NCBI RefSeq assembly: GCF_041146795.1
Contig: NC_135185.1
Span: forward strand, 30,430,529-30,494,528
Direction of reading: 5' to 3'
Length of the DNA stretch: 64,000 bases
DNA from: Maylandia zebra
Taxonomy: Eukaryota > Chordata > Actinopteri > Cichliformes > Cichlidae
Shown here: positions 1 to 64,000 of the stretch, one piece after another
Layout: each line of letters starts with the position of its first letter
Position numbering within the stretch: the first letter of the stretch is position 1
The notes under the pieces: model-generated
Seen by the model: only the letters and a program-made list of their open reading frames with translations
What the model was told of the DNA's origin: nothing
Databases searched by the model: none
Position numbers and translations under genes: made by a program

Positions 1-526
1 AGGAAACCCTCAGTAATGATATGAATTAAACTACTATGCATTATGCTTGGCATGACTTTTAATCACAGGGTCAGTGCAGCATCTGTGGCTTTCTGGTGAG
101 TCCATAATTTCAGGCTACGCCCTTATGTTGCTGTAATCATCAACAATAGTTTTTTTTTTTTCAAGCTACTGTTGTCAGGGAAGTGGACAAAGGGAGAGTG
201 TGTCCTAACACTTAAAGACTTCACCAAGCACTTTTTGGCTGCATTATTGTTCACATACACGGTGACTCACAGACTGGGACTGGTTAGCTGGGTGATTTGG
301 ATTTTTACTAGATGATACTAGAAGATAACCAGCTAAAGAGTAAATATGCTGATATAAAAGTAAGAATGCTTTCACGATAGTCACAGCTCAAAGCATCTCT
401 GTGTGTGTTTATTACAAGATGCTTGTCAGAGGTGCACTTTTTAAGGCCTGCAGCCTCTGATATCTGCAGCAGATGGTGTATGCTATACACATGTGTGGCT
501 ACAGAAGGTAACGGTGCCCCACTGAC
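1..526 (-). other. Intron of sipa1l1 running off the left edge
   Basis: This lies downstream of the exon ending at 527 (donor GAG|GTCAGT on the minus strand). I searched it for the PDZ-coding continuation (the family's FVSKGCESVEMTLRR-like block) and did not find it, so the next exon is outside the window. Only low-complexity T tracts are visible. Confidence 0.7.
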
Positions 527-3500
527 CTCCAGTCTTTTGACAACCTCTCCAAAGTCCTCCGTGTTGTTATTAATGGAGCGCAGCGATACGCTCTCACCGC
601 GCTCATAGTAGATCTTCATAGAGGCGGGGCTCCCGGTTGACCAGCCAATCACATCGCGTGTGGCACAGTTAAACACGACCGCTTTGGCCTCTTGATCCAG
701 CAGGATGATGAAGTCGTTTGAAATGGCCAACAGGCACTCGCGTTCAGCCCCGGCTACTTGATCTTCGGCATGAACCTGCCAGGTTATAGCCCCGAGGCTC
801 CGTAGCTCCGCCCCGCTGTACGGACGCACCTTCTCCCGCCGTTTGTGTGCCAGAGAGATGAAGGGGAACTTCCCAGAGGGTTCCACTGATGTACTGGTCA
901 CGTGTCGCTCTGCCAAATCCCGCAGATACTCCTGCCGTGTCCGTGTTGCCATGGCGCCAAATTTATTTGACTTATGAGCTGCGTTCTCAGCGTTGATGAC
1001 TTTGGCCAAAAGGAAGTCCCTGAACACAGTGGACTTGGGAAAGGTCACGCCTTTCGGGATTGGTGGGCCAAAGGAGGGAACGTCCTGGGAACGGGTGACG
1101 GCCACACTGCAGAAGAAAAAGAGAAAAAGAAGTTTTAAATACTCAAGAATTCATATTCTCTGGACTTTCCATTAGCAAAATTGTCAAGAAAGACAGCTGT
1201 ATGTTTTGTTCCAGTTATAGATTCATTATGCATTCATTTTTAAAGGTTGCCATGACAGCGAAATACTTTTCTGTAAACACTGGGACACCATGAGCAACGT
1301 TATGGCTTTAAAGCAAGGGTGGGGAACTCCAGGCCTCAAGCGTCGGTGTCCTGCAGGTTTCAGATATCACCCTGGTCAACATACCTGAATCAAATGATTA
1401 GTTCGTTAGCAGGCCTCTGGAGAACTGCAAAACATGTTGAGGAGCTAATTTAGCCATTTAAATCAGCTCCATTGGATCAAGAACACATCTAAAACCTGCA
1501 GGCTTTAAGGCCTGGATTTCCCCCACCCCTACTTTAAAGGAAGGGCATTAGTCTAGTCATGAATTCCGAACTGACCAATCAGAATGCATTACAAGAATGC
1601 AAGTGTTTTGATGGCAAAATTTTCTTCCTGTAAGAAAAAATCCAAAAAGAAAACCAAAGGACACGGAGGAAGCGAAGTGTTATTATGCATTGATAATTAG
1701 TTTTTGTTTCTTTGAGTTGGGGTTAAGGTCCAGAAGCAGGTATAAATAATTATTTCAGCCTTTTAGCTTCATTGACTCCTTATCATTGCGCACTATCTCC
1801 CAAGCGGCCAGGCTGAATTTCTTTGTAGCCAGATTAACAGAAAGTAGAATGATACCCCAGGATTGGCTCTGGTAAGGATGAGTTTACTGCATAAGCATGT
1901 ATATTCAATTATTTTAAAAGGCATTTTAAAATTGCATATAACTTTTTTTTAAAAACACATTCATAAAAAGTGGAGTGTAGAATATGCATATGCAAAGATA
2001 AATAGACTGAATTAACACAACACAACATACAGTTTACTGTATGGTTACCTCACCTCTGACCTTTGCTCTAAAAAGGAGGGTGTTCTAATTCCTACAGGCA
2101 AAGCTCGCGTCTTGTCCACTGCTCATATTACATTTCTACACAATGGCCGTTTGAGTTAAATTACTATCAATTAGTAACTGTGTGGCGATGCTGCCTTCTA
2201 CATGTTCTTCATTAGAAATCTGGGAAACTTTACAAGAAAAACCTTTCAAAAGACTTTAAACTACCAATGAGGAAAAAAACTTGTCTGCCTTCTTCCTTTA
2301 TATAAGTATAGGGGCTATATATAGCTATAAGTGCATACGTGCATGTACACTAAAAACCGAAAAAACTAAGACGTGGTCTCGGATAAGCTACTTTGACAGT
2401 CCTGACAAAACTCCATCCAGCCCATTAAACAGATAACACAGCCTCTGCCTGTAGCAGAAATGCTGCAAACCATGGCCGACTGCACTCAGCATATAAATGC
2501 TATACATCCAATCCTAGATGACAAGCCAGCTCCCAGTGATGACACCCTGCCACTCTCTGCTACATCATGGTATATGGAGGAGCAGCACTGTGGCTCTGGC
2601 TCGCAAGCACAAACAAAGATCATTTCCTAAACAAAGATCTGGTTACGCAATCCTGCCTCACTGGCCCCGTGTGACTTTGAGGCAGCGGTTGAAAGCAGCA
2701 GATTAGCACCCCGCTGGCCCCAGGCCACTTACTCCTTTAATGCTCCGGTTTGGCTCAATATGACCTGAGAATTATCCAGATCTCAGCAGCAGGCAATGAC
2801 AGGCTATTAATAACTAGATGACTCAACAAATAAAAACATGCCCTTTATTAATAGAGATTAAAGAGGCAAATGCATTGTATTATAGTAAAGGGAAACAGGG
2901 GAGGAAAGAATCTCTTCATGTAAAACAAAGTTTCAAGCTAGCATATATGATGTGCAACAATTTAAGGAAGGAGTGTGAAAGGGAGGGCTACTGAGCAGCT
3001 GAACTGTAAATCCCTGCATCAGGTACTCTTGTATGGTTTTGACCACCACACCATAGCATGCTGAACTCAACACAAACATGTGTAACTTACCTCCTGTCTT
3101 CATCAAAAAGTAACCAAGCTCTTCAGATTACTGCATCGAAACACTTATATTCAATCAAGGCGGTAAACAAACTGTGCCGATGCTAACTTAATTCTTCCTT
3201 GTTCCTATAATACAACACCCAACATAAACCACGCAATACTGTGTAGCAAATCCTTGAGTTCTCGTGTCCAGACTCTTTTTTCTCCCCCCTTAAACCATCA
3301 GGGGAAGGCATCCAGGGAAAGACTTGTGACAAACAGTCAGGAGTGAAGTCTTAACACATGGTGCCTCAGTCCACACAGAATATGAGTTGAATTCGAAGAC
3401 TGAGATTGTGCGGATGATTCTTGCGTAGGGTAGCAGGATTGTCTTCAAGGATTCGGTGTCTTGGTCCTCTCCATTTCTTCCATAAGGTAAACAACAAAGA

Positions 3501-6500
3501 TTTCTCTCTTTCTTTCAGAGTATAAACTAAAAGATGAACCCTTTATGCAAAAAGAAAAACAAACGAAAGCAGCCACGAGTCAATGAGATGGAGTAGCTCA
3601 TCAGAAAAAAAGAAAAGTCAGCACGGAGAAGAAAAATAAAAGGGCTCGAAATAAATTAGCCCAAATATGACGCCGCCGTGGCTGAACAGACAGAAGGTTG
3701 GCTCGACCTGTCTGCTCCTCAGGTTGGCTCTGTGAGCTCTGAGAAACACTGCTCTTAACAGTCCTCCCCACTCACATGCATGTCCATTGAAGAGAGCACT
3801 TCATGTGCATGGCGCTAACTCCTTCAGACCACTCCAACTCATGCTGCCCAAAGGCAAAGTGGCAAGCAAGGAAAGGAGGGGGAGGGAGGGTTGAGACTTG
3901 TATTTATATGAGTGTGTGAAGAGTGAGTCTTTGAGTGAATTAGTGTACGGCGGGTGGGGGGCAGTGTGTGCAAGTGAGCATGAGAAAGAGGTAAAAGGAG
4001 AAATGGGAGTAGGGGAGCGAGTGGGAGCAACTACATGTGTATAATATCTGTGTGTTCAAAGCACAGAAAGAGCATGTGCAGTGGGGTAGAAACGCATAAG
4101 TGTCAACGCCACACAGCTCCACGGGAGAACCCCCATCAATGTGACAGCTACTGCACAAGTAATTTCTTCTATCTGACAATAATCAAACTAATTCACACAC
4201 ATACAGATGTGCAGTGGAAACGCAGCTCACGAAGACGGGACAGCAGCCAGGCAACAGGCTTTTATGCTAGCGTTTGCCTTCCAGTCAGTGCTTTTGTCTT
4301 AATGCTACTGTAGCTACCTGCATGAAAACACATCTACAAGCTCTGAAAAGTGGTGTGGAGCTTTTAAGAGTCCCATAAAAGGATCCGGTCCCAGACAGAG
4401 ATGCGAAGCCAAAATCAGATTTTCATTCAACGTCACTGCTGAGGTTTGTCAGTTTGACCCACTTAAAATTGCAATGCATCTCGTTTTCACTGCACATGCT
4501 CATACACTGCCAAAGCATCGTCATTCAGCATAAAATTCTGCTGTCTGGTCTCAGACACAACCTGCTTTGCAAAGATATGCACAAGGTTTACTTTATGTAA
4601 TTTATGTACATTAATTTATGTTAATGTATAACCACTACCTTTGAGGAGGCTAAACCTTGTTAAGGACTCTGCAGGTCCAAAGCGATGTTCTGTGCCTTTG
4701 AGCCTAAAGATCATGAAGGATCACACCAATAATCTTGCAGCAAAGCTACTTCCTCTTTTTAAGAAACAGCAAATCACAGAACAGGAAAGCACTGACTGCG
4801 AAAAGGAAGAATTAAATATTTTCACCATAATTTGCTTAAAAATAACATCCAGTGACTTTTGATAATTAACAGAAAATATAGCTCCTCATCTATAACATTG
4901 CTCATGTATTTATATTGCAGCACAGCTGCCTCTAGACAGAGGAGTGATAAGGGAAACGGGCCCATTTCTTTAACCTAAGCCATGTTAATCTGGAGTAAAA
5001 CTGGTCACACCAGTTAACAAATTCATCTTGGCCCAGTCCCCAGAAATACCATAAGCTATGATTGTATACTCAGAGTATATATAAGATAACCTTTATAAGA
5101 TAACCTTTATTAGTCCCACACGTGGGAAATTTGTTATATTTGTTATATACTCTGAGTATACAAAAAAATGGTTAAAGTACACAAGCTTAAGTAGAAGATG
5201 AGGTCGTACTGGACGGGGCTCCCTGGGATCTGTTTGTTAGAAAGTATGTGAACCAACACACTGTGCTGAAATCCATATTAAAACTAAATATGAGCATGTG
5301 CTCTGATTCAGTATCAGATTTATCAGGGAAGAATACCCCTTTGTCCTTGATCTGTATAAACACTTAATTTGGTTCCAAGCTAGACTTTAGTTTCCTTAAT
5401 TCAGTTAAGGAAACTAAAGTCTAAAGTCAGTCCTTTGTTCAGCCAGCTTTATTCCTCTTTTGATGATCTTCCCCCTCACAACAAGACAGCTTGAGATATA
5501 ATACATAAAGGCTTGCTGAGGTATACTAGGCCTCTTTTAAAGAACCAGAAAGGGTACAATTAAAAGCAGAGTCACGAGCTTGTCAGCCAAGAGACCACAG
5601 TTGTTTTAAAACTTGTTTTCCCTTTATTGTCCTTTGTGAATTCTTTTCATTTTCAATTTCGGGTCAAGTTTAGGCACTAAAAAGTACTTGGTTAGTTTAC
5701 AGATTCAAAACAGGCTGCTCATGTTTCATCTCTGCTGGTCACGCTTAAAGACCCACCTGTAGCATGTGCTGTCGGAGCAGGGGTTGTGTACTCGTACGAT
5801 GATGAAGACATGTTGAAAGTGGGAGCGAATAGTCTTGGGAGTGAAAGGGTGAGCTCCGGGCTCCTGGAACACTATGGTCACTATGTCGTTCCCAATGTGC
5901 CGCTTTCTCAGCAACTAGTCATTGAAAAACAAGGAATTTTTAGAGAGGCGTGACAACTGAATGTAAAAGTCATACAAAGGATTTGGTACGTTCCATTTAC
6001 TGGCATTAAAAAAAAACCACATTCTTTAAAATGAAACCTGATTCCTGAATGATAAGTCATAACATTCCTCTCTGATGTCTTTGTGGCGCAAATAAAAAGA
6101 AGTTTTTCCATTTCCGAAAACACAACTCAGGACATACCACGAAATATGTACTCCCCATCTTTACCTGCTGTTTGTTGTTGGGCGTGTAAGGCAGCAGAGT
6201 AGACACATGGAACATGATCTCATAATCCTTGTATGAAGTGTACAGGGAGTGAGTGCCCGTGGAATCTGCTGCAGGAAAAATAGGAATACAGTGTTCAGAC
6301 TCATTGTATCGCTACTGCCATTCATTTTTCTTTTCAGTGCTTTTTTGTGCAAGACAGGATGCAATTTCACTGTAGCACAAACAGCTACACAATAGTCAGC
6401 TGTGGATCAATGTCAGCCTGTCAAAGCTAATGTTAATAAAGAGAACAATTAATTGTTTTACTCATGCATCCTGTAAGGGAAGCTCGTTACATTTTTCCCT

Positions 6501-9500
6501 GCCATTGCACAACAAAGGTCTAGAATTACTAAGCAGGGAAAAATAGGCCGAGACCACAATCGCAAAAAAAATAATAAACAAATATGGGAGCAGAGAGTTC
6601 AATGTGCAAATGTATGGAAGTTTAATTCATTTCCAGTGTTACAGCTGACCTGTCAGATTAATGTAAATAATAATTATTTACTATCACATTCTGATTAATC
6701 GAATGCTAACGTATTTATTGAAAATGTGCGCATCTATCTCATTTTTTTAAAATTTGCTGTGTGAGGCTGCAGATCTTTATTAAAGTCACGTACAGCACAG
6801 CCACCTGTGGGCAACAGACAAAATCTGAATTGTGGCAAAATACAAAATTATATTGAGTGAAACCTGAGCGTCATTATTACAGCACACTTCTCACATCTGT
6901 CTGAGTCACAATGGTAGTTTCATTTTGACATATAACATGTTATTTAATTGATCTGATAATAAAGAGAAGGTAGATTTGTGGCGTTTAAACACAGCTCTGC
7001 GTACACGTGCTGCTGGTTAAAGACCTGGAAACAGAGGATTCGAACCTGTCTGTATCAAATGTGTAAAAAAAAAAGATTACTATATGCTCTAAGTCCACTT
7101 CTGCTCTGTTACATTAAAATAACAGTATAGGAAACCAGCAGTATGTGTTTAGGCTGAGAACTCAGTGAAGAGGGCAGAGGCCAAGCTTTAGCAATGCTAA
7201 CCCCCACAGCTTTGAGCAATCCACCCATGGCAATTACATGTTAATTCTGATAACATCTCCCAATAAAATTCCAAATAAATCAACTCTCCTAGGAACAACT
7301 ATCACAGCCATATCAGGCACAAAATAAGACATGCTTTTGTTTCAGCATTAAATAATGGCGCAATTTGCAGGAAATCACATGTATGATTCATTTAAATACA
7401 CTCCTCCCCAAATTACGAGGTCTGAAAGAGGATTGTGTGTGATAAGCTCAGCTAAAATAACTCTGCCCATGCCTTTCAGTCAGAAACATCTTACGGCGTC
7501 TCTTTAGCAAATCCCAAAACAATTTTATTTGAAAGCCAAAAGTTTCGTACTATTGTAAACCAACAATAAATGTAGGGTAAATGATCTAGGGCCTCATTCA
7601 TTCACCTAACGAATCTGTTTAGTCATGCCAGGCAACATAAAAGTCCTGATATAGTCACAACACATCAGGTGTCATTTTATTGTCTAGTGCCAGCACTAAT
7701 AGACTGTTGTAGCGGGCATGTTGGTCAGAAGGAACAGAAAGTGAGATAAAAGCGGAGAAGATAAAGGCAAGATAAAGGGCCAAAGTTCAAAAACTATAAA
7801 GTGTAATATGAAGAAGGGGAAATCCAAGTCACCATTCACATCATGTCTTACTTTCACTACCAAAACGAAAGATATCTACACTCTTATATGCAATCAGTTT
7901 CAGTGATCAGCGGGTTTAAAGATGTGTCACAACTTAGTACTATTTACTGTGTGTGTCATCTATAAGTATGCTGGGGGAACTGTTACTTTTTGTGTCCAGC
8001 TGGGCTCTGTACTTGGTGAAGCCCCTGAGGCGAACCTTCTCCCCCAGCAGCTGGAGGAACTCTTCCAGGGCGGGACCGGCTACTTCGTTGTTGTACATTT
8101 CCTCCTCTGTGCTCTGCCCTGCTCGGCAGTACATCACTCCCACTTTTACCTGAAAACTCAGCTGGGAACAAGCAAAGACACAAACATGACAGTCAATTTA
8201 TTTCTTTAATCTACTTCAGCAGTGAGCAGGTTGAATAAAAGAATTCCTATTCAGTTATTATAAACACACATTGCAACACTTTAAACTTTCGATCCTTTGG
8301 AAAATTGTTTATTTTCCGCCTACCCCTTGTTCATCCAGTTTCATCAGCTGCTCAGTGACTTTGGGTGTGTTGAGAGCCAGTCTGAGGCAGGAGAGATCCA
8401 GCTCAGGCAGAAGATACTCCAGTACATCTTTAATGGGCAGACCTCGGCTGGTGCCATGCTTAGAGGTGGAAGGCACTGCATCTTCTAGTATAGAACCTCG
8501 AAGAGTTATCAGCTGGAAACGCAGAGATGAAGAACAGGAGATTACAGTGAGGAGCGCGAGAACCAAAGGAATGCACCTCAGGAATTTTTAATGCGCTTTG
8601 AACTCTTGGAGATGAAACACAGTGATAACAAAACATGCCTGCCCTGACACATGGAAGGAAACACAGGCTGCTGTGGTTCTTAAAGTCATAGCTGCCTCTT
8701 ATTCAACCATTAAGAAGTTATGTGAAAACACAGAACAATCACAAAGTGCAACCGAGGAAGAAGAGGAGGTGGAAGGGCTTGTCTAAGCGCTCTGTGTACA
8801 CAAAGTGTGCATTGTGCCGGGCTCTGGGACTGAGCTCAATCACTTGGCTATCATGAGCAGCTGGAACGGATGGAGACTTTCTCTCTCCTGCAAGCTTGAG
8901 GCTGTGCTGGGCTTGTTTTTACAATAGACCTGTGTTCCCCATGTCTAGAAGGTATGGTGGGGGTGTGCTTAGGTAATTCAGGCTAAAGTGTGGGGGTTTA
9001 ATCACATGCACCTGTCCTGCCTCAGTCCACAACAAACAGCCCCAGGCAGATGCCTTTATCCACTGTCTGGGAATGCATGTCCATATAATCCCATAACGCA
9101 AAATTCTAAATCCAATATCCCAAGCCAAACACAGAAGACAGGGGAGCTAACACAACTACTAAATATGACAGTCTATTTTTACTGAAACAAAGACGTAAAG
9201 TTCTCCGCACAGCGGTTTTAGGTTGCTGACAGGCCTTGGAGGCTGGAGGATGAGCGCACTTCCTGAAGTTTCTTCACACATTGCTGATATTGTGAGACAG
9301 CTGAATAGCCCAGGGGTTGGTTGCATAACCAAAAAAAAAAAAAAAAACCAACCAAGGACTGAGACTTATTTTACCTTGAGCTGGTCTTCCTAATATGGGA
9401 TGCATAGAGTTGTTGCAATAAACACACCTTCTATATGGTTATATAAGGTCTGTGGTGCATGTATGACACCCTAAATCCAAAGAAGCTTGCTTCACAGACA

Positions 9501-11363
9501 AGCAAAGTAATTTGTTTCCCAAACTGGTGAAATGCTGTGGGCATATTTTTCCACAGTAGACAGGAATAGCACGAAGTTACGCTGAGGTTCCATGCAGGAC
9601 GGACACTATATCTGACCTCGCTGGTCCTGAAGATGACACGATAGTTATACTGCTGGCCATGCTCCTTGTCCTCCTCCAGCTTCTCTCTGCGCATGCTCAC
9701 TGCTACTGGACCCAATGCCTCATCTAGCCCAAAGTAGTTCCAGTGATCTGAGGTAGAAGTAGTAGTACAATTAAAAACTGATCATGTATATTCAACAGCA
9801 CTACTTCTTTAAACAATAAATCCATCTATATGCTATGACAGCTGTAATGAAAGCAGGTGAATGCATCTCACCCCTCAGGTAGAAGAACTTCCGATAGTAG
9901 TAAGCTCCCAGGTCCACGTGCTCCACAATGTATTGTTTGCCCTTGTCGCCGAGTGTGCTCGGGCCCTCCTTTGGTCCCTCAAGAACTGCTACTCCAGCAT
10001 TGGTTAAGTGTGTGCTCACAGATGTTTCGTACAAGTTATTTTCCCCACTCAGGGTCCCTGAGCCACAGTTTCCAGCTCCGCCACCCACAAGCCCATGATA
10101 TCCTGGCCCGTTAGCCCCCAGCTTGCGCCTCGCAATGCCATCGGCACCGATCTCATTGCGGAAGCAAGGGCAGCTTAGCAACATTTCGTTGCTTTGTTCA
10201 TCTCCAGCATCCAGGCTAGGACTGTCCCTGGAATTGAGATCTTCCTGGCTTCCACTAGGAGAGCTATAAGGCAGGCTGTGGGTGGATGACAGAGTAGAGG
10301 TAGCAGAGGCCACGGCAGCGGCAGACGCTCCCGTGGTGGTGTTTTTCCTCTTGCCTGCAGTCTGCCGCAACTGAATAATTTCATTGAGGTCAAAAAGCAT
10401 GCTCTGAACATCGTAGTGAGCGAACCCTTTCTGACACACCCAGGGCTTGAGAGGAGGGCCCGTGTCATCCGTTCGGCTGTCCTCCACATCAGACCCCGCT
10501 CTGGGGGAGTCGGACTCACCTCGCACGTTCCTAAGTTTACGGAATATAGACTCGCCTCCTGTTTCAGACTTTGTGCGTCTCTTTGGGGGCTTATCTCTGT
10601 CCTTCGCCTTAGGAGGATGACCGTCTGTGACATCCTCCTGAAGATCAAGAATCCCTTGCTTGGATGCAATATTTAGCATGTCCTCCAGTTTCTCTGGAGC
10701 AGGGCTACGTTGATCAACTTTGTCGCCTTGATAGCCCTTAAGCATTTCAAAGAAGCTGTCTCCAGCTACTCCATGTTGATCTATCGAGGAGGTGCTGCCA
10801 TATTCACGGTGAAGAGGGGACAATTTGGCTCCCGATGATGGACCCCACTCCTCCCCACTGTCTCCACTGCCTTCCATCTCACCAACAGTCATGTCACTAT
10901 TGCTGCGCTGGCGGATGCGTCTCTGCCGTGGGTTTCTATGTGCAGGACCTCTATAGTCTCCTGGAGCGAGGTAACGGGTGTCAGGGCTGTAATTGTTAGC
11001 CTGGGACTGGGCTCGATTCTTTAAAGTGTTGTGGATGTTACGCAGCATTGTTGAGTCCTGAGGGCTCATTATAGAGCCTAACTTTATGTGACTTTTTCCA
11101 GCTGAGGGCACAGCAGAGTTCTCAGGCTCCGTAGATGAATGCCACAGAGGCATCATAACGTCTTTCCTTGGGGGCCAGTCGGCCACACGAGCCCGTACAC
11201 CCATTTTAGGCACTCCTGTGCTCACAGTGGCGTGGATGTTGTCAGTGCGGCTTGAAACAGGAACCCCATTGGCCATACGCAGGTGGCGGGTGTAAAACTC
11301 ATCACTGGCGGGGACCGAACCCCCAACGGTACGCTCCATGGGTGGGTGCTTCAGGCTGGTCAT
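527..11363 (-). CDS. sipa1l1: Signal-induced proliferation-associated 1-like protein 1 (SPAR), N-terminal 943 residues; partial
   Basis: Rap GTPase-activating scaffold of the postsynaptic density and adhesion sites (family knowledge). Coding exons, 5' to 3': 11363-9872, 9747-9617, 8512-8324, 8161-7987, 6268-6165, 5914-5757 and 1106-527. All borders are GT/AG and the phases join without a break (2829 bp, 943 codons). The start is ATG at 11363 (MTSLK, as in human SIPA1L1); the reading frame upstream is closed by a stop at 11391. Exon 1 holds the conserved [20 protein letters not shown] and [12 protein letters not shown] blocks. The Rap-GAP domain spans roughly residues 540-800, with the catalytic asparagine thumb in [11 protein letters not shown] at N706. 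Exon 7 covers the end of the GAP region and the start of the PDZ linker. The PDZ domain, SPAR C-terminal region and coiled coil must lie left of the window. The paralogues SIPA1L2 and SIPA1L3 fit the N-terminus less well. Confidence 0.96.
1314..1531. mobile_element. Non-autonomous hAT-type element (MITE) with 8-bp target duplication
   Basis: The element is 218 bp and lies in the sipa1l1 intron. It is flanked by the exact direct repeat CTTTAAAG (1306-1313 and 1532-1539). Its ends are imperfect inverted repeats: CAAGGGTGGGGAACTCCAGG on the left and, reading inward from the right, TAGGGGTGGGGGAAATCCAGG. Subterminal CCTGCAGG-type motifs are also inverted. An 8-bp duplication with short inverted repeats is typical of the hAT superfamily. 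There is no transposase reading frame. The sequence resembles a repeat that is abundant in teleosts. Confidence 0.8.
1540..5061. other. sipa1l1 intron interior, no gene seen
   Basis: AT-rich intronic sequence with short purine runs. The open frames on either strand are short and match no family I recognise, and there is no exon with paired splice sites in the sipa1l1 phase. I see nothing I would annotate. Confidence 0.55.
5062..5163. repeat. 102-bp unit bounded by 20-bp inverted repeats
   Basis: The left arm 5062-5081 and right arm 5144-5163 are exact reverse complements, and each arm is itself nearly palindromic (TATACTC A GAGTATA core). Between them, ATAAGATAACCTTT is repeated in tandem. 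The segment TTATTAGTCCCACACGTGGG resembles the 3' tail seen in many fish retroelement copies. No target duplication is evident. Confidence 0.6.
5381..5423. repeat. Perfect 19-bp inverted repeat with 5-nt loop
   Basis: The left arm TAGACTTTAGTTTCCTTAA (5381-5399) is followed by the loop TTCAG and the exact complement at 5405-5423. It lies in the sipa1l1 intron, 334 bp downstream, in gene sense, of the exon ending at 5757. The paired segment is shorter than a typical microRNA precursor. Confidence 0.85.
9318..9350. repeat. Poly(A) tract in sipa1l1 intron
   Basis: A run of about 17 A flanked by AACC-type repeats, between coding exons 2 and 3 of sipa1l1. It could be the tail of a decayed retroelement, but no body can be recognised next to it. 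Confidence 0.5.
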
Positions 11364-14300
11364 TACATAAGTGCCAAAGGGAAAAGGCACTCAGCAGGTG
11401 AGCATGGCTGCCTCTGGGATGGGACACTGCTCTCTGACCTCATGAGCCATTTGATTGTCTGGATTAAGAGGCAAATTCACCTCATCAGCGCTCAAGACGG
11501 CTTTATGCCTCCTTACATGTGTCGAGACTGCCACACGGCATTTTCCACACTCCAAACACCCGCTCCTGGAAACAAAAGAGAAATCAGTAAGTGCATAGAG
11601 TAATATTCTAAAGAGCCATAAATGAATACGCATGATGAGTCACAAGGCTTTTTCCTGTCATAAATAAGACTGGAAATAAAGGAAAACAAGCAGTGTAGCA
11701 GATATTATTTAGAGCATTCTTTATATTTATTAATTAACACCGCCTCTGCAGTACATTTTATATTAGTGTAAAATATCTACTCTCACGAATAGAGGGCATC
11801 TTTTCTTCCAACCTTTCCCCAAAAACCAAAAACAAAACACACAAGGACAGAAATATGCAAATGCTTATTTTCTATAAAAAGCAGTATATATGTGGGATGC
11901 ACGGACCTGCCTGGAGAACAGAATGTGAATTCTTTTCTCTTTTTAAAAACCGGTGAAAATTCAACGGCACGTTCAATTTCAGATAAGGGAGCCTACTTTT
12001 CAAACCAATTTCAGCATAACCATTGTGGGGAAACACAGAAAGTCTGCCAAATTATAAAAAGAGGTTAACAGTGAGTGCATTTTTTTTTTCCTTGAAAGTC
12101 GAAGCCATTTCCTTAATAAGATCATTTATGTAGATGGAACATGAGTGAGAGAACAATCTAAATATCTTCAGCTGGCAGACTTCTAGCTCACCCCTTCTCT
12201 GACATCTCCTCGAATGCCCCTTTAAATAGCCAAACATTAGTGATTTGTATTGCTTAGTCGCACTTGTCAGGATCAAATATGCCAAGCTGCACATCAAAAA
12301 GCAAAGTGGCCCTTTGAAAGTCATCTGAAAAGTGGGTGATGATCCTCTGCCTGACAAATCAGGCCAATTTGGCAGTGAGACACTGAGGGAGATTAAGGCT
12401 TTACTTTCACTTGGCCCTGACTGGCTGTGGCTGTGATCACATTAGCCACCAGCAACGAGAGCACTGTGACGGTCCTATAGCACAGCCACCTTCACACTGC
12501 ATCAAAACATCAGGAGCAGCTCAAAATCATGCAGTCCTTAGCAGAAAGAAGGCCCTCACCTTTGTCTAAACCATACAGAATTAAGGAAATGGAAGCATTT
12601 CATCAAAGGCAACAAACTACAATGTATGTGAAAGTGGTGCACAGTATCACGTGACCGGCAACGTTGCCACAGTGGCACAGTTAAGTGAGAGATGGGCCAA
12701 ATATTCCCTAGATGCTTTCCTCATATGTTTGATATATCAACATCGATTTATAAGTCATGCAAAGAGTGTAAGCACAAAATCTCAAAGCTCTGCAGATGAT
12801 TCAGTTTTCAGAAAGCCTTAGGCAAATCAGCCAGAGTCAGCCTAGCTTCAGTACACAGAAGAGTGCTTTCTGACAACAAATCTTTAAGCCTGTGCATATT
12901 ATGCAGCAGAGTGGGATTCTGCAGGCCCAATATTGTGCAAAAAACATGCAGCATTAAATCATGCAGTAGCAATTAAAGTCATAAATCCTGCTTGCAAAAT
13001 GTAGCATGCGGAGGCTAATGTGCTTACAGGCTTTTGCACTGTTTTTGCACAAACAAACTGTGAGCTGAAACAAACATGAAGACTTTCAAATCAAACCCAG
13101 TATATCATTTTAATGGGTAGAGCTTACAAGCAAAAATGGCCTCGGATCACATCATTCGACCTTCATGTATCTTTTGAAATCTTCAGCGAGAGCATAATCA
13201 AGTAGGATGACAGGCAGTATCTCCAATATGATCTTCAGTCTGTCACACAAGGAGGGTTTCCTGCTTAGCTGAATGGACATCAATTGTTTGGGGCATGGCA
13301 GTAGATTATGTGCCTGAAGCAAATTAATAAACACTCATTATTTATTTAAAAAAACTAATTCATGTCCTACTAAATCTCTCTTTCTCTCACGTTTATAGGA
13401 GTGAAAATAGTCAGGGAATGCAAGTTAAACCATGCGTCTAGTCCCAGAGCGTTGGGCCTCATTCCCTTATGCCGCCGAGCGTCCACAGGGACAGAGAGAT
13501 GAATTGAACTAACACACGACACACATGCGCACACACATGTCCCAGAAAACAGGCCTCTAATCTCCTCGCTGACAGTTACGCAGACAGACGGCTGACTTCA
13601 TGGTCCTGTCAGATTAAAAGAATAGCTATAGCACTGAGACTTAGAGTCTTGTGTTGGCTGAGAGCGGGGAAAACTTTATAAGAAACAAAGATAAAACCTA
13701 ACGATTCACAGGATAATGCCATCTTGTTCTAAACCATCCTATCAGTCTTTTTCTATTTAAAAAAAAAGAAAGAAGATTTTTCCACATCTCAGTGGGACGT
13801 GTCTAGACAGCTTCTGCATGCTGACCAAATTTGGTTAACTTCCTGTAATTGGGGCTCTAACCTCTGAGTGTAGACCATGTGACCCTACCTAGAGATGAGA
13901 AAAAGAGCAATAAAGAGGTGATGATTTTATGACATACCTCTCATGATCTACAATTTGTTGATTGTGTGCTTCTGGGGATGAGACAGAGTAATGAGTTTCT
14001 TGGAAGCCTCAGTGTGTGTAATTCAGCTCATACAGTGGGGCCTTCCAGACACCCATGAAATCAAAGGTGGAAGACAGACAGCAGTCAGTCAGCAGGAACG
14101 GTGAATCGTGCAGTGAATCACAAGCAAGGGTATGAGAATGTCCTGAGTCATCATCATTAAGGCACAGCTTGGCTTACTAGACTTATATTTAAAAAAAGAC
14201 TCTGTCTCCTGAAGGGGAGTCCCATTTGCTGATGTTGATGAGAGAAAGGACAACATGCTGCAGTTGAAAGAGTCTTCCCCCTCGGGTCTCCCAACAGAGA

Positions 14301-17300
14301 GGGAATGAAGTTTCCCAGTACAACAGGCAAGTGTATCCAAAGCCGAGACAAAAGAGCCGAAGGATTGCCCTACAAGCTTGTAATTACTGCGTGCTTGAAT
14401 GAGGCTAAGGGGCTGTTTGCCTGACACCATTGGCTTTCAAACAGGCACCCTACCATTTAGTCCATCGGCTCTCTCTGTGTACTAATCTTTCCCCGCTCTA
14501 AGGGTTGACAGGGCTGTTGGGCAACAGACACAAAGGTCCCTCTGTCCAAGCTTGGTCAAAAACTGGGGCCTCATTCCAGCACAGTGAAGTCTTTGAAAAT
14601 TGCCTGGCACGGGAACCTCACTATAGCTGTGTGTATGCGGCCGCCAGGAAAAACCAGATGAATTAAATGCAAAGCGGAACTGGAGAGATAGAGATGGAGC
14701 AAATATCAAACCAGGATTTGGAAAGAAGGGAAACAGACTTATTTTTCTAAAAAAAAAAAAAAAGTAAAAGGCAAAAGAATAATGTCAAAAAAAGGGGGAA
14801 AAACTATCTGTATGAGATTCATAACAGGACCGATTAGCTGTTCTGTAATCCACTCACTCACAGCTGCAACACATATTAACTAGCAGATAACTGAGGGTTA
14901 GGGAGAAAAAGGGAAAGCTATCATGTCTGGGAAAGATGAATACACTATAAAAGGAGCCAAAAAGAAAAAAAGACAGAATACATGGGGAAGCAAAAACTCA
15001 TCTACAACTGGCCACTATGTCATGCACCAGTCAGAAAGAGACTGATGTAATAATAGTCAAGCCAGACTCCTACACAGCATTTCTTTTCGTGTAGGGCGTG
15101 TAAGTGAGTGAGGGGTGAACTGAGGTAGCCGCTGAACTTCCAGATGCACAGGACGTAGCAGAGCAACTTCACTAGTTCCTTCTCTCTGTTTGACTCTCCC
15201 TGTCTTTCTCTCTGCCCTTCCCCACTTCTCCCTGCTGCCTCCTCCTGTTCACAGATCTGGCTGAGAACCAGGCACGAACCTGCCCGTCCATCTGATTGAG
15301 CAAACCTGAGAACCTGACACCTTCAGGGGAAAACAAGGCAGGCATGCTGGCAGACAAACAACACCAGCATCATCCAACTGCGAGCAAAGATCCTGGAATT
15401 CCACCAATTTCAGTGGAGGAAGTGATGAACATCTGTGTGCATGGAGGGGAAGAAGTCGGGCATGTTTAGGCAATGCTGTCTGCCCAAGAGTTATAAAACA
15501 CCTTTTTAAAAAAAAGAAAGAAAAAAAGCTTGTCTTCTATTCTTGCAGTTACCTTAGACTGAAAGCTTTGGTCTAGGTTGTACCGCTCTGGGTGAAGTGG
15601 AGTGCCACACTGAGAACTGGGCCGATGTGTAGTTGGAGGACTTGAAAACCCAGTGGCAGTGTATCGACATTCATCACATCCATTGTCCTGTAGTGCGCCG
15701 TTGTGCTAACGCTCCTCTGCCTTAACGCTGGGCCCCCCTCGCTATCACTGCAGCACAGTTCAGTGAGTAATGGGCAGCGCTAACCGCTGGCAAAGTGAAT
15801 TTCACTCACGGCCGTACACGAGACGACAGTTCTGGAGGAGAGCCAGAACACATTCATTGCCATTATCTCCAGCAGGGCGTCCTCGTTCCTTCCTCTCCTC
15901 TTATACAGAAAGCACTTCAGCAGGGTTTCACGTGGGAGACACAGCAGAATAAACAGACACTTGAAACACTTTACATAGTTTATAGTTAGCAACAGTAAAC
16001 CCATTCCTATATCCAATTATCTGGGTGGGCCCCAAGTTCTGACAATGAAAGCCTTTGTCCAACTCCTACAGTGACACTTTTTAAAAAAACAAAAAACCCA
16101 AAGCTAATTGCACAGCTAAGTGCTTAGGTGGTCTACTTATCTAGACTAAAGAAGAATTACACCGCTTCTGTTTAACACCTGATGATAATCTGTCAAAGAA
16201 AATTGTCTTAAATAGGTTTATAGTTGATTTGAATTATGCTATGCTATAACATTATGTACAGTCATTTAATTTATGAAGACAATGGTTTAGAGCCTCATAT
16301 TTGGCTGAGACAGTTTAGATATAATCCCATCATCTTTTACAGATTGTGGCTTAGAAAGAGCAGTGGAGAAGAAGCAGTGTGCTGCTGCCTGAAGAGGAAT
16401 GTAAAAAATTCTAATGAGGTGGCCGCCTAGCTGCTGAACTGCAGCAGTTTGGAGCTGGGTTTTAAAAGTGGAAGTCTGCTCAAGGCTGTACTTTCCCTCT
16501 CCTTGCCCTTCCTCCCTGCCTGCCTACAACCCTAGGACTCCATTAGAGACAGGGAGCTACTGATGCACATAGACAGGTACATGCAGAGACAAAGACCCGA
16601 GCACACACACACGTGCACACACATTCATGCACAGCAAAACCTAGAAAATAAGACAGCAACATCTACACAACAACAGAGATTGTTCTCATAAGCACAATCC
16701 CTGGGAACTGATGACTGATGGATACCCGTTTCTGAAGCTAAACCACTTGTTGTTTAATCATAAACAGCACTTTTGTGTCTCGCACCGGTCCGCTGAGATG
16801 TTATTTCTGGAAAACCTGTCTCAAACCAAAAATATCTTTTCTTTGAAATTTCATGTTTGACATGCAAATTATGGTCTCTTTATGATCTCCGTGCAGAAAC
16901 TACTCAGACTGCCCAGAATAAAAAGATCGCCCTATGCACAATTCAACTTTCCAAAGATACCTCTTAACAAAAATAAACAATAAAATGTAAAATGTCTGTG
17001 AAAATAAAGAGGCTGGCCAAATAGAATCTTTTTTAAATGCTTCTGTTGTCACTGGAAATCTTTATTGCCATTTCTTCTCAAACTGTACACTGCAGACACT
17101 GTTCCCAGGTGGAAGCTGGTGAGGGATTTTATTCTTGTTGCCTAGCGATGTGAGGATGTTGCAATGAGCATGTAATTTACACGGATGCTCTGACTAGCCT
17201 GCTGTTCATTTCCTGGTGAATAACCTGTTCTCTCACTACAGATCTGTGTTGCTTGTGGACTTTTACGGAGGTGTATGCTGAATTAATAAAATTATTTTAT

Positions 17301-17789
17301 CCAAGTATAAGCGTTTAAGACTGGCCAGCACCGCAGTCTTGGATAAGCACCGAAAATCATGGTCAAATAATTAATTCAGCAAAGTAGTGAACAACTTTGT
17401 ACATCCATTTCTGTGAACAATTTCTTCTTCTTTTTCAACACAGCATCAAGGGTTAACAATTTTTCTACCTCAGTACCAAGAGGCATCTTTGGAGTCTCCA
17501 TTTCTGGGCACAGTTTACGTGCATTCACTTTCTCAGTTTCGCCATCGGAAACATGAATGCTTTGGAAAAACCTTGGCTCTAAAACAAAGAGATTCTCTGT
17601 GTGTGGCACCGGCACTATGTGGATATAGTGCCATGAAGATAACTGCAGGAAACCTTGGTACAACTGGTGGCATGTTGCCAGCAGCTGATGATGAAGACCA
17701 AAGAGCACCGTCACCTGACTCTCACCTGGTGGTACTCATTAAGCACAGTCAAACTGGCACTATCATTTGAGCTGTTTTTCCTGAGTAGC
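11364..17789. other. Long 5' intron/UTR region of sipa1l1, no coding exon seen
   Basis: This lies between the sipa1l1 start codon and the presumed upstream promoter. Open frames here are short, differ in frame and match nothing I know. There are (CA)n-like stretches near 13510-13545 and 16600-16625, and an A-rich run at 14750-14763. The splice acceptor serving the first coding exon must lie just right of 11363, but I could not fix its position. Confidence 0.5.
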
Positions 17790-17819
17790 CACCAAACACA
17801 AGTTGGCCCACAGTAAGCG

Positions 17820-18065
17820 TGTCCACAGCAGTTCTGCCCTTTGGGGCCCTTATATGGCTTTTCTACGGGTAAGCCCACAGAAAACCCATATGGTACCCTT
17901 ATAGGTTGGTTGCCATGTCCCATAGGAATTTTGCTTTTTGGGGCACCTTAGAGGGAAATCTGTGAGCATCCCACAGTGACTTTGCCCACAGAAAACCCAT
18001 ACGAGGTACATGTAGGGTTGCCCACATGGGGCCCATAGCAGTTTTGCCCTTTTGAGTCTCCATGA
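17820..18065. repeat. Degenerate minisatellite, period about 100-111 bp
   Basis: The motif CCCACAGAAAACCCATA recurs at 17874 and 17985, a period of 111 bp. A second motif of the GTTCTGCCCTTTGGGG type recurs near 17830, 17928 and 18040. This gives about two and a half diverged copies. The apparent Trp/Cys/Gly-rich open frames on the minus strand are produced by this repetition and are not evidence of a gene. Confidence 0.6.
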
Positions 18066-18254
18066 GGGTTGGCTCATGCAGGTCAATAGGCCATTCTTAA
18101 TAAATGAAAAAGGGAGAAAAAAGACTGAGGTATACCAAATTACAAAAGAACTGGACTGAAAATCAATGATAACAGGTCTTATGAAGTGATAAATCCACGA
18201 CATGTTTAGTTCAAACTGGTGTCAAGAAGTAAAGAGATCAAGAGCGGTTAAACC

Positions 18255-18530
18255 TCTCTTGACAGAGGTTCTGTCATGGTTTGGGGCCGTACTTCAACCA
18301 GTGCTGTTGGTGATTTTTCCAAAATTGATAGAGTTATGAACACAAAAAAAGTATAATCAGAAGTTGATCCTCCATGCAATAGGATGGATTGGTAATTGCT
18401 TCCTTTTTCAGCACGGCAATGATTCCAAACACGCTGTCATCCCTGGATAGAAAAACATACAACAGACCACCCTCAGTCATGGACAGGCCTCCCCAGAGCC
18501 TGGAGATAAAATTGAGGTTACTGTACTCTA
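18255..18530 (+). mobile_element. Tc1/mariner transposase fragment (decayed)
   Basis: Translation of the plus strand gives a Tc1 transposase middle section with stops. It includes a VMVWGC-like motif followed by a DFSKIDRVMN-like stretch, an ILHAIG segment, and an FQHGNDSKHA motif that matches the FQQDNDPKHT region of Tc1 proteins. It ends against LINE sequence. No terminal inverted repeats were recognised, so this is an old fragment. Confidence 0.75.
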
Positions 18531-19592
18531 AAAATCCTAGAAATGTGGTTTCGAGCCAGATGCTTACTCTGAATAACACTTTTAGGAATCTTGGAGTCAT
18601 TTTTGATGTCATTCAATACGCATTTTGAACAAATATGTAGGACTGCTTTTTTCCATTTGTGCAATATCTCCAAAATTAGAAATATCCTGTCTCAGAGTGA
18701 CGCTGAAAAACTAGTTCATGTATTTATTACTTCCAGGCTGGACGACTGTAATTCATTATTATCTGGATGTCCTAAAAACTCCCTGTAAAGCCTTCAGTTG
18801 ATCAAAACATGATGCAGCAAGAGTCCTGACAGGGACTAGACAGAGAGAGCAGATTTCTCCTATATTGGCTTCTCTACATTGGCTTCCTGGTAAATGCAGA
18901 ATTGAATTTTAAATCCTGCTCCTCACATACAAGGTCTTGAATAATCAGGCCCCATCTTATCTTATAGTACCTTATTACCCCATTAGAGGTCTTCACTCTC
19001 AGACTGCAGGCTTACTTGTGGTTCCCTGAATATTTAAAAGTAGAATGGGAGGCAGAGCCTTCAACTTCCAGGCCCCTCTTCTGTGGAATCACTCTACTCT
19101 TAAGATTAGGCTTAAAACTTCCCTTTTTGATAAAGCATATAGTTATGGCTGGATCAGGTGACCCTGAATCCTCTCTTAGTTCTGCTGCAATACGTCCAGG
19201 CTGCTGGGGGATTCCCACGATGCAGTGTTTCTTCTTCAGCCACCGTTTTCACTCACCATGTGTTTATACACTTCTCTGCATTTACTTGCTTGTTATTATT
19301 AATCTCTGGTTCTCTTCCACAGCATGTCTTTTGTCCTGTCTTCATCCACTTACCCCCAACCGGTTGCGACAGATGGCCACCTATCCCTGAACCTGGTTCT
19401 GCTGGAGATTTCTTCCTGTTAAAAAGGAGTTTTTTCTTCCCACTGCCTCCAAAGAGCGTGCTCATATGATTGTTGGGGGTTTTCTCTGTCTTCTTTACTG
19501 TATATCACTGTAGGGTCTTTACCTTAGGATAAAAAGCACCTTGAGGCAACTGTTGTTGTGATGAGGTGCAATATAAATACATATTTTCATAT
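18531..19592 (+). mobile_element. 5'-truncated L2/CR1-clade LINE, 3' end of reverse transcriptase ORF plus 3'UTR
   Basis: Three-frame translation shows the end of a fish L2-type reverse transcriptase, broken by stops and frameshifts. Landmarks in order are NTFRNLGVIFD, RTAFFHLCNISKIRN, KLVHVFITSRLDDCNSLLSG, ISPILASLHWLPG, NNQAPSYL, RMGGRAF and LFDKAYSYG. The 3'UTR ends in a short conserved tail with GGTGCAATATAAATA at 19566-19580. Open frames reported here are remnants of this element. Confidence 0.85.
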
Positions 19593-21220
19593 TATTGAAC
19601 CCAAACTTTTATTTATAGCTATATCTATATAAGGCAGACATAGATGTCTATATAGAGCTAGCATCTATCTGTACATAATGAGTACTTTGGACACAGTCTG
19701 AACATCAGAAAAGTCAGCCTGCTGAAAGTCATACCAACTCTAATGTAAGACCTTTTAAAAAAGGAAGGAAAAGAAAAAACAGCTTGAGAAATGTAATTTG
19801 TCTGCCCTGCACCACAGAGGAAATCTATTTAGAACCATTTCTAAAACAGTCTACCTCTCATCAACTATTCTGTCATTTCCTGCAGGTGAACAATATCTGC
19901 AATTTATATGGGAAAGTTTCCCTGCAACGTCCTGAGAGAGAAAGCTTCAGTATTCTCGACCAACTCATCTTTCAGCTTCTGCTTTTACAGACAACGACCA
20001 AAAGAAAATGAAAGGCAGTTCCTGTTGTTGTTCTAATGCATTTGAATTTAACCACAGTTTTACTTCTATTATAAAAGAAAACCTCAACTTTCCACACTGA
20101 ACTGAAAAAAGAAACTGACCTGAGCAACGGGGCCAACAATGCAAAGAGAGCATTTCCCAGCAGCGGGCCTTGTTAAACACGGCTGTGACGACTGGGAGGT
20201 GTTTCTAGGGCTAGTCTGTTTACTTTATTCACCCTACAAAAGGTAAATTCCCTCTCTTAATATCTGAAGAGCAGTGAACCTATTTGTTACCAAACAAATA
20301 CTCCCAGCTCAGCATGGGTCTGGCACACTCCACTCTATGTGCTCAAGTATATGTGCTGGGATGAAGCAGTTTCATCAATTGAGGATTAAAATAGAAGGAT
20401 GGGAGGGCGAAGCTGCGGTATAATTAACAGTGTTGATGCAAGGAGGAGGGTTGAGAGAAGAATCTGTGGGCTTGCTGTCTATAATTGAGCCCCTTCACAT
20501 GCTAAAAGACGGGGGATGGGACTCAGCCAGGGGTCCCAGCAAACACTTCCAAGCCTGCTATTACTTCATTCTTGGATCACAGGCACTTGTGAGCAAAGCA
20601 AATCAGAGTAAGCCCTTAGTGCTTCTCACAGTAACGTGCACAGATTAATTTTGACTGTTCCACTGGAGCAGCGTCTCTTCATCGTCATTTGCAGCACAAC
20701 AGTGGAGCTGTATGAAAGTTTGAACTGGGATAAATACCGGGGGTCATGAGATGTCAATCAAAATGTTAAGTAGATCATGGTTTTCTGATTGAACATCACT
20801 GGACGCCCCAGGCTGCGGGCACCCAGTGGTCATATACACACTGCATGCCAGGAAACTCATGTCCTAGCTGTCCAAACACCAATAGAGTAATCAATAACAT
20901 TCCTGAAAATCAACACACTTGGAAACAGAAAACACGTGAGCTACACACAGTTGTTGTTAGAAATCCCGTTTATGGCCACATTGTTCCAATTGGAAACAAA
21001 CCAATCAATGTTAAAATTTTAGCCCTATGAGTTCGAGCTTAGGGCTCTCAGGATGTTGGCCAATCAGTTGGATCACATTGCTCTGTCATATGGGGTAAAA
21101 GGAGCAGCATAACCTACAAAGCACCTCCAGTGGACCTGCATAATCCTTGGCTTCTCTATTGTCTTGTGTCTGTGAGCTTCCAGATCAAATTGCATCAATG
21201 TGCTTGGACCCTGTTGTACT
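19593..21220. other. sipa1l1 upstream intronic sequence, nothing identified
   Basis: No gene, RNA gene or clear repeat is visible. Open frames are short and mutually inconsistent. Confidence 0.45.
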
Positions 21221-21224
21221 TCCT

Positions 21225-21475
21225 TGTAAGTCCATCCATTCACTTTCTTAACCACGTTACAGCCACAGGATCTGGAGCCCATCCCAGCTGACAATGAGAG
21301 AGAGGCAGCGTCAACCAAACAGAGTTTGCCAGACCGCCACCAGACTGACACAGACTTACAACCACCCACATCCACGCTTAAAGCCAATTTAGAATCACTA
21401 ATTAACCTTTGGACTGTGGGAGGAAACCAGAGCATCCGGGGAAAGTCCACAGAGTCCAAGGACACCATGCAAATG
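21225..21475 (+). repeat. Dispersed teleost repeat (unclassified)
   Basis: The sequence starts with TCCATTCACTTTCTTAACCAC and contains GGAGCCCATCCCAGCTGACA, CAACCACCCACATCCACGC and TTTGGACTGTGGGAGGAAACC in the same order as a very common fish interspersed repeat. Fragments of the same family occur at 35325-35490 and, in inverted orientation, at 41670-41885. Confidence 0.7.
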
Positions 21476-21479
21476 TCCC

Positions 21480-24400
21480 GGAGAAAGTGTATAAGTCTGT
21501 ATAAGTTCTATATTTACTGCTGCATAAAATGCAAAAAAGTTCAACTGTATTCATGAGCAAGACCAGTGGTTTGGAATGCAGGAAGGGTCAAGAGAAAGCA
21601 TTTACATCTTTGCATACAACCGTGGATTAGCAGCAAGGTCAGCTAACAGCAACCTGTCACATTTTTACAGCTGAGGTGTTGATATGACAGATGCCTGCAA
21701 TGTTTGGAAGTCATCCACTGCGCTGTCCTCTGCCTGATTGCACAGGTAGCAAACAAGCTGAATCACAGAGAGATGTGAAAAAGGAATCCTGATAAGATCG
21801 CCCTTACCAAAGTAAAGAAAAGCGCATTTATTTATCACAAAGGCAGAAAACAATCATAGCATGGATAATGTAACAGCAACCTTGTATCTATTGCTGGAAC
21901 AGACACTAACTCAACATTCAGATGCACTGAATCAGTTAGGAAAAAAGAATGAAAGCAGTGTGACACAGTCACAGCAGATACTCCGAGGGGCTGAACTCGC
22001 ATTTATAGAATTATGTAGATTCATTTTAAATGGTTTGTCTGGGCATGTTGTAGCAAAGTGCTGTTAAAAGAAGCGGCGCAGTTCTTACAGTGTGATTAAG
22101 CACGTTGGGGGAGGCTGGGACCTTGCTGAGCCAACTTGAGAAACATGACCTCCACAGCAACAGCAGAACTGACCACGGCCTATTTAAAAAGCCCACAGAG
22201 AATGTAATCTAATCTACCATAAGTTGCTCTGTGCATCCTCTTCAGTTAATTTCCCTCAGTCAAACTGATCTTTCAATCGATCAACAGCTGTTTAGCCCCT
22301 AAGCATGCCTCTGCAGCAATAAGGAAATGCACATAAACTCATTCAATTACACAAATTGATGACTGGGATGTATTGCAGCAGTACGGATTTTACCACAGAC
22401 AAACATATGACGGACACAATGGGACCTTTAGCTGAGAGAGCAGTGGGTAAAAAGGAAAATACAGCCAGTCATCCTGGAGTGCCAAAGTCAAGGTGAAGGC
22501 TTGATTAATAGCCCCTTACATTGGTATCTCCTCTGAGGCCACCGCTAGTGCACAAGATGTCCACAGTTTTATAATTAGCCCTTTTAAGTTGAAAAATAAG
22601 GATTAGTTCTTGCCAGATAAGCATTTTACTAAGGTAACGGCAATGTGATGCAGTCAGTACAAAGGACATGGGTACTTCAGTACAACACAGAGACGGCAAC
22701 AAAGGAAGACCTTCTTGTTGTTACTCTCACGGGAAAGCTCAGGGGATTCTCTGGGATGTCTCTCAAGAAGCCTTGCTGACTGTGCTGTCCCCTCAACGCC
22801 CTCACAGCTTGCAGGGCAGTCTAATTTCCGAACTGAAGGCAGGTATGCTTCAGTAATCAGGAGGTCAGAAATGGCAGGTAGCTTCTTGATGCACAGTTGA
22901 GCAGCTGTGAGGCTCGATGAGGACTCAAATTTCAACAACAGCAACAGCAGCAGCGTGGCAAACTTATACATGTAAACCGTTTCCAGTCATTGATTTGGGC
23001 ACGTGTCCAGTGCACGGCCCAGTGCACTTCCAGTCCAATTACAGTCAGGCCACAAGGTTAATCAATTCATACAGTCATTTGGACTACGATAAGTCAGCTA
23101 GTGTTGCATAACAGTGGTGCCCTGCTAAATCACACTCTGCCAAAAGAAAAAAAAAAATCACAGTGCAAACCTGCACAGCATGCTGCTCCTGCTGTACTGA
23201 ACCACATTAATGGCACACTCCAGCCAGCCCTGTAACTGGAGTTTTAACCTATTATTGAGCCAGTCTTATGCAAACTGCATTTAACTACAAACAACAGCTC
23301 AGGGAGGAGGGTTTCTAATGCTTTTGTTCCCCCTGGTGCCGAAATGTACAACCCCCCCCCCAAAAAAAAAATAAATACAAGTAAATTAACATCTGCTTTG
23401 CTAATCACACAGTGTCAGGCACTTGTCCCAGTAATTGTTCTGTTTTGATTTTGGTGTACTGATGAAGACTGAAGCTTTGTGTGAGCCCCTCATTTGCACC
23501 TTTCACTATGTTTTTCTAGCTCCTGCTGGGCATTTGAACACATTTAGCCTTCTAGGATCTTTTGAAAGTGAGGCAGAAGTTGGACATTTAGGACACACCA
23601 AACTAAAAATTTGTCCAGTTGTATGTGTTCGCTTTGTCAATAGCAAACAAGCCACTTCTGACTTCTTCCTTATCAGTATTCTACTCGAGTGTACGTACCG
23701 TGTAAACACAAGCAAAGCAACGACTTCACCTTACCTCCTCCCAGTGCCGATAAAGACAACTGCTGAACTAAGCACCAGAGCCATTGAGGGACTGAAAGAA
23801 GTGGCCAGCGTAAGGTGACAACTTCAAGAATGTCTATCAAACATAGCACATGCCCAGCTTTCAGTTTCAGCTGAATTCTTTGAGTTGCAAAGCTAGCCTG
23901 GCCGGGTATCCAGGAATACATCAATGAAATACACAGGAAACAGGCAGTGAGAGAGGAAAGGCTGGGAAAGCAGCCATGTTTGTTATTAACCAGCTCTATC
24001 TGGCCTTTGCACCTGGAGCAACATGGAAAAAAACTATGGCCTATTTTATCAGAGAGCATACTATTGCACCCCGGTTAGACTATTTACAACATATATTTAT
24101 ATTTATAGAGAGAGACAGAGAGAAACTTACAGTATTTGCTCTTTATAAAATTGAGTGAGGTACTAAAAAAAAAAAAAAAACTATTACAAGACAAGTGAGT
24201 AGGACATTCTCCTGCACACTTCAGTCAGTCCACTTGAGGCTATTTATCTAAAAAGTCATCTGAACCTTACAGACTGAGCCTTTGGTCCACAGTGGTCTCA
24301 TTCTTCCCTCTCAAACAAGAGCAAAACAGGGACTCACAGAGTGGAAAGAGAATCCCTGGTTCCAAAGGCAAAGGATGTGGAATTTTGGAACCATATGAGA

Positions 24401-27400
24401 AGAGGGGAATTTCGGTACAGGAAACAAAGCACAACACGGACTACAGCTGGTGTTGTTAAATAGAGTTCTGGGGCAAACCTTACGCAGCGTTTTGTTGTGC
24501 CAGCATTCCAGTTTTACTACACGTCACATGGTAAAAGGCTCCTGAACATAATAATACAATCGTAAACATGAACAAGAATGAGGATAAGCTGATCAGACCT
24601 GTCTACGTATTGAGATCTGTTCTGAGATCAGCCGTGGCAGAGCCCTTGCGCATTCCTGCCTGCTTCTCAGATTTCGGGCCACAGGAGGGGGGACAACGGC
24701 AGAACCTCTGCGGTTTTTGTACGTGGAATTATTTTCCAAAGCTGCCCGCATGGTCTCTGTATGAGGCTCGGGCCTGCAGCTCTGCTTGATGTTTGGATTC
24801 TTCACTGAGTCGGAGTTCTGTAATCCATTCCAGAGAGAGTGTGCAGGCCAAAAAGAGACAGTGTAGCAACTGGCAGACATGTCGAGACAATACCAAGCAC
24901 GTCGCTGCTGTGTGGCAGCGGGGATAGCCTGCAGCAACACATCATCATCAGAATCCCTAGTTTTCATTATGGAACATTTCACTTTTTTTAAGTGGTTGTT
25001 TACCAATCCTTCTTCTTATTTTTTAAAAACGTTCTCATCTCTGTCCCACATCAGACTATTTTCAGCTTGTGTGTGAGGTTCGATGGGAGCAGAAAAGGGG
25101 AATTACACAGCGTCTGATCTCGGCATGACTGTGGGTTTTGGTTTGGGTTTGAGAGTTGGAAGCAGGATGACAGAAACCAGAGAGGTCTCTTTAGTTTATG
25201 AATGCAGTGTATATTGTGACAGACCACCAAACGGAGACCAAACCCTTCAGTCAAGGTCAGAGCCCAGCCAGCTTGCAACACCTTCCACCTGTCCCACCGC
25301 TCAGCCTCCCAGGGTCAGCAATCTCCCACACTAATAATTACAGTGCGTCCAAACCGCTGCACATTTTTGCGAGGTCAGAAACTTTGCGTCAGGTGGGATG
25401 GAGAAGGGAGTGATTTCCTCTTTGTCTGGACCCATTTACTCTGTGACAGAGCTCTGAAAGGGGATTACATCATCACTATTGTGGCTTCCGAGCCCTCTGC
25501 TTTCCTCCGCCGGGTGGTATAAAGTGGACCGTCCCATCCAGACAAAGACAGAGCATTCCAACAGTTTAGCAAGCAGGAAATTCAGACCCACAGTCACACC
25601 TCATTAAAGTCAAACTCATCAACCTCTCAGTCACCAGCAAAAAAAAAGAAAAAAAAGACACTCACTCTGAAGAATCATCAGAGGCCATGTTACCATCAGG
25701 TCATTTGACTTCTGACTATGAGCTGACTAATACCAGTCAGACACTTCACTCGTAAAAACTGAGGAAGCTTCCCCTTTCTTTTCTTTTTTCTTTTGTCAAA
25801 TCTGTTACAAAAGCTTCTGTCAAATCCAGGAAAAAGTGACTCATGTAGGAGGGGGAAAAATCTGCCTTGTAACTGACATTGACCACATTGGTACACCACT
25901 TTTTATCCAGGGATGCATCTCAAGGTCTGTTTATTTTGCTGTCCAGTGAGAGGTGTGTGCGCAGGCGTCACAGTCTCAGAAATGACTTTGTGACGGTAAG
26001 AGTCACCACACCACAATGAATAGAGTTCAGTCAGTATCGACTTTAAGAGCGCTGATGCACTTTGAACCTGAGCATTAATGAAAAAATAATAATAATACTA
26101 ACCTCATCTTTCTTTGTATAATATAAACAGTTAATTTAAGCATGTTATGAAGACCACTTAGCATATCTGCAGCGCATACATTCCAGAGTAACAAATTATA
26201 AATCAGCACAATGCTTCTCTTGTTGTTCCCTTTTATCTTTGCTCAAACTATTCCCTCCGAGCCAATGCACAGGAGACAATGATAACATAAGCTCAATTTA
26301 GCAACAGGAAGCATCCTTGTGCTTTCTATAAAAGACCCTACTACGAATGAAGAACACCAACAATTGTTGTGCGAGAGATGCAACACAAAGTGAAAATAGC
26401 AACACTGTCCTCCAGTAATAAAACAAGGGGAGGACTACGTATGCTGATAAGGAACGTGAGAAGCAGAGACTCTGCTAAACAAGCAGAGTTATCTATTCTG
26501 AAAGTAGTCTCATCCAAATCTTTGGGCAGATCTTATCAACTGAACTAGCCTCTCATCCCCAAATGAACCGTTACAGGCCCACACAGTGAAAGAAATAAAA
26601 CAGAGCAAGTATTTTTTCCCATCCAACAAGATCATTTTCATCATCTATAATAAAAATAACAATAGAAAAAAAGCAAGAAGCAATCCAATGTATTTGCAGA
26701 AGGCAAAAAAGGGACAAAACTGAGAGTAACTAAGCAGTAAAAGTGGAAGTGAAGCTGTATGATCAGTCATGCCAGCCACAGTGGGTCAGCTAAGCTTATC
26801 AAGAATGCTAAAAATCCCAGATCCTTGCCCAAAACCAAACTACAAAGTTTCCCCTTTTTCACCTGACTCAAGTTGTCCAACTGCAATAAACAGTGCTTCT
26901 GTAACACACACTCACACACCATGATTCAGTTATGAGCAGCCACCCCTCTATTGTATTTCATTCCCTACCTGCTTACTTGTAACAGTTTCACTGTAGTTGA
27001 TATTTTGTAAAACATGGCCCCCTCTGGACACAACGCTGCCCTGTGAAAGTAAACTCTGAAAGGTTAAGGTCTGTTTGTTTCTGTCAAAACAAAACTCCCA
27101 GCCCTTCATTACCAGATCTTTCCTATTCACACGCGCTGCTGCCACCACTGCACTGGTGTGCATGCCCTCTGTATTCCAAAACAGCCTATGTGAGCACAGT
27201 TGGACACAGAGGCTGGAGTGCACTCCACACATCCACATCAGGCAGAAATAAACTGATAATCTCATCAAGAATGGCACTGGATACTCAGCGTGGAGGGAGG
27301 GGGGCATGACTTGCAGAGAGCCCTGGTGGCCTAATCTATGCAAGCAGATGCTGAGCCAGGGCAGGCTGTAAACAAATCTCTCAAGACAGATGTGGCAATC

Positions 27401-27740
27401 ACCTGGTGCCTGACAAGCCTTCTCGTGTGGCAACAACGCGGGATACGCCACCTCGGAATTTTTTTTCCGGGTGGTGACAGACGTATATCCTCCAGTATGT
27501 GGCTTGAACGATGCCACCTGTGAATCGCAGAGAACAATGCCCTTGACATACACGGCGACGCAGCGGATATGTTTTGACAGCCACCCTGATAGCCTCACCA
27601 CGCCAGCCCCATTAGTTCTGATAACAATAATAACACTGCGCACTGGCTTTCCCCCTGCACCTTCACACGGCACGAGGATGTGCTTTGTCCTCCTCACACA
27701 GATGTTGGGTGCAGGCACCCCCGCGCATGACTTCGTAACG
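21480..27740. other. sipa1l1 upstream intronic sequence, nothing firmly identified
   Basis: Only simple features are visible, such as A-tracts near 24163-24180 and 25639-25658 and C/A tracts near 23352-23371. The long open frame at 26948-27748 on the minus strand begins inside the proposed splice donor of exon 1 and matches no family. I do not call a gene here. Confidence 0.45.
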
Positions 27741-28087
27741 CCACTCACCTTTTCTCATAGTGGTTGTCACACAACACGAAGCAGTCTTGCTTTTCTTTCC
27801 TCTCCCCCTTTTGTTTCAACTCGTAACAAGGTGCTCCAAGTCCGAGACACAAACTACGCAGCAGCTCTGTTGGCTGCCCTCGCGGGGGGGGGACACACAA
27901 AAAAAACGTGCTGGCTCCGGTTCAGACCGAGGACGGCCCGACGTCTTCCTCTGAACGGCAACTTGGAAGTTTGATAGAAAGTTACGGCTTTGCCTCGCTG
28001 CGGTATGCAGCTGCTGGAGGGATGAGATCATTCAGGCAGCCTCCCCTCTCCCTCTCTCCCCCTCTCCCTCTCTTTTCTGCCCCGGAG

Positions 28088-28097
28088 TCTCGCGAGA
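28088..28097. promoter_or_regulatory. TCTCGCGAGA palindromic CpG promoter element
   Basis: An exact ten-base palindrome within the CpG-rich region. This motif is known from CpG-island promoters and is bound by BANP and, by some reports, ZBTB33. Binding depends on the CpGs being unmethylated. Confidence 0.65.
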
Positions 28098-28122
28098 AGG
28101 CTTAGCGGGGGGAAAAGCAAAC

Positions 28123-28136
28123 GTTGCCGTGGCAAC
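28123..28136. promoter_or_regulatory. X-box (RFX factor) palindrome
   Basis: GTTGCCGTGGCAAC is a perfect RFX X-box: two six-base half-sites with a 2-bp spacer. It lies 26 bp from the TCTCGCGAGA element. RFX sites at promoters often mark ciliary or neuronal expression. Confidence 0.65.
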
Positions 28137-28140
28137 AGTG

Positions 28141-28939
28141 CTCACCTGTAGTGAGTGGATGGTCAGAGGGGAAACGAAGAAGTCTCACTCTGCTTCAAGT
28201 GACCCCAGGTTAAAAAGTACGCAGTTTATTCAATAGCAGATGAAACTTGTCGTGTTTTAGCCCAAAGCTCTTTAAGCTCGCTCCAGTCACACCGCTCGTG
28301 CATGTTTACTGCTGCGGAGTTTAATGTGAAACAGACAGTTAAGGCCATTAGGTTTGACCTTTGAACCATTATCTAAATCGACTTCAGTTTCAATTGTTTC
28401 AAATCATCAGTCAAATCTGATTGGTTAAACAAAAAGCCCTTTTGAGTTTATGACGTATCCACGTTGCAAACGGTGTATTGCGACCTACAGCCCACTGTTG
28501 CAGGGTCAGTGTGCAATTTTAAAAGCATTTCATTGAATTGGAAAGCTATAGGAGTCCATATTTTTCTTAGTGTGTTCAGAGCTTTTACTAAAGCTGTCTT
28601 TAAACGAACTTTTAGAGTCGGAAGCGAATTGATGGATGGATGGAGGGAGAGTGAGTCACCTGTTGAAAATAACTGATCTTTGGTGATATTTTTCTGCAAG
28701 CTGTGAGTAGATGGGAGCAGTGTAGAGGGTTTAAGGAGAGGCCCCTTGCGCTGCTCCTCTTGCTTCTCCCCAACGGGCGTGAAGCTTTTCCTTGCAGTCA
28801 CACTGAGGGAAATCAAATGCCCTGGCGCATCACGACAGCATGGATATGTAAATATAATATGCAACGAGACTAAGTATTACTACAATAACCACAGCCACTA
28901 TAAGTGGAAGTAAAACCCGTGAAAAGTATCACTTTAGTG
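28141..28939. other. Intergenic sequence between gpx2 and sipa1l1 promoter
   Basis: No coding potential or repeat was recognised. In human, FNTB and CHURC1 sit next to GPX2; no sequence matching either is visible here or elsewhere in the window. Confidence 0.5.
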
Positions 28940-29211
28940 CAGAAACGGCCCTAACCAATCTGGCGCCCTAGGCAAGATTTTAGGTGGCGCCCCCCTACAT
29001 CAGCAGTGTAGTGTAATGTTGTAACAAATAATATTTCTATTAAATAAGCTTTACTTTGCATTTTAATTAACGTGGGATTATTTTTTGTATTTAGAAATAA
29101 TAGTACCAACTTTTTTTTTTTTTTTCAACATTTGTGGCACTGGCGTGGCGCCCCCTGATGGACGGCGCCCTTAGCATTTGCCTATACGGCCTATGCCACG
29201 GGCCGGCCCTG
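28940..29211. mobile_element. Non-autonomous hAT-type element (MITE), 272 bp
   Basis: The element is flanked by the exact 8-bp direct repeat CTTTAGTG (28932-28939 and 29212-29219). The ends are diverged inverted repeats: CAGAAACGGCCCT on the left and, reading inward from the right, CAGGGCCGGCCCG. Both halves carry inverted GGCGCC and TAGGCAA motifs. The centre is AT-rich with a T tract. There is no transposase coding sequence. Confidence 0.85.
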
Positions 29212-29760
29212 CTTTAGTGTTTCTAAATGTACCCACCTGCCATGAGGTCGCCGTGTGGCCTGTTGTGCTGACGTAGATGTCAGCATATGTGCACAAAGCC
29301 CTGCGCGAACCTGCAAAGCAGGCCTTGCAAACAGTGCAGACTTTGCATAAAAAGCTAAAGCTGCATGGCAGGTCATAACACAGGTAACGAGGTCACTGTT
29401 TACCCTACATGGATGACTTTGGGTTTGTCTTAAGGTGTCACTGTAGTGATAAAGCATTCATGTAGCTGCATGGTTTCAGCATGTTTTTACTTTAAAAATG
29501 TAGGTCTGGAAAATTAGTGTGGGAGGCTCTGAGATAATTTTAAAAAGGGATTCATCGGGCAAGAGGAAGCATAATTAGAAGATTGCGCTGTGAATTTTTT
29601 GAAAGGCTGTTTCAAATAATTCCACATCCTCCCCACTTCATTATTATGCCTACTCCAGCTCTATTTTGGTCGTGCTTACATCAGTGGAGCGCATCTTTAT
29701 GTTTATATATGGTCCAATTAAAAATCACACCTCAGTGGGAGACGAATTTGGTTTGAAGGT
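29212..29760. other. Intergenic sequence 3' of gpx2
   Basis: Nothing recognised beyond the end of the hAT element. The gpx2 transcript probably ends near the poly(A) signal at 29761-29766. Confidence 0.5.
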
Positions 29761-29766
29761 TTTATT
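29761..29766 (-). terminator. gpx2: Poly(A) signal of gpx2
   Basis: AATAAA on the minus strand, 362 bp downstream of the gpx2 stop codon and downstream of the SECIS element. It is the first canonical signal in a suitable position. Confidence 0.6.
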
Positions 29767-29990
29767 CCAGTGCAAACATTATGTGTGTGTGATGAATGTT
29801 AATTCACGAGAGAAGTTTAGGATTAAATCAGCAGCACCATCTGCTGGACGAACAGGAAAAGAACAAGAAACAAAAGGATGTGATAAAAAAAACAAAACAA
29901 AAAACATCAAAGTGATCATTTGCCTCATGCATAATGTACATATGTGTAAACTTTTAACTACACTGTTCATTCATCCACAACTGTTAAGCA

Positions 29991-30052
29991 CTTATAAGGC
30001 TTCCGATGATATTCCCTTATTCTGTTTTAGAACATCACCCTCATTTAATAAG
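29991..30052 (-). promoter_or_regulatory. gpx2: SECIS element in the gpx2 3'UTR
   Basis: On the minus strand the order is: helix I arm CTTAT, core ATGA (plus-strand 30041-30044), helix II arm GGTGATGTTCT, apical loop AAAACAGAATAA, opposite arm GGAATATCATC, core GGAA (30001-30004), helix I arm ATAAG. Helix II pairs over 11 bp including wobbles. The apical AAAA lies 12 nt after ATGA. This matches the eukaryotic selenocysteine insertion element (ATGA/GA quartet plus apical AA), and it lies 75 bp after the stop codon of a gene with an in-frame UGA at the Sec position. Confidence 0.88.
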
Positions 30053-30127
30053 ACTCAACGGTGTGGAGGACAGCATGACAGCTTTGAGAGTTATGGATGA
30101 GAAGTCATTAAGAGATGGAGGCTATTC

Positions 30128-31011
30128 TTAGGTCTTAGTTAATCTTAGCAGTCTTTGAATGTCAGGCTCTATGTCAATGGTGGGGAATTTTTTGCTGTAT
30201 CGCTTAAAGGGTTCTCCCTCTGGCCCAATGAGGAATTTCTCAAAGTTCCAGGAGATATCCGTCCTGCTGATGGGGCTCCAAACCAGAAATTTGGGGTCCT
30301 GAATGAGAGAATTTGGGTCGTCATCGGGATAGGGGAGTTTGTCTTTCAGATAGGCAAAAACTGGGTGGGTATTTGTTCCATTGACGTCACACTTCTCGAA
30401 GATGGTAAAGATGGGCTTGAAGCCTCCACCTGGACGCACGTGCTGCAGTGAATTCAGGATTTCACCATTGGTGCAGTTCTCCTGCAGAGCACAAGCATTC
30501 ATTGGTTTCACTATGATAGCGAAGATGATTAAAATCCTACTTCAGTATCAAACCATCAGTACCAGATACAGTTTGCACACTATTAAATGATGCAATTCCT
30601 GTAACTTGCTTTAGGAAAGAGGAAATACACTAATGCCAATAATACAAGTCAGACTTTAACTCAAACCAGACCCAGGTAGGATTGGGAAAAGGAAAATGTC
30701 TGTGACAACAACAATAACACAGAACTGGTACATTAAGTAATACATTTGAGAGGTTTTTAAGTGACTTCAAACTCTGCTGCTGAACTCACCTGATAGCCAA
30801 ACTGATTGCAAGGAAAACCCAGGACCACCAGCCGATGGGGGTACTTGCTCTGCAGCTGGTTGAGCTCGCTGAAGTCCCGGGTGGTGGTTCCTCAGAGCGA
30901 GGCCACATTCTCTATGAGGACCACCCGTCCTCTGAAGACGTTGAAGTCCACAGAGTCTCCCTCCAGCGTGGTGGCCCTCAGGTCGTAGAAAGTCTTCGCG
31001 ATGAACGTCAT
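30128..31011 (-). CDS. gpx2: Glutathione peroxidase 2 (selenoprotein)
   Basis: Gastrointestinal-type glutathione peroxidase; reduces hydrogen peroxide and organic hydroperoxides with glutathione in the cytosol. Two exons: 31011-30790 and 30481-30128 (GGCTATCAG|GTGAGT donor, CTGCAG acceptor). They total 191 residues with selenocysteine, against 190 in human GPX2. The UGA at 30894-30892 encodes Sec40 in the VASL-U-GTTT active-site motif; a naive translation stops there. The other tetrad residues are present: Gln74 (NQFGYQ), Trp152 and Asn153 (ISWNFEKFL). The PYP loop and KDKLPYP region fit the tetrameric GPX1/GPX2 group, and FIAK at the start and PTIDIEPDI near the end favour GPX2. The start is ATG at 31011, as in human; the frame is open a further 49 codons upstream to another ATG. 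The neighbour rab15 is the same as in human. Confidence 0.95.
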
Positions 31012-31158
31012 CTCGTCCTCTGGTTCTGCCACAGTGGAGGCAGAGGGGATCTCGAGCTGCCTGTATCCAAGCGCTTGGTCACCTGATTCATTTAGGGCAG
31101 AAAGTTGCCTTTGACAAGGATCAAATGGCCCTGCGGGAAAGTGATCTCCATCTGCCAT

Positions 31159-32298
31159 CCTATACTCTGAAGAAGTCCGAAATAGATTAACGTAACTAAT
31201 TGTCTTCTTATCAGGATTTTTAAAGTTTTATCAAGTAAACTGACTTTCTTGAAGTGAATGTAATTATATTCTCAAAGAGTGTTTTAGGGATAAAACTTGC
31301 ACGTACTTCCTACTTTACGGCATCTCTGTAACATGTATCAGTTTTCTCTGTCATCAAAAATTTAACATGATCCCCCGTCTTTCACGGAGGGTGATTAAAA
31401 ATGAATGAATCTGTCTGAACTCTTTCAGGACTTCACTCCTTGCATTCTAATGTAATGACTCAGCAAGGTCCCGACACATCTCATTAGCTTTAATATGAAA
31501 ACTTTAATTTATTAACCCGTACAGTGGTTTTATTTTTTTTGTAACAACCTGCACATATCATTTAAAAAAAATTACATACAAGTGGCAACTTGGCAGAGCC
31601 TGAGTACATTACTTCAAAGAGCGGTAACACTCCTTTAGCACACAATGCCAATCACATTTGTAACGCAAATGCACACATTCGTGATGATAATGCATGAGCA
31701 AGCATTCAAGGTCTTCGAACATGGCACGACAGAGTCTCCGTCAAAGGAGGATAGTAAATTATGTAAATAACTCCACCCCTGCTGGGTTTGAATTTCGAGG
31801 TGTAAAAAATTCAGCTCTGTCCTCCGGCTTCTTCGTCATTGCCTCCATCCTCTTCCTCCGCCCTCCTCAAATAAACGATTGTTGATTTGAATCCACAATT
31901 CATCTACAGCACCAACCAAATTATTCAATTTTTAAAAAATATATATGAACAAAATATGAAGAACAAGTGACGAAGCAGCTGCTCGGTGCAAACCTGTATT
32001 TTAAAGGAGGAAATTGTGGGTATGGATAGTTTTATTACACAAAACCGTGTTCTCCGGGAACCTCAGCAGCTTTAAGATTCAGCGATCATGGAACAAAATT
32101 GGCCCTCTGCTGGTAGCTGCTTCTAAATGCATTTAACACAGTGTGATAAAAAAAAAAAAAAACTTGCAAAAAGTGAAACCCATTCATTAAACCCCTGGGC
32201 CAACAAGTCACAGCATCCACAAAGAGGGCAGAGGGGGACCGAATCAAGTCAGAGCGCCTTCAACTATAAGCTGTGGCACCATGATGGCCATCTTGTTT
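31159..32298. other. gpx2 upstream region and rab15 3'UTR
   Basis: No further coding sequence is visible. The right part should be rab15 3'UTR; a minus-strand AATAAA lies at 32031-32036. An A run (32146-32161) on plus is a T run in the rab15 transcript. The gpx2 promoter must lie in the left part, but no TATA box is obvious. Confidence 0.45.
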
Positions 32299-35200
32299 CT
32301 AACAGGCGCAGCTCCTCTGAGGAAGGTGAGGGACTGTGCTCTCTTTGTCTTCCTCCAGACCTGCCTTATCCAGATAGCTGTCCAGAGATCCCAACAGGTT
32401 GTCCACGTCCCTCTTGTGAGCCTGTAGCACGAGTTCTGTCAGACGTTCGAATGACTGGAGGAAGAAGGAAGAAAGAAAACAAAAGAATGCGGCGGGGAAT
32501 TACCCAGAAAAAAATGTTGCCAAGAAAATCCACTACCTCACTGATGTTGATATTCTTGGAGGCACTGGTTTCAAAGAACTCCATCCCATAGGATCCTGCT
32601 AACTACAGACAATTGAAGCGCATATTTTTAGAAATAATAAAACTATTTTATACCTTTTTTCTCCAAAACTATATAAATATAATTTTAAAAAATCAATTAA
32701 ATGCAAAGGCGATACTCTGGCACAATAATACTGATTAAACAGCACAGGGTGTCAACAGTGTGAAGATTTATACATATTATGCACTTGCATGGATGTAGGT
32801 GTATCCTTCAGGCTTTGCTGTGTGCTGTGTTAATATTATAACATGCAGTAAGAGGTTTATAAAAAGTTTATCTTATTTAGCGATATGATTTTTAAAAAGA
32901 TTTCACTAAATGTTTTAAACGTGGGAGGAAGCGTTTGTCTGTCTCAGCCTAACCAGTTGAACAGTATTCTATTTTAAGAGACATGCTGGTATCAGCCATT
33001 AGTTTTTGGAAGCTGGGACTTTGATAGTAGTGCCTCTAAAAGCCTTTTCTCCCTGAAATAAGTTATGCTAGAACCATATTGCATATTTTCTCAATAAAAG
33101 TTCTTCTCAAATATGCAAAAGTGTTTTTTTAAAACCTCAAAAATAAAGTCAACATTATTCCCAACATGAGAGCAGCGACTGAGTCTAGTATAACTGAATA
33201 TTTTGTAGTATTTAGTATCTAGATGGTCCTGGTCTGTGTGAAGAGCTCGGAGGAACGTTCATTCTGATGAATGACATTTGGCTGTAATTCATCGTCTAAT
33301 TTAACAGGGTCAGAAAGAGTTCATATTGGTGTTTCTACAACATGAACAACTACTCATCACACACATGATCTGTACAACCGTCCGGATTTTATTTGGGAGT
33401 GTTTTCAAGTCTTCACCGTGTCTTTGTGGTAAAAAGGCCTGAGGCTGTCTGAGCAATAGAAACAACTAAGAGCCTGCCAGCACAGAGATAGTTGTGCGCA
33501 CACTTCTCGAATCGAGCTGCCAAGTTGCCCGACAGACAGGTTGAATTTGTATGCAGTGTGTGGATTGTTTGTGTAGACTGTGTTTCGAGCTGATCTGGCA
33601 GCTTAAGTGACATTTATGAAACACACAAAGCTTTCCAGCGCAGGTATTACAGTAATCATCATCAAGTTTAAGGAAGTTTAATGGAAGAAACTGGAGGCCA
33701 CCAGGAGACTGACTTACAATATGGGAGTCTGTATATTATGATGTTGAGTACTTAAAACACAATCTCCAAATTAAAATCAATAATATACTAATTAAAGCAC
33801 AGCGGAAAATAAGGCTCAATCAAACCTTGGTTCCTTGGTTCTTTGACACTTCCCTCCTGAGTGAATCATCACATTTGTTTCCTACCAATATGGTCTCCAT
33901 TTTTTGGGTAGTATACTAGAAGAAAACAACAAAAACTGAAGTCAAGCACAGGGATAGTGGACTTCATCATCCTGTCAGTCACTCTAAGCCACTGATTGTT
34001 TAGCAAGCAGCTAAAGTTCAGTCAGCCAGAACACAAATACTGGACAGCTGCGAAGGGCAGCGAACAGAGTGCTTATTGCCTTACTTCATCCACATCACTG
34101 ACCCACTTGGCTATGTGCTTAAAGGACAGCTTGTCTGTGACGTCGTAGACAAAGATGACACCCTGCATAAAAAGTGGAAAGAGGACTAAGGAATCAAAGC
34201 TGCGTTACAGAAATCTAAGTTTACTCTTGGCTGCTCATACTTGCGCCCTCCTGTAGTACTGTTTGGTGATGGTCTGATAGCGCTCCTGACCAGCTGTGTC
34301 CCTGCATGGAGGACCAAACACATATCAGCAAAAGGGAATCACCCATGGCAGCAAGTGTGAATGCAATGAAAGAAAAATGTCACTTACCATATCTGTACTC
34401 GCACCTTGGTTCCATCTACCTCCAGTGTTTTCATCTTAAAATCAATTCCTGACCAAAACAAAGAAAATGCAAATACAGATGTAAGCTGGGATGCAACCTC
34501 CAAAAATACAATCACAAACTGCCAACAAATGTCCCTGAGGTTCATTGAGGATTCCTCGGAGATACTGTTATCTAAACAGGTGTAAACGACACTGAGGGAT
34601 TTCTGTGCTAGGAGACAGAATAAAGGTTTGCAACGTAACTTTGCTGGTTTCTATTCAACTAGTTCTTTTAATCTACTTCTTATTTAGTTTTCATCATGCT
34701 AGCAAAGCCAAAATCCACTCAAAGACAAACATTTCTGATCCTACACTATGTACAGTCATGTTAAAGACTCTCTGCAGTCCTGTGAGGAAGTGTACTCAGA
34801 TGTACTTAACTGATCATCAACAAGTGTCATCACATCTATAAAGCCAGAAGTTATGAAAGGTTTGCTGATCTGTCGCATATCCCAGAAGTAGACATCACAG
34901 TAAGTTTAACCCAAGTTCAGTGGCAGAAAATGGCAAAAAAAACAAACAAAAAAAAAAAAAAACAACCCTAGAGCTACATCTCAGACCCTAAATGGTAAAT
35001 GGCCTGTATTTATATAGCGCTTTACTAGTCCCTAAGGACCCCAAAGCGCTTTACACATCCAGTCATCCACACATCCACACACTGGTGATGGCAGCTACAT
35101 TGTAGCCACAGCCACCCTGGGGCACTGACAGAGGCGAGGCTGCCGGACACTGGCGCCACCGGGCCCTCTGACCACCACCAGTAGGCAACGGGTGAAGTGT

Positions 35201-37322
35201 CTTGCTCAAGGACACAACGACCGAGACTGTCCAAGCCGGGGCTCGAACCGGCAACCTTCTGATTACAAGGCGAACTCCCAACTCTTGAGCCACGATCGCC
35301 TACATGCCTAAATTAGCATCCGTCCTAGGGCCAGTTTGGAATCACCAAACTTTTGGACTGTGGGGGGGAGGCAAAGAACCTGGAAGGAACCCCTGCAGGA
35401 ACAGAGAGACCAACCAGCCAGTAGCTTTGAACACAGGACATTCTTGCTGTAAGAGGCAGCAAGAACCCAGATCGTACTAACCATCACACCTCCAATGTCT
35501 TTTGGACAAACCAGACCAAGGTGGAGATGTTTGGCCATGATGCACAGCACTACATTTGGCAAAAAACAAACACAGCATATCAGCACGAACCCCTCTTACC
35601 ATCTGTCATGCACGGTGGTGGAGGGGTGATGATTTGGGCTTGTTTTACCTGGGCACCTTGCAGTCATTAAGTCGGCCATGAACTCCTCTGTATACCAAAG
35701 TATTCTGGAGTCGCATGAGGTTATTGGCCCGACAACTAAAGCATGACCGAAATTAGCAAATTCAATAGTTTCTGTTATAGTCCAATGTGCCAATAAGCCA
35801 TGACACTACAACTATGACGACTATACTACTGTCGATATATCTTGCAAGAAAAGATTAATGAAAAGACTGAAGAGATCCTTTCATTTGGCTCCTGTGATGG
35901 ATATTTATAAGATTTTTTAACACTAGTGGCATGATTGAAGTTAGAATAGGAAAGAAGTAGAGCAGGAAAAAAAGGAAACGTGTGATTCTGATCAATTGGA
36001 CAACTTGGAATCTGTTCTCTGTTTCCTTCCATATTTGGCTCTGTTACATTTAACATTAAACCCTGAACAGTTTTTGTTTTTTTCTTTCCGTTACGCTGCC
36101 ACCACACTTTGTGGAATCAATAAACTCTGTGTAATCCAATCCCAACATTGTGCTCATAAAAAAGTTTTCTGTCAGGCATTTCATATGATCATTGACCATA
36201 AATACATTTTTGTTGGCGATGCAGCTTCCTAGCCCAGTTTGAGTGAAACGACGAGGTGCTACTGAATCTGAAAATGCACCTACTTTACATAACAATCAAA
36301 TCCCAATCTCACTGTTTTCAGTGTCTGTGAATGAGCTCCTCCTGTAGCCCGTTTCTGTCTCGCCCTAAGGATGGCTTTCCTCTTTTTGCAATTGTTCACT
36401 TTTATCATGTAAGAATCTGCGTTTATGTAATATATGCAAAGCTGTCCATTCATCCTGCATATCGGTATCCTTTTGTTCCAGCGCTTCTTTCACTGCCTGA
36501 TGCAGATCTAAAGGCACGGCTGGTGATTTTCTTTTAGCAATGATTTCATCATCAGACACTATTCCAAATATCCAAATCCCATGTAAAGCCTTTCCACTCT
36601 GCATTTTCTGGTGTGACTTGACCCTGATTATGCTCCACAGTCTAACAGGTAAACAGGGCCTACCACATTTTGTTCCAACTCATTAGTATGTGACACAATC
36701 AGGAAAAGTGGCAGTACTGATATGAAGCACTAATGGCCTCATCAATCCGCAAGTTCCAATCAAGGGGGAAAAGATATAAGATAGCATATCAAATAATTTG
36801 AGAGCAGAAGAAATAGTCGTCTCCCTTCCCATTTCCAGTACGCTCGTGACAGAGACGTAATTTATCAGACCTCTTCTACGTGTCTAACCTTTAATTAAGC
36901 AAAAACATTCCATCTTATACTTTCATTGTGCTTTAGCGTGGGCAACAGAAAGCCTTCTAGGCAAACTTTCCCATGTGAGGCTGTTTGAACTTGAGGCCCT
37001 TTAATCCTATAAGTAGGCCCACTTTTATATTCTGAACAAATGGGAAAGCTAAAATAAAATGCTCTGAATGTTAAAACCCTGCATCTACATTCATCCAGGG
37101 AAAAGAATTTCCCGATGTTTAACTGGTTCAACCTGTGGGGAAAAAAACTGATATGAGTTTTGGAGAAAGCTTCACTGAAAACCTGTTGGATGGCTTACCG
37201 ATGGTGGAAATGTGTGTAGTGTCAAAGTCACTTTCCGTGAACCGGCGCAACATGCAAGTCTTCCCAACCCCCGAGTCTCCGAGCATGAGCAGCCGGAACA
37301 AGAAGTCGTACTGTTTAGCCAT
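32299..37322 (-). CDS. rab15: Ras-related GTPase Rab15
   Basis: Small GTPase of early and recycling endosomes; regulates endocytic recycling. Seven exons: 37322-37199, 34448-34388, 34301-34241, 34162-34085, 33915-33826, 32602-32537 and 32454-32299; 636 bp, 211 residues (human 212). G motifs: P-loop GDSGVGKT (15-22), switch I HISTIGIDF, WDTAGQE (62-68), NKCD (121-124) and ETSA (149-152). The C-terminus ends Cys-Ala-Cys, a CXC double geranylgeranylation signal. YYRRAQG and KWVSDVDEY are Rab15-type and separate it from Rab8, Rab10 and Rab13; the order gpx2-rab15-max agrees with human 14q23.3. The variable tail before the cysteines is unlike the human one. Intron 1 is 2.75 kb and holds a SINE and a Tc1 fragment. 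Confidence 0.95.
34994..35306 (-). mobile_element. tRNA-headed SINE, near full length, subfamily A
   Basis: On the minus strand it starts with GGCGATCGTGGCTCAAGAG. It has a Pol III box-B-like GGTTCGAGCCCCGG, a conserved body (AAGACACTTCACCCGTTGCC, CCCCAGGGTGGCTGTGGC) and the tail GCGCTATATAAATACAGGCC. It is flanked by CCTAAAT (34987-34993 and 35307-35313), a likely target duplication. It sits in rab15 intron 1. A truncated relative is at 41103-41293. Confidence 0.85.
35325..35490 (+). repeat. Dispersed teleost repeat fragment
   Basis: Contains TTTTGGACTGTGGG followed by GGAACCCCTGCAGGAACAG and ACATTCTTGCTGTAAGAGGC. These are the same blocks as the 3' half of the repeat at 21225-21475. Confidence 0.6.
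35495..35800 (+). mobile_element. Tc1/mariner transposase fragment (decayed)
   Basis: Plus-strand translation gives [15 protein letters not shown], then [12 protein letters not shown] followed by a stop, a Tc1 transposase central section of the VMVWGCF type. It lies in rab15 intron 1 beside the dispersed repeat. No inverted termini were recognised. Confidence 0.7.
36365..36604 (-). other. Open 79-codon stretch with protein-like composition in rab15 intron 1
   Basis: ATG at 36604 opens a 79-codon frame rich in charged residues ([32 protein letters not shown]). The composition is less random than other intronic frames, but I recognise no family. It is not part of Rab15. It could be a fragment of a transposon-encoded protein, a retrocopy remnant or chance. 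I do not claim a gene. Confidence 0.3.
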
Positions 37323-38098
37323 GACCCAAAACTAAGCGATGATGAAAAAACATGCCTGTCTGATGCGGCGCTTGAAACTGGCTGCTTGTCCTCTGCTTGG
37401 GTGATGCGTTCAAGGCCCCTCGGAAAACTTTCACGCTAAACTCAAAGAGCGCCACTTGATGCACTTTACAAAGTCAGATGTCTTGGAACGTTTTTCTAAC
37501 ATTTTTGTGGTTCGTCGTGTGCTTTACTATCACCTTCAAATATTTCAGTAGTACTTCACCATCCTACATGTCGTTCTTGGTTACGCCTGCAATTTCCTAC
37601 GGCACTGGAAAGCAGCACACAACCTGCGTCTTTGAACGTTGTTTCCTGTAGAGGGAGCGTCAGGACACATCACACTGGCCCAAGTCTAAATTCAATATTT
37701 AAACAATGATTGGTGTCATTTTATGTCGCAAATAAAAGTTTATATGTTCCTCGATGCTCATATTTTCTACTTTATCTCTAAATATGAGTGAAAAGACAAA
37801 CACATATATCTCCGTGTGTAGCCAATCCAGTCCTTGTGATCTAGGAACATTTAAAGGTTTATTTCTACCAAAGTTTCAACAAATCCTTCTTATCATTTAC
37901 CTTAATTCCATCAGCAAATTCTGATTCTCAAATCCTATTAAACCTGCCAGATTATTGAATTAACTGGCTCTTTAACTAAACCTGCATTTAACACCAAAAA
38001 AAGGATGCTGTTGGGGATGCCTAATGTGCAAAAATCAGGCTATTTTTTTTACATTAAAAACACAGGAGTCACAAATTCATCCAAAATGGATAAAATAG
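37323..38098. other. Intergenic: rab15 promoter and max 3' flank
   Basis: No coding sequence. The rab15 start codon is at 37322, so its promoter and 5'UTR lie in the left third. I could not identify a TATA box or a CpG cluster with confidence. Confidence 0.5.
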
Positions 38099-39153
38099 TT
38101 TATTTATAGTTTCATAATAAAGGTATGCCTTATCTTGCAAGACAACCGTTGGCAGTATGTACAACATACCTGTAATTTCCATGGAATGGAACAAACAAAT
38201 CTTATAAGGTACACACTAATTTATCTCTGCAAAAAAAAAGAGAAACATTCCCAGCACAGGCAAATCAAAGGGAAGGCTTTTCTTTGCAGAAACGACACCA
38301 TTTAAGAGTATACAGTGTTATATACCACACACTGAAAAGGAACTTCCATCGACAAAAATAAAGGACAATGCCTTTAACTGCATTGTGCAACATTCAATAT
38401 CAATGAGGGGATTTTTTAACCACAATTTATTTAAAAATATTAAAAATAGAGGAAAATAAATAGCTGAAACTTTGAAATATCAAGCCAAACATAATGGGAG
38501 TTCAGACATCAGATTATATAGGTATATAGATATAAGGGTAAGAAATTCTTCTTGGTGCATGACTATAAATAGAGGGATTTCTTTGATTACACAACATTTC
38601 AAAAGACAAAACTTTTAGCCAACTACACAGAATAAGGAGGGCTGCATTTTGCATAACAGACAGGGTTTGTTTTTCCAAAAGCAACTTCACATTCTTTTCT
38701 GGAAAAATATTAATATTATTATTATTAAAAGGTAAGGTATTCCTACCCTTACCGTTTGTCAAAAGTCTCACACCTCCACCGGATTGGAGAGGTTGACCAA
38801 AACAACCAATAGGGAAAGGTTATTTTTGTAGCTTTACTCAAGTCTTGTCATCTCCACATATATGAATGGTTATTATGAGGTCTGAAAGGCATAAAGTCCT
38901 TCAAATCTGCAGAGCTGCCTCAATTTGGGGATTTTTAACTTTGTTGCTGGGCCACGAAAGGAGTGACAGGATGCTTGCCAGAAGGATAAAAGAAGGTAGA
39001 AGCGTTTTATACATAATAGCACCTCTCTCACACACGATCTCCACCTCGTCTCCTGGGCTAGCGCAAGAAGGCAGGGCTCAGTGCGGACAGGCAAGAGGAG
39101 CTGGGGCTGGTGGGTAAAAAGAGTCTGTCTAAGGAGCCGGGGTCCACCCAAAT
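38099..39153 (-). other. max: max 3'UTR with candidate poly(A) signal
   Basis: AT-rich, no open frame. A minus-strand AATAAA at 38099-38104 would give a 3'UTR of about 1.05 kb, plausible for MAX, which has a long 3'UTR in other vertebrates. The boundary is inferred. Confidence 0.5.
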
Positions 39154-42100
39154 CTAGCTTAGCTCCAGGCGCAGCTTCTTCCTGTTTGGTGTCTCGTCTG
39201 ATTCTGATTCAGAGCTGGAGTCGGACCCACCATCAAAAGCGGACACGGCGCTCCCTTTGCGGTTTGTGTACAAGCTGCTATCGGAAGAGTAGTTGGTCTG
39301 GAGCTGAGTGTTCCCCTTGGCCTTCTCAAGTGCACGAACTGCAAGTCGTACACAAAGATAGAAACAAACGTTGTTTACGGCATCTGAGATTGAATCCACG
39401 TGACAAAAATGTGCGATACTTATTTAACAAGAGCACCGCTTACCCTGCTGCTCCAGCAGTGCATTCTGCTTCTTTAGATCGTCAATATCTTGCTGGTGGG
39501 TGTGGTTTTTTCGTCTCATGTACTGGATGTACTCCGTGGCTTTGTCTAGAATCTGTGCTCGGGAAGCCTGTTTAACAGAATTCTGTGAGGCCCGTGTGAA
39601 AAAGCAGCCAATAAAGTGCATGAATCTGTTATACACAGTTCAGAGTGTGTTGCAATTTAATCTGGATTCAAATAAGAAGTTAACAAGAACTATTCCAGGA
39701 GTCAGCGACCTCGGGCAGATGGGTCAACGCTTGTTTTGTAGTACCGTATTAAACCAACAGCGCAGGCTGACCACAAATGTTGATGCCACAACTTTGCAGC
39801 AATGCAAACTTGAGCAACAGCGACTGTGTTTGTTAGAAATATGCAGTGTTAACACAGTATACAGATTACTAACCAGACTGAAAATCAGTGGCAGTGGGCA
39901 GTGATCAATTCAAATTAGAAATTTCTGGTCTAAATCATCTTCAGTATTAATCTGAGGTAAAAGAGTGAGTGGCTGCAGCAATCCGTAAAGGCTCTGTCAT
40001 TATTTGGACCTGCATTTCAGTCAGGATAGAAAACAACGCAATTACAACACTCTCGGTCGTGGATTGGCCTCCCCACAGGCTGGACCTCAACATTATTGAA
40101 GCAGTGTTGGATCATCGTGACAGCAAATGTAACAAAAGAAAGCCAACATCCAGAGAAGAGCTTTCAATGAACTATTCCTGAAGACTACTATAAGAAAGCT
40201 GCCTAAGAGAGTTCAGGCTGTGCTGAAGAATAAAAGCCGTCATACCACATAGTGATTTTCAAGCTCATTAAAACTGTACAGACTCTGTTTTTAACTTACA
40301 TACTGTACTTTCATGTATGTTTGCACGTGTTTCGACAGAATTTCCCATTTTCCTAGCAAAATATAAAGAAATGAGGGGTGGCTTTTAGATTTGCATAGCA
40401 CTGCATATCTATTAACTCCAGGTTGAGCATTATCAGCTTCAGTTTCACTTGTGATGGCAGACCAGCGCAGGTACAAGTTAAAAGCAAACGAAGATAAAGC
40501 AGCTGGGATTCAACACAGTACTACAAATCAGGCTTAACAGAGGAGAAAATGATCTCATCTCCATGTTGACACAACAACTGTACGTTAACTGCCTTTTGAA
40601 CTTGAATAGTATTAAATATGAAATGGACAGCATAAGCAGAAACATCACTCTTCATCCAGCATTTATTTGGCAAAGCTGCCAGAGTTTACAGAGCTGCTTG
40701 CTTTGACAGCAGTGTCTACAAGCTTGTTAAAATCCACCAACGAGATGAATGATCTTGTGAATCATTATCAGACACGTCGTTAATATTTGGCGAGGCATCT
40801 GTTTCTACAAATAACAATTTCCTCCTTCCTCTAGGCATGACGGAGAGATGACGAGCATAGATCTGGATTCTGGGGCACAATATGAATGGTCTATGGCAAT
40901 ATATAGATAGTTTCCTCACCTTCTCCCCTTGTAGTGCAGGCACAGAGTCTCGTAAACTGTGAAAGCTGTCTTTAATGTGGTCCCTGCGTTTACGCTCCAG
41001 CGCATTGTGATGTGCTCGCTTGTCTGCCTGCAAAGGGGAGAGAGAAAGTTTAGGTCATTTACAAAAAAACTACATACGTCCGCTTCTTTAACATACAGAC
41101 ACTTCACCCGTTGCCTACTGGTGGTGGGCAGCCTCGCCTCTGTCAGTGCGCCCCAGGGTGGCTGTGGCTACAATGTAGCTGCCATCACCAGTGTGTGAAT
41201 GTGTGCGTGAATGGCTGGATGACTGGATATGTAAAGCGCTTTGGGGTCCTTAGGGACTAGTAAAGCGCTATATAAATACAGGCCATTTACCAGGCCATAC
41301 AGAAGTGATTTAAACTGCAGTAAGAGAAGGCCTCATCTTTAGACGGTTATTGTGTGTATCTGGGTTAATATCAATATATGCACACAAGCAGGAACCTGTG
41401 CTGGAAGTATTTACAAGGACACGATATGTTTGCTTTCAGGGTTGCACCAGCAAATCTTAGTCATAACTAAAATTCAACATTAACTCAGTCTCAACTCTTC
41501 CTTTGCCTTTTTTTCTTAACACGGACTGGATGATAGATAAAAAATCCAATTTTTTGTCTTAAAACAAGGTGTTCCTTGTTTCGTGAGTCACTAAGAGTCA
41601 TGTAAGATCCGTTTGTGGTTAATAACTAGCTTTTAAATGTAGTGATTACAAATATGTGTGAAAATTTTCCAAATGAAGAGATGGGGAGAACATGCAAACT
41701 CTATATGGAAAGGCTGCGGCTAGATTTGCACCCAGGACCTGTGCGTGTTCTCCCCATTTCTCTGTGAATGTGAGCGCGAATGGTTGTCTGGCTGTCTGTG
41801 TTGGCGCTGCAAAAGACTGCCAGTCTGTACCCCACCTCTTGCCCTATGGCAGCTAGAATAGGCTCCAGCTCCCCCATCCACAACCCAGAACTGGACAGAC
41901 GGGATGTAGATCAGGTAAATTCAAATATTGGTATGGTATTATTGTAGCTTTTTGCTCTTCTTTAAATTAACCTCATTCTTATTTTTTAGGGGGTTTTTTC
42001 TCACTGTTGTATATATTTGATAAAAGATGTCTCTCACTAAGTGAGGGTTTTACTTTAACTATTAACTCACTAACTGTACTATTTCTATTCTGTATCCTGT

Positions 42101-44088
42101 CGCTGGACTTTGTCTTGTGAGATCAATAGAGTGTGTATCGATCTATCTATCTGGGCGGCCGTGGTTCAGGGGTTGGGAAGCTCATCTTGTAACCGCAAAG
42201 TTACCGATTTGATCCCCAGCTCACTCTGTTCTGATCGTTGTGTCCTTGGGCAAGACACTTCACCTACCACCTACTGGTGTTGGCCAGAGGGGCCGATGGC
42301 GCGATGTGGCAGCCTCGCTTCTGTCAGTCTGTCCCAGGGCAGCTGTGGCTACAACTGTAGCTGCCTCCACCAGTGTGTGGATGTGAGAGTGAATGAATAG
42401 TGGCATTGTAAAGCGCTTTGAGGGTCTCGAAAAGCGCTATATAAATCCAATCTATTATTATCTATCTATATCTCACTCATTACAACATGTTGCTAGGCCA
42501 GATATTAAAGTTAGTATAAAACGGATCATTTTTAATTTAGGTACTGGCAGAGATTAGAAGGAACATTTTACTTTCATTTTCTTTGTTTATGTAAGAGCAA
42601 CACTACATGTCAATGGATATCAACGTAAAAATGTAGATTCAAACATGGCAGATTTGACTAAAACTGCTAATATCTCGTGAACACATCATGTAAAACTACA
42701 CAAAATGCAAAAGACAAACATATACATCAAAACAAACATAAACAAAAGACAAATACAAACAATCTGCCTCACAAAGTTAAAGCTCATCACTTGAAATATG
42801 GATGTGAAATTTGAGCCTTTGCTGAAAACTGTTTTTAGGAAGCATTTCTAAACTTAATGGCTCAGTAGCGTTAGATGCACGGCACAATGAGAGCTTATGA
42901 AGCCTTACAGTAAATGTATAGGTGGCTCTAATAGGATCTACACTAGAGTTGGAATCCATAGTTCTGAGAAATATGTGGCCATATTTAGGTCATGTTCTCA
43001 GATTCATGCTCAATTAAAACACCACATCGCACTTTGGGGTGGGAAAATGCAACTGCTTATTGCAACACGAGGAATTCAAACCTGCACGCACAGTGGGCGT
43101 ACTGATACATTGGCAGAGTGGTTAGTTGTAATGCAACTACAGCGCTGGATTTTTAGCAAGAAACCACAATTTAACAGGTAACAAGGGCTTGCAGAGAAAT
43201 ACTGAATAAATCGCCGGGCTTATAATCAAGAAAACACAATAACATGACATGAATTCAGTTGTACGATAGGAGAACATCGAGTACTGTATTCTCATTGAGC
43301 CTCGGTTTGCTGTATTAAATGTGTGTGCATCATAGCCTGACTTAAATCACACGTCAGAGCTAAAGATACAACCAACCACGACATTTCAACCAGCTAGCTG
43401 TCAAGTATGCTAACTATATCTAGGTAGACGTGAAGGGATTACCCTTTTATGCAACGAATAAACAAGGGCTGCATTTAGCATCTAAACTAAATAAATAGTA
43501 AAAGCATGCGTGGTGTAGCCGACAGAACCGTGTTATATTTCTGAAAGGAACATTATGTCCAAGCAAGCCGTCAGTTCACCTCTCAGAAGAGCTGACCTTG
43601 TGTCCTGGAAGAGCTTAACTGCTGTTTATGATTGGTTTTATTTATGTTTTTTTTTCCATATTTGCAGTTTTAACACAGCGTTTTATTTCAAGTTTTATTG
43701 ATCACGTGACAGCAGGAATACGGTCCACCAGAACGAGTGATTTAAGTTATAAGAGCATAAAACAGCCCTCTTTATTTTGCTGAGCTGCCCCAAATAAACG
43801 ACAAATGTCGTAGCGAGGCTACCCAACTTATTCACCAGTTCCGTGTGCGACTTTCATTTGAAAGTCAGCAATTAAGAGCTCAAACGCCCCCCCTAACAGC
43901 TATCTCCATACAGGCTTCAAAACCTAGTGCTAGCCCAGAGAAACCCCCGCTAACTAGCTAGCACAATCAAATAGCATATTTTGAGAGGAATGTGAGTTAC
44001 TGTGTAGCTAACAAACTGGCTAGCTACTTCTAGAAGAAACAAAAAGACATACATCGCTGTCGACTTCGATGTCATCGTTTTCGCTCAT
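39154..44088 (-). CDS. max: MYC-associated factor X (bHLH-leucine zipper transcription factor)
   Basis: Obligate nuclear partner of MYC, MXD and MNT proteins; binds E-boxes (CACGTG). Four exons: 44088-44053, 41027-40920, 39567-39444 and 39338-39154; 453 bp, 150 residues, like the short human isoform (151). Exon 1 encodes [12 protein letters not shown]. Exon 2 carries the basic region and helix 1 ([20 protein letters not shown], with the DNA-contacting His, Glu and Arg). Exon 3 carries helix 2 and the zipper start ([19 protein letters not shown]). Exon 4 carries the zipper end, the Ser/Glu-rich stretch ([11 protein letters not shown]) and the basic tail RKKLRLELS. The 9-residue alternative exon of the human long form was not found in intron 1. 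Tc1, SINE and dispersed-repeat insertions occupy the introns. Confidence 0.97.
39960..40400 (+). mobile_element. Tc1/mariner transposase C-terminal remnant with 3' end
   Basis: Plus-strand frames read [14 protein letters not shown], then [18 protein letters not shown], the DWPPxSPDLNxIE catalytic-region motif of Tc1 transposases. After frameshifts come a [17 protein letters not shown]-like C-terminus and TTTGCATAGCACTGCATA near 40390, resembling a Tc1 terminus. It lies in the max intron between exons 2 and 3 and is inactive. Confidence 0.8.
41103..41293 (+). mobile_element. 5'-truncated SINE, subfamily A
   Basis: It starts mid-body (TCACCCGTTGCCTACTGGTGG), continues through CCCCAGGGTGGCTGTGGC and ends GCGCTATATAAATACAGGCC. 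It is very close to the 34994-35306 copy but in opposite orientation and lacks the tRNA-like head. It lies in max intron 1. Confidence 0.8.
41670..41885 (-). repeat. Dispersed teleost repeat fragment, rearranged
   Basis: Contains GGGGAGAACATGCAAACTC and, further on, TAGAATAGGCTCCAGCTCCCC, the 3' and 5' blocks of the 21225-21475 family. The second block is in reverse orientation relative to the first. It lies in max intron 1. Confidence 0.55.
42151..42460 (+). mobile_element. tRNA-headed SINE, subfamily B
   Basis: Head GGGCGGCCGTGGTTCAGG, a weak box-B-like TTTGATCCCCAGCTC, body AAGACACTTCACCTACCACC and CCGATGGCGCGATGTGGCAG, tail GGGTCTCGAAAAGCGCTATA. The CCGATGGCGCGAT block and the TCGAAAAGCGC tail separate it from the subfamily A copies and link it to the copy at 59433-59738. 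Confidence 0.85.
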
Positions 44089-44400
44089 TCTTCGATTTAA
44101 AAAAAGGTATGAGGGGGGGAAAAGAAATAGAAAGTATAGCAAAAGCTGGAAGCAGATAATTAAACCAAGCACGGAACTCTGCTACGGCAGAGACATGACA
44201 ACCATCCGCTTCTCCACACGTGATTCGCCTACACACATGCACGGGGAAAACATCTACAGCGCAGGCGCAGTAAAGCAAAGGCCTATGGTAATTGAAGTAA
44301 CTTGGTCCAACACAAAGCTGATTTGCATATGTCATGTTTTTGGAGCTGAAACTATATTTCCCACAAGTCCGCGGAGTTGGGTCGCCTTCAAAATACATTT
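44089..44400 (-). promoter_or_regulatory. max: Promoter region of max
   Basis: This lies immediately upstream of the max start codon and is richer in CpG than its surroundings. It contains GCGCAGGCGCAG (44260-44271), close to the NRF1 consensus. There is no TATA box. The short overlapping open frames on both strands here look like by-products of CpG-rich 5'UTR sequence. Confidence 0.5.
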
Positions 44401-44984
44401 TATCCCCTACAATCACAGCAGCTTGGATATGAGAAATCTCAGTGTGGTTTCTCAAATAGAACATGATGTTCTTTGTTGTACTGTGGTATATTACAATGGC
44501 AGAAAAATGATTTAATCACCTGCTGAATTTGTAAGTTTGCTCCAGTAAAAAGAAATGAACAGCCTCTGATTTTTATGGTAGTTTCTTTGTAACGGAGAGA
44601 GGCAGAATATCAACCAAAAATGCAGAAACAAAAAAACACGTTACATAAAAGTTATACTATTATTTGGATGTCTTTAATCTACATGTCTGTACTTTACTGT
44701 GTTTGGAGGAAGAGAAATGATGAGTGCGATCCAAAGAACATCATCCCTCTTCCTCCAAACACTTTCTCCCACGCCTTTTCTAAATCATTTAGATGTTCAC
44801 TGGCAAACTAAAGATGCACCTTCTTGAGTGATTGGACCCTATGGGTGCACCATGATTTCACTCCATTATGTGGTCGTCTTGGTGACTGTGGTCTAACTTC
44901 CCTTCATATAATAAACAAGCATCTCCCTTGTACTTTTGGAATGACCCACCTTAAGACAGAAGGTGATTGATGGTCATTTTATAT
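44400..44984. other. Intergenic sequence, nothing identified
   Basis: AT-rich. No gene or repeat was recognised. Confidence 0.45.
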
Positions 44985-45145
44985 TTTCTGTTTCCGAATA
45001 ATCACACTAGCAATGGTCACCATGTCACCACGCTTCCTGCTGATGTTCTTATAGTCCATTCCAGCCGTGTGCAACTCTACACTCTCATCCCTGACGTCCT
45101 TTGACAGCTCTTTGGTCTCATTCGTGGTGGTGGAGACGCTGGAAT
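44985..45145 (-). mobile_element. Tc1/mariner transposase N-terminal fragment
   Basis: The minus strand reads NETKELSKDVRDESVELH, then AGMDYKNISRK and ASVIIRK. This is the N-terminal helix-turn-helix region of teleost Tc1 transposases (ETKELSKDxRDKIVxLHKAG...). It ends in a stop soon after, so only about 50 codons remain. Confidence 0.8.
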
Positions 45146-45149
45146 AGAA

Positions 45150-46270
45150 GAAATTGATTCTGTGGAGAAGCGTGCTCTATACACATAATGGGCTGAGATC
45201 AGTAATATCAGTAATTGATTGACTGATTGATTAAACACATTACACAAACATTATAAACTGCTTTACATATCATTGAGTCAAATACACATCCATCAGTCAT
45301 TTTGCAGAATCTTGACTGTATATTTACATTATGATATCAGACATGACATATTAGCTTAGATTCAACAGTCTACTGTTCAAGTGGAGATTATTAGCAGTGT
45401 TGTGTGCGACAATATCTGCTCTTTTCTATTCCCAGCATATAATTATAAGGCCAGATGGTGGCCTAGCTCATTTCAGCTGCCCTCCCCCACCTTCTACCCA
45501 TAGCTGTTCATTGTCAGAGTATACGAACTTCAAATAGCTGCAGCACTGCAAATATACTCCTTAATAATCAGGAATGTTTAAGAAAACTAATCCTGATTAA
45601 TGTTCACATTAATAGAAATGTCTGCAATACGTGTTTCTAAAAGGAGATGAAAGTTCAATAAAAAATATATAAATCAACTGAATCTTTGTGCTCAGTTAAT
45701 CTCATTGAGATTCAGATGTCAACAGGAGGATATCAAGAATCAATTATTCATACTGCAAAATACCAAAAATACCCCAATATATCAAAGGTGAAGGCTGTCT
45801 AATGTTAACATGTTGTATTAACAGTAGAGTGTTAAGAGATGAGTATCACAATAAGCTATTATGGCATATTGTGAAATGACCTATATGTTGTTTATGCTCG
45901 TGTTTGACAATTTCTCCCACTTCCCCACATGACACTTCTACAGTCCTAATTGCTTTACAGCAAATCCTCAAACACCCTCGCACTCAGTGCTTAACGGCTC
46001 GTTAACGCTGCTCATGCTTTTGCTCCGTCAGCTCCGAGTCTCTGCTCTTTCTCGTCTCCGGCCCTGGCAGCTACTAAAATAGGGAAGGCATGATTAGATG
46101 ATGTTCGCCAGCTGTGACAAGAAGCCTCCCCCTGACACCACACTGTAAACCCGCTACTCCACCCCTCCTCTCCAGCCGAGTCACAAACCATACCACCACA
46201 CCTATAAAGAAGTCAGTCCATCACTATATTTCTCAGTTTTCTAATTGTGTGGATGCCCTTTGAGTTCCTG
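45150..46270. other. Intergenic sequence, nothing identified
   Basis: No coding potential or named repeat is visible. AT-rich with several short direct repeats. Confidence 0.45.
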
Positions 46271-46271
46271 T

Positions 46272-47280
46272 TTCTCTTTATTAAGTGTGCCTATGCCAAA
46301 AGGCACACTTATTACTATTTCTCGGATTTATTCTTCTTCTTATTATTATTATTTTCCTTTTTCCGCCTGAAATTTTACAGCGTAACTCGCCTCTCACCGC
46401 GATCTAATTCTGACTGCTCATCACCCTTTTTTCCAGGCGCCTGGTCCCTTTCCAGGTGGCGTGATTGGTAATGAAACGGATCTTCAGACCAAAGGTCGTG
46501 GGTTCAATCCCACCTTGTTCAACATTTTTTTTTCACTACAAATTTATACACTATCACAGACCTGTAATTTATATTGCTAATTTATTACAATTCTGCAAAG
46601 TTTTATGATTTTAGCAGCTTTTCTAATATGGACCTCAGATTCTTGTCAACAGTCCATGGCAGAAATACATACAAGTACACAGCCTGATGAAGCAGACAGA
46701 AGCCCTACCTCTGATTGGTTCAGCATTTACACCTCTTATCACTACAAATCTCAGCCTCTTCTGCTGTTTTCATTAGAATTTTAAGCTTTTCCAGAAATTC
46801 TGCTGATTGAACTCTTTTCAGCAAAATATTCAGGATTTTAACCTCTTTTCTGCCCAAATTTTGCTTATTCACCTCTTCTGCAAAATCTTCAGCCTTTTCA
46901 CCTCTTATTAGCACAAATCTCAGCTGTTTTCAGAAAAAAACTCTTTTCATCAGAAATTCTGCTGATTCACCTCTTTTCAGCAGAATTCTGCTCATTCACC
47001 TCTTTTCTGCAAAGTTTTCAGCCTTTTCACCTCTTATCAGCACAATTCTCAGCCGCTTCTGCTCATCTCATCACAATTGTCAGTCTCTCCACCTCATCTT
47101 TGTGGGAATCAGTTTGGCTCAGTGAAATGAGTAACTGCCTTTAGAACAGAAGGGCCAGGTTTGAATCCTGCTCAAGGCAATTGTTTTTTTCAAACTTTTT
47201 CAGCTTTTTTCAGCTGACATCTTCAGCGTTAAGGCATCCACACAGCATTTTCGCAGGAAATGCAAATTTTTCTAGTTGAA
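46272..47280. repeat. Composite repeat: hairpin, tRNA-like units and degenerate tandem array
   Basis: It starts with a 10-bp stem hairpin, TAAGTGTGCC (46282-46291) pairing with GGCACACTTA (46302-46311), then TTATT-rich sequence. At about 46455-46518 is a tRNA-like segment with a box-A-like GTGATTGGTAATG and box-B-like GGGTTCAATCCCACC. From about 46720 to 47060 a motif of the type TTCACCTCTTTTCAGCA with AATTCTGCT recurs irregularly. A second tRNA-like segment follows at about 47108-47168 (TTTGGCTCAGTGAAATGAG and AGGTTTGAATCCTGC). It looks like an interspersed or satellite-like element; the class is not known to me. Confidence 0.55.
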
Positions 47281-47865
47281 GTTATTAGATTGTGATATAC
47301 ATTAAATGCACTCTTTATAAACGCACATGAAAAATAAACTCTTGCCTATTTGTCCTCTTTGCCTCCTAAAAGTACATCTGTGTTTGTTCATTCCTTGATT
47401 TTGTTTTACAGAGAAAGAAATGTGAAAATCATTTTGTTCCTTCTATTTTCAACTTGTCTTCCAGTTTCATTCATGTGGGTTTTTTTAATGTTTGTTCTCT
47501 TTGGGAAAGCAACAACAAGACTTACGACGATCAGTCAACACTAACACATAAAACTATTCATGAAATGAAGGCAAATGATTGAAGTGAAACGATTCATACA
47601 TTTTATTTTCCAATGAATACAAGTTTTTCTCAAACTGCTGTCTGTTATCCAACTCAAACCTGACTCTAAATTCAGGGAGTCATGTTAAAGCAAGCTCAGT
47701 TAAAGTTATTCAGCTTTCTTAAGTACTGCTAAATGGTGATTTCCATCAGTAATGATTCTTAACAGCATGAATTTGAATAAGACGTTGAAGCAAAGTTAAT
47801 TTATTAGAATATTTTATTGTTTATTTGCCCCTGAATGAAGAAGATGAGGCTACTCTTGTCCAGGC
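47281..47865. other. Intergenic sequence, nothing identified
   Basis: No gene. AATAAACAATAAA (minus strand, about 47814-47826) lies just after the stop of the adjacent coiled-coil pseudogene and could have been its poly(A) signal. Confidence 0.45.
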
Positions 47866-48743
47866 TTAACTTAAGAAGCAGCTGAGTAGTTCTTCCACAA
47901 AAACCCAATCTGCATTTTCTTCTGTTATAGGCACAGCTCCTGCAGGTCTTTGCTCTGTGCTGTGAGGTTGGTCACGTCACTAAACAGATCTTCATGCTGC
48001 ACCTCCAGTTTCTTAAACCTTTTCTCCAGTTCTTCTAATGTTTCTCATCATTCTTGTCTTGCAGCTCTTTGCTTTCTTCATGCATGTCCTTGTTCCTTTG
48101 TTGTTCATTTTCATGGATGGCTTGTCATCATCAGCAATTCTTCAAGTAAAGACTGCTCGTTTTTCTGAGATCGCTCCTGTCGTTGCTTCTCCTGCATTTC
48201 AGTATTTGCGCACTGGACTTTGTTGTACAGTTCTTGTAAATGGGTGTTTTTGGTCACCATTTCTTGGACTTTCCACTGCATATCTCTGCAATTTTTCTCC
48301 AGTTGCTGTTCCTCTTCCTCCAGTTCAGTGTTTCATTGTAAAATAGTCATAATTCTGTATTTTTCTTTTCAAAGTCTGGGAGGATTTGTCTTGGATCTTG
48401 CATAGCAGCTCTTGGGGTAAAACCTCCAGCTTGCTTCTTGTTTAAAAGTTGTGTATTTCTTCCCAGAGCTTCATTAAACATCACTTGCAAGCCTTCATTT
48501 TTTTCTCATCACTGTAATTTCTTGCATTTTTATCATTTCTGCACTTTTCTCCTCTTGCATTTGTTTCATCCTGTTCTCCAGGTCTTGTTTTTCCTTGCAA
48601 CAATTTTTAAATGCTCTTCTGAGGGCTTTAAATTCACTTAAGTGAGCAGTGCTGGGGTGATCCCTTTGGCTTGAGTGATGTTGTCTCTGAGACATCTTGG
48701 TACCTCGATACAGTGACACTGTACAAGATCCAGATGTTTCCAA
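47866..48743 (-). pseudogene. Intronless coiled-coil protein pseudogene with multiple frameshifts
   Basis: On the minus strand, six successive frame segments together read as one Glu/Lys/Gln-rich coiled-coil protein of about 290 residues. They start at ATG 48743 (METSGSCTVSLYRGTKM, then KEKQDLENRMKQMQEEKSAE), shift at an A run near 48500, and continue with NEGLQVMFNEALGRN, NTELEEEEQQLEKNCRDMQW, KELQDKNDEKH, LEELEKRFKKLEVQHEDL and finally a terminal ENADWVFVEELLSCFLS with stop at 47866. Each junction needs a one- or two-base shift, so it is not translatable as it stands. There are no introns, which suggests a retrocopy or a decayed single-exon gene. I do not recognise the parent. Confidence 0.6.
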
Positions 48744-49330
48744 AGTCTTTTGTGGTCGATGCCGAATGTTTGACAGCTACGAACAAAGCTGTGAACAAAC
48801 CGACGTGTTGCCTTTAAGTTTCTCTTGCTCGCTTATGAGTTATGAAGCTGTGTGATGCGCACAACTTCATAACAAAGCTCCTTAACAAAGTACTATTTGT
48901 TAAGGACTTTTATTTATTTATTTATTTATTAATCTATTTATTTTATTTTTATTTATGTAATCCTTAGTTTATTTCATCATTTTATAATCTGCTTTCATTC
49001 AAATCTCTATAAAATCCTAGCGCTTCATTAATGTATCAGTCACTTGAAGTATTCTTTATTTTTTTACTCTTTATTAATTAAGAGCAGTATCCGGGTTACA
49101 ACCAGTAATACTGGACTCTTCACCATTTAGTGTTAGAACTGAAGAAGCATCTCACATGAGAGGTGAAACATTTTCAAGAAACTTAGTCGCTTTTTCTTTC
49201 CAAGTTCCTTAGGTTACTGTGTCCCGCATGACTGAGAACCTACACAGACAGGTCCTGGTAAGGAATGCAGTGAAATAGCTGCAGGTGGGCTACCATGGAC
49301 AGTCTGGGTCATATTCTACAGATTTAAAGG

Positions 49331-49380
49331 TATCTTATCTTATCTTATCTTATCTTATCTTATCTTATCTTATCTTATCT
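49331..49380. repeat. Microsatellite (TATCT)10
   Basis: Ten perfect tandem copies of the pentamer TATCT, 50 bp, in the intergenic region upstream of slc10a1. Confidence 0.95.
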
Positions 49381-49709
49381 TGACAACATTTGTGTTCTGT
49401 CTAAAAAGCACACTGATAACATGTGCTGACACAAAGACCGTTAACTTTGCCAAGTAACCTCAGTGTTCTGCCTCAGTGTTCTGCCTCGTTGCACAATATT
49501 AATTGCACGTCTGTTTAAATGAAAGCAAGGATGAATGAATAAAAGTGCCCCTTTGCCTTTATAAACAGATCGTTGCATTCCTTTCACATCATTGTGCCCC
49601 ACAAAAGAGGATAACTTCACATAAAAGCCTGACTGAGGGGAAATCTTTGCATGAATCACAGATTTCTGGATTGCAGTGTCAGCCACCTACCATCATGTTT
49701 TTCCTGAGA

Positions 49710-49829
49710 TCATGTGATAAATAAGGGAGGACAAGGTTGGGGACTGAGAAAAGCACTTGGACCACACAAGGCTAGCTGGACACAAGTGTGTGAGTGAGTA
49801 AACGCTGCTGCCAGTGGCCTGAAATTAAG
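49710..49829 (+). promoter_or_regulatory. slc10a1: Promoter and non-coding exon 1 of slc10a1 (predicted)
   Basis: A TATA-like GATAAATAAG at 49717-49726 is followed by about 100 bp ending in a strong splice donor, GAAATTAAG|GTAAGA (exon edge 49829). A matching acceptor, CATGTGACAG|GTGAAAGCC, opens the exon at 51143, which carries the start codon at 51188. The exon pair is inferred from splice signals; transcript data would settle it. Confidence 0.5.
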
Positions 49830-51142
49830 GTAAGAAGGTGTTGTTTTTATTCACCTGTCATTTATTTGAAAAGGGAAAGACTGGCACCGATTCCAGTGTT
49901 TTAGTGTTGGACTGTGTTGTGTTGTGTATAAGACTTGTAAAAGTTTACTCTGCTTGGAACTGGAGTTTGTTTCGAATGAGAGCAACGTACACTGCTAAAA
50001 ATCTTGAATTTTGCAGAACCTTCAATAAATAAAAAGGGATAAAGAGGCTTTCTTATCGTGTTATGCACATTCTGGCAACTCCAGTTAAAAAATTTAAGGA
50101 GTGCACTAAAAACACAATGCAAACAAATAAAAACAGGATCTAGAGTAAAGCTAGCACTGCAACATGTGCTTTCTTTTTTCACAGAACTGAAAACTTCTAG
50201 TTTAACACCACACACTGTCCACATTTTTTAAAAAAAAATGGCTTGTTTTTCTCCCTGCAGAGAGCATGCCATGAATATTAAGTATCAGTTACTACTAGAT
50301 ACTAGACAACATAAGATACTTCACATGGCAGATGACAACAAAGAGGTTTAATTTCCCCCAAAAGATCCTCTTTGTGCACACCAAGCAAACCTTTGGAGAG
50401 AAGCTCTAGTCTCAAGGATTTATCTTTGACAGTGCTTTAACCACTAAAGTTGTTAATGTTCGTAATCTAGCTGGAACTTGGAACTTGCAACCATGCACTT
50501 CAAACGGATTAGCACATTTCGACAGATTGGTGCAGAGAGCAGGCTTTTGTTATTTGCCCTAATAAAACCAATTTTTGATATACATCACCTAATTCTGAGT
50601 ATAATACTTTTTCAAAATCTATGTGGGTGTAGATATACACGCATAGCATTGTTTACTACAATTCATCAAATGGTTACTAATCAGTATCAAGTGATAAAAG
50701 TTAGTTTTCCAAAAAATAAAAAAGAAGAAGAAGAAACAAAGTTTCAAACAGTTTTATGTAGCACTTTGACCTTCAGATCAATCTATTGACCTTGAAGGAG
50801 AGGTCAGAGATCAAATGTGACATGATACTTTAAATCTTTATATGGTACTTTCCATATGCTGACGATACACAGTTCACTTGTAAGAATCAAAATTTTTAAG
50901 TTATAAGACCTGCTGTCAATTTTTAACCAGTAAATCGTTCAGTTGACCTTGAAGACCTTGGTGGATGTAAGCCAAATTTTAATGCGTCCCTAACATGACC
51001 CCACTCTGCACCCCTACAAAGTTTTATCAGAATTCATTTAAAACTTCTTGAGCTATTGTGCTTACAGACATATTGTTGACCTTTAATTCTGAAATGTTAA
51101 TGTCTTTAACTTGTTTGCATTTCCTCTTCTTTCATGTGACAG

Positions 51143-51187
51143 GTGAAAGCCAAATCTCAGTAAAATCGCAACACTGGTGCAAGTGCT
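51143..51187 (+). promoter_or_regulatory. slc10a1: 5'UTR segment of slc10a1 exon 2
   Basis: It lies between the acceptor at 51141-51142 and the start codon. Two ATGs in a row (51188 and 51191) open the protein; I use the first. Confidence 0.5.
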
Positions 51188-54100
51188 ATGATGAACCTGA
51201 CAGAAGTTCATGGCGGGAGCCTTTTTAATGAAGCAAATGCATCTGACAATGTCACCCTGGCCACCCTGAACATACAGGGACCAATAAACAAGACCGTCAA
51301 TATACTGACTGTCCTCAACCTTTTTATCACCATGATATCCCTGGGCTGCACGATGGAGATTTTCAAAATTAAGGCCTATCTCTTCAAGCCAAAAGGAGTA
51401 GCCATTGCCCTGCTGTCCCAGTTCTGCATCATGCCCATTACCGCTTTCAGTCTTGCCAAAATCCTGCAGATGGAGCCCATAAAGGCAGTGACCGTGCTTA
51501 TCTGTGGGTGCTGTCCCGGGGGAACCTTATCAAACATTTTTTCTCTTGTTGTGAAAGGCGACATGAACCTCAGGTAAGCTGATGCTCCTGTTTGCAGTAA
51601 TTGCACTGCTTTTAAAGTAAATAATGCAGTGAGATACTTACAGTGCGATGATTTTCCTTCTTCACTTTATTGCCCTCCCAGCATTGTGATGACCACTTGC
51701 TCCAACATTGCAGCCCTGGGTCTGATGCCTTTGCTGCTGTATATCTTCTCTCAAGGCTTCACTGGATTGGAAAATGCCGTGCCGTACGCCGGCATCCTCA
51801 CCGCTCTTGCTTTCACCCTGGTGCCTTGTGCTTTTGGCATCGCTATTAATCACTTCAAACCAAACACCGCAGTGACGGTCAAAAAAGTGAGACTCCCACA
51901 CTCAGACACATGCCATCGCATGACTAGATTTAAGCAGGTTTCACAGCAGATGTTCAGATTTATAAGAGCAGTTGTTCTTATAAATTGCTAAAAAATCGTT
52001 TCCGGTTTCAGGACTTTGAAAATGACCCAGCCAAAAAAAAAAAAAAGTCAGTTTATTATTTTCACCTGTGGTTTTTACACTGTGGCATGAAATATCTTCA
52101 AGTTGTGTTTACCAGAACTGATTTATTGCACGCAGTTTGGGTAATTTGCGGCTTACGTTACCGGCAGAGTTTGTAAAACAAGAAGGCTTTAGTGTTTCAC
52201 TCCTAATCAAAACCAGTTCTTGACTACTGTAATCTGTTTTCTCTTTTTCAACAGGTTGGTCTCAGTATTTTGATCATCTCCAGCATCATTATTTGCATCC
52301 TGTCCTTCTATATTGTCAGAAATGTAATATGGATGATCCTCATGCCCGATGCTCTTATTGCAGCTTCACTGATGCCCCTGATTGGCTTTACACTGGGATA
52401 TGTCATGTCTGTCTTATGCAGACTCAGTCCACAGTAAGTGAATACACACTAAGTGTTCTCCTTGACTCTGAAACAAGCAGGTTGTGCCTAAACTTTATGC
52501 TTCATGTTAAATCTAAACAGAGGCTCTCTGCAGTATATTCTGTTTCTCATACTGCACTGCTCTTGAACAATAGTCAGTGTTCTTGCACTGTTTATGCAAG
52601 AGGAAATAAGGCAGTTGATGTGTAAACTCTTACTGGAACTACTGCTGTGATGCAGTTTCAAAGAGAAAGCAGAACGTTTTTTTAAATATTGTCTTTCATG
52701 AATTGCTACTGTAAGCAGGTTTTATTTTTGCAATTTAAAATAATATTTTTGGTGGGGAAATGGCACCACAAGTGTACGCCTGCTACTAAACTGAAAGGTT
52801 CTCATGATGTTTCGTCCTGCTTGATAGCAGCCAGCAAAAGATGGATACACAGTGGCCATAAATGGATGGACATGGCCAGCACCAATGCTTAGGAAGGCTG
52901 TGGCATTTAAATGATGCTCAGTTGACACCATGAGGCCCAAAGAGTGCCAAGAAAATGTCACTCACACCATTACACCATCACGAGCAGTCTGAAACATTGA
53001 TACAAGGCAGGATGGAATTGTGATACTGCCATCCCACTGCCACAGCAGAAGTCAAGACTTATCAGACCAGGTGTCGCTTTACCAATCTTATATTGTTCAG
53101 TTCATGCACCTGTGCAAAATGTAGTCTCAGTGTCCTGTTCGTAGCAGGCTGGAGAAGCATCCGTTGTAGTTTTTTGTTGCTGTAGCCCATCTGCTTCAAG
53201 CTTCAATGTGTTGTGGGGCCGGAGGGTCACTGTTGTCTTCCTATCGGCTTGGAGCATCAACGAAGGCATTTTACTGCCTGGATATTTTCTCTGTTAGACC
53301 ATTCTCTGTAAACCCTGCAGATGGGTGTATTGAAACCAGTAGATCAGCAGTTTTAGAAATACTCAGACCAGCCTAACTGGCACCAGCAACCACACCACAT
53401 TTAATGCTCAGCTTGATCTTCAGCAGGTTCTTATGACCATGTCGACATTCAATGTCATTTGCATTGAACATGCGTACCTAATAATATGGCCTCCATGTAT
53501 TAATAAAAGTATGTTATGTTTCTATTCTACACACGCACACACACGCACACACACATTACAATACATTTCCCAGATACACTACCTAATTTAACCATCCCCT
53601 TCTGTGAAAATAGTGCTGCTATGTGTCTTGAGTTTGTTTTAGAACTTAGATTTTATGCTATTTATTTATCCATAACTATTGTTGCAATTCATTGCTGCCT
53701 TTTTACTGCTCTATTTAAACAGATTCTTTTTAAACCATGTTGCTTATTTCACTGTAGAGGCTGGTGAGAAACAGTATTTCGTTTCAGGCTGGGTAACACC
53801 ATACGAAATGACAATAAACTTGTTGAGTCTTCTTGAGTCTATTCAAAAGAAAAATGTGTATAGATGCAAAAAATGACTGTTTAGGGAATATTTAATTATA
53901 TTTTTAGAAATCTTTAACTAACCAACAGCACATAGATAAATTAACATTAGCTTCACCTCATCTAAACATATCAATAAAAAACTACTTCACACAACTGCAA
54001 AAAACAATCATAACCACATTTTTTACACTTTGCCAAAACTACTTGTGTTCTAATTACTAACCAATTTCTGCCCAGATTTGTGTTCACTCACATAAATAAT

Positions 54101-54623
54101 TTACATATGAATGAGATGTTCAGTAGAACATATATTTTACAGCAGAGGAGGATTCAGCTCTCAAATTTAAAATATGTAGTCTCAAAAGTTAATAAAGAAA
54201 ACTGCTTCACCTATTTTTAGATGCAGCAGGACCATCTCCATGGAGACTGGATGTCAAAACATCCAGCTGTGCGTTACAATCCTAAAGGTGGCCTTTCCTC
54301 TTGAGGTTATTGGGGCCATGTTTCTCTTCCCTCTGTTATACATCACATTCCAGTGCGCTGAGGTCTTTCTCTTCGCTCTGGGCTTCAGATGTTATCAAAG
54401 AGTCAAGCCACCAGCTGACGGTAAGTGTGACAGCTGCCTGCATGTTTTTCTGCAGCAAAGCTCCAAGGGGTCAGAGCAGATGCACTCACTCCACACTGTG
54501 ATGTTCTGATCTGTTGAAAATGAGGTCAAACTAAATATTGTGTTACCCCTTTAATACACAGATACAGAAAAAGAGGAAGACCAGGTTGTTGATCCTCAAG
54601 ACAAAGAGGCGAAGCGACCATGA
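51188..54623 (+). CDS. slc10a1: Sodium/bile acid cotransporter (NTCP)
   Basis: Basolateral hepatocyte transporter that takes up conjugated bile salts with sodium. Five coding exons: 51188-51573, 51682-51886, 52255-52433, 54221-54420 and 54562-54623; 1032 bp, 343 residues (human 349). The extracellular N-terminus has NxS/T sites at N3, N17, N21 and N34, followed by the hydrophobic helices typical of the SLC10 fold. The family signature [10 protein letters not shown] is at 107-116, with sodium-site residues Ser115 and Asn116 and Gln78 aligned to human Ser105, Asn106 and Gln68. Later landmarks are [24 protein letters not shown] and [10 protein letters not shown]. The cytoplasmic tail is short and acidic (EKEEDQ). 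SLC10A2 (ileal) and SLC10A4 are less similar at the tail and N-terminus; proximity to susd6 matches human SLC10A1. Confidence 0.95.
52840..53510 (-). repeat. Old interspersed repeat in slc10a1 intron 3
   Basis: It contains TAGATCAGCAGTTTTAGAAATACTCAGACCAGCC, CTTGATCTTCAGCAGGTTCTTATGACCATGTC and, at its end, TACCTAATAATATGGCC. These blocks occur in this order in a dispersed repeat common in fish genomes that normally ends CCTAATAAAGTGGCC. No coding capacity. Class and orientation are uncertain. Confidence 0.55.
53526..53554. repeat. (CA)n-type microsatellite, interrupted
   Basis: CACACGCACACACACGCACACACACA in slc10a1 intron 3, a CA repeat with G interruptions. Confidence 0.8.
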
Positions 54624-54686
54624 GAGCATCACTGATGATATTCCAGCGCTGGCGAAGGGTACAAGGAACAGATTCGTACATCAGAG

Positions 54687-54692
54687 AATAAA
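54687..54692 (+). terminator. slc10a1: Candidate poly(A) signal of slc10a1
   Basis: AATAAA 64 bp after the stop codon. A second plus-strand AATAAA lies at 54976-54981 and would give a longer 3'UTR that includes the (TG)n tract. Confidence 0.45.
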
Positions 54693-54764
54693 GCCACCCA
54701 ATGCCCTTACTTTATAAATGTCATCTGCCCGTTCAAAGATCAGGGCTGCGACACTGAAGGACTC

Positions 54765-54786
54765 TGTGTGTGTGTGTGTGTGTGTG
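54765..54786. repeat. (TG)n microsatellite
   Basis: Eleven TG units followed by GGTGGTGGTGG and a G run, in the slc10a1 3' region. Confidence 0.85.
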
Positions 54787-54989
54787 GTGGTGGTGGGGGG
54801 GGTCTCTTCATTATTATCTCTCTCTCTATCTCTCAGATGCGACAATGAAAAAACTGTCCAACAGCCAACTGTAACACCTTAAATTATATTTAATTAAAAT
54901 GACTGTGGGATATATACAGAGGAAACTTAAATCTTTTGGTTTTTACATATATTAAAATACCATTTTCACAAAAAAAATAAAATCCATTC

Positions 54990-56156
54990 ATCAATCCCAA
55001 GGTAAACTCAATGGACCATCAAACAAAGTGAACACTTAACATTACACAATCTGTACACTTATTTTTTTGTGTTGATCTTCCCAACCACATTTACAGTGTC
55101 ACATATAACGTGCCTGCAGTAGATTTCAAAGTGAAGCTGCAAAGTGAAAATACCTACTTTTTAAGGTTTCCATGAGCCGCAGAGGAAAAAAAACAACAAA
55201 AAAGCAAAAGAAGCCATGGCTGATCAACAGCATTTTGGGCACAAATAAATTAAATACACCTTTTAACTTCCCATTTAGAACGAAAACAGGAATTCCCAAG
55301 CAGCCTGAATAAATTAATAACAAAATATTTACCTGTGTACAAGTAATGTGTCTGGCAAAGCCACATATGTCACTAAGCAGTGGAGGCATTTTACTGACAT
55401 TCATTTTTAAAATTTCACAAATTATAGATACCTGTGCATAGAAGTGGAAAGCTAAGGCATTGGGGGGAGGGGTATGAGTATTAAGAGGAGAATATATTTG
55501 GAGGAATGAAGTATGTTGAATGTACACCCTGAATTCAGCAGTGTGAACTCTTGGGGAAGGAGGGGGGACAAAGAATTTTATAATATACAGTGAGACTCGA
55601 AAAATGTAAGTTATGATTAATCAGAAAATCTTTCAAGATGATGCTGTGAGCTTACATAACATGGACAGCAATTTATTTGACTAGCCTTTGTGTATCATTG
55701 CGACCATGTTTCATGACTGGTGTGACGAGTGGTTAAAGAAAAGAAAAGCAAATAAGACAAATTACTTTATAGCTCCTAAGATGAGTTTGCGGCTTTGCCC
55801 AGTCAACTGAAACACAATAGACAATTTACCCCAACAGAACTGAATATAAACTCCCTCAGAAGTGCCTGCTCCTTTCTGCTTTGTTCAACATTTTCAAACT
55901 GAGTTTTAGATATTAGACATACATACATAGTGTGTGAAATGTCATGAAACTGTAAGCATGTATGTACATGTGAATCCTTTCTGTCTTCTCCTTTGCAATG
56001 GCCAGATGAACTCTTCTGACTGACCCACAGCTTCCCTCGGGGCCTCTGTAGTTGAGTTTATCTATGTTGACAGCTGTGGTGAGAAACTCCTGCTCATCAT
56101 TACAGGTTAGTCGCAAAGCTGGTTGTTTTGGGTAAGTCCAAAGGCTGCAGCATGTT
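54990..56156. other. Convergent 3' region of slc10a1 and susd6
   Basis: No coding exon. It should hold the susd6 3'UTR; a minus-strand AATAAA at 55672-55677 would give a 3'UTR of about 480 bp. The two genes end toward each other, about 1.5 kb apart between stop codons. Confidence 0.45.
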
Positions 56157-59100
56157 TCAAGCCTCCTTCAGCAATGGAATATCTGTGAAGGAAAGACAAA
56201 AGTTTGATTATTACAAAATTTAAGAAGTGTTTTAAATAAATACAAAGACATCTAAATAAATTTAGCTTCACCATCAGAGTAATCCATCTCAGAGTCCAGA
56301 GACAGGCTATGGTGGTCGCTTCCTCTAGACGGCCTTCTTTGTGATGAAGAGGTGCCTGCTGCAGCACCTGCGTGCTCCAAAGCCCAGGTAGAGGAAGAAG
56401 GAGATGAAGAGGATGAAGACGGTGGGACGGGATGGACCACAGCCATCTCAGACTGCTGCTGCTGCTGCTTGAGGGAAGAAGGCCTAGAGGGGCCAGCCTC
56501 TGGCGCTGTAGCATGCTGACCCTCCGACAGCACTATCTGAACTCGAGATTCTGAACTGAGAGCAGAAGCTCCACTGCTGCTCACGGCTTCCTCATATGAA
56601 GGTAGAGTCACCTGTACTCCCTCCACCATGATTGACACAGGCTGTCCTGACACACCCTGATCGCGTCTAGGTGTAGAGGACAAGAACACAGTCACATGTT
56701 TATCTAGTTTCCATACTCTGCACCCTTTGTTCGTGGTCAAATTCAGGGGAATCTTTGGGCAGACTTACCGATGGAGAGACTTAAGTTTTGGCTGAAGAAG
56801 CACAAACAGCACAACCAGAAGCAGGATAAAAGCCACCGAACAAGCTGTGGATGCCACTATGGATAAAGTTGGCATCCCCAGTGGCAAAGTCGGACTGTGG
56901 TCTGTGGGACAGACAAGCAGTTATATGGTTATCTGTGCAGATTTTTTTAATTATTAGCTGAAATCCATTTTCTTATCGTCACCTTGCTTCATAATGCAGC
57001 TTAGCTTCATTTGGCTGTCCCACTCCCCATACTGACAGGTAAGATATTTATAGTCTCCCTTGAGAATGTATCCTTCATTGCAGAAATACTCAATCACAGT
57101 GCCATGAGAAAGTCTTTGGCATGGGAAGGGGTGGCAGGTGAAGCCTCCGTTCTCTGGCTGATATGGACGCTGGCATACTGTTAAGGGTAGAAATAATAAA
57201 TGAGTGATAGGATGACAGAACAGCAAAATCAAACGGAATTCTGAAATAACTGTTATACTGAGATAAAATGGGCAAACCATCACTATAAACACTGAAAAGA
57301 GTTAAGACCTAGCAGGACAGAGAAACTTTATTCCCATTATTCATAAATGCCTTGTTGTTGAAGGTGGTGAACAAATGATCTTGACAACAATTCTTACCTT
57401 ACACCTAGCATTAACATGTCACTGGTGTTGTATGTAACAAGAAAATTACCATCACTGTGTATGCAGCGAGGAGACTCAGAGGACCAGTGTCCCAGTGTGG
57501 TGCAGGTGACAGTTCTGGGTCCATCCAGGAGGTAACCGGGATTGCAGGTATACTGTAGTGCTGTGCCAACTGGGAAGAAGCTCCTACTGGTGTCTGTCAG
57601 ATTGGCTGAGCCATGCTGCACCATCGAGGGTCTTCTACAACCTTAAAAAGGAGATGATAAGGAAAATATAGTTGATAGCTGTAAACAGCTCAACTCCAGC
57701 AATAACTACAGGCTTTGTTCATAAAACATTTTCTAAGCTATAAAAATAGATGAAAGAATAAAATAGTTATAACAGATAAGAAAAGCCTTTTGATACAGTA
57801 TGAACTGATGTATCAGCGAATCCCATTTTACCTTGCTCAATGACGCAGCTGACTGGCATTACAGTGTCCCATTTCCCATACTGACAAGTGATGAATTTAT
57901 AGTCTCCCTTCAGAATATAGCCATCATCACAGAAATACTGAATCACAGTGCCATGAGAAAATCTTTTGCATGGAGAGGGGTGGCACGTGTAGCTACCATT
58001 TTTTGGCTGATATGGAGGCTGGCATACTGTCCATGAAAAAGAAAGAAATACGATAAATGTATAGAAACAGTAAGATGTGTTATGTCTTATCTTATTTTAT
58101 CTGGAATAATAAAAATAAAAAAAATCATTTTCTTTTAAGGATACAATGCACCTAAGAATTAGGCAAATTAAGAATTGCTAGGAGGTTTGTCTTTACCATC
58201 ACTGCGTATGCAGCGAGGAGGTTCAGAGGACCAGTCTCCCAGTTTGGTGCAGGTGAGGCTGGTGGGTCCAGCTGGCAGGTAACCAGGATCACAGCCATAA
58301 TGTAGTACTGTGCCCACAGGGAACAAGCTCCTGTTGCTGTCTGTCAGATTAGCTGAGCCATGCTGCACCATGGAAGGTCTTATACACCCTAAAGAAGGTG
58401 GTGGCGGCAGGGGTAATTTATGTTATTCATTACATTTTTATTATTAAATACAAACACAAAATGCTTTACAAGAAATTGTAACAGATAAAGAGAAAATAAA
58501 TATATTTGAATAAACACAATTAATTTGAAATTATGTCTTTCGAAGACTTTTTTTAATTGCAGGGCAAAATGTGCATATGATAACCAGAACATCTCCACAA
58601 ATCCAAATCTCCCTGGCATTAATTTGCTGCACGCTCATGTTTAGCCGATGTGTTAAACTTTGAAGAGATGGGATCAATCTAAGGACTGACCAACCTTGGC
58701 TTACACAGCTGATTTCCATGGGGCCGTCCCATTCTCCATCTTGACATGTCAGGTAGTTATAGTCTCCGCTGAGCATGAAGCCCTCATTACAGAAGAACTC
58801 AATCACAGTGCCATGGGCGAACAGTCGACAAGGGGATGGGTGGCAGGTGTAGCCCCCGTTATCCGGTTTAGAGAGGGGGAGGCATGCTAAAGAGAGGAGA
58901 AAAAAAAGAAGAACAAAACAACTTATCTTTAAAAGTACTTGTGCAGAAAAGTACTTGTGTAAAAAAATCTGGCTGAAAAAAATATTAGACAGCAAAGTGC
59001 AACATACATAAAACTTGAAAAGAACTGATGGTTTTTAAAAAAAGGGTTTAAATCATGAGATAAAGATGTTAGGTAAACTGCTCAAAACACATTAGCCACT

Positions 59101-61082
59101 CACTATTTTACAGATCATAAAGAAAGACAACAGTGGAGAGAATATCTTACCACCACTGCGTATACAGCGTGGAGGTTCAGAGGACCATCGTCCCACTGCG
59201 GTGCAGGTGAGGATGTTGGGTCCATCTGGGAGGTACCCGGGGTCACAGCTGTACTGCAATACTGTGCCCACAGGGAATGAGCCCCTGTTGGTTTCTGTGA
59301 GATTTACCCAGCTGTTCTGAACCATGTACGGCCTCACACATCCTGGGAAGAGAGGAAGAACTCAGAAGAATTTCTTTAAAACTGCTTTTTCAAGGCAACA
59401 AAGAGTTCAGATTGTTATTTCAGCTAATCTGAGGCGATCGTGACTCAAGTGTTGGCAGTTTGTCTTGTAATCGGAAGGTTGCCGGTTTGAGCCCCGGCTC
59501 GGACTGTCTCGGTCGTTGTGTCCTTGGGCAAGATACTTCACCTACCACCTACTGGTGATGGCCAGAGGGGCCGATGGCGCGATATGGCAGCCTCGCTTCT
59601 GTCAGTCTGCCCCAGGGCAGCTGTGGCTACAACTGTAGCTGCCTCCACCAGTGAGTGAATGTGAGAGTGAATGAATAGTGGCATTGTAAAGCGCTTTGAG
59701 GGTGTCGAAAAGTGCTATATAAATGCAATCCATTATTATTATTATAATAATCTCAAATCTAAAAGTAAACTACTGTATGAGGTAAGGCCGCTTCCAGACA
59801 CACTTTTTCACACCTTTTTGCAATCTTACAAATCTAATTCAAGATGATCACTATTTAAATAAAATGTATTATTATTATTATTATTATCACATGAAAACTA
59901 TTTTCTCTGGATTAACAAAAGAAACAGCTGGACATATTACAAAAGAGGGAGCCAAATGTTACAAAACAAACTGAATTATTCCTGCAGGACTCACTGGTAA
60001 TCCTGAACACTATTAAAAAGTACCTCATAATGATAAAGACTTTTTAACAAATATAAAGGACCTTATAAATGTAGAGCAGAAAGGCTTTTGTTCCAAGAGA
60101 CTGACTAATCTCAGCTTTCCAGAAAATCAACGTGTCATTACAATCACTCTACTATGGAAGATACCACAACAACAGAGGCAAATTAGGAAAGGTCAGTGGA
60201 TCACCAAAATCTGTTTAAGCTTTTCAAGACATTCACAATTTAATTAACATATTTATTAATTAACAAGTATCAATATTTGATATATGATAACATCAGTCTA
60301 TACGATCCATTTTTATTTATAAACCTCACCATGAAACTGAAAGGTATAGAGACGTCATGGCTGCCTTTTAATTAGCCATGTACGGGCAGACGTTAGAGGT
60401 AATTAATTGATTGCATCCCTGGTGTTATCCAGGTGAAACTTGTGGTGATCCTCTTCAGTGTTGATACATATGAAACCAAATTATTATTTTATTTATTGCC
60501 ATCATGGCTTGATAACACTTTCATCTGAGGTATAATTGATTTTCTCCTCTTTTTTTAAAAAGACAACAAAAAAAAACAACAACAAAAACACAGCTTTGTA
60601 TCTTTTCCCTCCCGGTCTCAGACATGGCTGAACGGTAGCCATAGCCTCTTTGATTTAAGAAGCGTATACAGAGCCTTTTTAATGTTTCCAATGCAAATTC
60701 TTCAAATTGCCTAACAACTCAAGAGTTGAACTAGAAATTTAAGTATAATAATTATGTAGTTGAGCTATAAAGTTAATAGGTATGCTACACAGAGCTGCTT
60801 TATTAGGGCTACAACATAATACATCTGATGACATCTACTGTGTAGTAGATGGAGTAGGGCTACTGACTTCTAATATTCACCCATTCAATCTGTGTCTTGA
60901 TAAACCTAATTTAATAAGTCTATTGTGAGAAAAAGATGTCAACATAGCAAATTCTGTTCCATACCTGACCCCTGCCCAGTGGACACTACAATCAGAAACA
61001 GCAGCAACAGGAAGGACCGTTTAGTGGCTGAGGTGTGGGCCCAAAAGGCTTTTGATATTGACTCTATCATTCCATTGCACAT
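56157..61082 (-). CDS. susd6: Sushi domain-containing protein 6 with six sushi domains
   Basis: Single-pass membrane protein; human SUSD6 is a p53-induced adaptor acting with TMEM127 and WWP2 on MHC class I turnover (family knowledge). Ten coding exons: 61082-60965 (signal peptide), 59342-59151, 58886-58695, 58388-58197, 58026-57832, 57641-57450, 57177-56983 (six sushi exons, all phase 1), 56901-56769 (transmembrane), 56666-56272 and 56182-56157; 1830 bp, 609 residues. Human SUSD6 has one sushi domain and 303 residues. The sushi exons alternate between type B (CxRPxMVQ...TNRGSFPVGT) and type A (NGGYTCHPSPC...DYKYLTCQ.GEW), the latter being the human type. The transmembrane segment is about residues 438-461, followed by QPKLKSLH, a WW-binding LPSY motif (491-494) and the conserved end DIPLLKEA. 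It is head-to-head with fsip1. Confidence 0.92.
56983..59342 (-). repeat. susd6: Three tandem copies of a two-exon sushi cassette in susd6
   Basis: In gene order: B1 (59342-59151), A1 (58886-58695), B2 (58388-58197), A2 (58026-57832), B3 (57641-57450), A3 (57177-56983). Exon lengths are 192, 192, 192, 195, 192 and 195 bp. Every exon starts and ends in phase 1, so cassettes can be added without breaking the frame. B2 and B3 share RPSMVQHGSANLTD, and A2 and A3 share VCQ.PYQP.NG, so the second and third cassettes appear most recently related. The copies have diverged, so this is not an assembly duplication. Confidence 0.9.
59433..59738 (+). mobile_element. tRNA-headed SINE, subfamily B
   Basis: Head GGCGATCGTGACTCAAGTG, box-B-like GGTTTGAGCCCCGGC, body with CCGATGGCGCGATATGGCAG, tail GGTGTCGAAAAGTGCTATA followed by an ATT/ATA-rich run. 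It lies in the susd6 intron after the signal-peptide exon. Confidence 0.87.
59740..60960. other. susd6 intron 1 interior, nothing identified
   Basis: AT-rich, with an (ATT)n run near 59868-59886 and A-rich tracts near 60558-60590. No exon or named repeat was seen. Confidence 0.5.
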
Positions 61083-61707
61083 CTTCCCCTTCAGAGTCAA
61101 TTCAACCTGGCAGAATCAGAAAATAACATTATTACAAAACTGTCGATACACAATGCTTTAAAGGTTATCCTCCACAGCCTCTATATACTGACACCTGCTT
61201 GGTGCAGGTACACTGCAGAGCTTGGGCAGCTGCCAGCGAAATGGGTGTGATTATGGGGAAGTGCTACAATGACAGCACTGTAAAGATATTGGTATTAGCA
61301 TCTGGCAGAAGAGCATTAAACAGAGAGCAAAACCAAACACTCGCTTTCATGCGTTAAATATACACTATTTAAGAAGCAATTGCTTTATCTAAATACATAC
61401 GACAGATAAAATATAACTACGGTGGTTCCGTCTCAGCGATTACACACCCATTTTCACTGTTTCGTTTTTAGCATTCGCAGCTCCCTTTAATAACGTTACA
61501 GGACACAAGGCCCGGACAAAAGATGTCATTTTTACACAAATAGTATAAAATGTTGATAAGTGGGTACCGCTTGTGCTATAGCCAATGAAAAAGTATTATC
61601 CGACAAAGTATATCATCTGATTTCATTGTTACTGTAGTTCAACATTTACCGTTTTAGCTTGCTAATGCTAAATAGACAGAAACTGCTCACTTTTAAACGT
61701 TACTCAC

Positions 61708-62103
61708 CACTAAAACACGGCCTCGAAACCTCCAACGTCGCACCCTCACAGAGCAGACATGAATAAGCAATATTCCAGCTACGCCGAAAGAATTTAATTC
61801 TACAACAGAAACAACAAAATATATGATTTAACGCGCCGAGCGTTACCGCCCCAGCTAAGCGCCAGCTAGCTCCAAGCTTGACCCGCTACGCTAGCTAGCC
61901 GCATTGATTGAAGCGTCAGCTGAGCCGCCTAGATTTCGTTCAGTAGCCATAGTAACAAATGTCCATAGCTACCCCATCAGAGGTGATTGCGTCCTTAGTT
62001 ACCAAACATTTAGCGGAAAAGTCTTTGACTGTAGTTAGTTATTTAATGGTTACAAATACATCCTTGTAACTTTAGCATTGAAGCGCTGCTAAAAACACAC
62101 ATT
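61708..62103. promoter_or_regulatory. Bidirectional promoter region between susd6 and fsip1
   Basis: The minus strand has a splice donor, GTTTTAGTG|GTGAGT (exon edge 61708), fitting a non-coding susd6 exon 1. The plus strand reaches the fsip1 start codon at 62104. The interval has more CpG than its surroundings and several GCTAGC repeats (61867-61901). No TATA box is seen on either strand. Shared control is inferred from the head-to-head layout. Confidence 0.5.
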
Positions 62104-63900
62104 ATGGAAATCACCAGAGGCACTTTAGATGACATTTCCCGACCTGCGTCGAGCGAGCAAAAAGCTAGCCGCGTGTCCAGCGTATCATTACCTCAAAGTG
62201 ACAGAATTTGTCCTACAGCTCCATTTTCCCTTGTTGTTTTGCCCAGCGATGCTCCTGATGCTCAGGTAATTAACTAAACACGACATATTAGCATTGTATA
62301 TGTCATTGGTGTGCATCTCGTAACTTTAGACTACAATTTCCTGTAGATTCCGAACAGCTCTGAAGAGTCTACAGGCCACTCATCAGTCACATGTCCTGGC
62401 AAAGGTAATAATTCCACACAGTGTGCTGTGTCGTTGACTTTTATTGACGGTCACTCACTTACAAAAATATTGGACTGCAGATCAGTCTCACGCTGATGCT
62501 TCCGAGGGACAGAATGAACATTTTAAACTGCAGAGAGCTATTGAAGAAATTAAAAGACTCGATGAGATACTGTCTGCAAAAATCTTCAAACTAAAAGAAG
62601 TCCGGCGACAAAGAAAGGAGTTTCAAGCAAAACTCTGGCAAGAGTTCAAGGTAGACACACCTTTGTATCCAATCTCCTTCCTTGATCAGTTTATTAGACT
62701 GTTTTAAAACTAAAATATTTTCATTCTTATCACCTCAAAGTCAGAAGTCGAAGTCAGCTTGATTTTTAAAAACCATATGTACAGCTCATACGCAGGAATT
62801 TGAAATTGCAATACTCCCAGTGTTAAATTAAAACAATCTAAAAGATAAAAAAAAAATCACCTATATGTGATGTTATACTGTGTGTTGATCTGCAGCAGAA
62901 TAAACCTGGAGGTCACTCTGGATGTGCTCAGGAAGCTTTGAACACAAGGTTGTTTTTGGCTTTGGAAGTACCCGAAGGTAATATTCAGAACAGCAACAAG
63001 TGTGTGGGGAACATGCAGTTCATATCATCACTGAGTCACTGATGAAGACTTTCTTATCGCCCTCTAGGAACAGATGAGGACAACAACGTTATACCTGTGT
63101 TTGACACTCAGATTCCTGAACATGAGCAGAATGGAAACAACCAGCACTCGGAGCCAAGTGAGCTTGTGGAAAGACTGCAACAGAAAATACGTTCTTGTTT
63201 GTGCTTCCAAAATTGTGCACACGATGGCGCCACAGGGTCAGGGAACTTTAGCATTTGATTCTTGCATCACTTCAGCCTGCTGCAGGCATTAATGTGCTAA
63301 AGGAAATATTTCCAAGAAATGAATGTATAGCAACTGGCCCTGTGTGACTCATAAACGTTTTTCTCTTCAGGATCATCTGCCTTTTTTATGATATTGATTC
63401 CCTAAGAAATAAATCTCTTCCCAAAACAGCAGTCAATTCAATGCTAATTGCTCCATTCAAAGATTCTTAGGCAGATTAGCTGCTTGTTATCATAGAGGCC
63501 TAAGATGTAGTTAGTAGATTGTCCTCCTGCCTGCTATGCCACCTTGTAAGAATATTTTTAGTCTACTTCTTTACAAACTACTTATATTTGTATATTTTAC
63601 TCTGATCACTCTGATTTGAGCAGCTGCAAACTCATCATGTCAATAGGATCACAGAACCACATTTGTAAAATAACATTATCAGATTTAACTGGTTATTAGA
63701 GTCTTGACTTACTATTTCAATATTTATCTTCATAAATGCATTGCATACTTTCCTTGACAGGTAACCAGAGGCCAGACAGCTTGATCAGATCATTTGAAGA
63801 AGATTATGAAGACACTAGGGAAGACCAATTTGAACGCAGCCACTCTGGAGATTCCAAAGGCATGAATAAACAGAAGGACTTTGTCAAGAAAAACATTGAG
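62104..63900 (+). CDS. fsip1: Fibrous sheath-interacting protein 1, N-terminal 234 residues; partial
   Basis: Sperm-tail protein that binds the fibrous-sheath component AKAP4; other roles are poorly defined. Six exons in the window: 62104-62265, 62347-62404, 62481-62650, 62896-62977, 63068-63157 and 63761-63900; 702 bp, all phases joined, ending at a donor (ATTGAG|GTATGT), so the gene continues to the right. The N-terminus MEITRGTLDDISRPAS matches the FSIP1 start. Residues about 86-130 form the conserved coiled coil (EEIKRLDEILSAKI, KEFQAKLWQEFK). VFDTQIPEHE and KDFVKKNIE are further FSIP1 blocks. A short exon containing the coiled-coil start was placed using the acceptor at 62479-62480. Human FSIP1 lies on chromosome 15, unlike the other genes here. 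Confidence 0.9.
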
Positions 63901-64000
63901 GTATGTCAAAGTTCAGACTGGGCCAAATGGAGTACTTGGATATATCGCATGACTTAAAGTGAGTCTCTCCACTGTTGGTTTTTCCACTGAGGAAAATATT
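63901..64000 (+). other. fsip1: fsip1 intron running off the right edge
   Basis: Intronic sequence after the donor at 63901; no further exon is seen before the window ends. Confidence 0.7.

Follow-up and report, generated by a model that had tools for sequence, protein, structure and literature searches.

In human cells, SUSD6 (KIAA0247, DRAGO), together with TMEM127 and WWP2, helps to set the level of MHC class I on the cell. A review describes the removal of MHC class I by these three proteins (PMC12268796), and it is reported that the binding of SUSD6 to WWP2 requires the LPxY motif (Y177) and that SUSD6 disinhibits WWP2 weakly, and only with TMEM127 present (PMC12720080). In HT29 cells, surface MHC class I is reported to rise on knockdown of SUSD6 but not substantially on knockdown of TMEM127 (PMC11790895). 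The partners of SUSD6 are unsettled even in human cells. In a sturgeon, expression of susd6 has been reported (PMC9656806).

Two other systems are close to the case described below. SUSD4 is described as a four-CCP membrane protein, with LPxY and PPxY motifs in its tail that NEDD4 ligases bind (PMC7972451) and an ectodomain that binds GluA2 (PMC9083331, PMC7972451). For 4Ig B7-H3 (CD276), a tandem duplication of a two-exon ectodomain unit, IgV-IgC, is reported with a changed function (PMC3172298). No multi-sushi SUSD6 appeared among the listed titles and abstract beginnings of papers on SUSD6, SUSD4, KIAA0247 and sushi-exon duplication.

Here, I describe a susd6 gene with six sushi exons in a 64,000-nucleotide stretch of DNA from the cichlid Maylandia zebra, called the window below. 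With a probability of about 0.68, an ancestral pair of sushi exons, B-A, was tripled in this gene (C19 susd6), and the ligase-adaptor tail was left unchanged. The observations behind this reading are the anatomy of the gene, the relations among its repeats, a sister gene with one pair, and constraint.

Anatomy of C19 susd6

The gene lies on the minus strand of the window (61082-56157) and has 10 coding exons and a predicted product of 609 amino acids. Of these, six are sushi exons, arranged B-A-B-A-B-A.

60965..61106, minus strand: exon 1, with the end of the 5′ UTR and the ATG at 61082; acceptor cag, donor gtatgg, ending in phase 1
59151..59342, minus strand: sushi exon B1, four cysteines, Pfam Sushi 50.9 bits
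58695..58886, minus strand: sushi exon A1, six cysteines with a CHPSPC loop, Pfam Sushi 35.1 bits
58197..58388, minus strand: sushi exon B2, Pfam Sushi 46.6 bits
57832..58026, minus strand: sushi exon A2, Pfam Sushi 32.1 bits
57450..57641, minus strand: sushi exon B3, Pfam Sushi 50.1 bits
56983..57177, minus strand: sushi exon A3, adjoining the membrane part, Pfam Sushi 27.1 bits
56769..56901, minus strand: transmembrane exon, PTLSIVASTACSVAFILLLVVLFVLLQPKLKS
56272..56666, minus strand: cytoplasmic exon; carries LPSYEEAV, whose LPSY starts at residue 491
56157..56182, minus strand: last coding exon, DIPLLKEA and stop

Three SUSD6 hallmarks are present, namely a transmembrane segment, then the LPSYEEAV tail and the DIPLLKEA end, as an initial annotation of this DNA had noted; by these sequence features, the gene is susd6. 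Exon 1 begins with MCNGMIESIS and likely encodes a signal peptide, its hydrophobic stretch having been judged by eye. The six sushi exons have open frames, share phase 1, and are flanked by AG acceptors and GT donors at 12 of 12 edges. Since all the sushi introns share one phase, whole pairs preserve the reading frame in any number. The annotation had described three phase-1 B-A exon pairs with usable splice sites at twelve edges and no stops, and was right in this; its span, 56983..59342, is exact, A3 beginning at the former position and B1 ending at the latter.

All six exons score above the PF00084 cut-off of 20.7 bits (27.1-50.9 bits), and the whole 609-residue protein matches the profile in six stretches (8e-52). 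An extra cysteine pair (six cysteines, CHPxPC) is found in A1, A2 and A3. Two of the six domains were modelled with AlphaFold2 (pLDDT 86.5 for B3 and 88.8 for A3), and Foldseek matched the two models mostly to CCP structures. B3 gave 30 matches at E<=0.001, with 2yra, an entry titled as an F-box zinc-finger structure, ranking fourth. A3 gave weaker results, as its one match at E<=0.001 was 2yra and the CCP entries started from 1.1e-3; by sequence, A3 matched complement CCP chains in the PDB.

Amino-acid identity is 56-69% among the A exons and 64-73% among the B exons, versus only 19-30% between A and B, and a repeat finder returned two long three-copy families whose positions coincide with the sushi exons. 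The idea that six sushi domains arose from a tandem two-exon cassette is thus upheld, both by the six Pfam matches and by A-A and B-B identities far above those between A and B. The coding DNA of the copies diverges by 17-33%, and no similarity between the introns of different pairs was detected at E<=1e-3. The dN/dS between pairs, a comparison that the annotation had suggested, was 0.18-0.36; the NG86 values were 0.30 for pairs 2 and 3 (bootstrap upper bound 0.50), 0.23 for pairs 1 and 2 (0.37), and 0.18 for pairs 1 and 3 (0.30). Values below 1 between the repeats suggest constraint, and are also compatible with a recent loss of function. Together with the open frames and the AG/GT edges, they agree with the earlier impression that the expansion looks functional.

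Six of the seven window ORFs tried gave Pfam results, among Rap_GAP, HLH, SBF (bile-acid symporter), FSIP1 and GSHPx, the GSHPx match being below the cut-off (24.8 of 27 bits). I take some of these to be SIPA1L1, MAX, SLC10A1 and GPX2, and compared them with the neighbourhood of human SUSD6, presumably at 14q23-24; FSIP1, which I take to lie at human 15q14, is at odds with that neighbourhood. Scanning the window for Rfam families and tRNAs gave no matches.

The one-pair sister gene and the ancestral state

The genome has a second susd6 copy, on contig C15. In it, a single B exon and a single A exon are followed by the transmembrane segment and the tail, in the same exon order as C19 susd6, and both LPSYEEAV and the eight-residue DIPLLKEA are present. 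The transmembrane exons of the two genes are 70% identical over 44 residues and the cytoplasmic exons 45% identical, and all four of the B copies compared share an N-x-T site. The first (signal) exon was looked for in the C15 gene and not identified, which leaves the intactness of that gene partly in doubt. Four weak, partial sushi matches lie within 19 kb upstream of the C15 pair (E 0.24-1.3, each covering 15-32 profile positions); they are read as chance, although they may be worn remnants. The coding pattern LPSY[DE]EAV occurs at three places genome-wide (C19, C15 and C14), versus one for the reversed control pattern; pattern scans of other genome contigs and of viral contigs gave 34 and 6 matches, with no relatives among them.

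The human protein, as I take its sequence to be, starts with Met-Cys, contains EEAV, ends with DIPLLKEA, and has an A-type, six-cysteine sushi domain adjoining the membrane. Two human SUSD6 qPCR primers (PMC11790895) translate to WKPAME and PTLSIV, both inside this assumed sequence. Human LPSY is reported at residues 174-177 (PMC12720080), versus 491 for its start in C19 susd6. The gap of 317 residues approximates the length of five sushi exons, 321 residues; therefore, human SUSD6 fits only one sushi domain, in agreement with the initial annotation. A3 is the counterpart of that domain by position. The A domain of the assumed human sequence is 69% identical to the C15 A domain, 60% to A3, 56% to A1 and 49% to A2.

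SUSD4 domains 3 and 4 are presumably B-type and then A-type, and domains 1 and 2 of another type. When the assumed human CCP3-CCP4 sequence was searched genome-wide, the CCP3 half matched B exons and the CCP4 half matched A exons; the seven best matches were to the A exons of C19 (three) and C15 (one) and to the three C19 B exons, and the C15 B exon came far lower (E 0.15). With the assumed human CCP1-2 as query, no C19 exon was among the 50 matches at E<=1. Whether C19 susd6 is susd4 itself was considered and ruled out, as its 609-residue product has no PPxY motif, it ends in DIPLLKEA, and its exon order is that of the C15 gene.

Because the C15 gene has one pair and SUSD4 CCP3-4 matches B and A, the B-A pair predates the C15/C19 split, and the step in fish was probably from one pair to three. 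The B domain had been tied to the expansion in the annotation, but its capture at that time is ruled out by the B exon of the C15 gene, and SUSD4 CCP3 matches B as well. The proposed expansion from one domain to six thus stands as to the six domains and probably fails as to a one-domain start in fish. Since the C15 gene has two sushi domains, the difference of six versus one is taken as one of copy number, and the mammalian single-domain SUSD6 probably arose, judging from these sequences, by loss of B.

Age of the array and alternative explanations

Between the C19 pairs, dS was 0.41-1.24 (point estimates), and single exons differed unevenly (B2/B3 0.32-0.36, A2/A3 0.54-0.70). To C15, it was saturated, with point estimates of at least 2.5 and ML values of 10.8-26, but many bootstrap replicates were undefined (median 1.4-1.65 with these set to -1), so that the contrast depends on point estimates. 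The dN was 0.15-0.22 within the array (bootstrap 0.11-0.28) versus 0.34-0.41 (0.28-0.54) to C15. Within the array, dS could have been pulled down by gene conversion. The pair dS values, the saturation to C15 and the dissimilar introns point to a tripling that probably came after the C15/C19 split and is not recent.

A tree of the six sushi exons had been proposed in the annotation; trees were made here with C15 and the assumed human SUSD4 and SUSD6 sequences as the additions (NJ bootstraps and one FastTree run on proteins), and they do not root the array. Pairs BA1-3 stood apart from C15 and SUSD4 in 45% of NJ bootstraps (FastTree 0.19), with BA1+SUSD4 (30%) and BA1+C15 (15%) as alternatives. 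In the best A-exon tree, A1 joined human SUSD6 and C15 (26%), and A2+A3 joined SUSD4 (24%), so that the C19 A exons are not one group in it; the B tree gave B1+SUSD4 (50%) and C15+SUSD4 (48%).

The array might instead be ancient, predating the C15/C19 split, with two pairs lost from C15 and gene conversion keeping the C19 pairs alike. Patchy conversion would produce the uneven dS, the unrooted trees and the joining of A1 to C15 and human SUSD6 fit an early array, and the partial matches upstream of C15 could be its worn remnants. However, none of those four matches spans a whole domain, each C19 pair is further from C15 than from the other pairs by dN and by the point estimates of dS, and the unlikeness of the introns leaves no track of conversion outside the exons; I regard an ancient array as unlikely. 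An equally small chance is given to the six-domain protein being minor or absent, with shorter isoforms made by skipping or alternative use of exons. The sushi exons are symmetric, so that any subset or single-exon skip stays in frame; the A1 donor (AAG/GTTGGT) is off consensus at +3/+4; and the duplicated exon pair of B7-H3 is reported to yield both a 2Ig form and a predominant 4Ig form (PMC3172298). Against this, dN/dS between the repeats is below 1, AG/GT is intact at all 12 edges, and at the A1 donor 7 of 9 consensus positions are still matched, compared with 6 or 7 at the other eight donors.

Tandem repeats may be assembled wrongly, but one locus cannot have been assembled thrice, because the copies differ by 17-33% in coding sequence and their introns are unrelated; an artefact is rejected as next to impossible. 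Queries with three assumed segments of human SUSD4 recognised no susd4 ortholog in the genome, and the C19 exons are the best genome matches to SUSD4 domains 3-4. C19 susd6 might therefore be a long multi-sushi ubiquitin-ligase adaptor that has taken over SUSD4 cargo, the C15 gene keeping the original SUSD6 role, but I consider this quite improbable.

Under the favoured tripling of an ancestral pair, the order of events would be as follows. The ancestral ectodomain would have had one B-A pair adjoining the membrane, a state kept in C15 and, presumably, in SUSD4 domains 3-4. The phase-1 two-exon unit would then have been duplicated twice in C19, probably via unequal crossing-over in introns. 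As for ligase use and cargo binding, the product would be a single-pass protein whose outer part selects a membrane protein for removal, and its LPxY would, by homology, recruit WWP2 or another ubiquitin ligase of the NEDD4 family. The longer, repeated cargo-binding rod would likely have altered reach, avidity or choice of cargo, and the output would likely have been kept, the bound protein being ubiquitinated and removed.

Comparison with SUSD6, SUSD4 and 4Ig B7-H3

A fish with two-domain and six-domain susd6 genes and identical LPSYEEAV and DIPLLKEA motifs lets the contribution of the sushi domains be tested in a natural setting. If the proposed polarity is true, human single-domain SUSD6 is the reduced one, and the B domain that it lacks, with its conserved N-x-T, may hold a binding face invisible in work on the human protein. 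Human SUSD6 has one sushi exon and no B-type domain, judging from its LPSY position and assumed sequence, while C19 susd6 has six; both have one transmembrane segment and the LPSY motif (for human, PMC12720080). SUSD4 is likewise a membrane protein with an LPxY tail, and its domains 3-4 presumably run B then A like the C19 pair. However, it has four domains and a PPxY besides LPxY, whereas the C19 protein has LPxY at 491 without PPxY. In 4Ig B7-H3, also an immune surface protein, a two-exon ectodomain unit is repeated in tandem as in C19 susd6, but that unit is Ig rather than sushi, was duplicated once, and belongs to an unrelated gene of mammals.

The six-sushi susd6 gene and its surroundings

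It was found that the susd6 gene of the window (61082-56157, minus strand), as read from the sequence, has 10 coding exons and encodes 609 residues. Six of them, exons 2-7, each encode a sushi domain in 192-195 bases and are arranged toward the tail as B1, A1, B2, A2, B3, and A3, with phase-1 introns on both sides and AG and GT at 12 of 12 edges. Each B exon encodes four cysteines and each A exon six, the A type having a CHPxPC loop, and all six exceed the Pfam Sushi cut-off. The tail region consists of a transmembrane segment, LPSYEEAV, and DIPLLKEA. The anatomy described in the initial annotation is exact, and, judged from its sequence, the six-sushi gene is a real variant that looks intact. 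The A1 donor (AAG/GTTGGT, window 58689-58697) is off consensus at +3 and +4, yet seven of nine positions match; it is a possible exon-skipping site.

AlphaFold2 models made from small alignments of the window repeats and same-genome relatives (five rows for A3, four for B3) had pLDDT values of 88.8 for A3 and 86.5 for B3, and Foldseek matched both mostly to CCP structures. At E<=0.001, B3 had 30 matches and A3 had one, 2yra, titled F-box zinc finger, with CCP entries from 1.1e-3 on. A search with the A3 sequence found complement CCP chains, the best (1.9e-20) being whole factor H. Identity is 56-69% among the A exons, 64-73% among the B exons, and 19-30% between the types. A repeat finder gave two long families of three copies coinciding with the exon positions, and the likeness of the exons within each type is more than chance. 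No intron-intron similarity was found among the nine introns at E<=1e-3.

Features around the array are as follows.
59430-59752: interspersed repeat, first copy, within susd6 intron 1
42154-42461: second copy
34998-35301: third copy
41127-41287: fourth copy, partial
62438-62704, opposite strand to susd6: Pfam FSIP1 match, neighbouring gene

Copies 2-4 are 77-89% identical to the first, and the 3′ end of the repeat resembles a fish SINE tail. If the ORF with an ATG at 62104 is the first coding exon of the FSIP1 gene, the two start codons would lie about 1 kb apart. Six of the seven window ORFs tried matched Pfam families: Rap_GAP, HLH, SBF (two ORFs), FSIP1, and GSHPx (below cut-off).

Relatives in the genome and the age of the B-A pair

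The genome of the same fish (962 Mb; the window lies on contig C19) was searched for relatives. With A3, all 41 candidates being scored, one close relative was found outside C19, on contig C15 (63%, E 4.8e-24); C14 holds a more remote relative (40%, E 8.3e-8), and next in rank is C17, which matches only in part (E 1.4e-4). Among the best 150 of 219 candidates for B3, C15 also came first (48%, E 1.1e-11), other sushi exons following from E 1.8e-6. In the 30 kb read at the C15 site, B, A, a transmembrane segment, an LPSYEEAV tail, and DIPLLKEA lie in order on one strand. When this region was scanned with profiles of the eight exons, nothing beyond this pair came up except four weak, incomplete hits (E 0.24-1.3, each over 15-32 of about 65 positions). 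The first exon of the C15 gene was sought there but not identified.

A coding pattern for LPSY[DE]EAV occurs at three places in the genome (C19, C15, and C14), and its reversed control at one. The third gene lies within the 40 kb of C14 that were read.
C14:35588316-35592114 (3112-3582 and 6704-7114 of the stretch L044 on C14): third LPSYEEAV gene

It has one divergent A-like sushi (18.5 bits, under Pfam's 20.7). Its tail resembles that of SUSD4, since both LPxY and PPxY are present (LPSYEEAV and PPPPYEEV). About 20 kb away, an ORF that resembles a PAK kinase matches the protein-kinase family below threshold. No susd4 ortholog was recognised genome-wide with three human SUSD4 segments; with the tail segment, the two matches obtained (E 0.32 and 0.66) were to known susd6-type genes.

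Did one sushi domain become six, as the initial annotation proposed? This history is probably wrong. Because C15 carries both B and A, the pair, by sequence, is older than the C15/C19 split. A human SUSD4 CCP3-CCP4 query gave as its top seven rows, among the best 150 of 185 candidates, three A exons of C19 (49, 48, and 45%), the A exon of C15 (42%), and three B exons of C19 (45, 41, and 42%), while the C15 B exon (38%, E 0.15) fell beneath many ordinary sushi exons. The pair therefore probably also predates the SUSD4/SUSD6 split. Thus, two sushi domains probably became one towards mammals, human SUSD6 having lost B, and probably became six in one fish paralogue, C19 having gained two pairs. 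The human A domain shares more with C15 (69%) than with A3 (60%), A1 (56%), or A2 (49%), and C15 therefore appears to be the more conservative of the two copies. As a guess, both arose through the teleost genome duplication.

Divergence of the three pairs

Table: Divergence between B-A pairs within the array
Pairs; dN (NG86); dS (NG86); bootstrap dS; dN/dS upper bound
2 and 3; 0.147; 0.494; 0.31-0.78; 0.50
1 and 2; 0.223; 0.965; 0.65-1.62; 0.37
1 and 3; 0.219; 1.241; 0.81-2.32; 0.30

By maximum likelihood (ML), pairs 2 and 3 gave dN 0.149 and dS 0.414. The dN/dS between cassettes, a check the initial annotation had suggested, is thus below 1 in all three comparisons. Against C15, dN was 0.374-0.409 and dS 2.5-3.7 (NG86), or 0.34-0.40 and a saturated 10.8-26 (ML); bootstrap dS is unusable here (median 1.4-1.65), undefined replicates having been set to -1. 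Bootstrap dN keeps the separation, being 0.28-0.54 against C15 and 0.11-0.28 within the array. These distances suggest that pair 1 likely separated first and that 2 and 3 split later, both after the C15/C19 separation, unless gene conversion lowered dS.

Trees of same-genome and human sequences agree on part of this. In the joined protein alignment, pairs 2 and 3 group together (67% bootstrap, FastTree 0.91), while the root of the array is not fixed: the array stands apart from C15 and SUSD4 in 45%, pair 1 joins SUSD4 in 30%, and pair 1 joins C15 in 15%. In the A-exon tree, a grouping of A1 with both C15 and human SUSD6 is weakly preferred (26%); in the B-exon tree the partner of SUSD4 is evenly B1 (50%) or C15 (48%).

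Comparison with human SUSD6 and SUSD4

In human SUSD6, the A domain ends in WKPAME and the transmembrane segment starts with PTLSIV. The window protein begins with Met-Cys (61077-61082), as human SUSD6 does. Primers printed in the accessible part of PMC11790895 translate to WKPAME and PTLSIV. LPSY lies at residue 491 in the window protein and at 174-177 in human SUSD6 (PMC12720080, in part). The offset of 317 is four short of the 321 residues of B1, A1, B2, A2, and B3, leaving room for one sushi exon only. This agrees with one sushi domain in human SUSD6, as stated in the initial annotation, against six here. According to the part of PMC11199558 available, ADO oxidises a human SUSD6 N-terminal peptide in vitro, and there was also a response of a GFP fusion; full-length SUSD6 in cells did not change with oxygen.

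In the sections available, LPxY of SUSD6 is required for WWP2 binding, SUSD6 and TMEM127 weakly disinhibiting WWP2 (PMC12720080); a review describes a SUSD6/TMEM127/WWP2 complex routing MHC-I to degradation (PMC12268796); and in HT29 cells SUSD6 knockdown raised MHC-I while TMEM127 knockdown did not substantially (PMC11790895). By analogy, the window tail may be an adaptor tail. An N-x-T site is kept in all four B domains compared. Three pairs would give a longer rod with repeated putative binding faces, and the ligase-recruiting half would be unchanged. For SUSD4, it is the CCP ectodomain that engages the cargo GluA2, and NEDD4 ligases are bound at the tail, where an LPxY mutant abolishes binding and a PPxY mutant only reduces it (PMC9083331 and PMC7972451, in part). 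Thus, the fish array lies in the ectodomain half, which in SUSD4 binds cargo.
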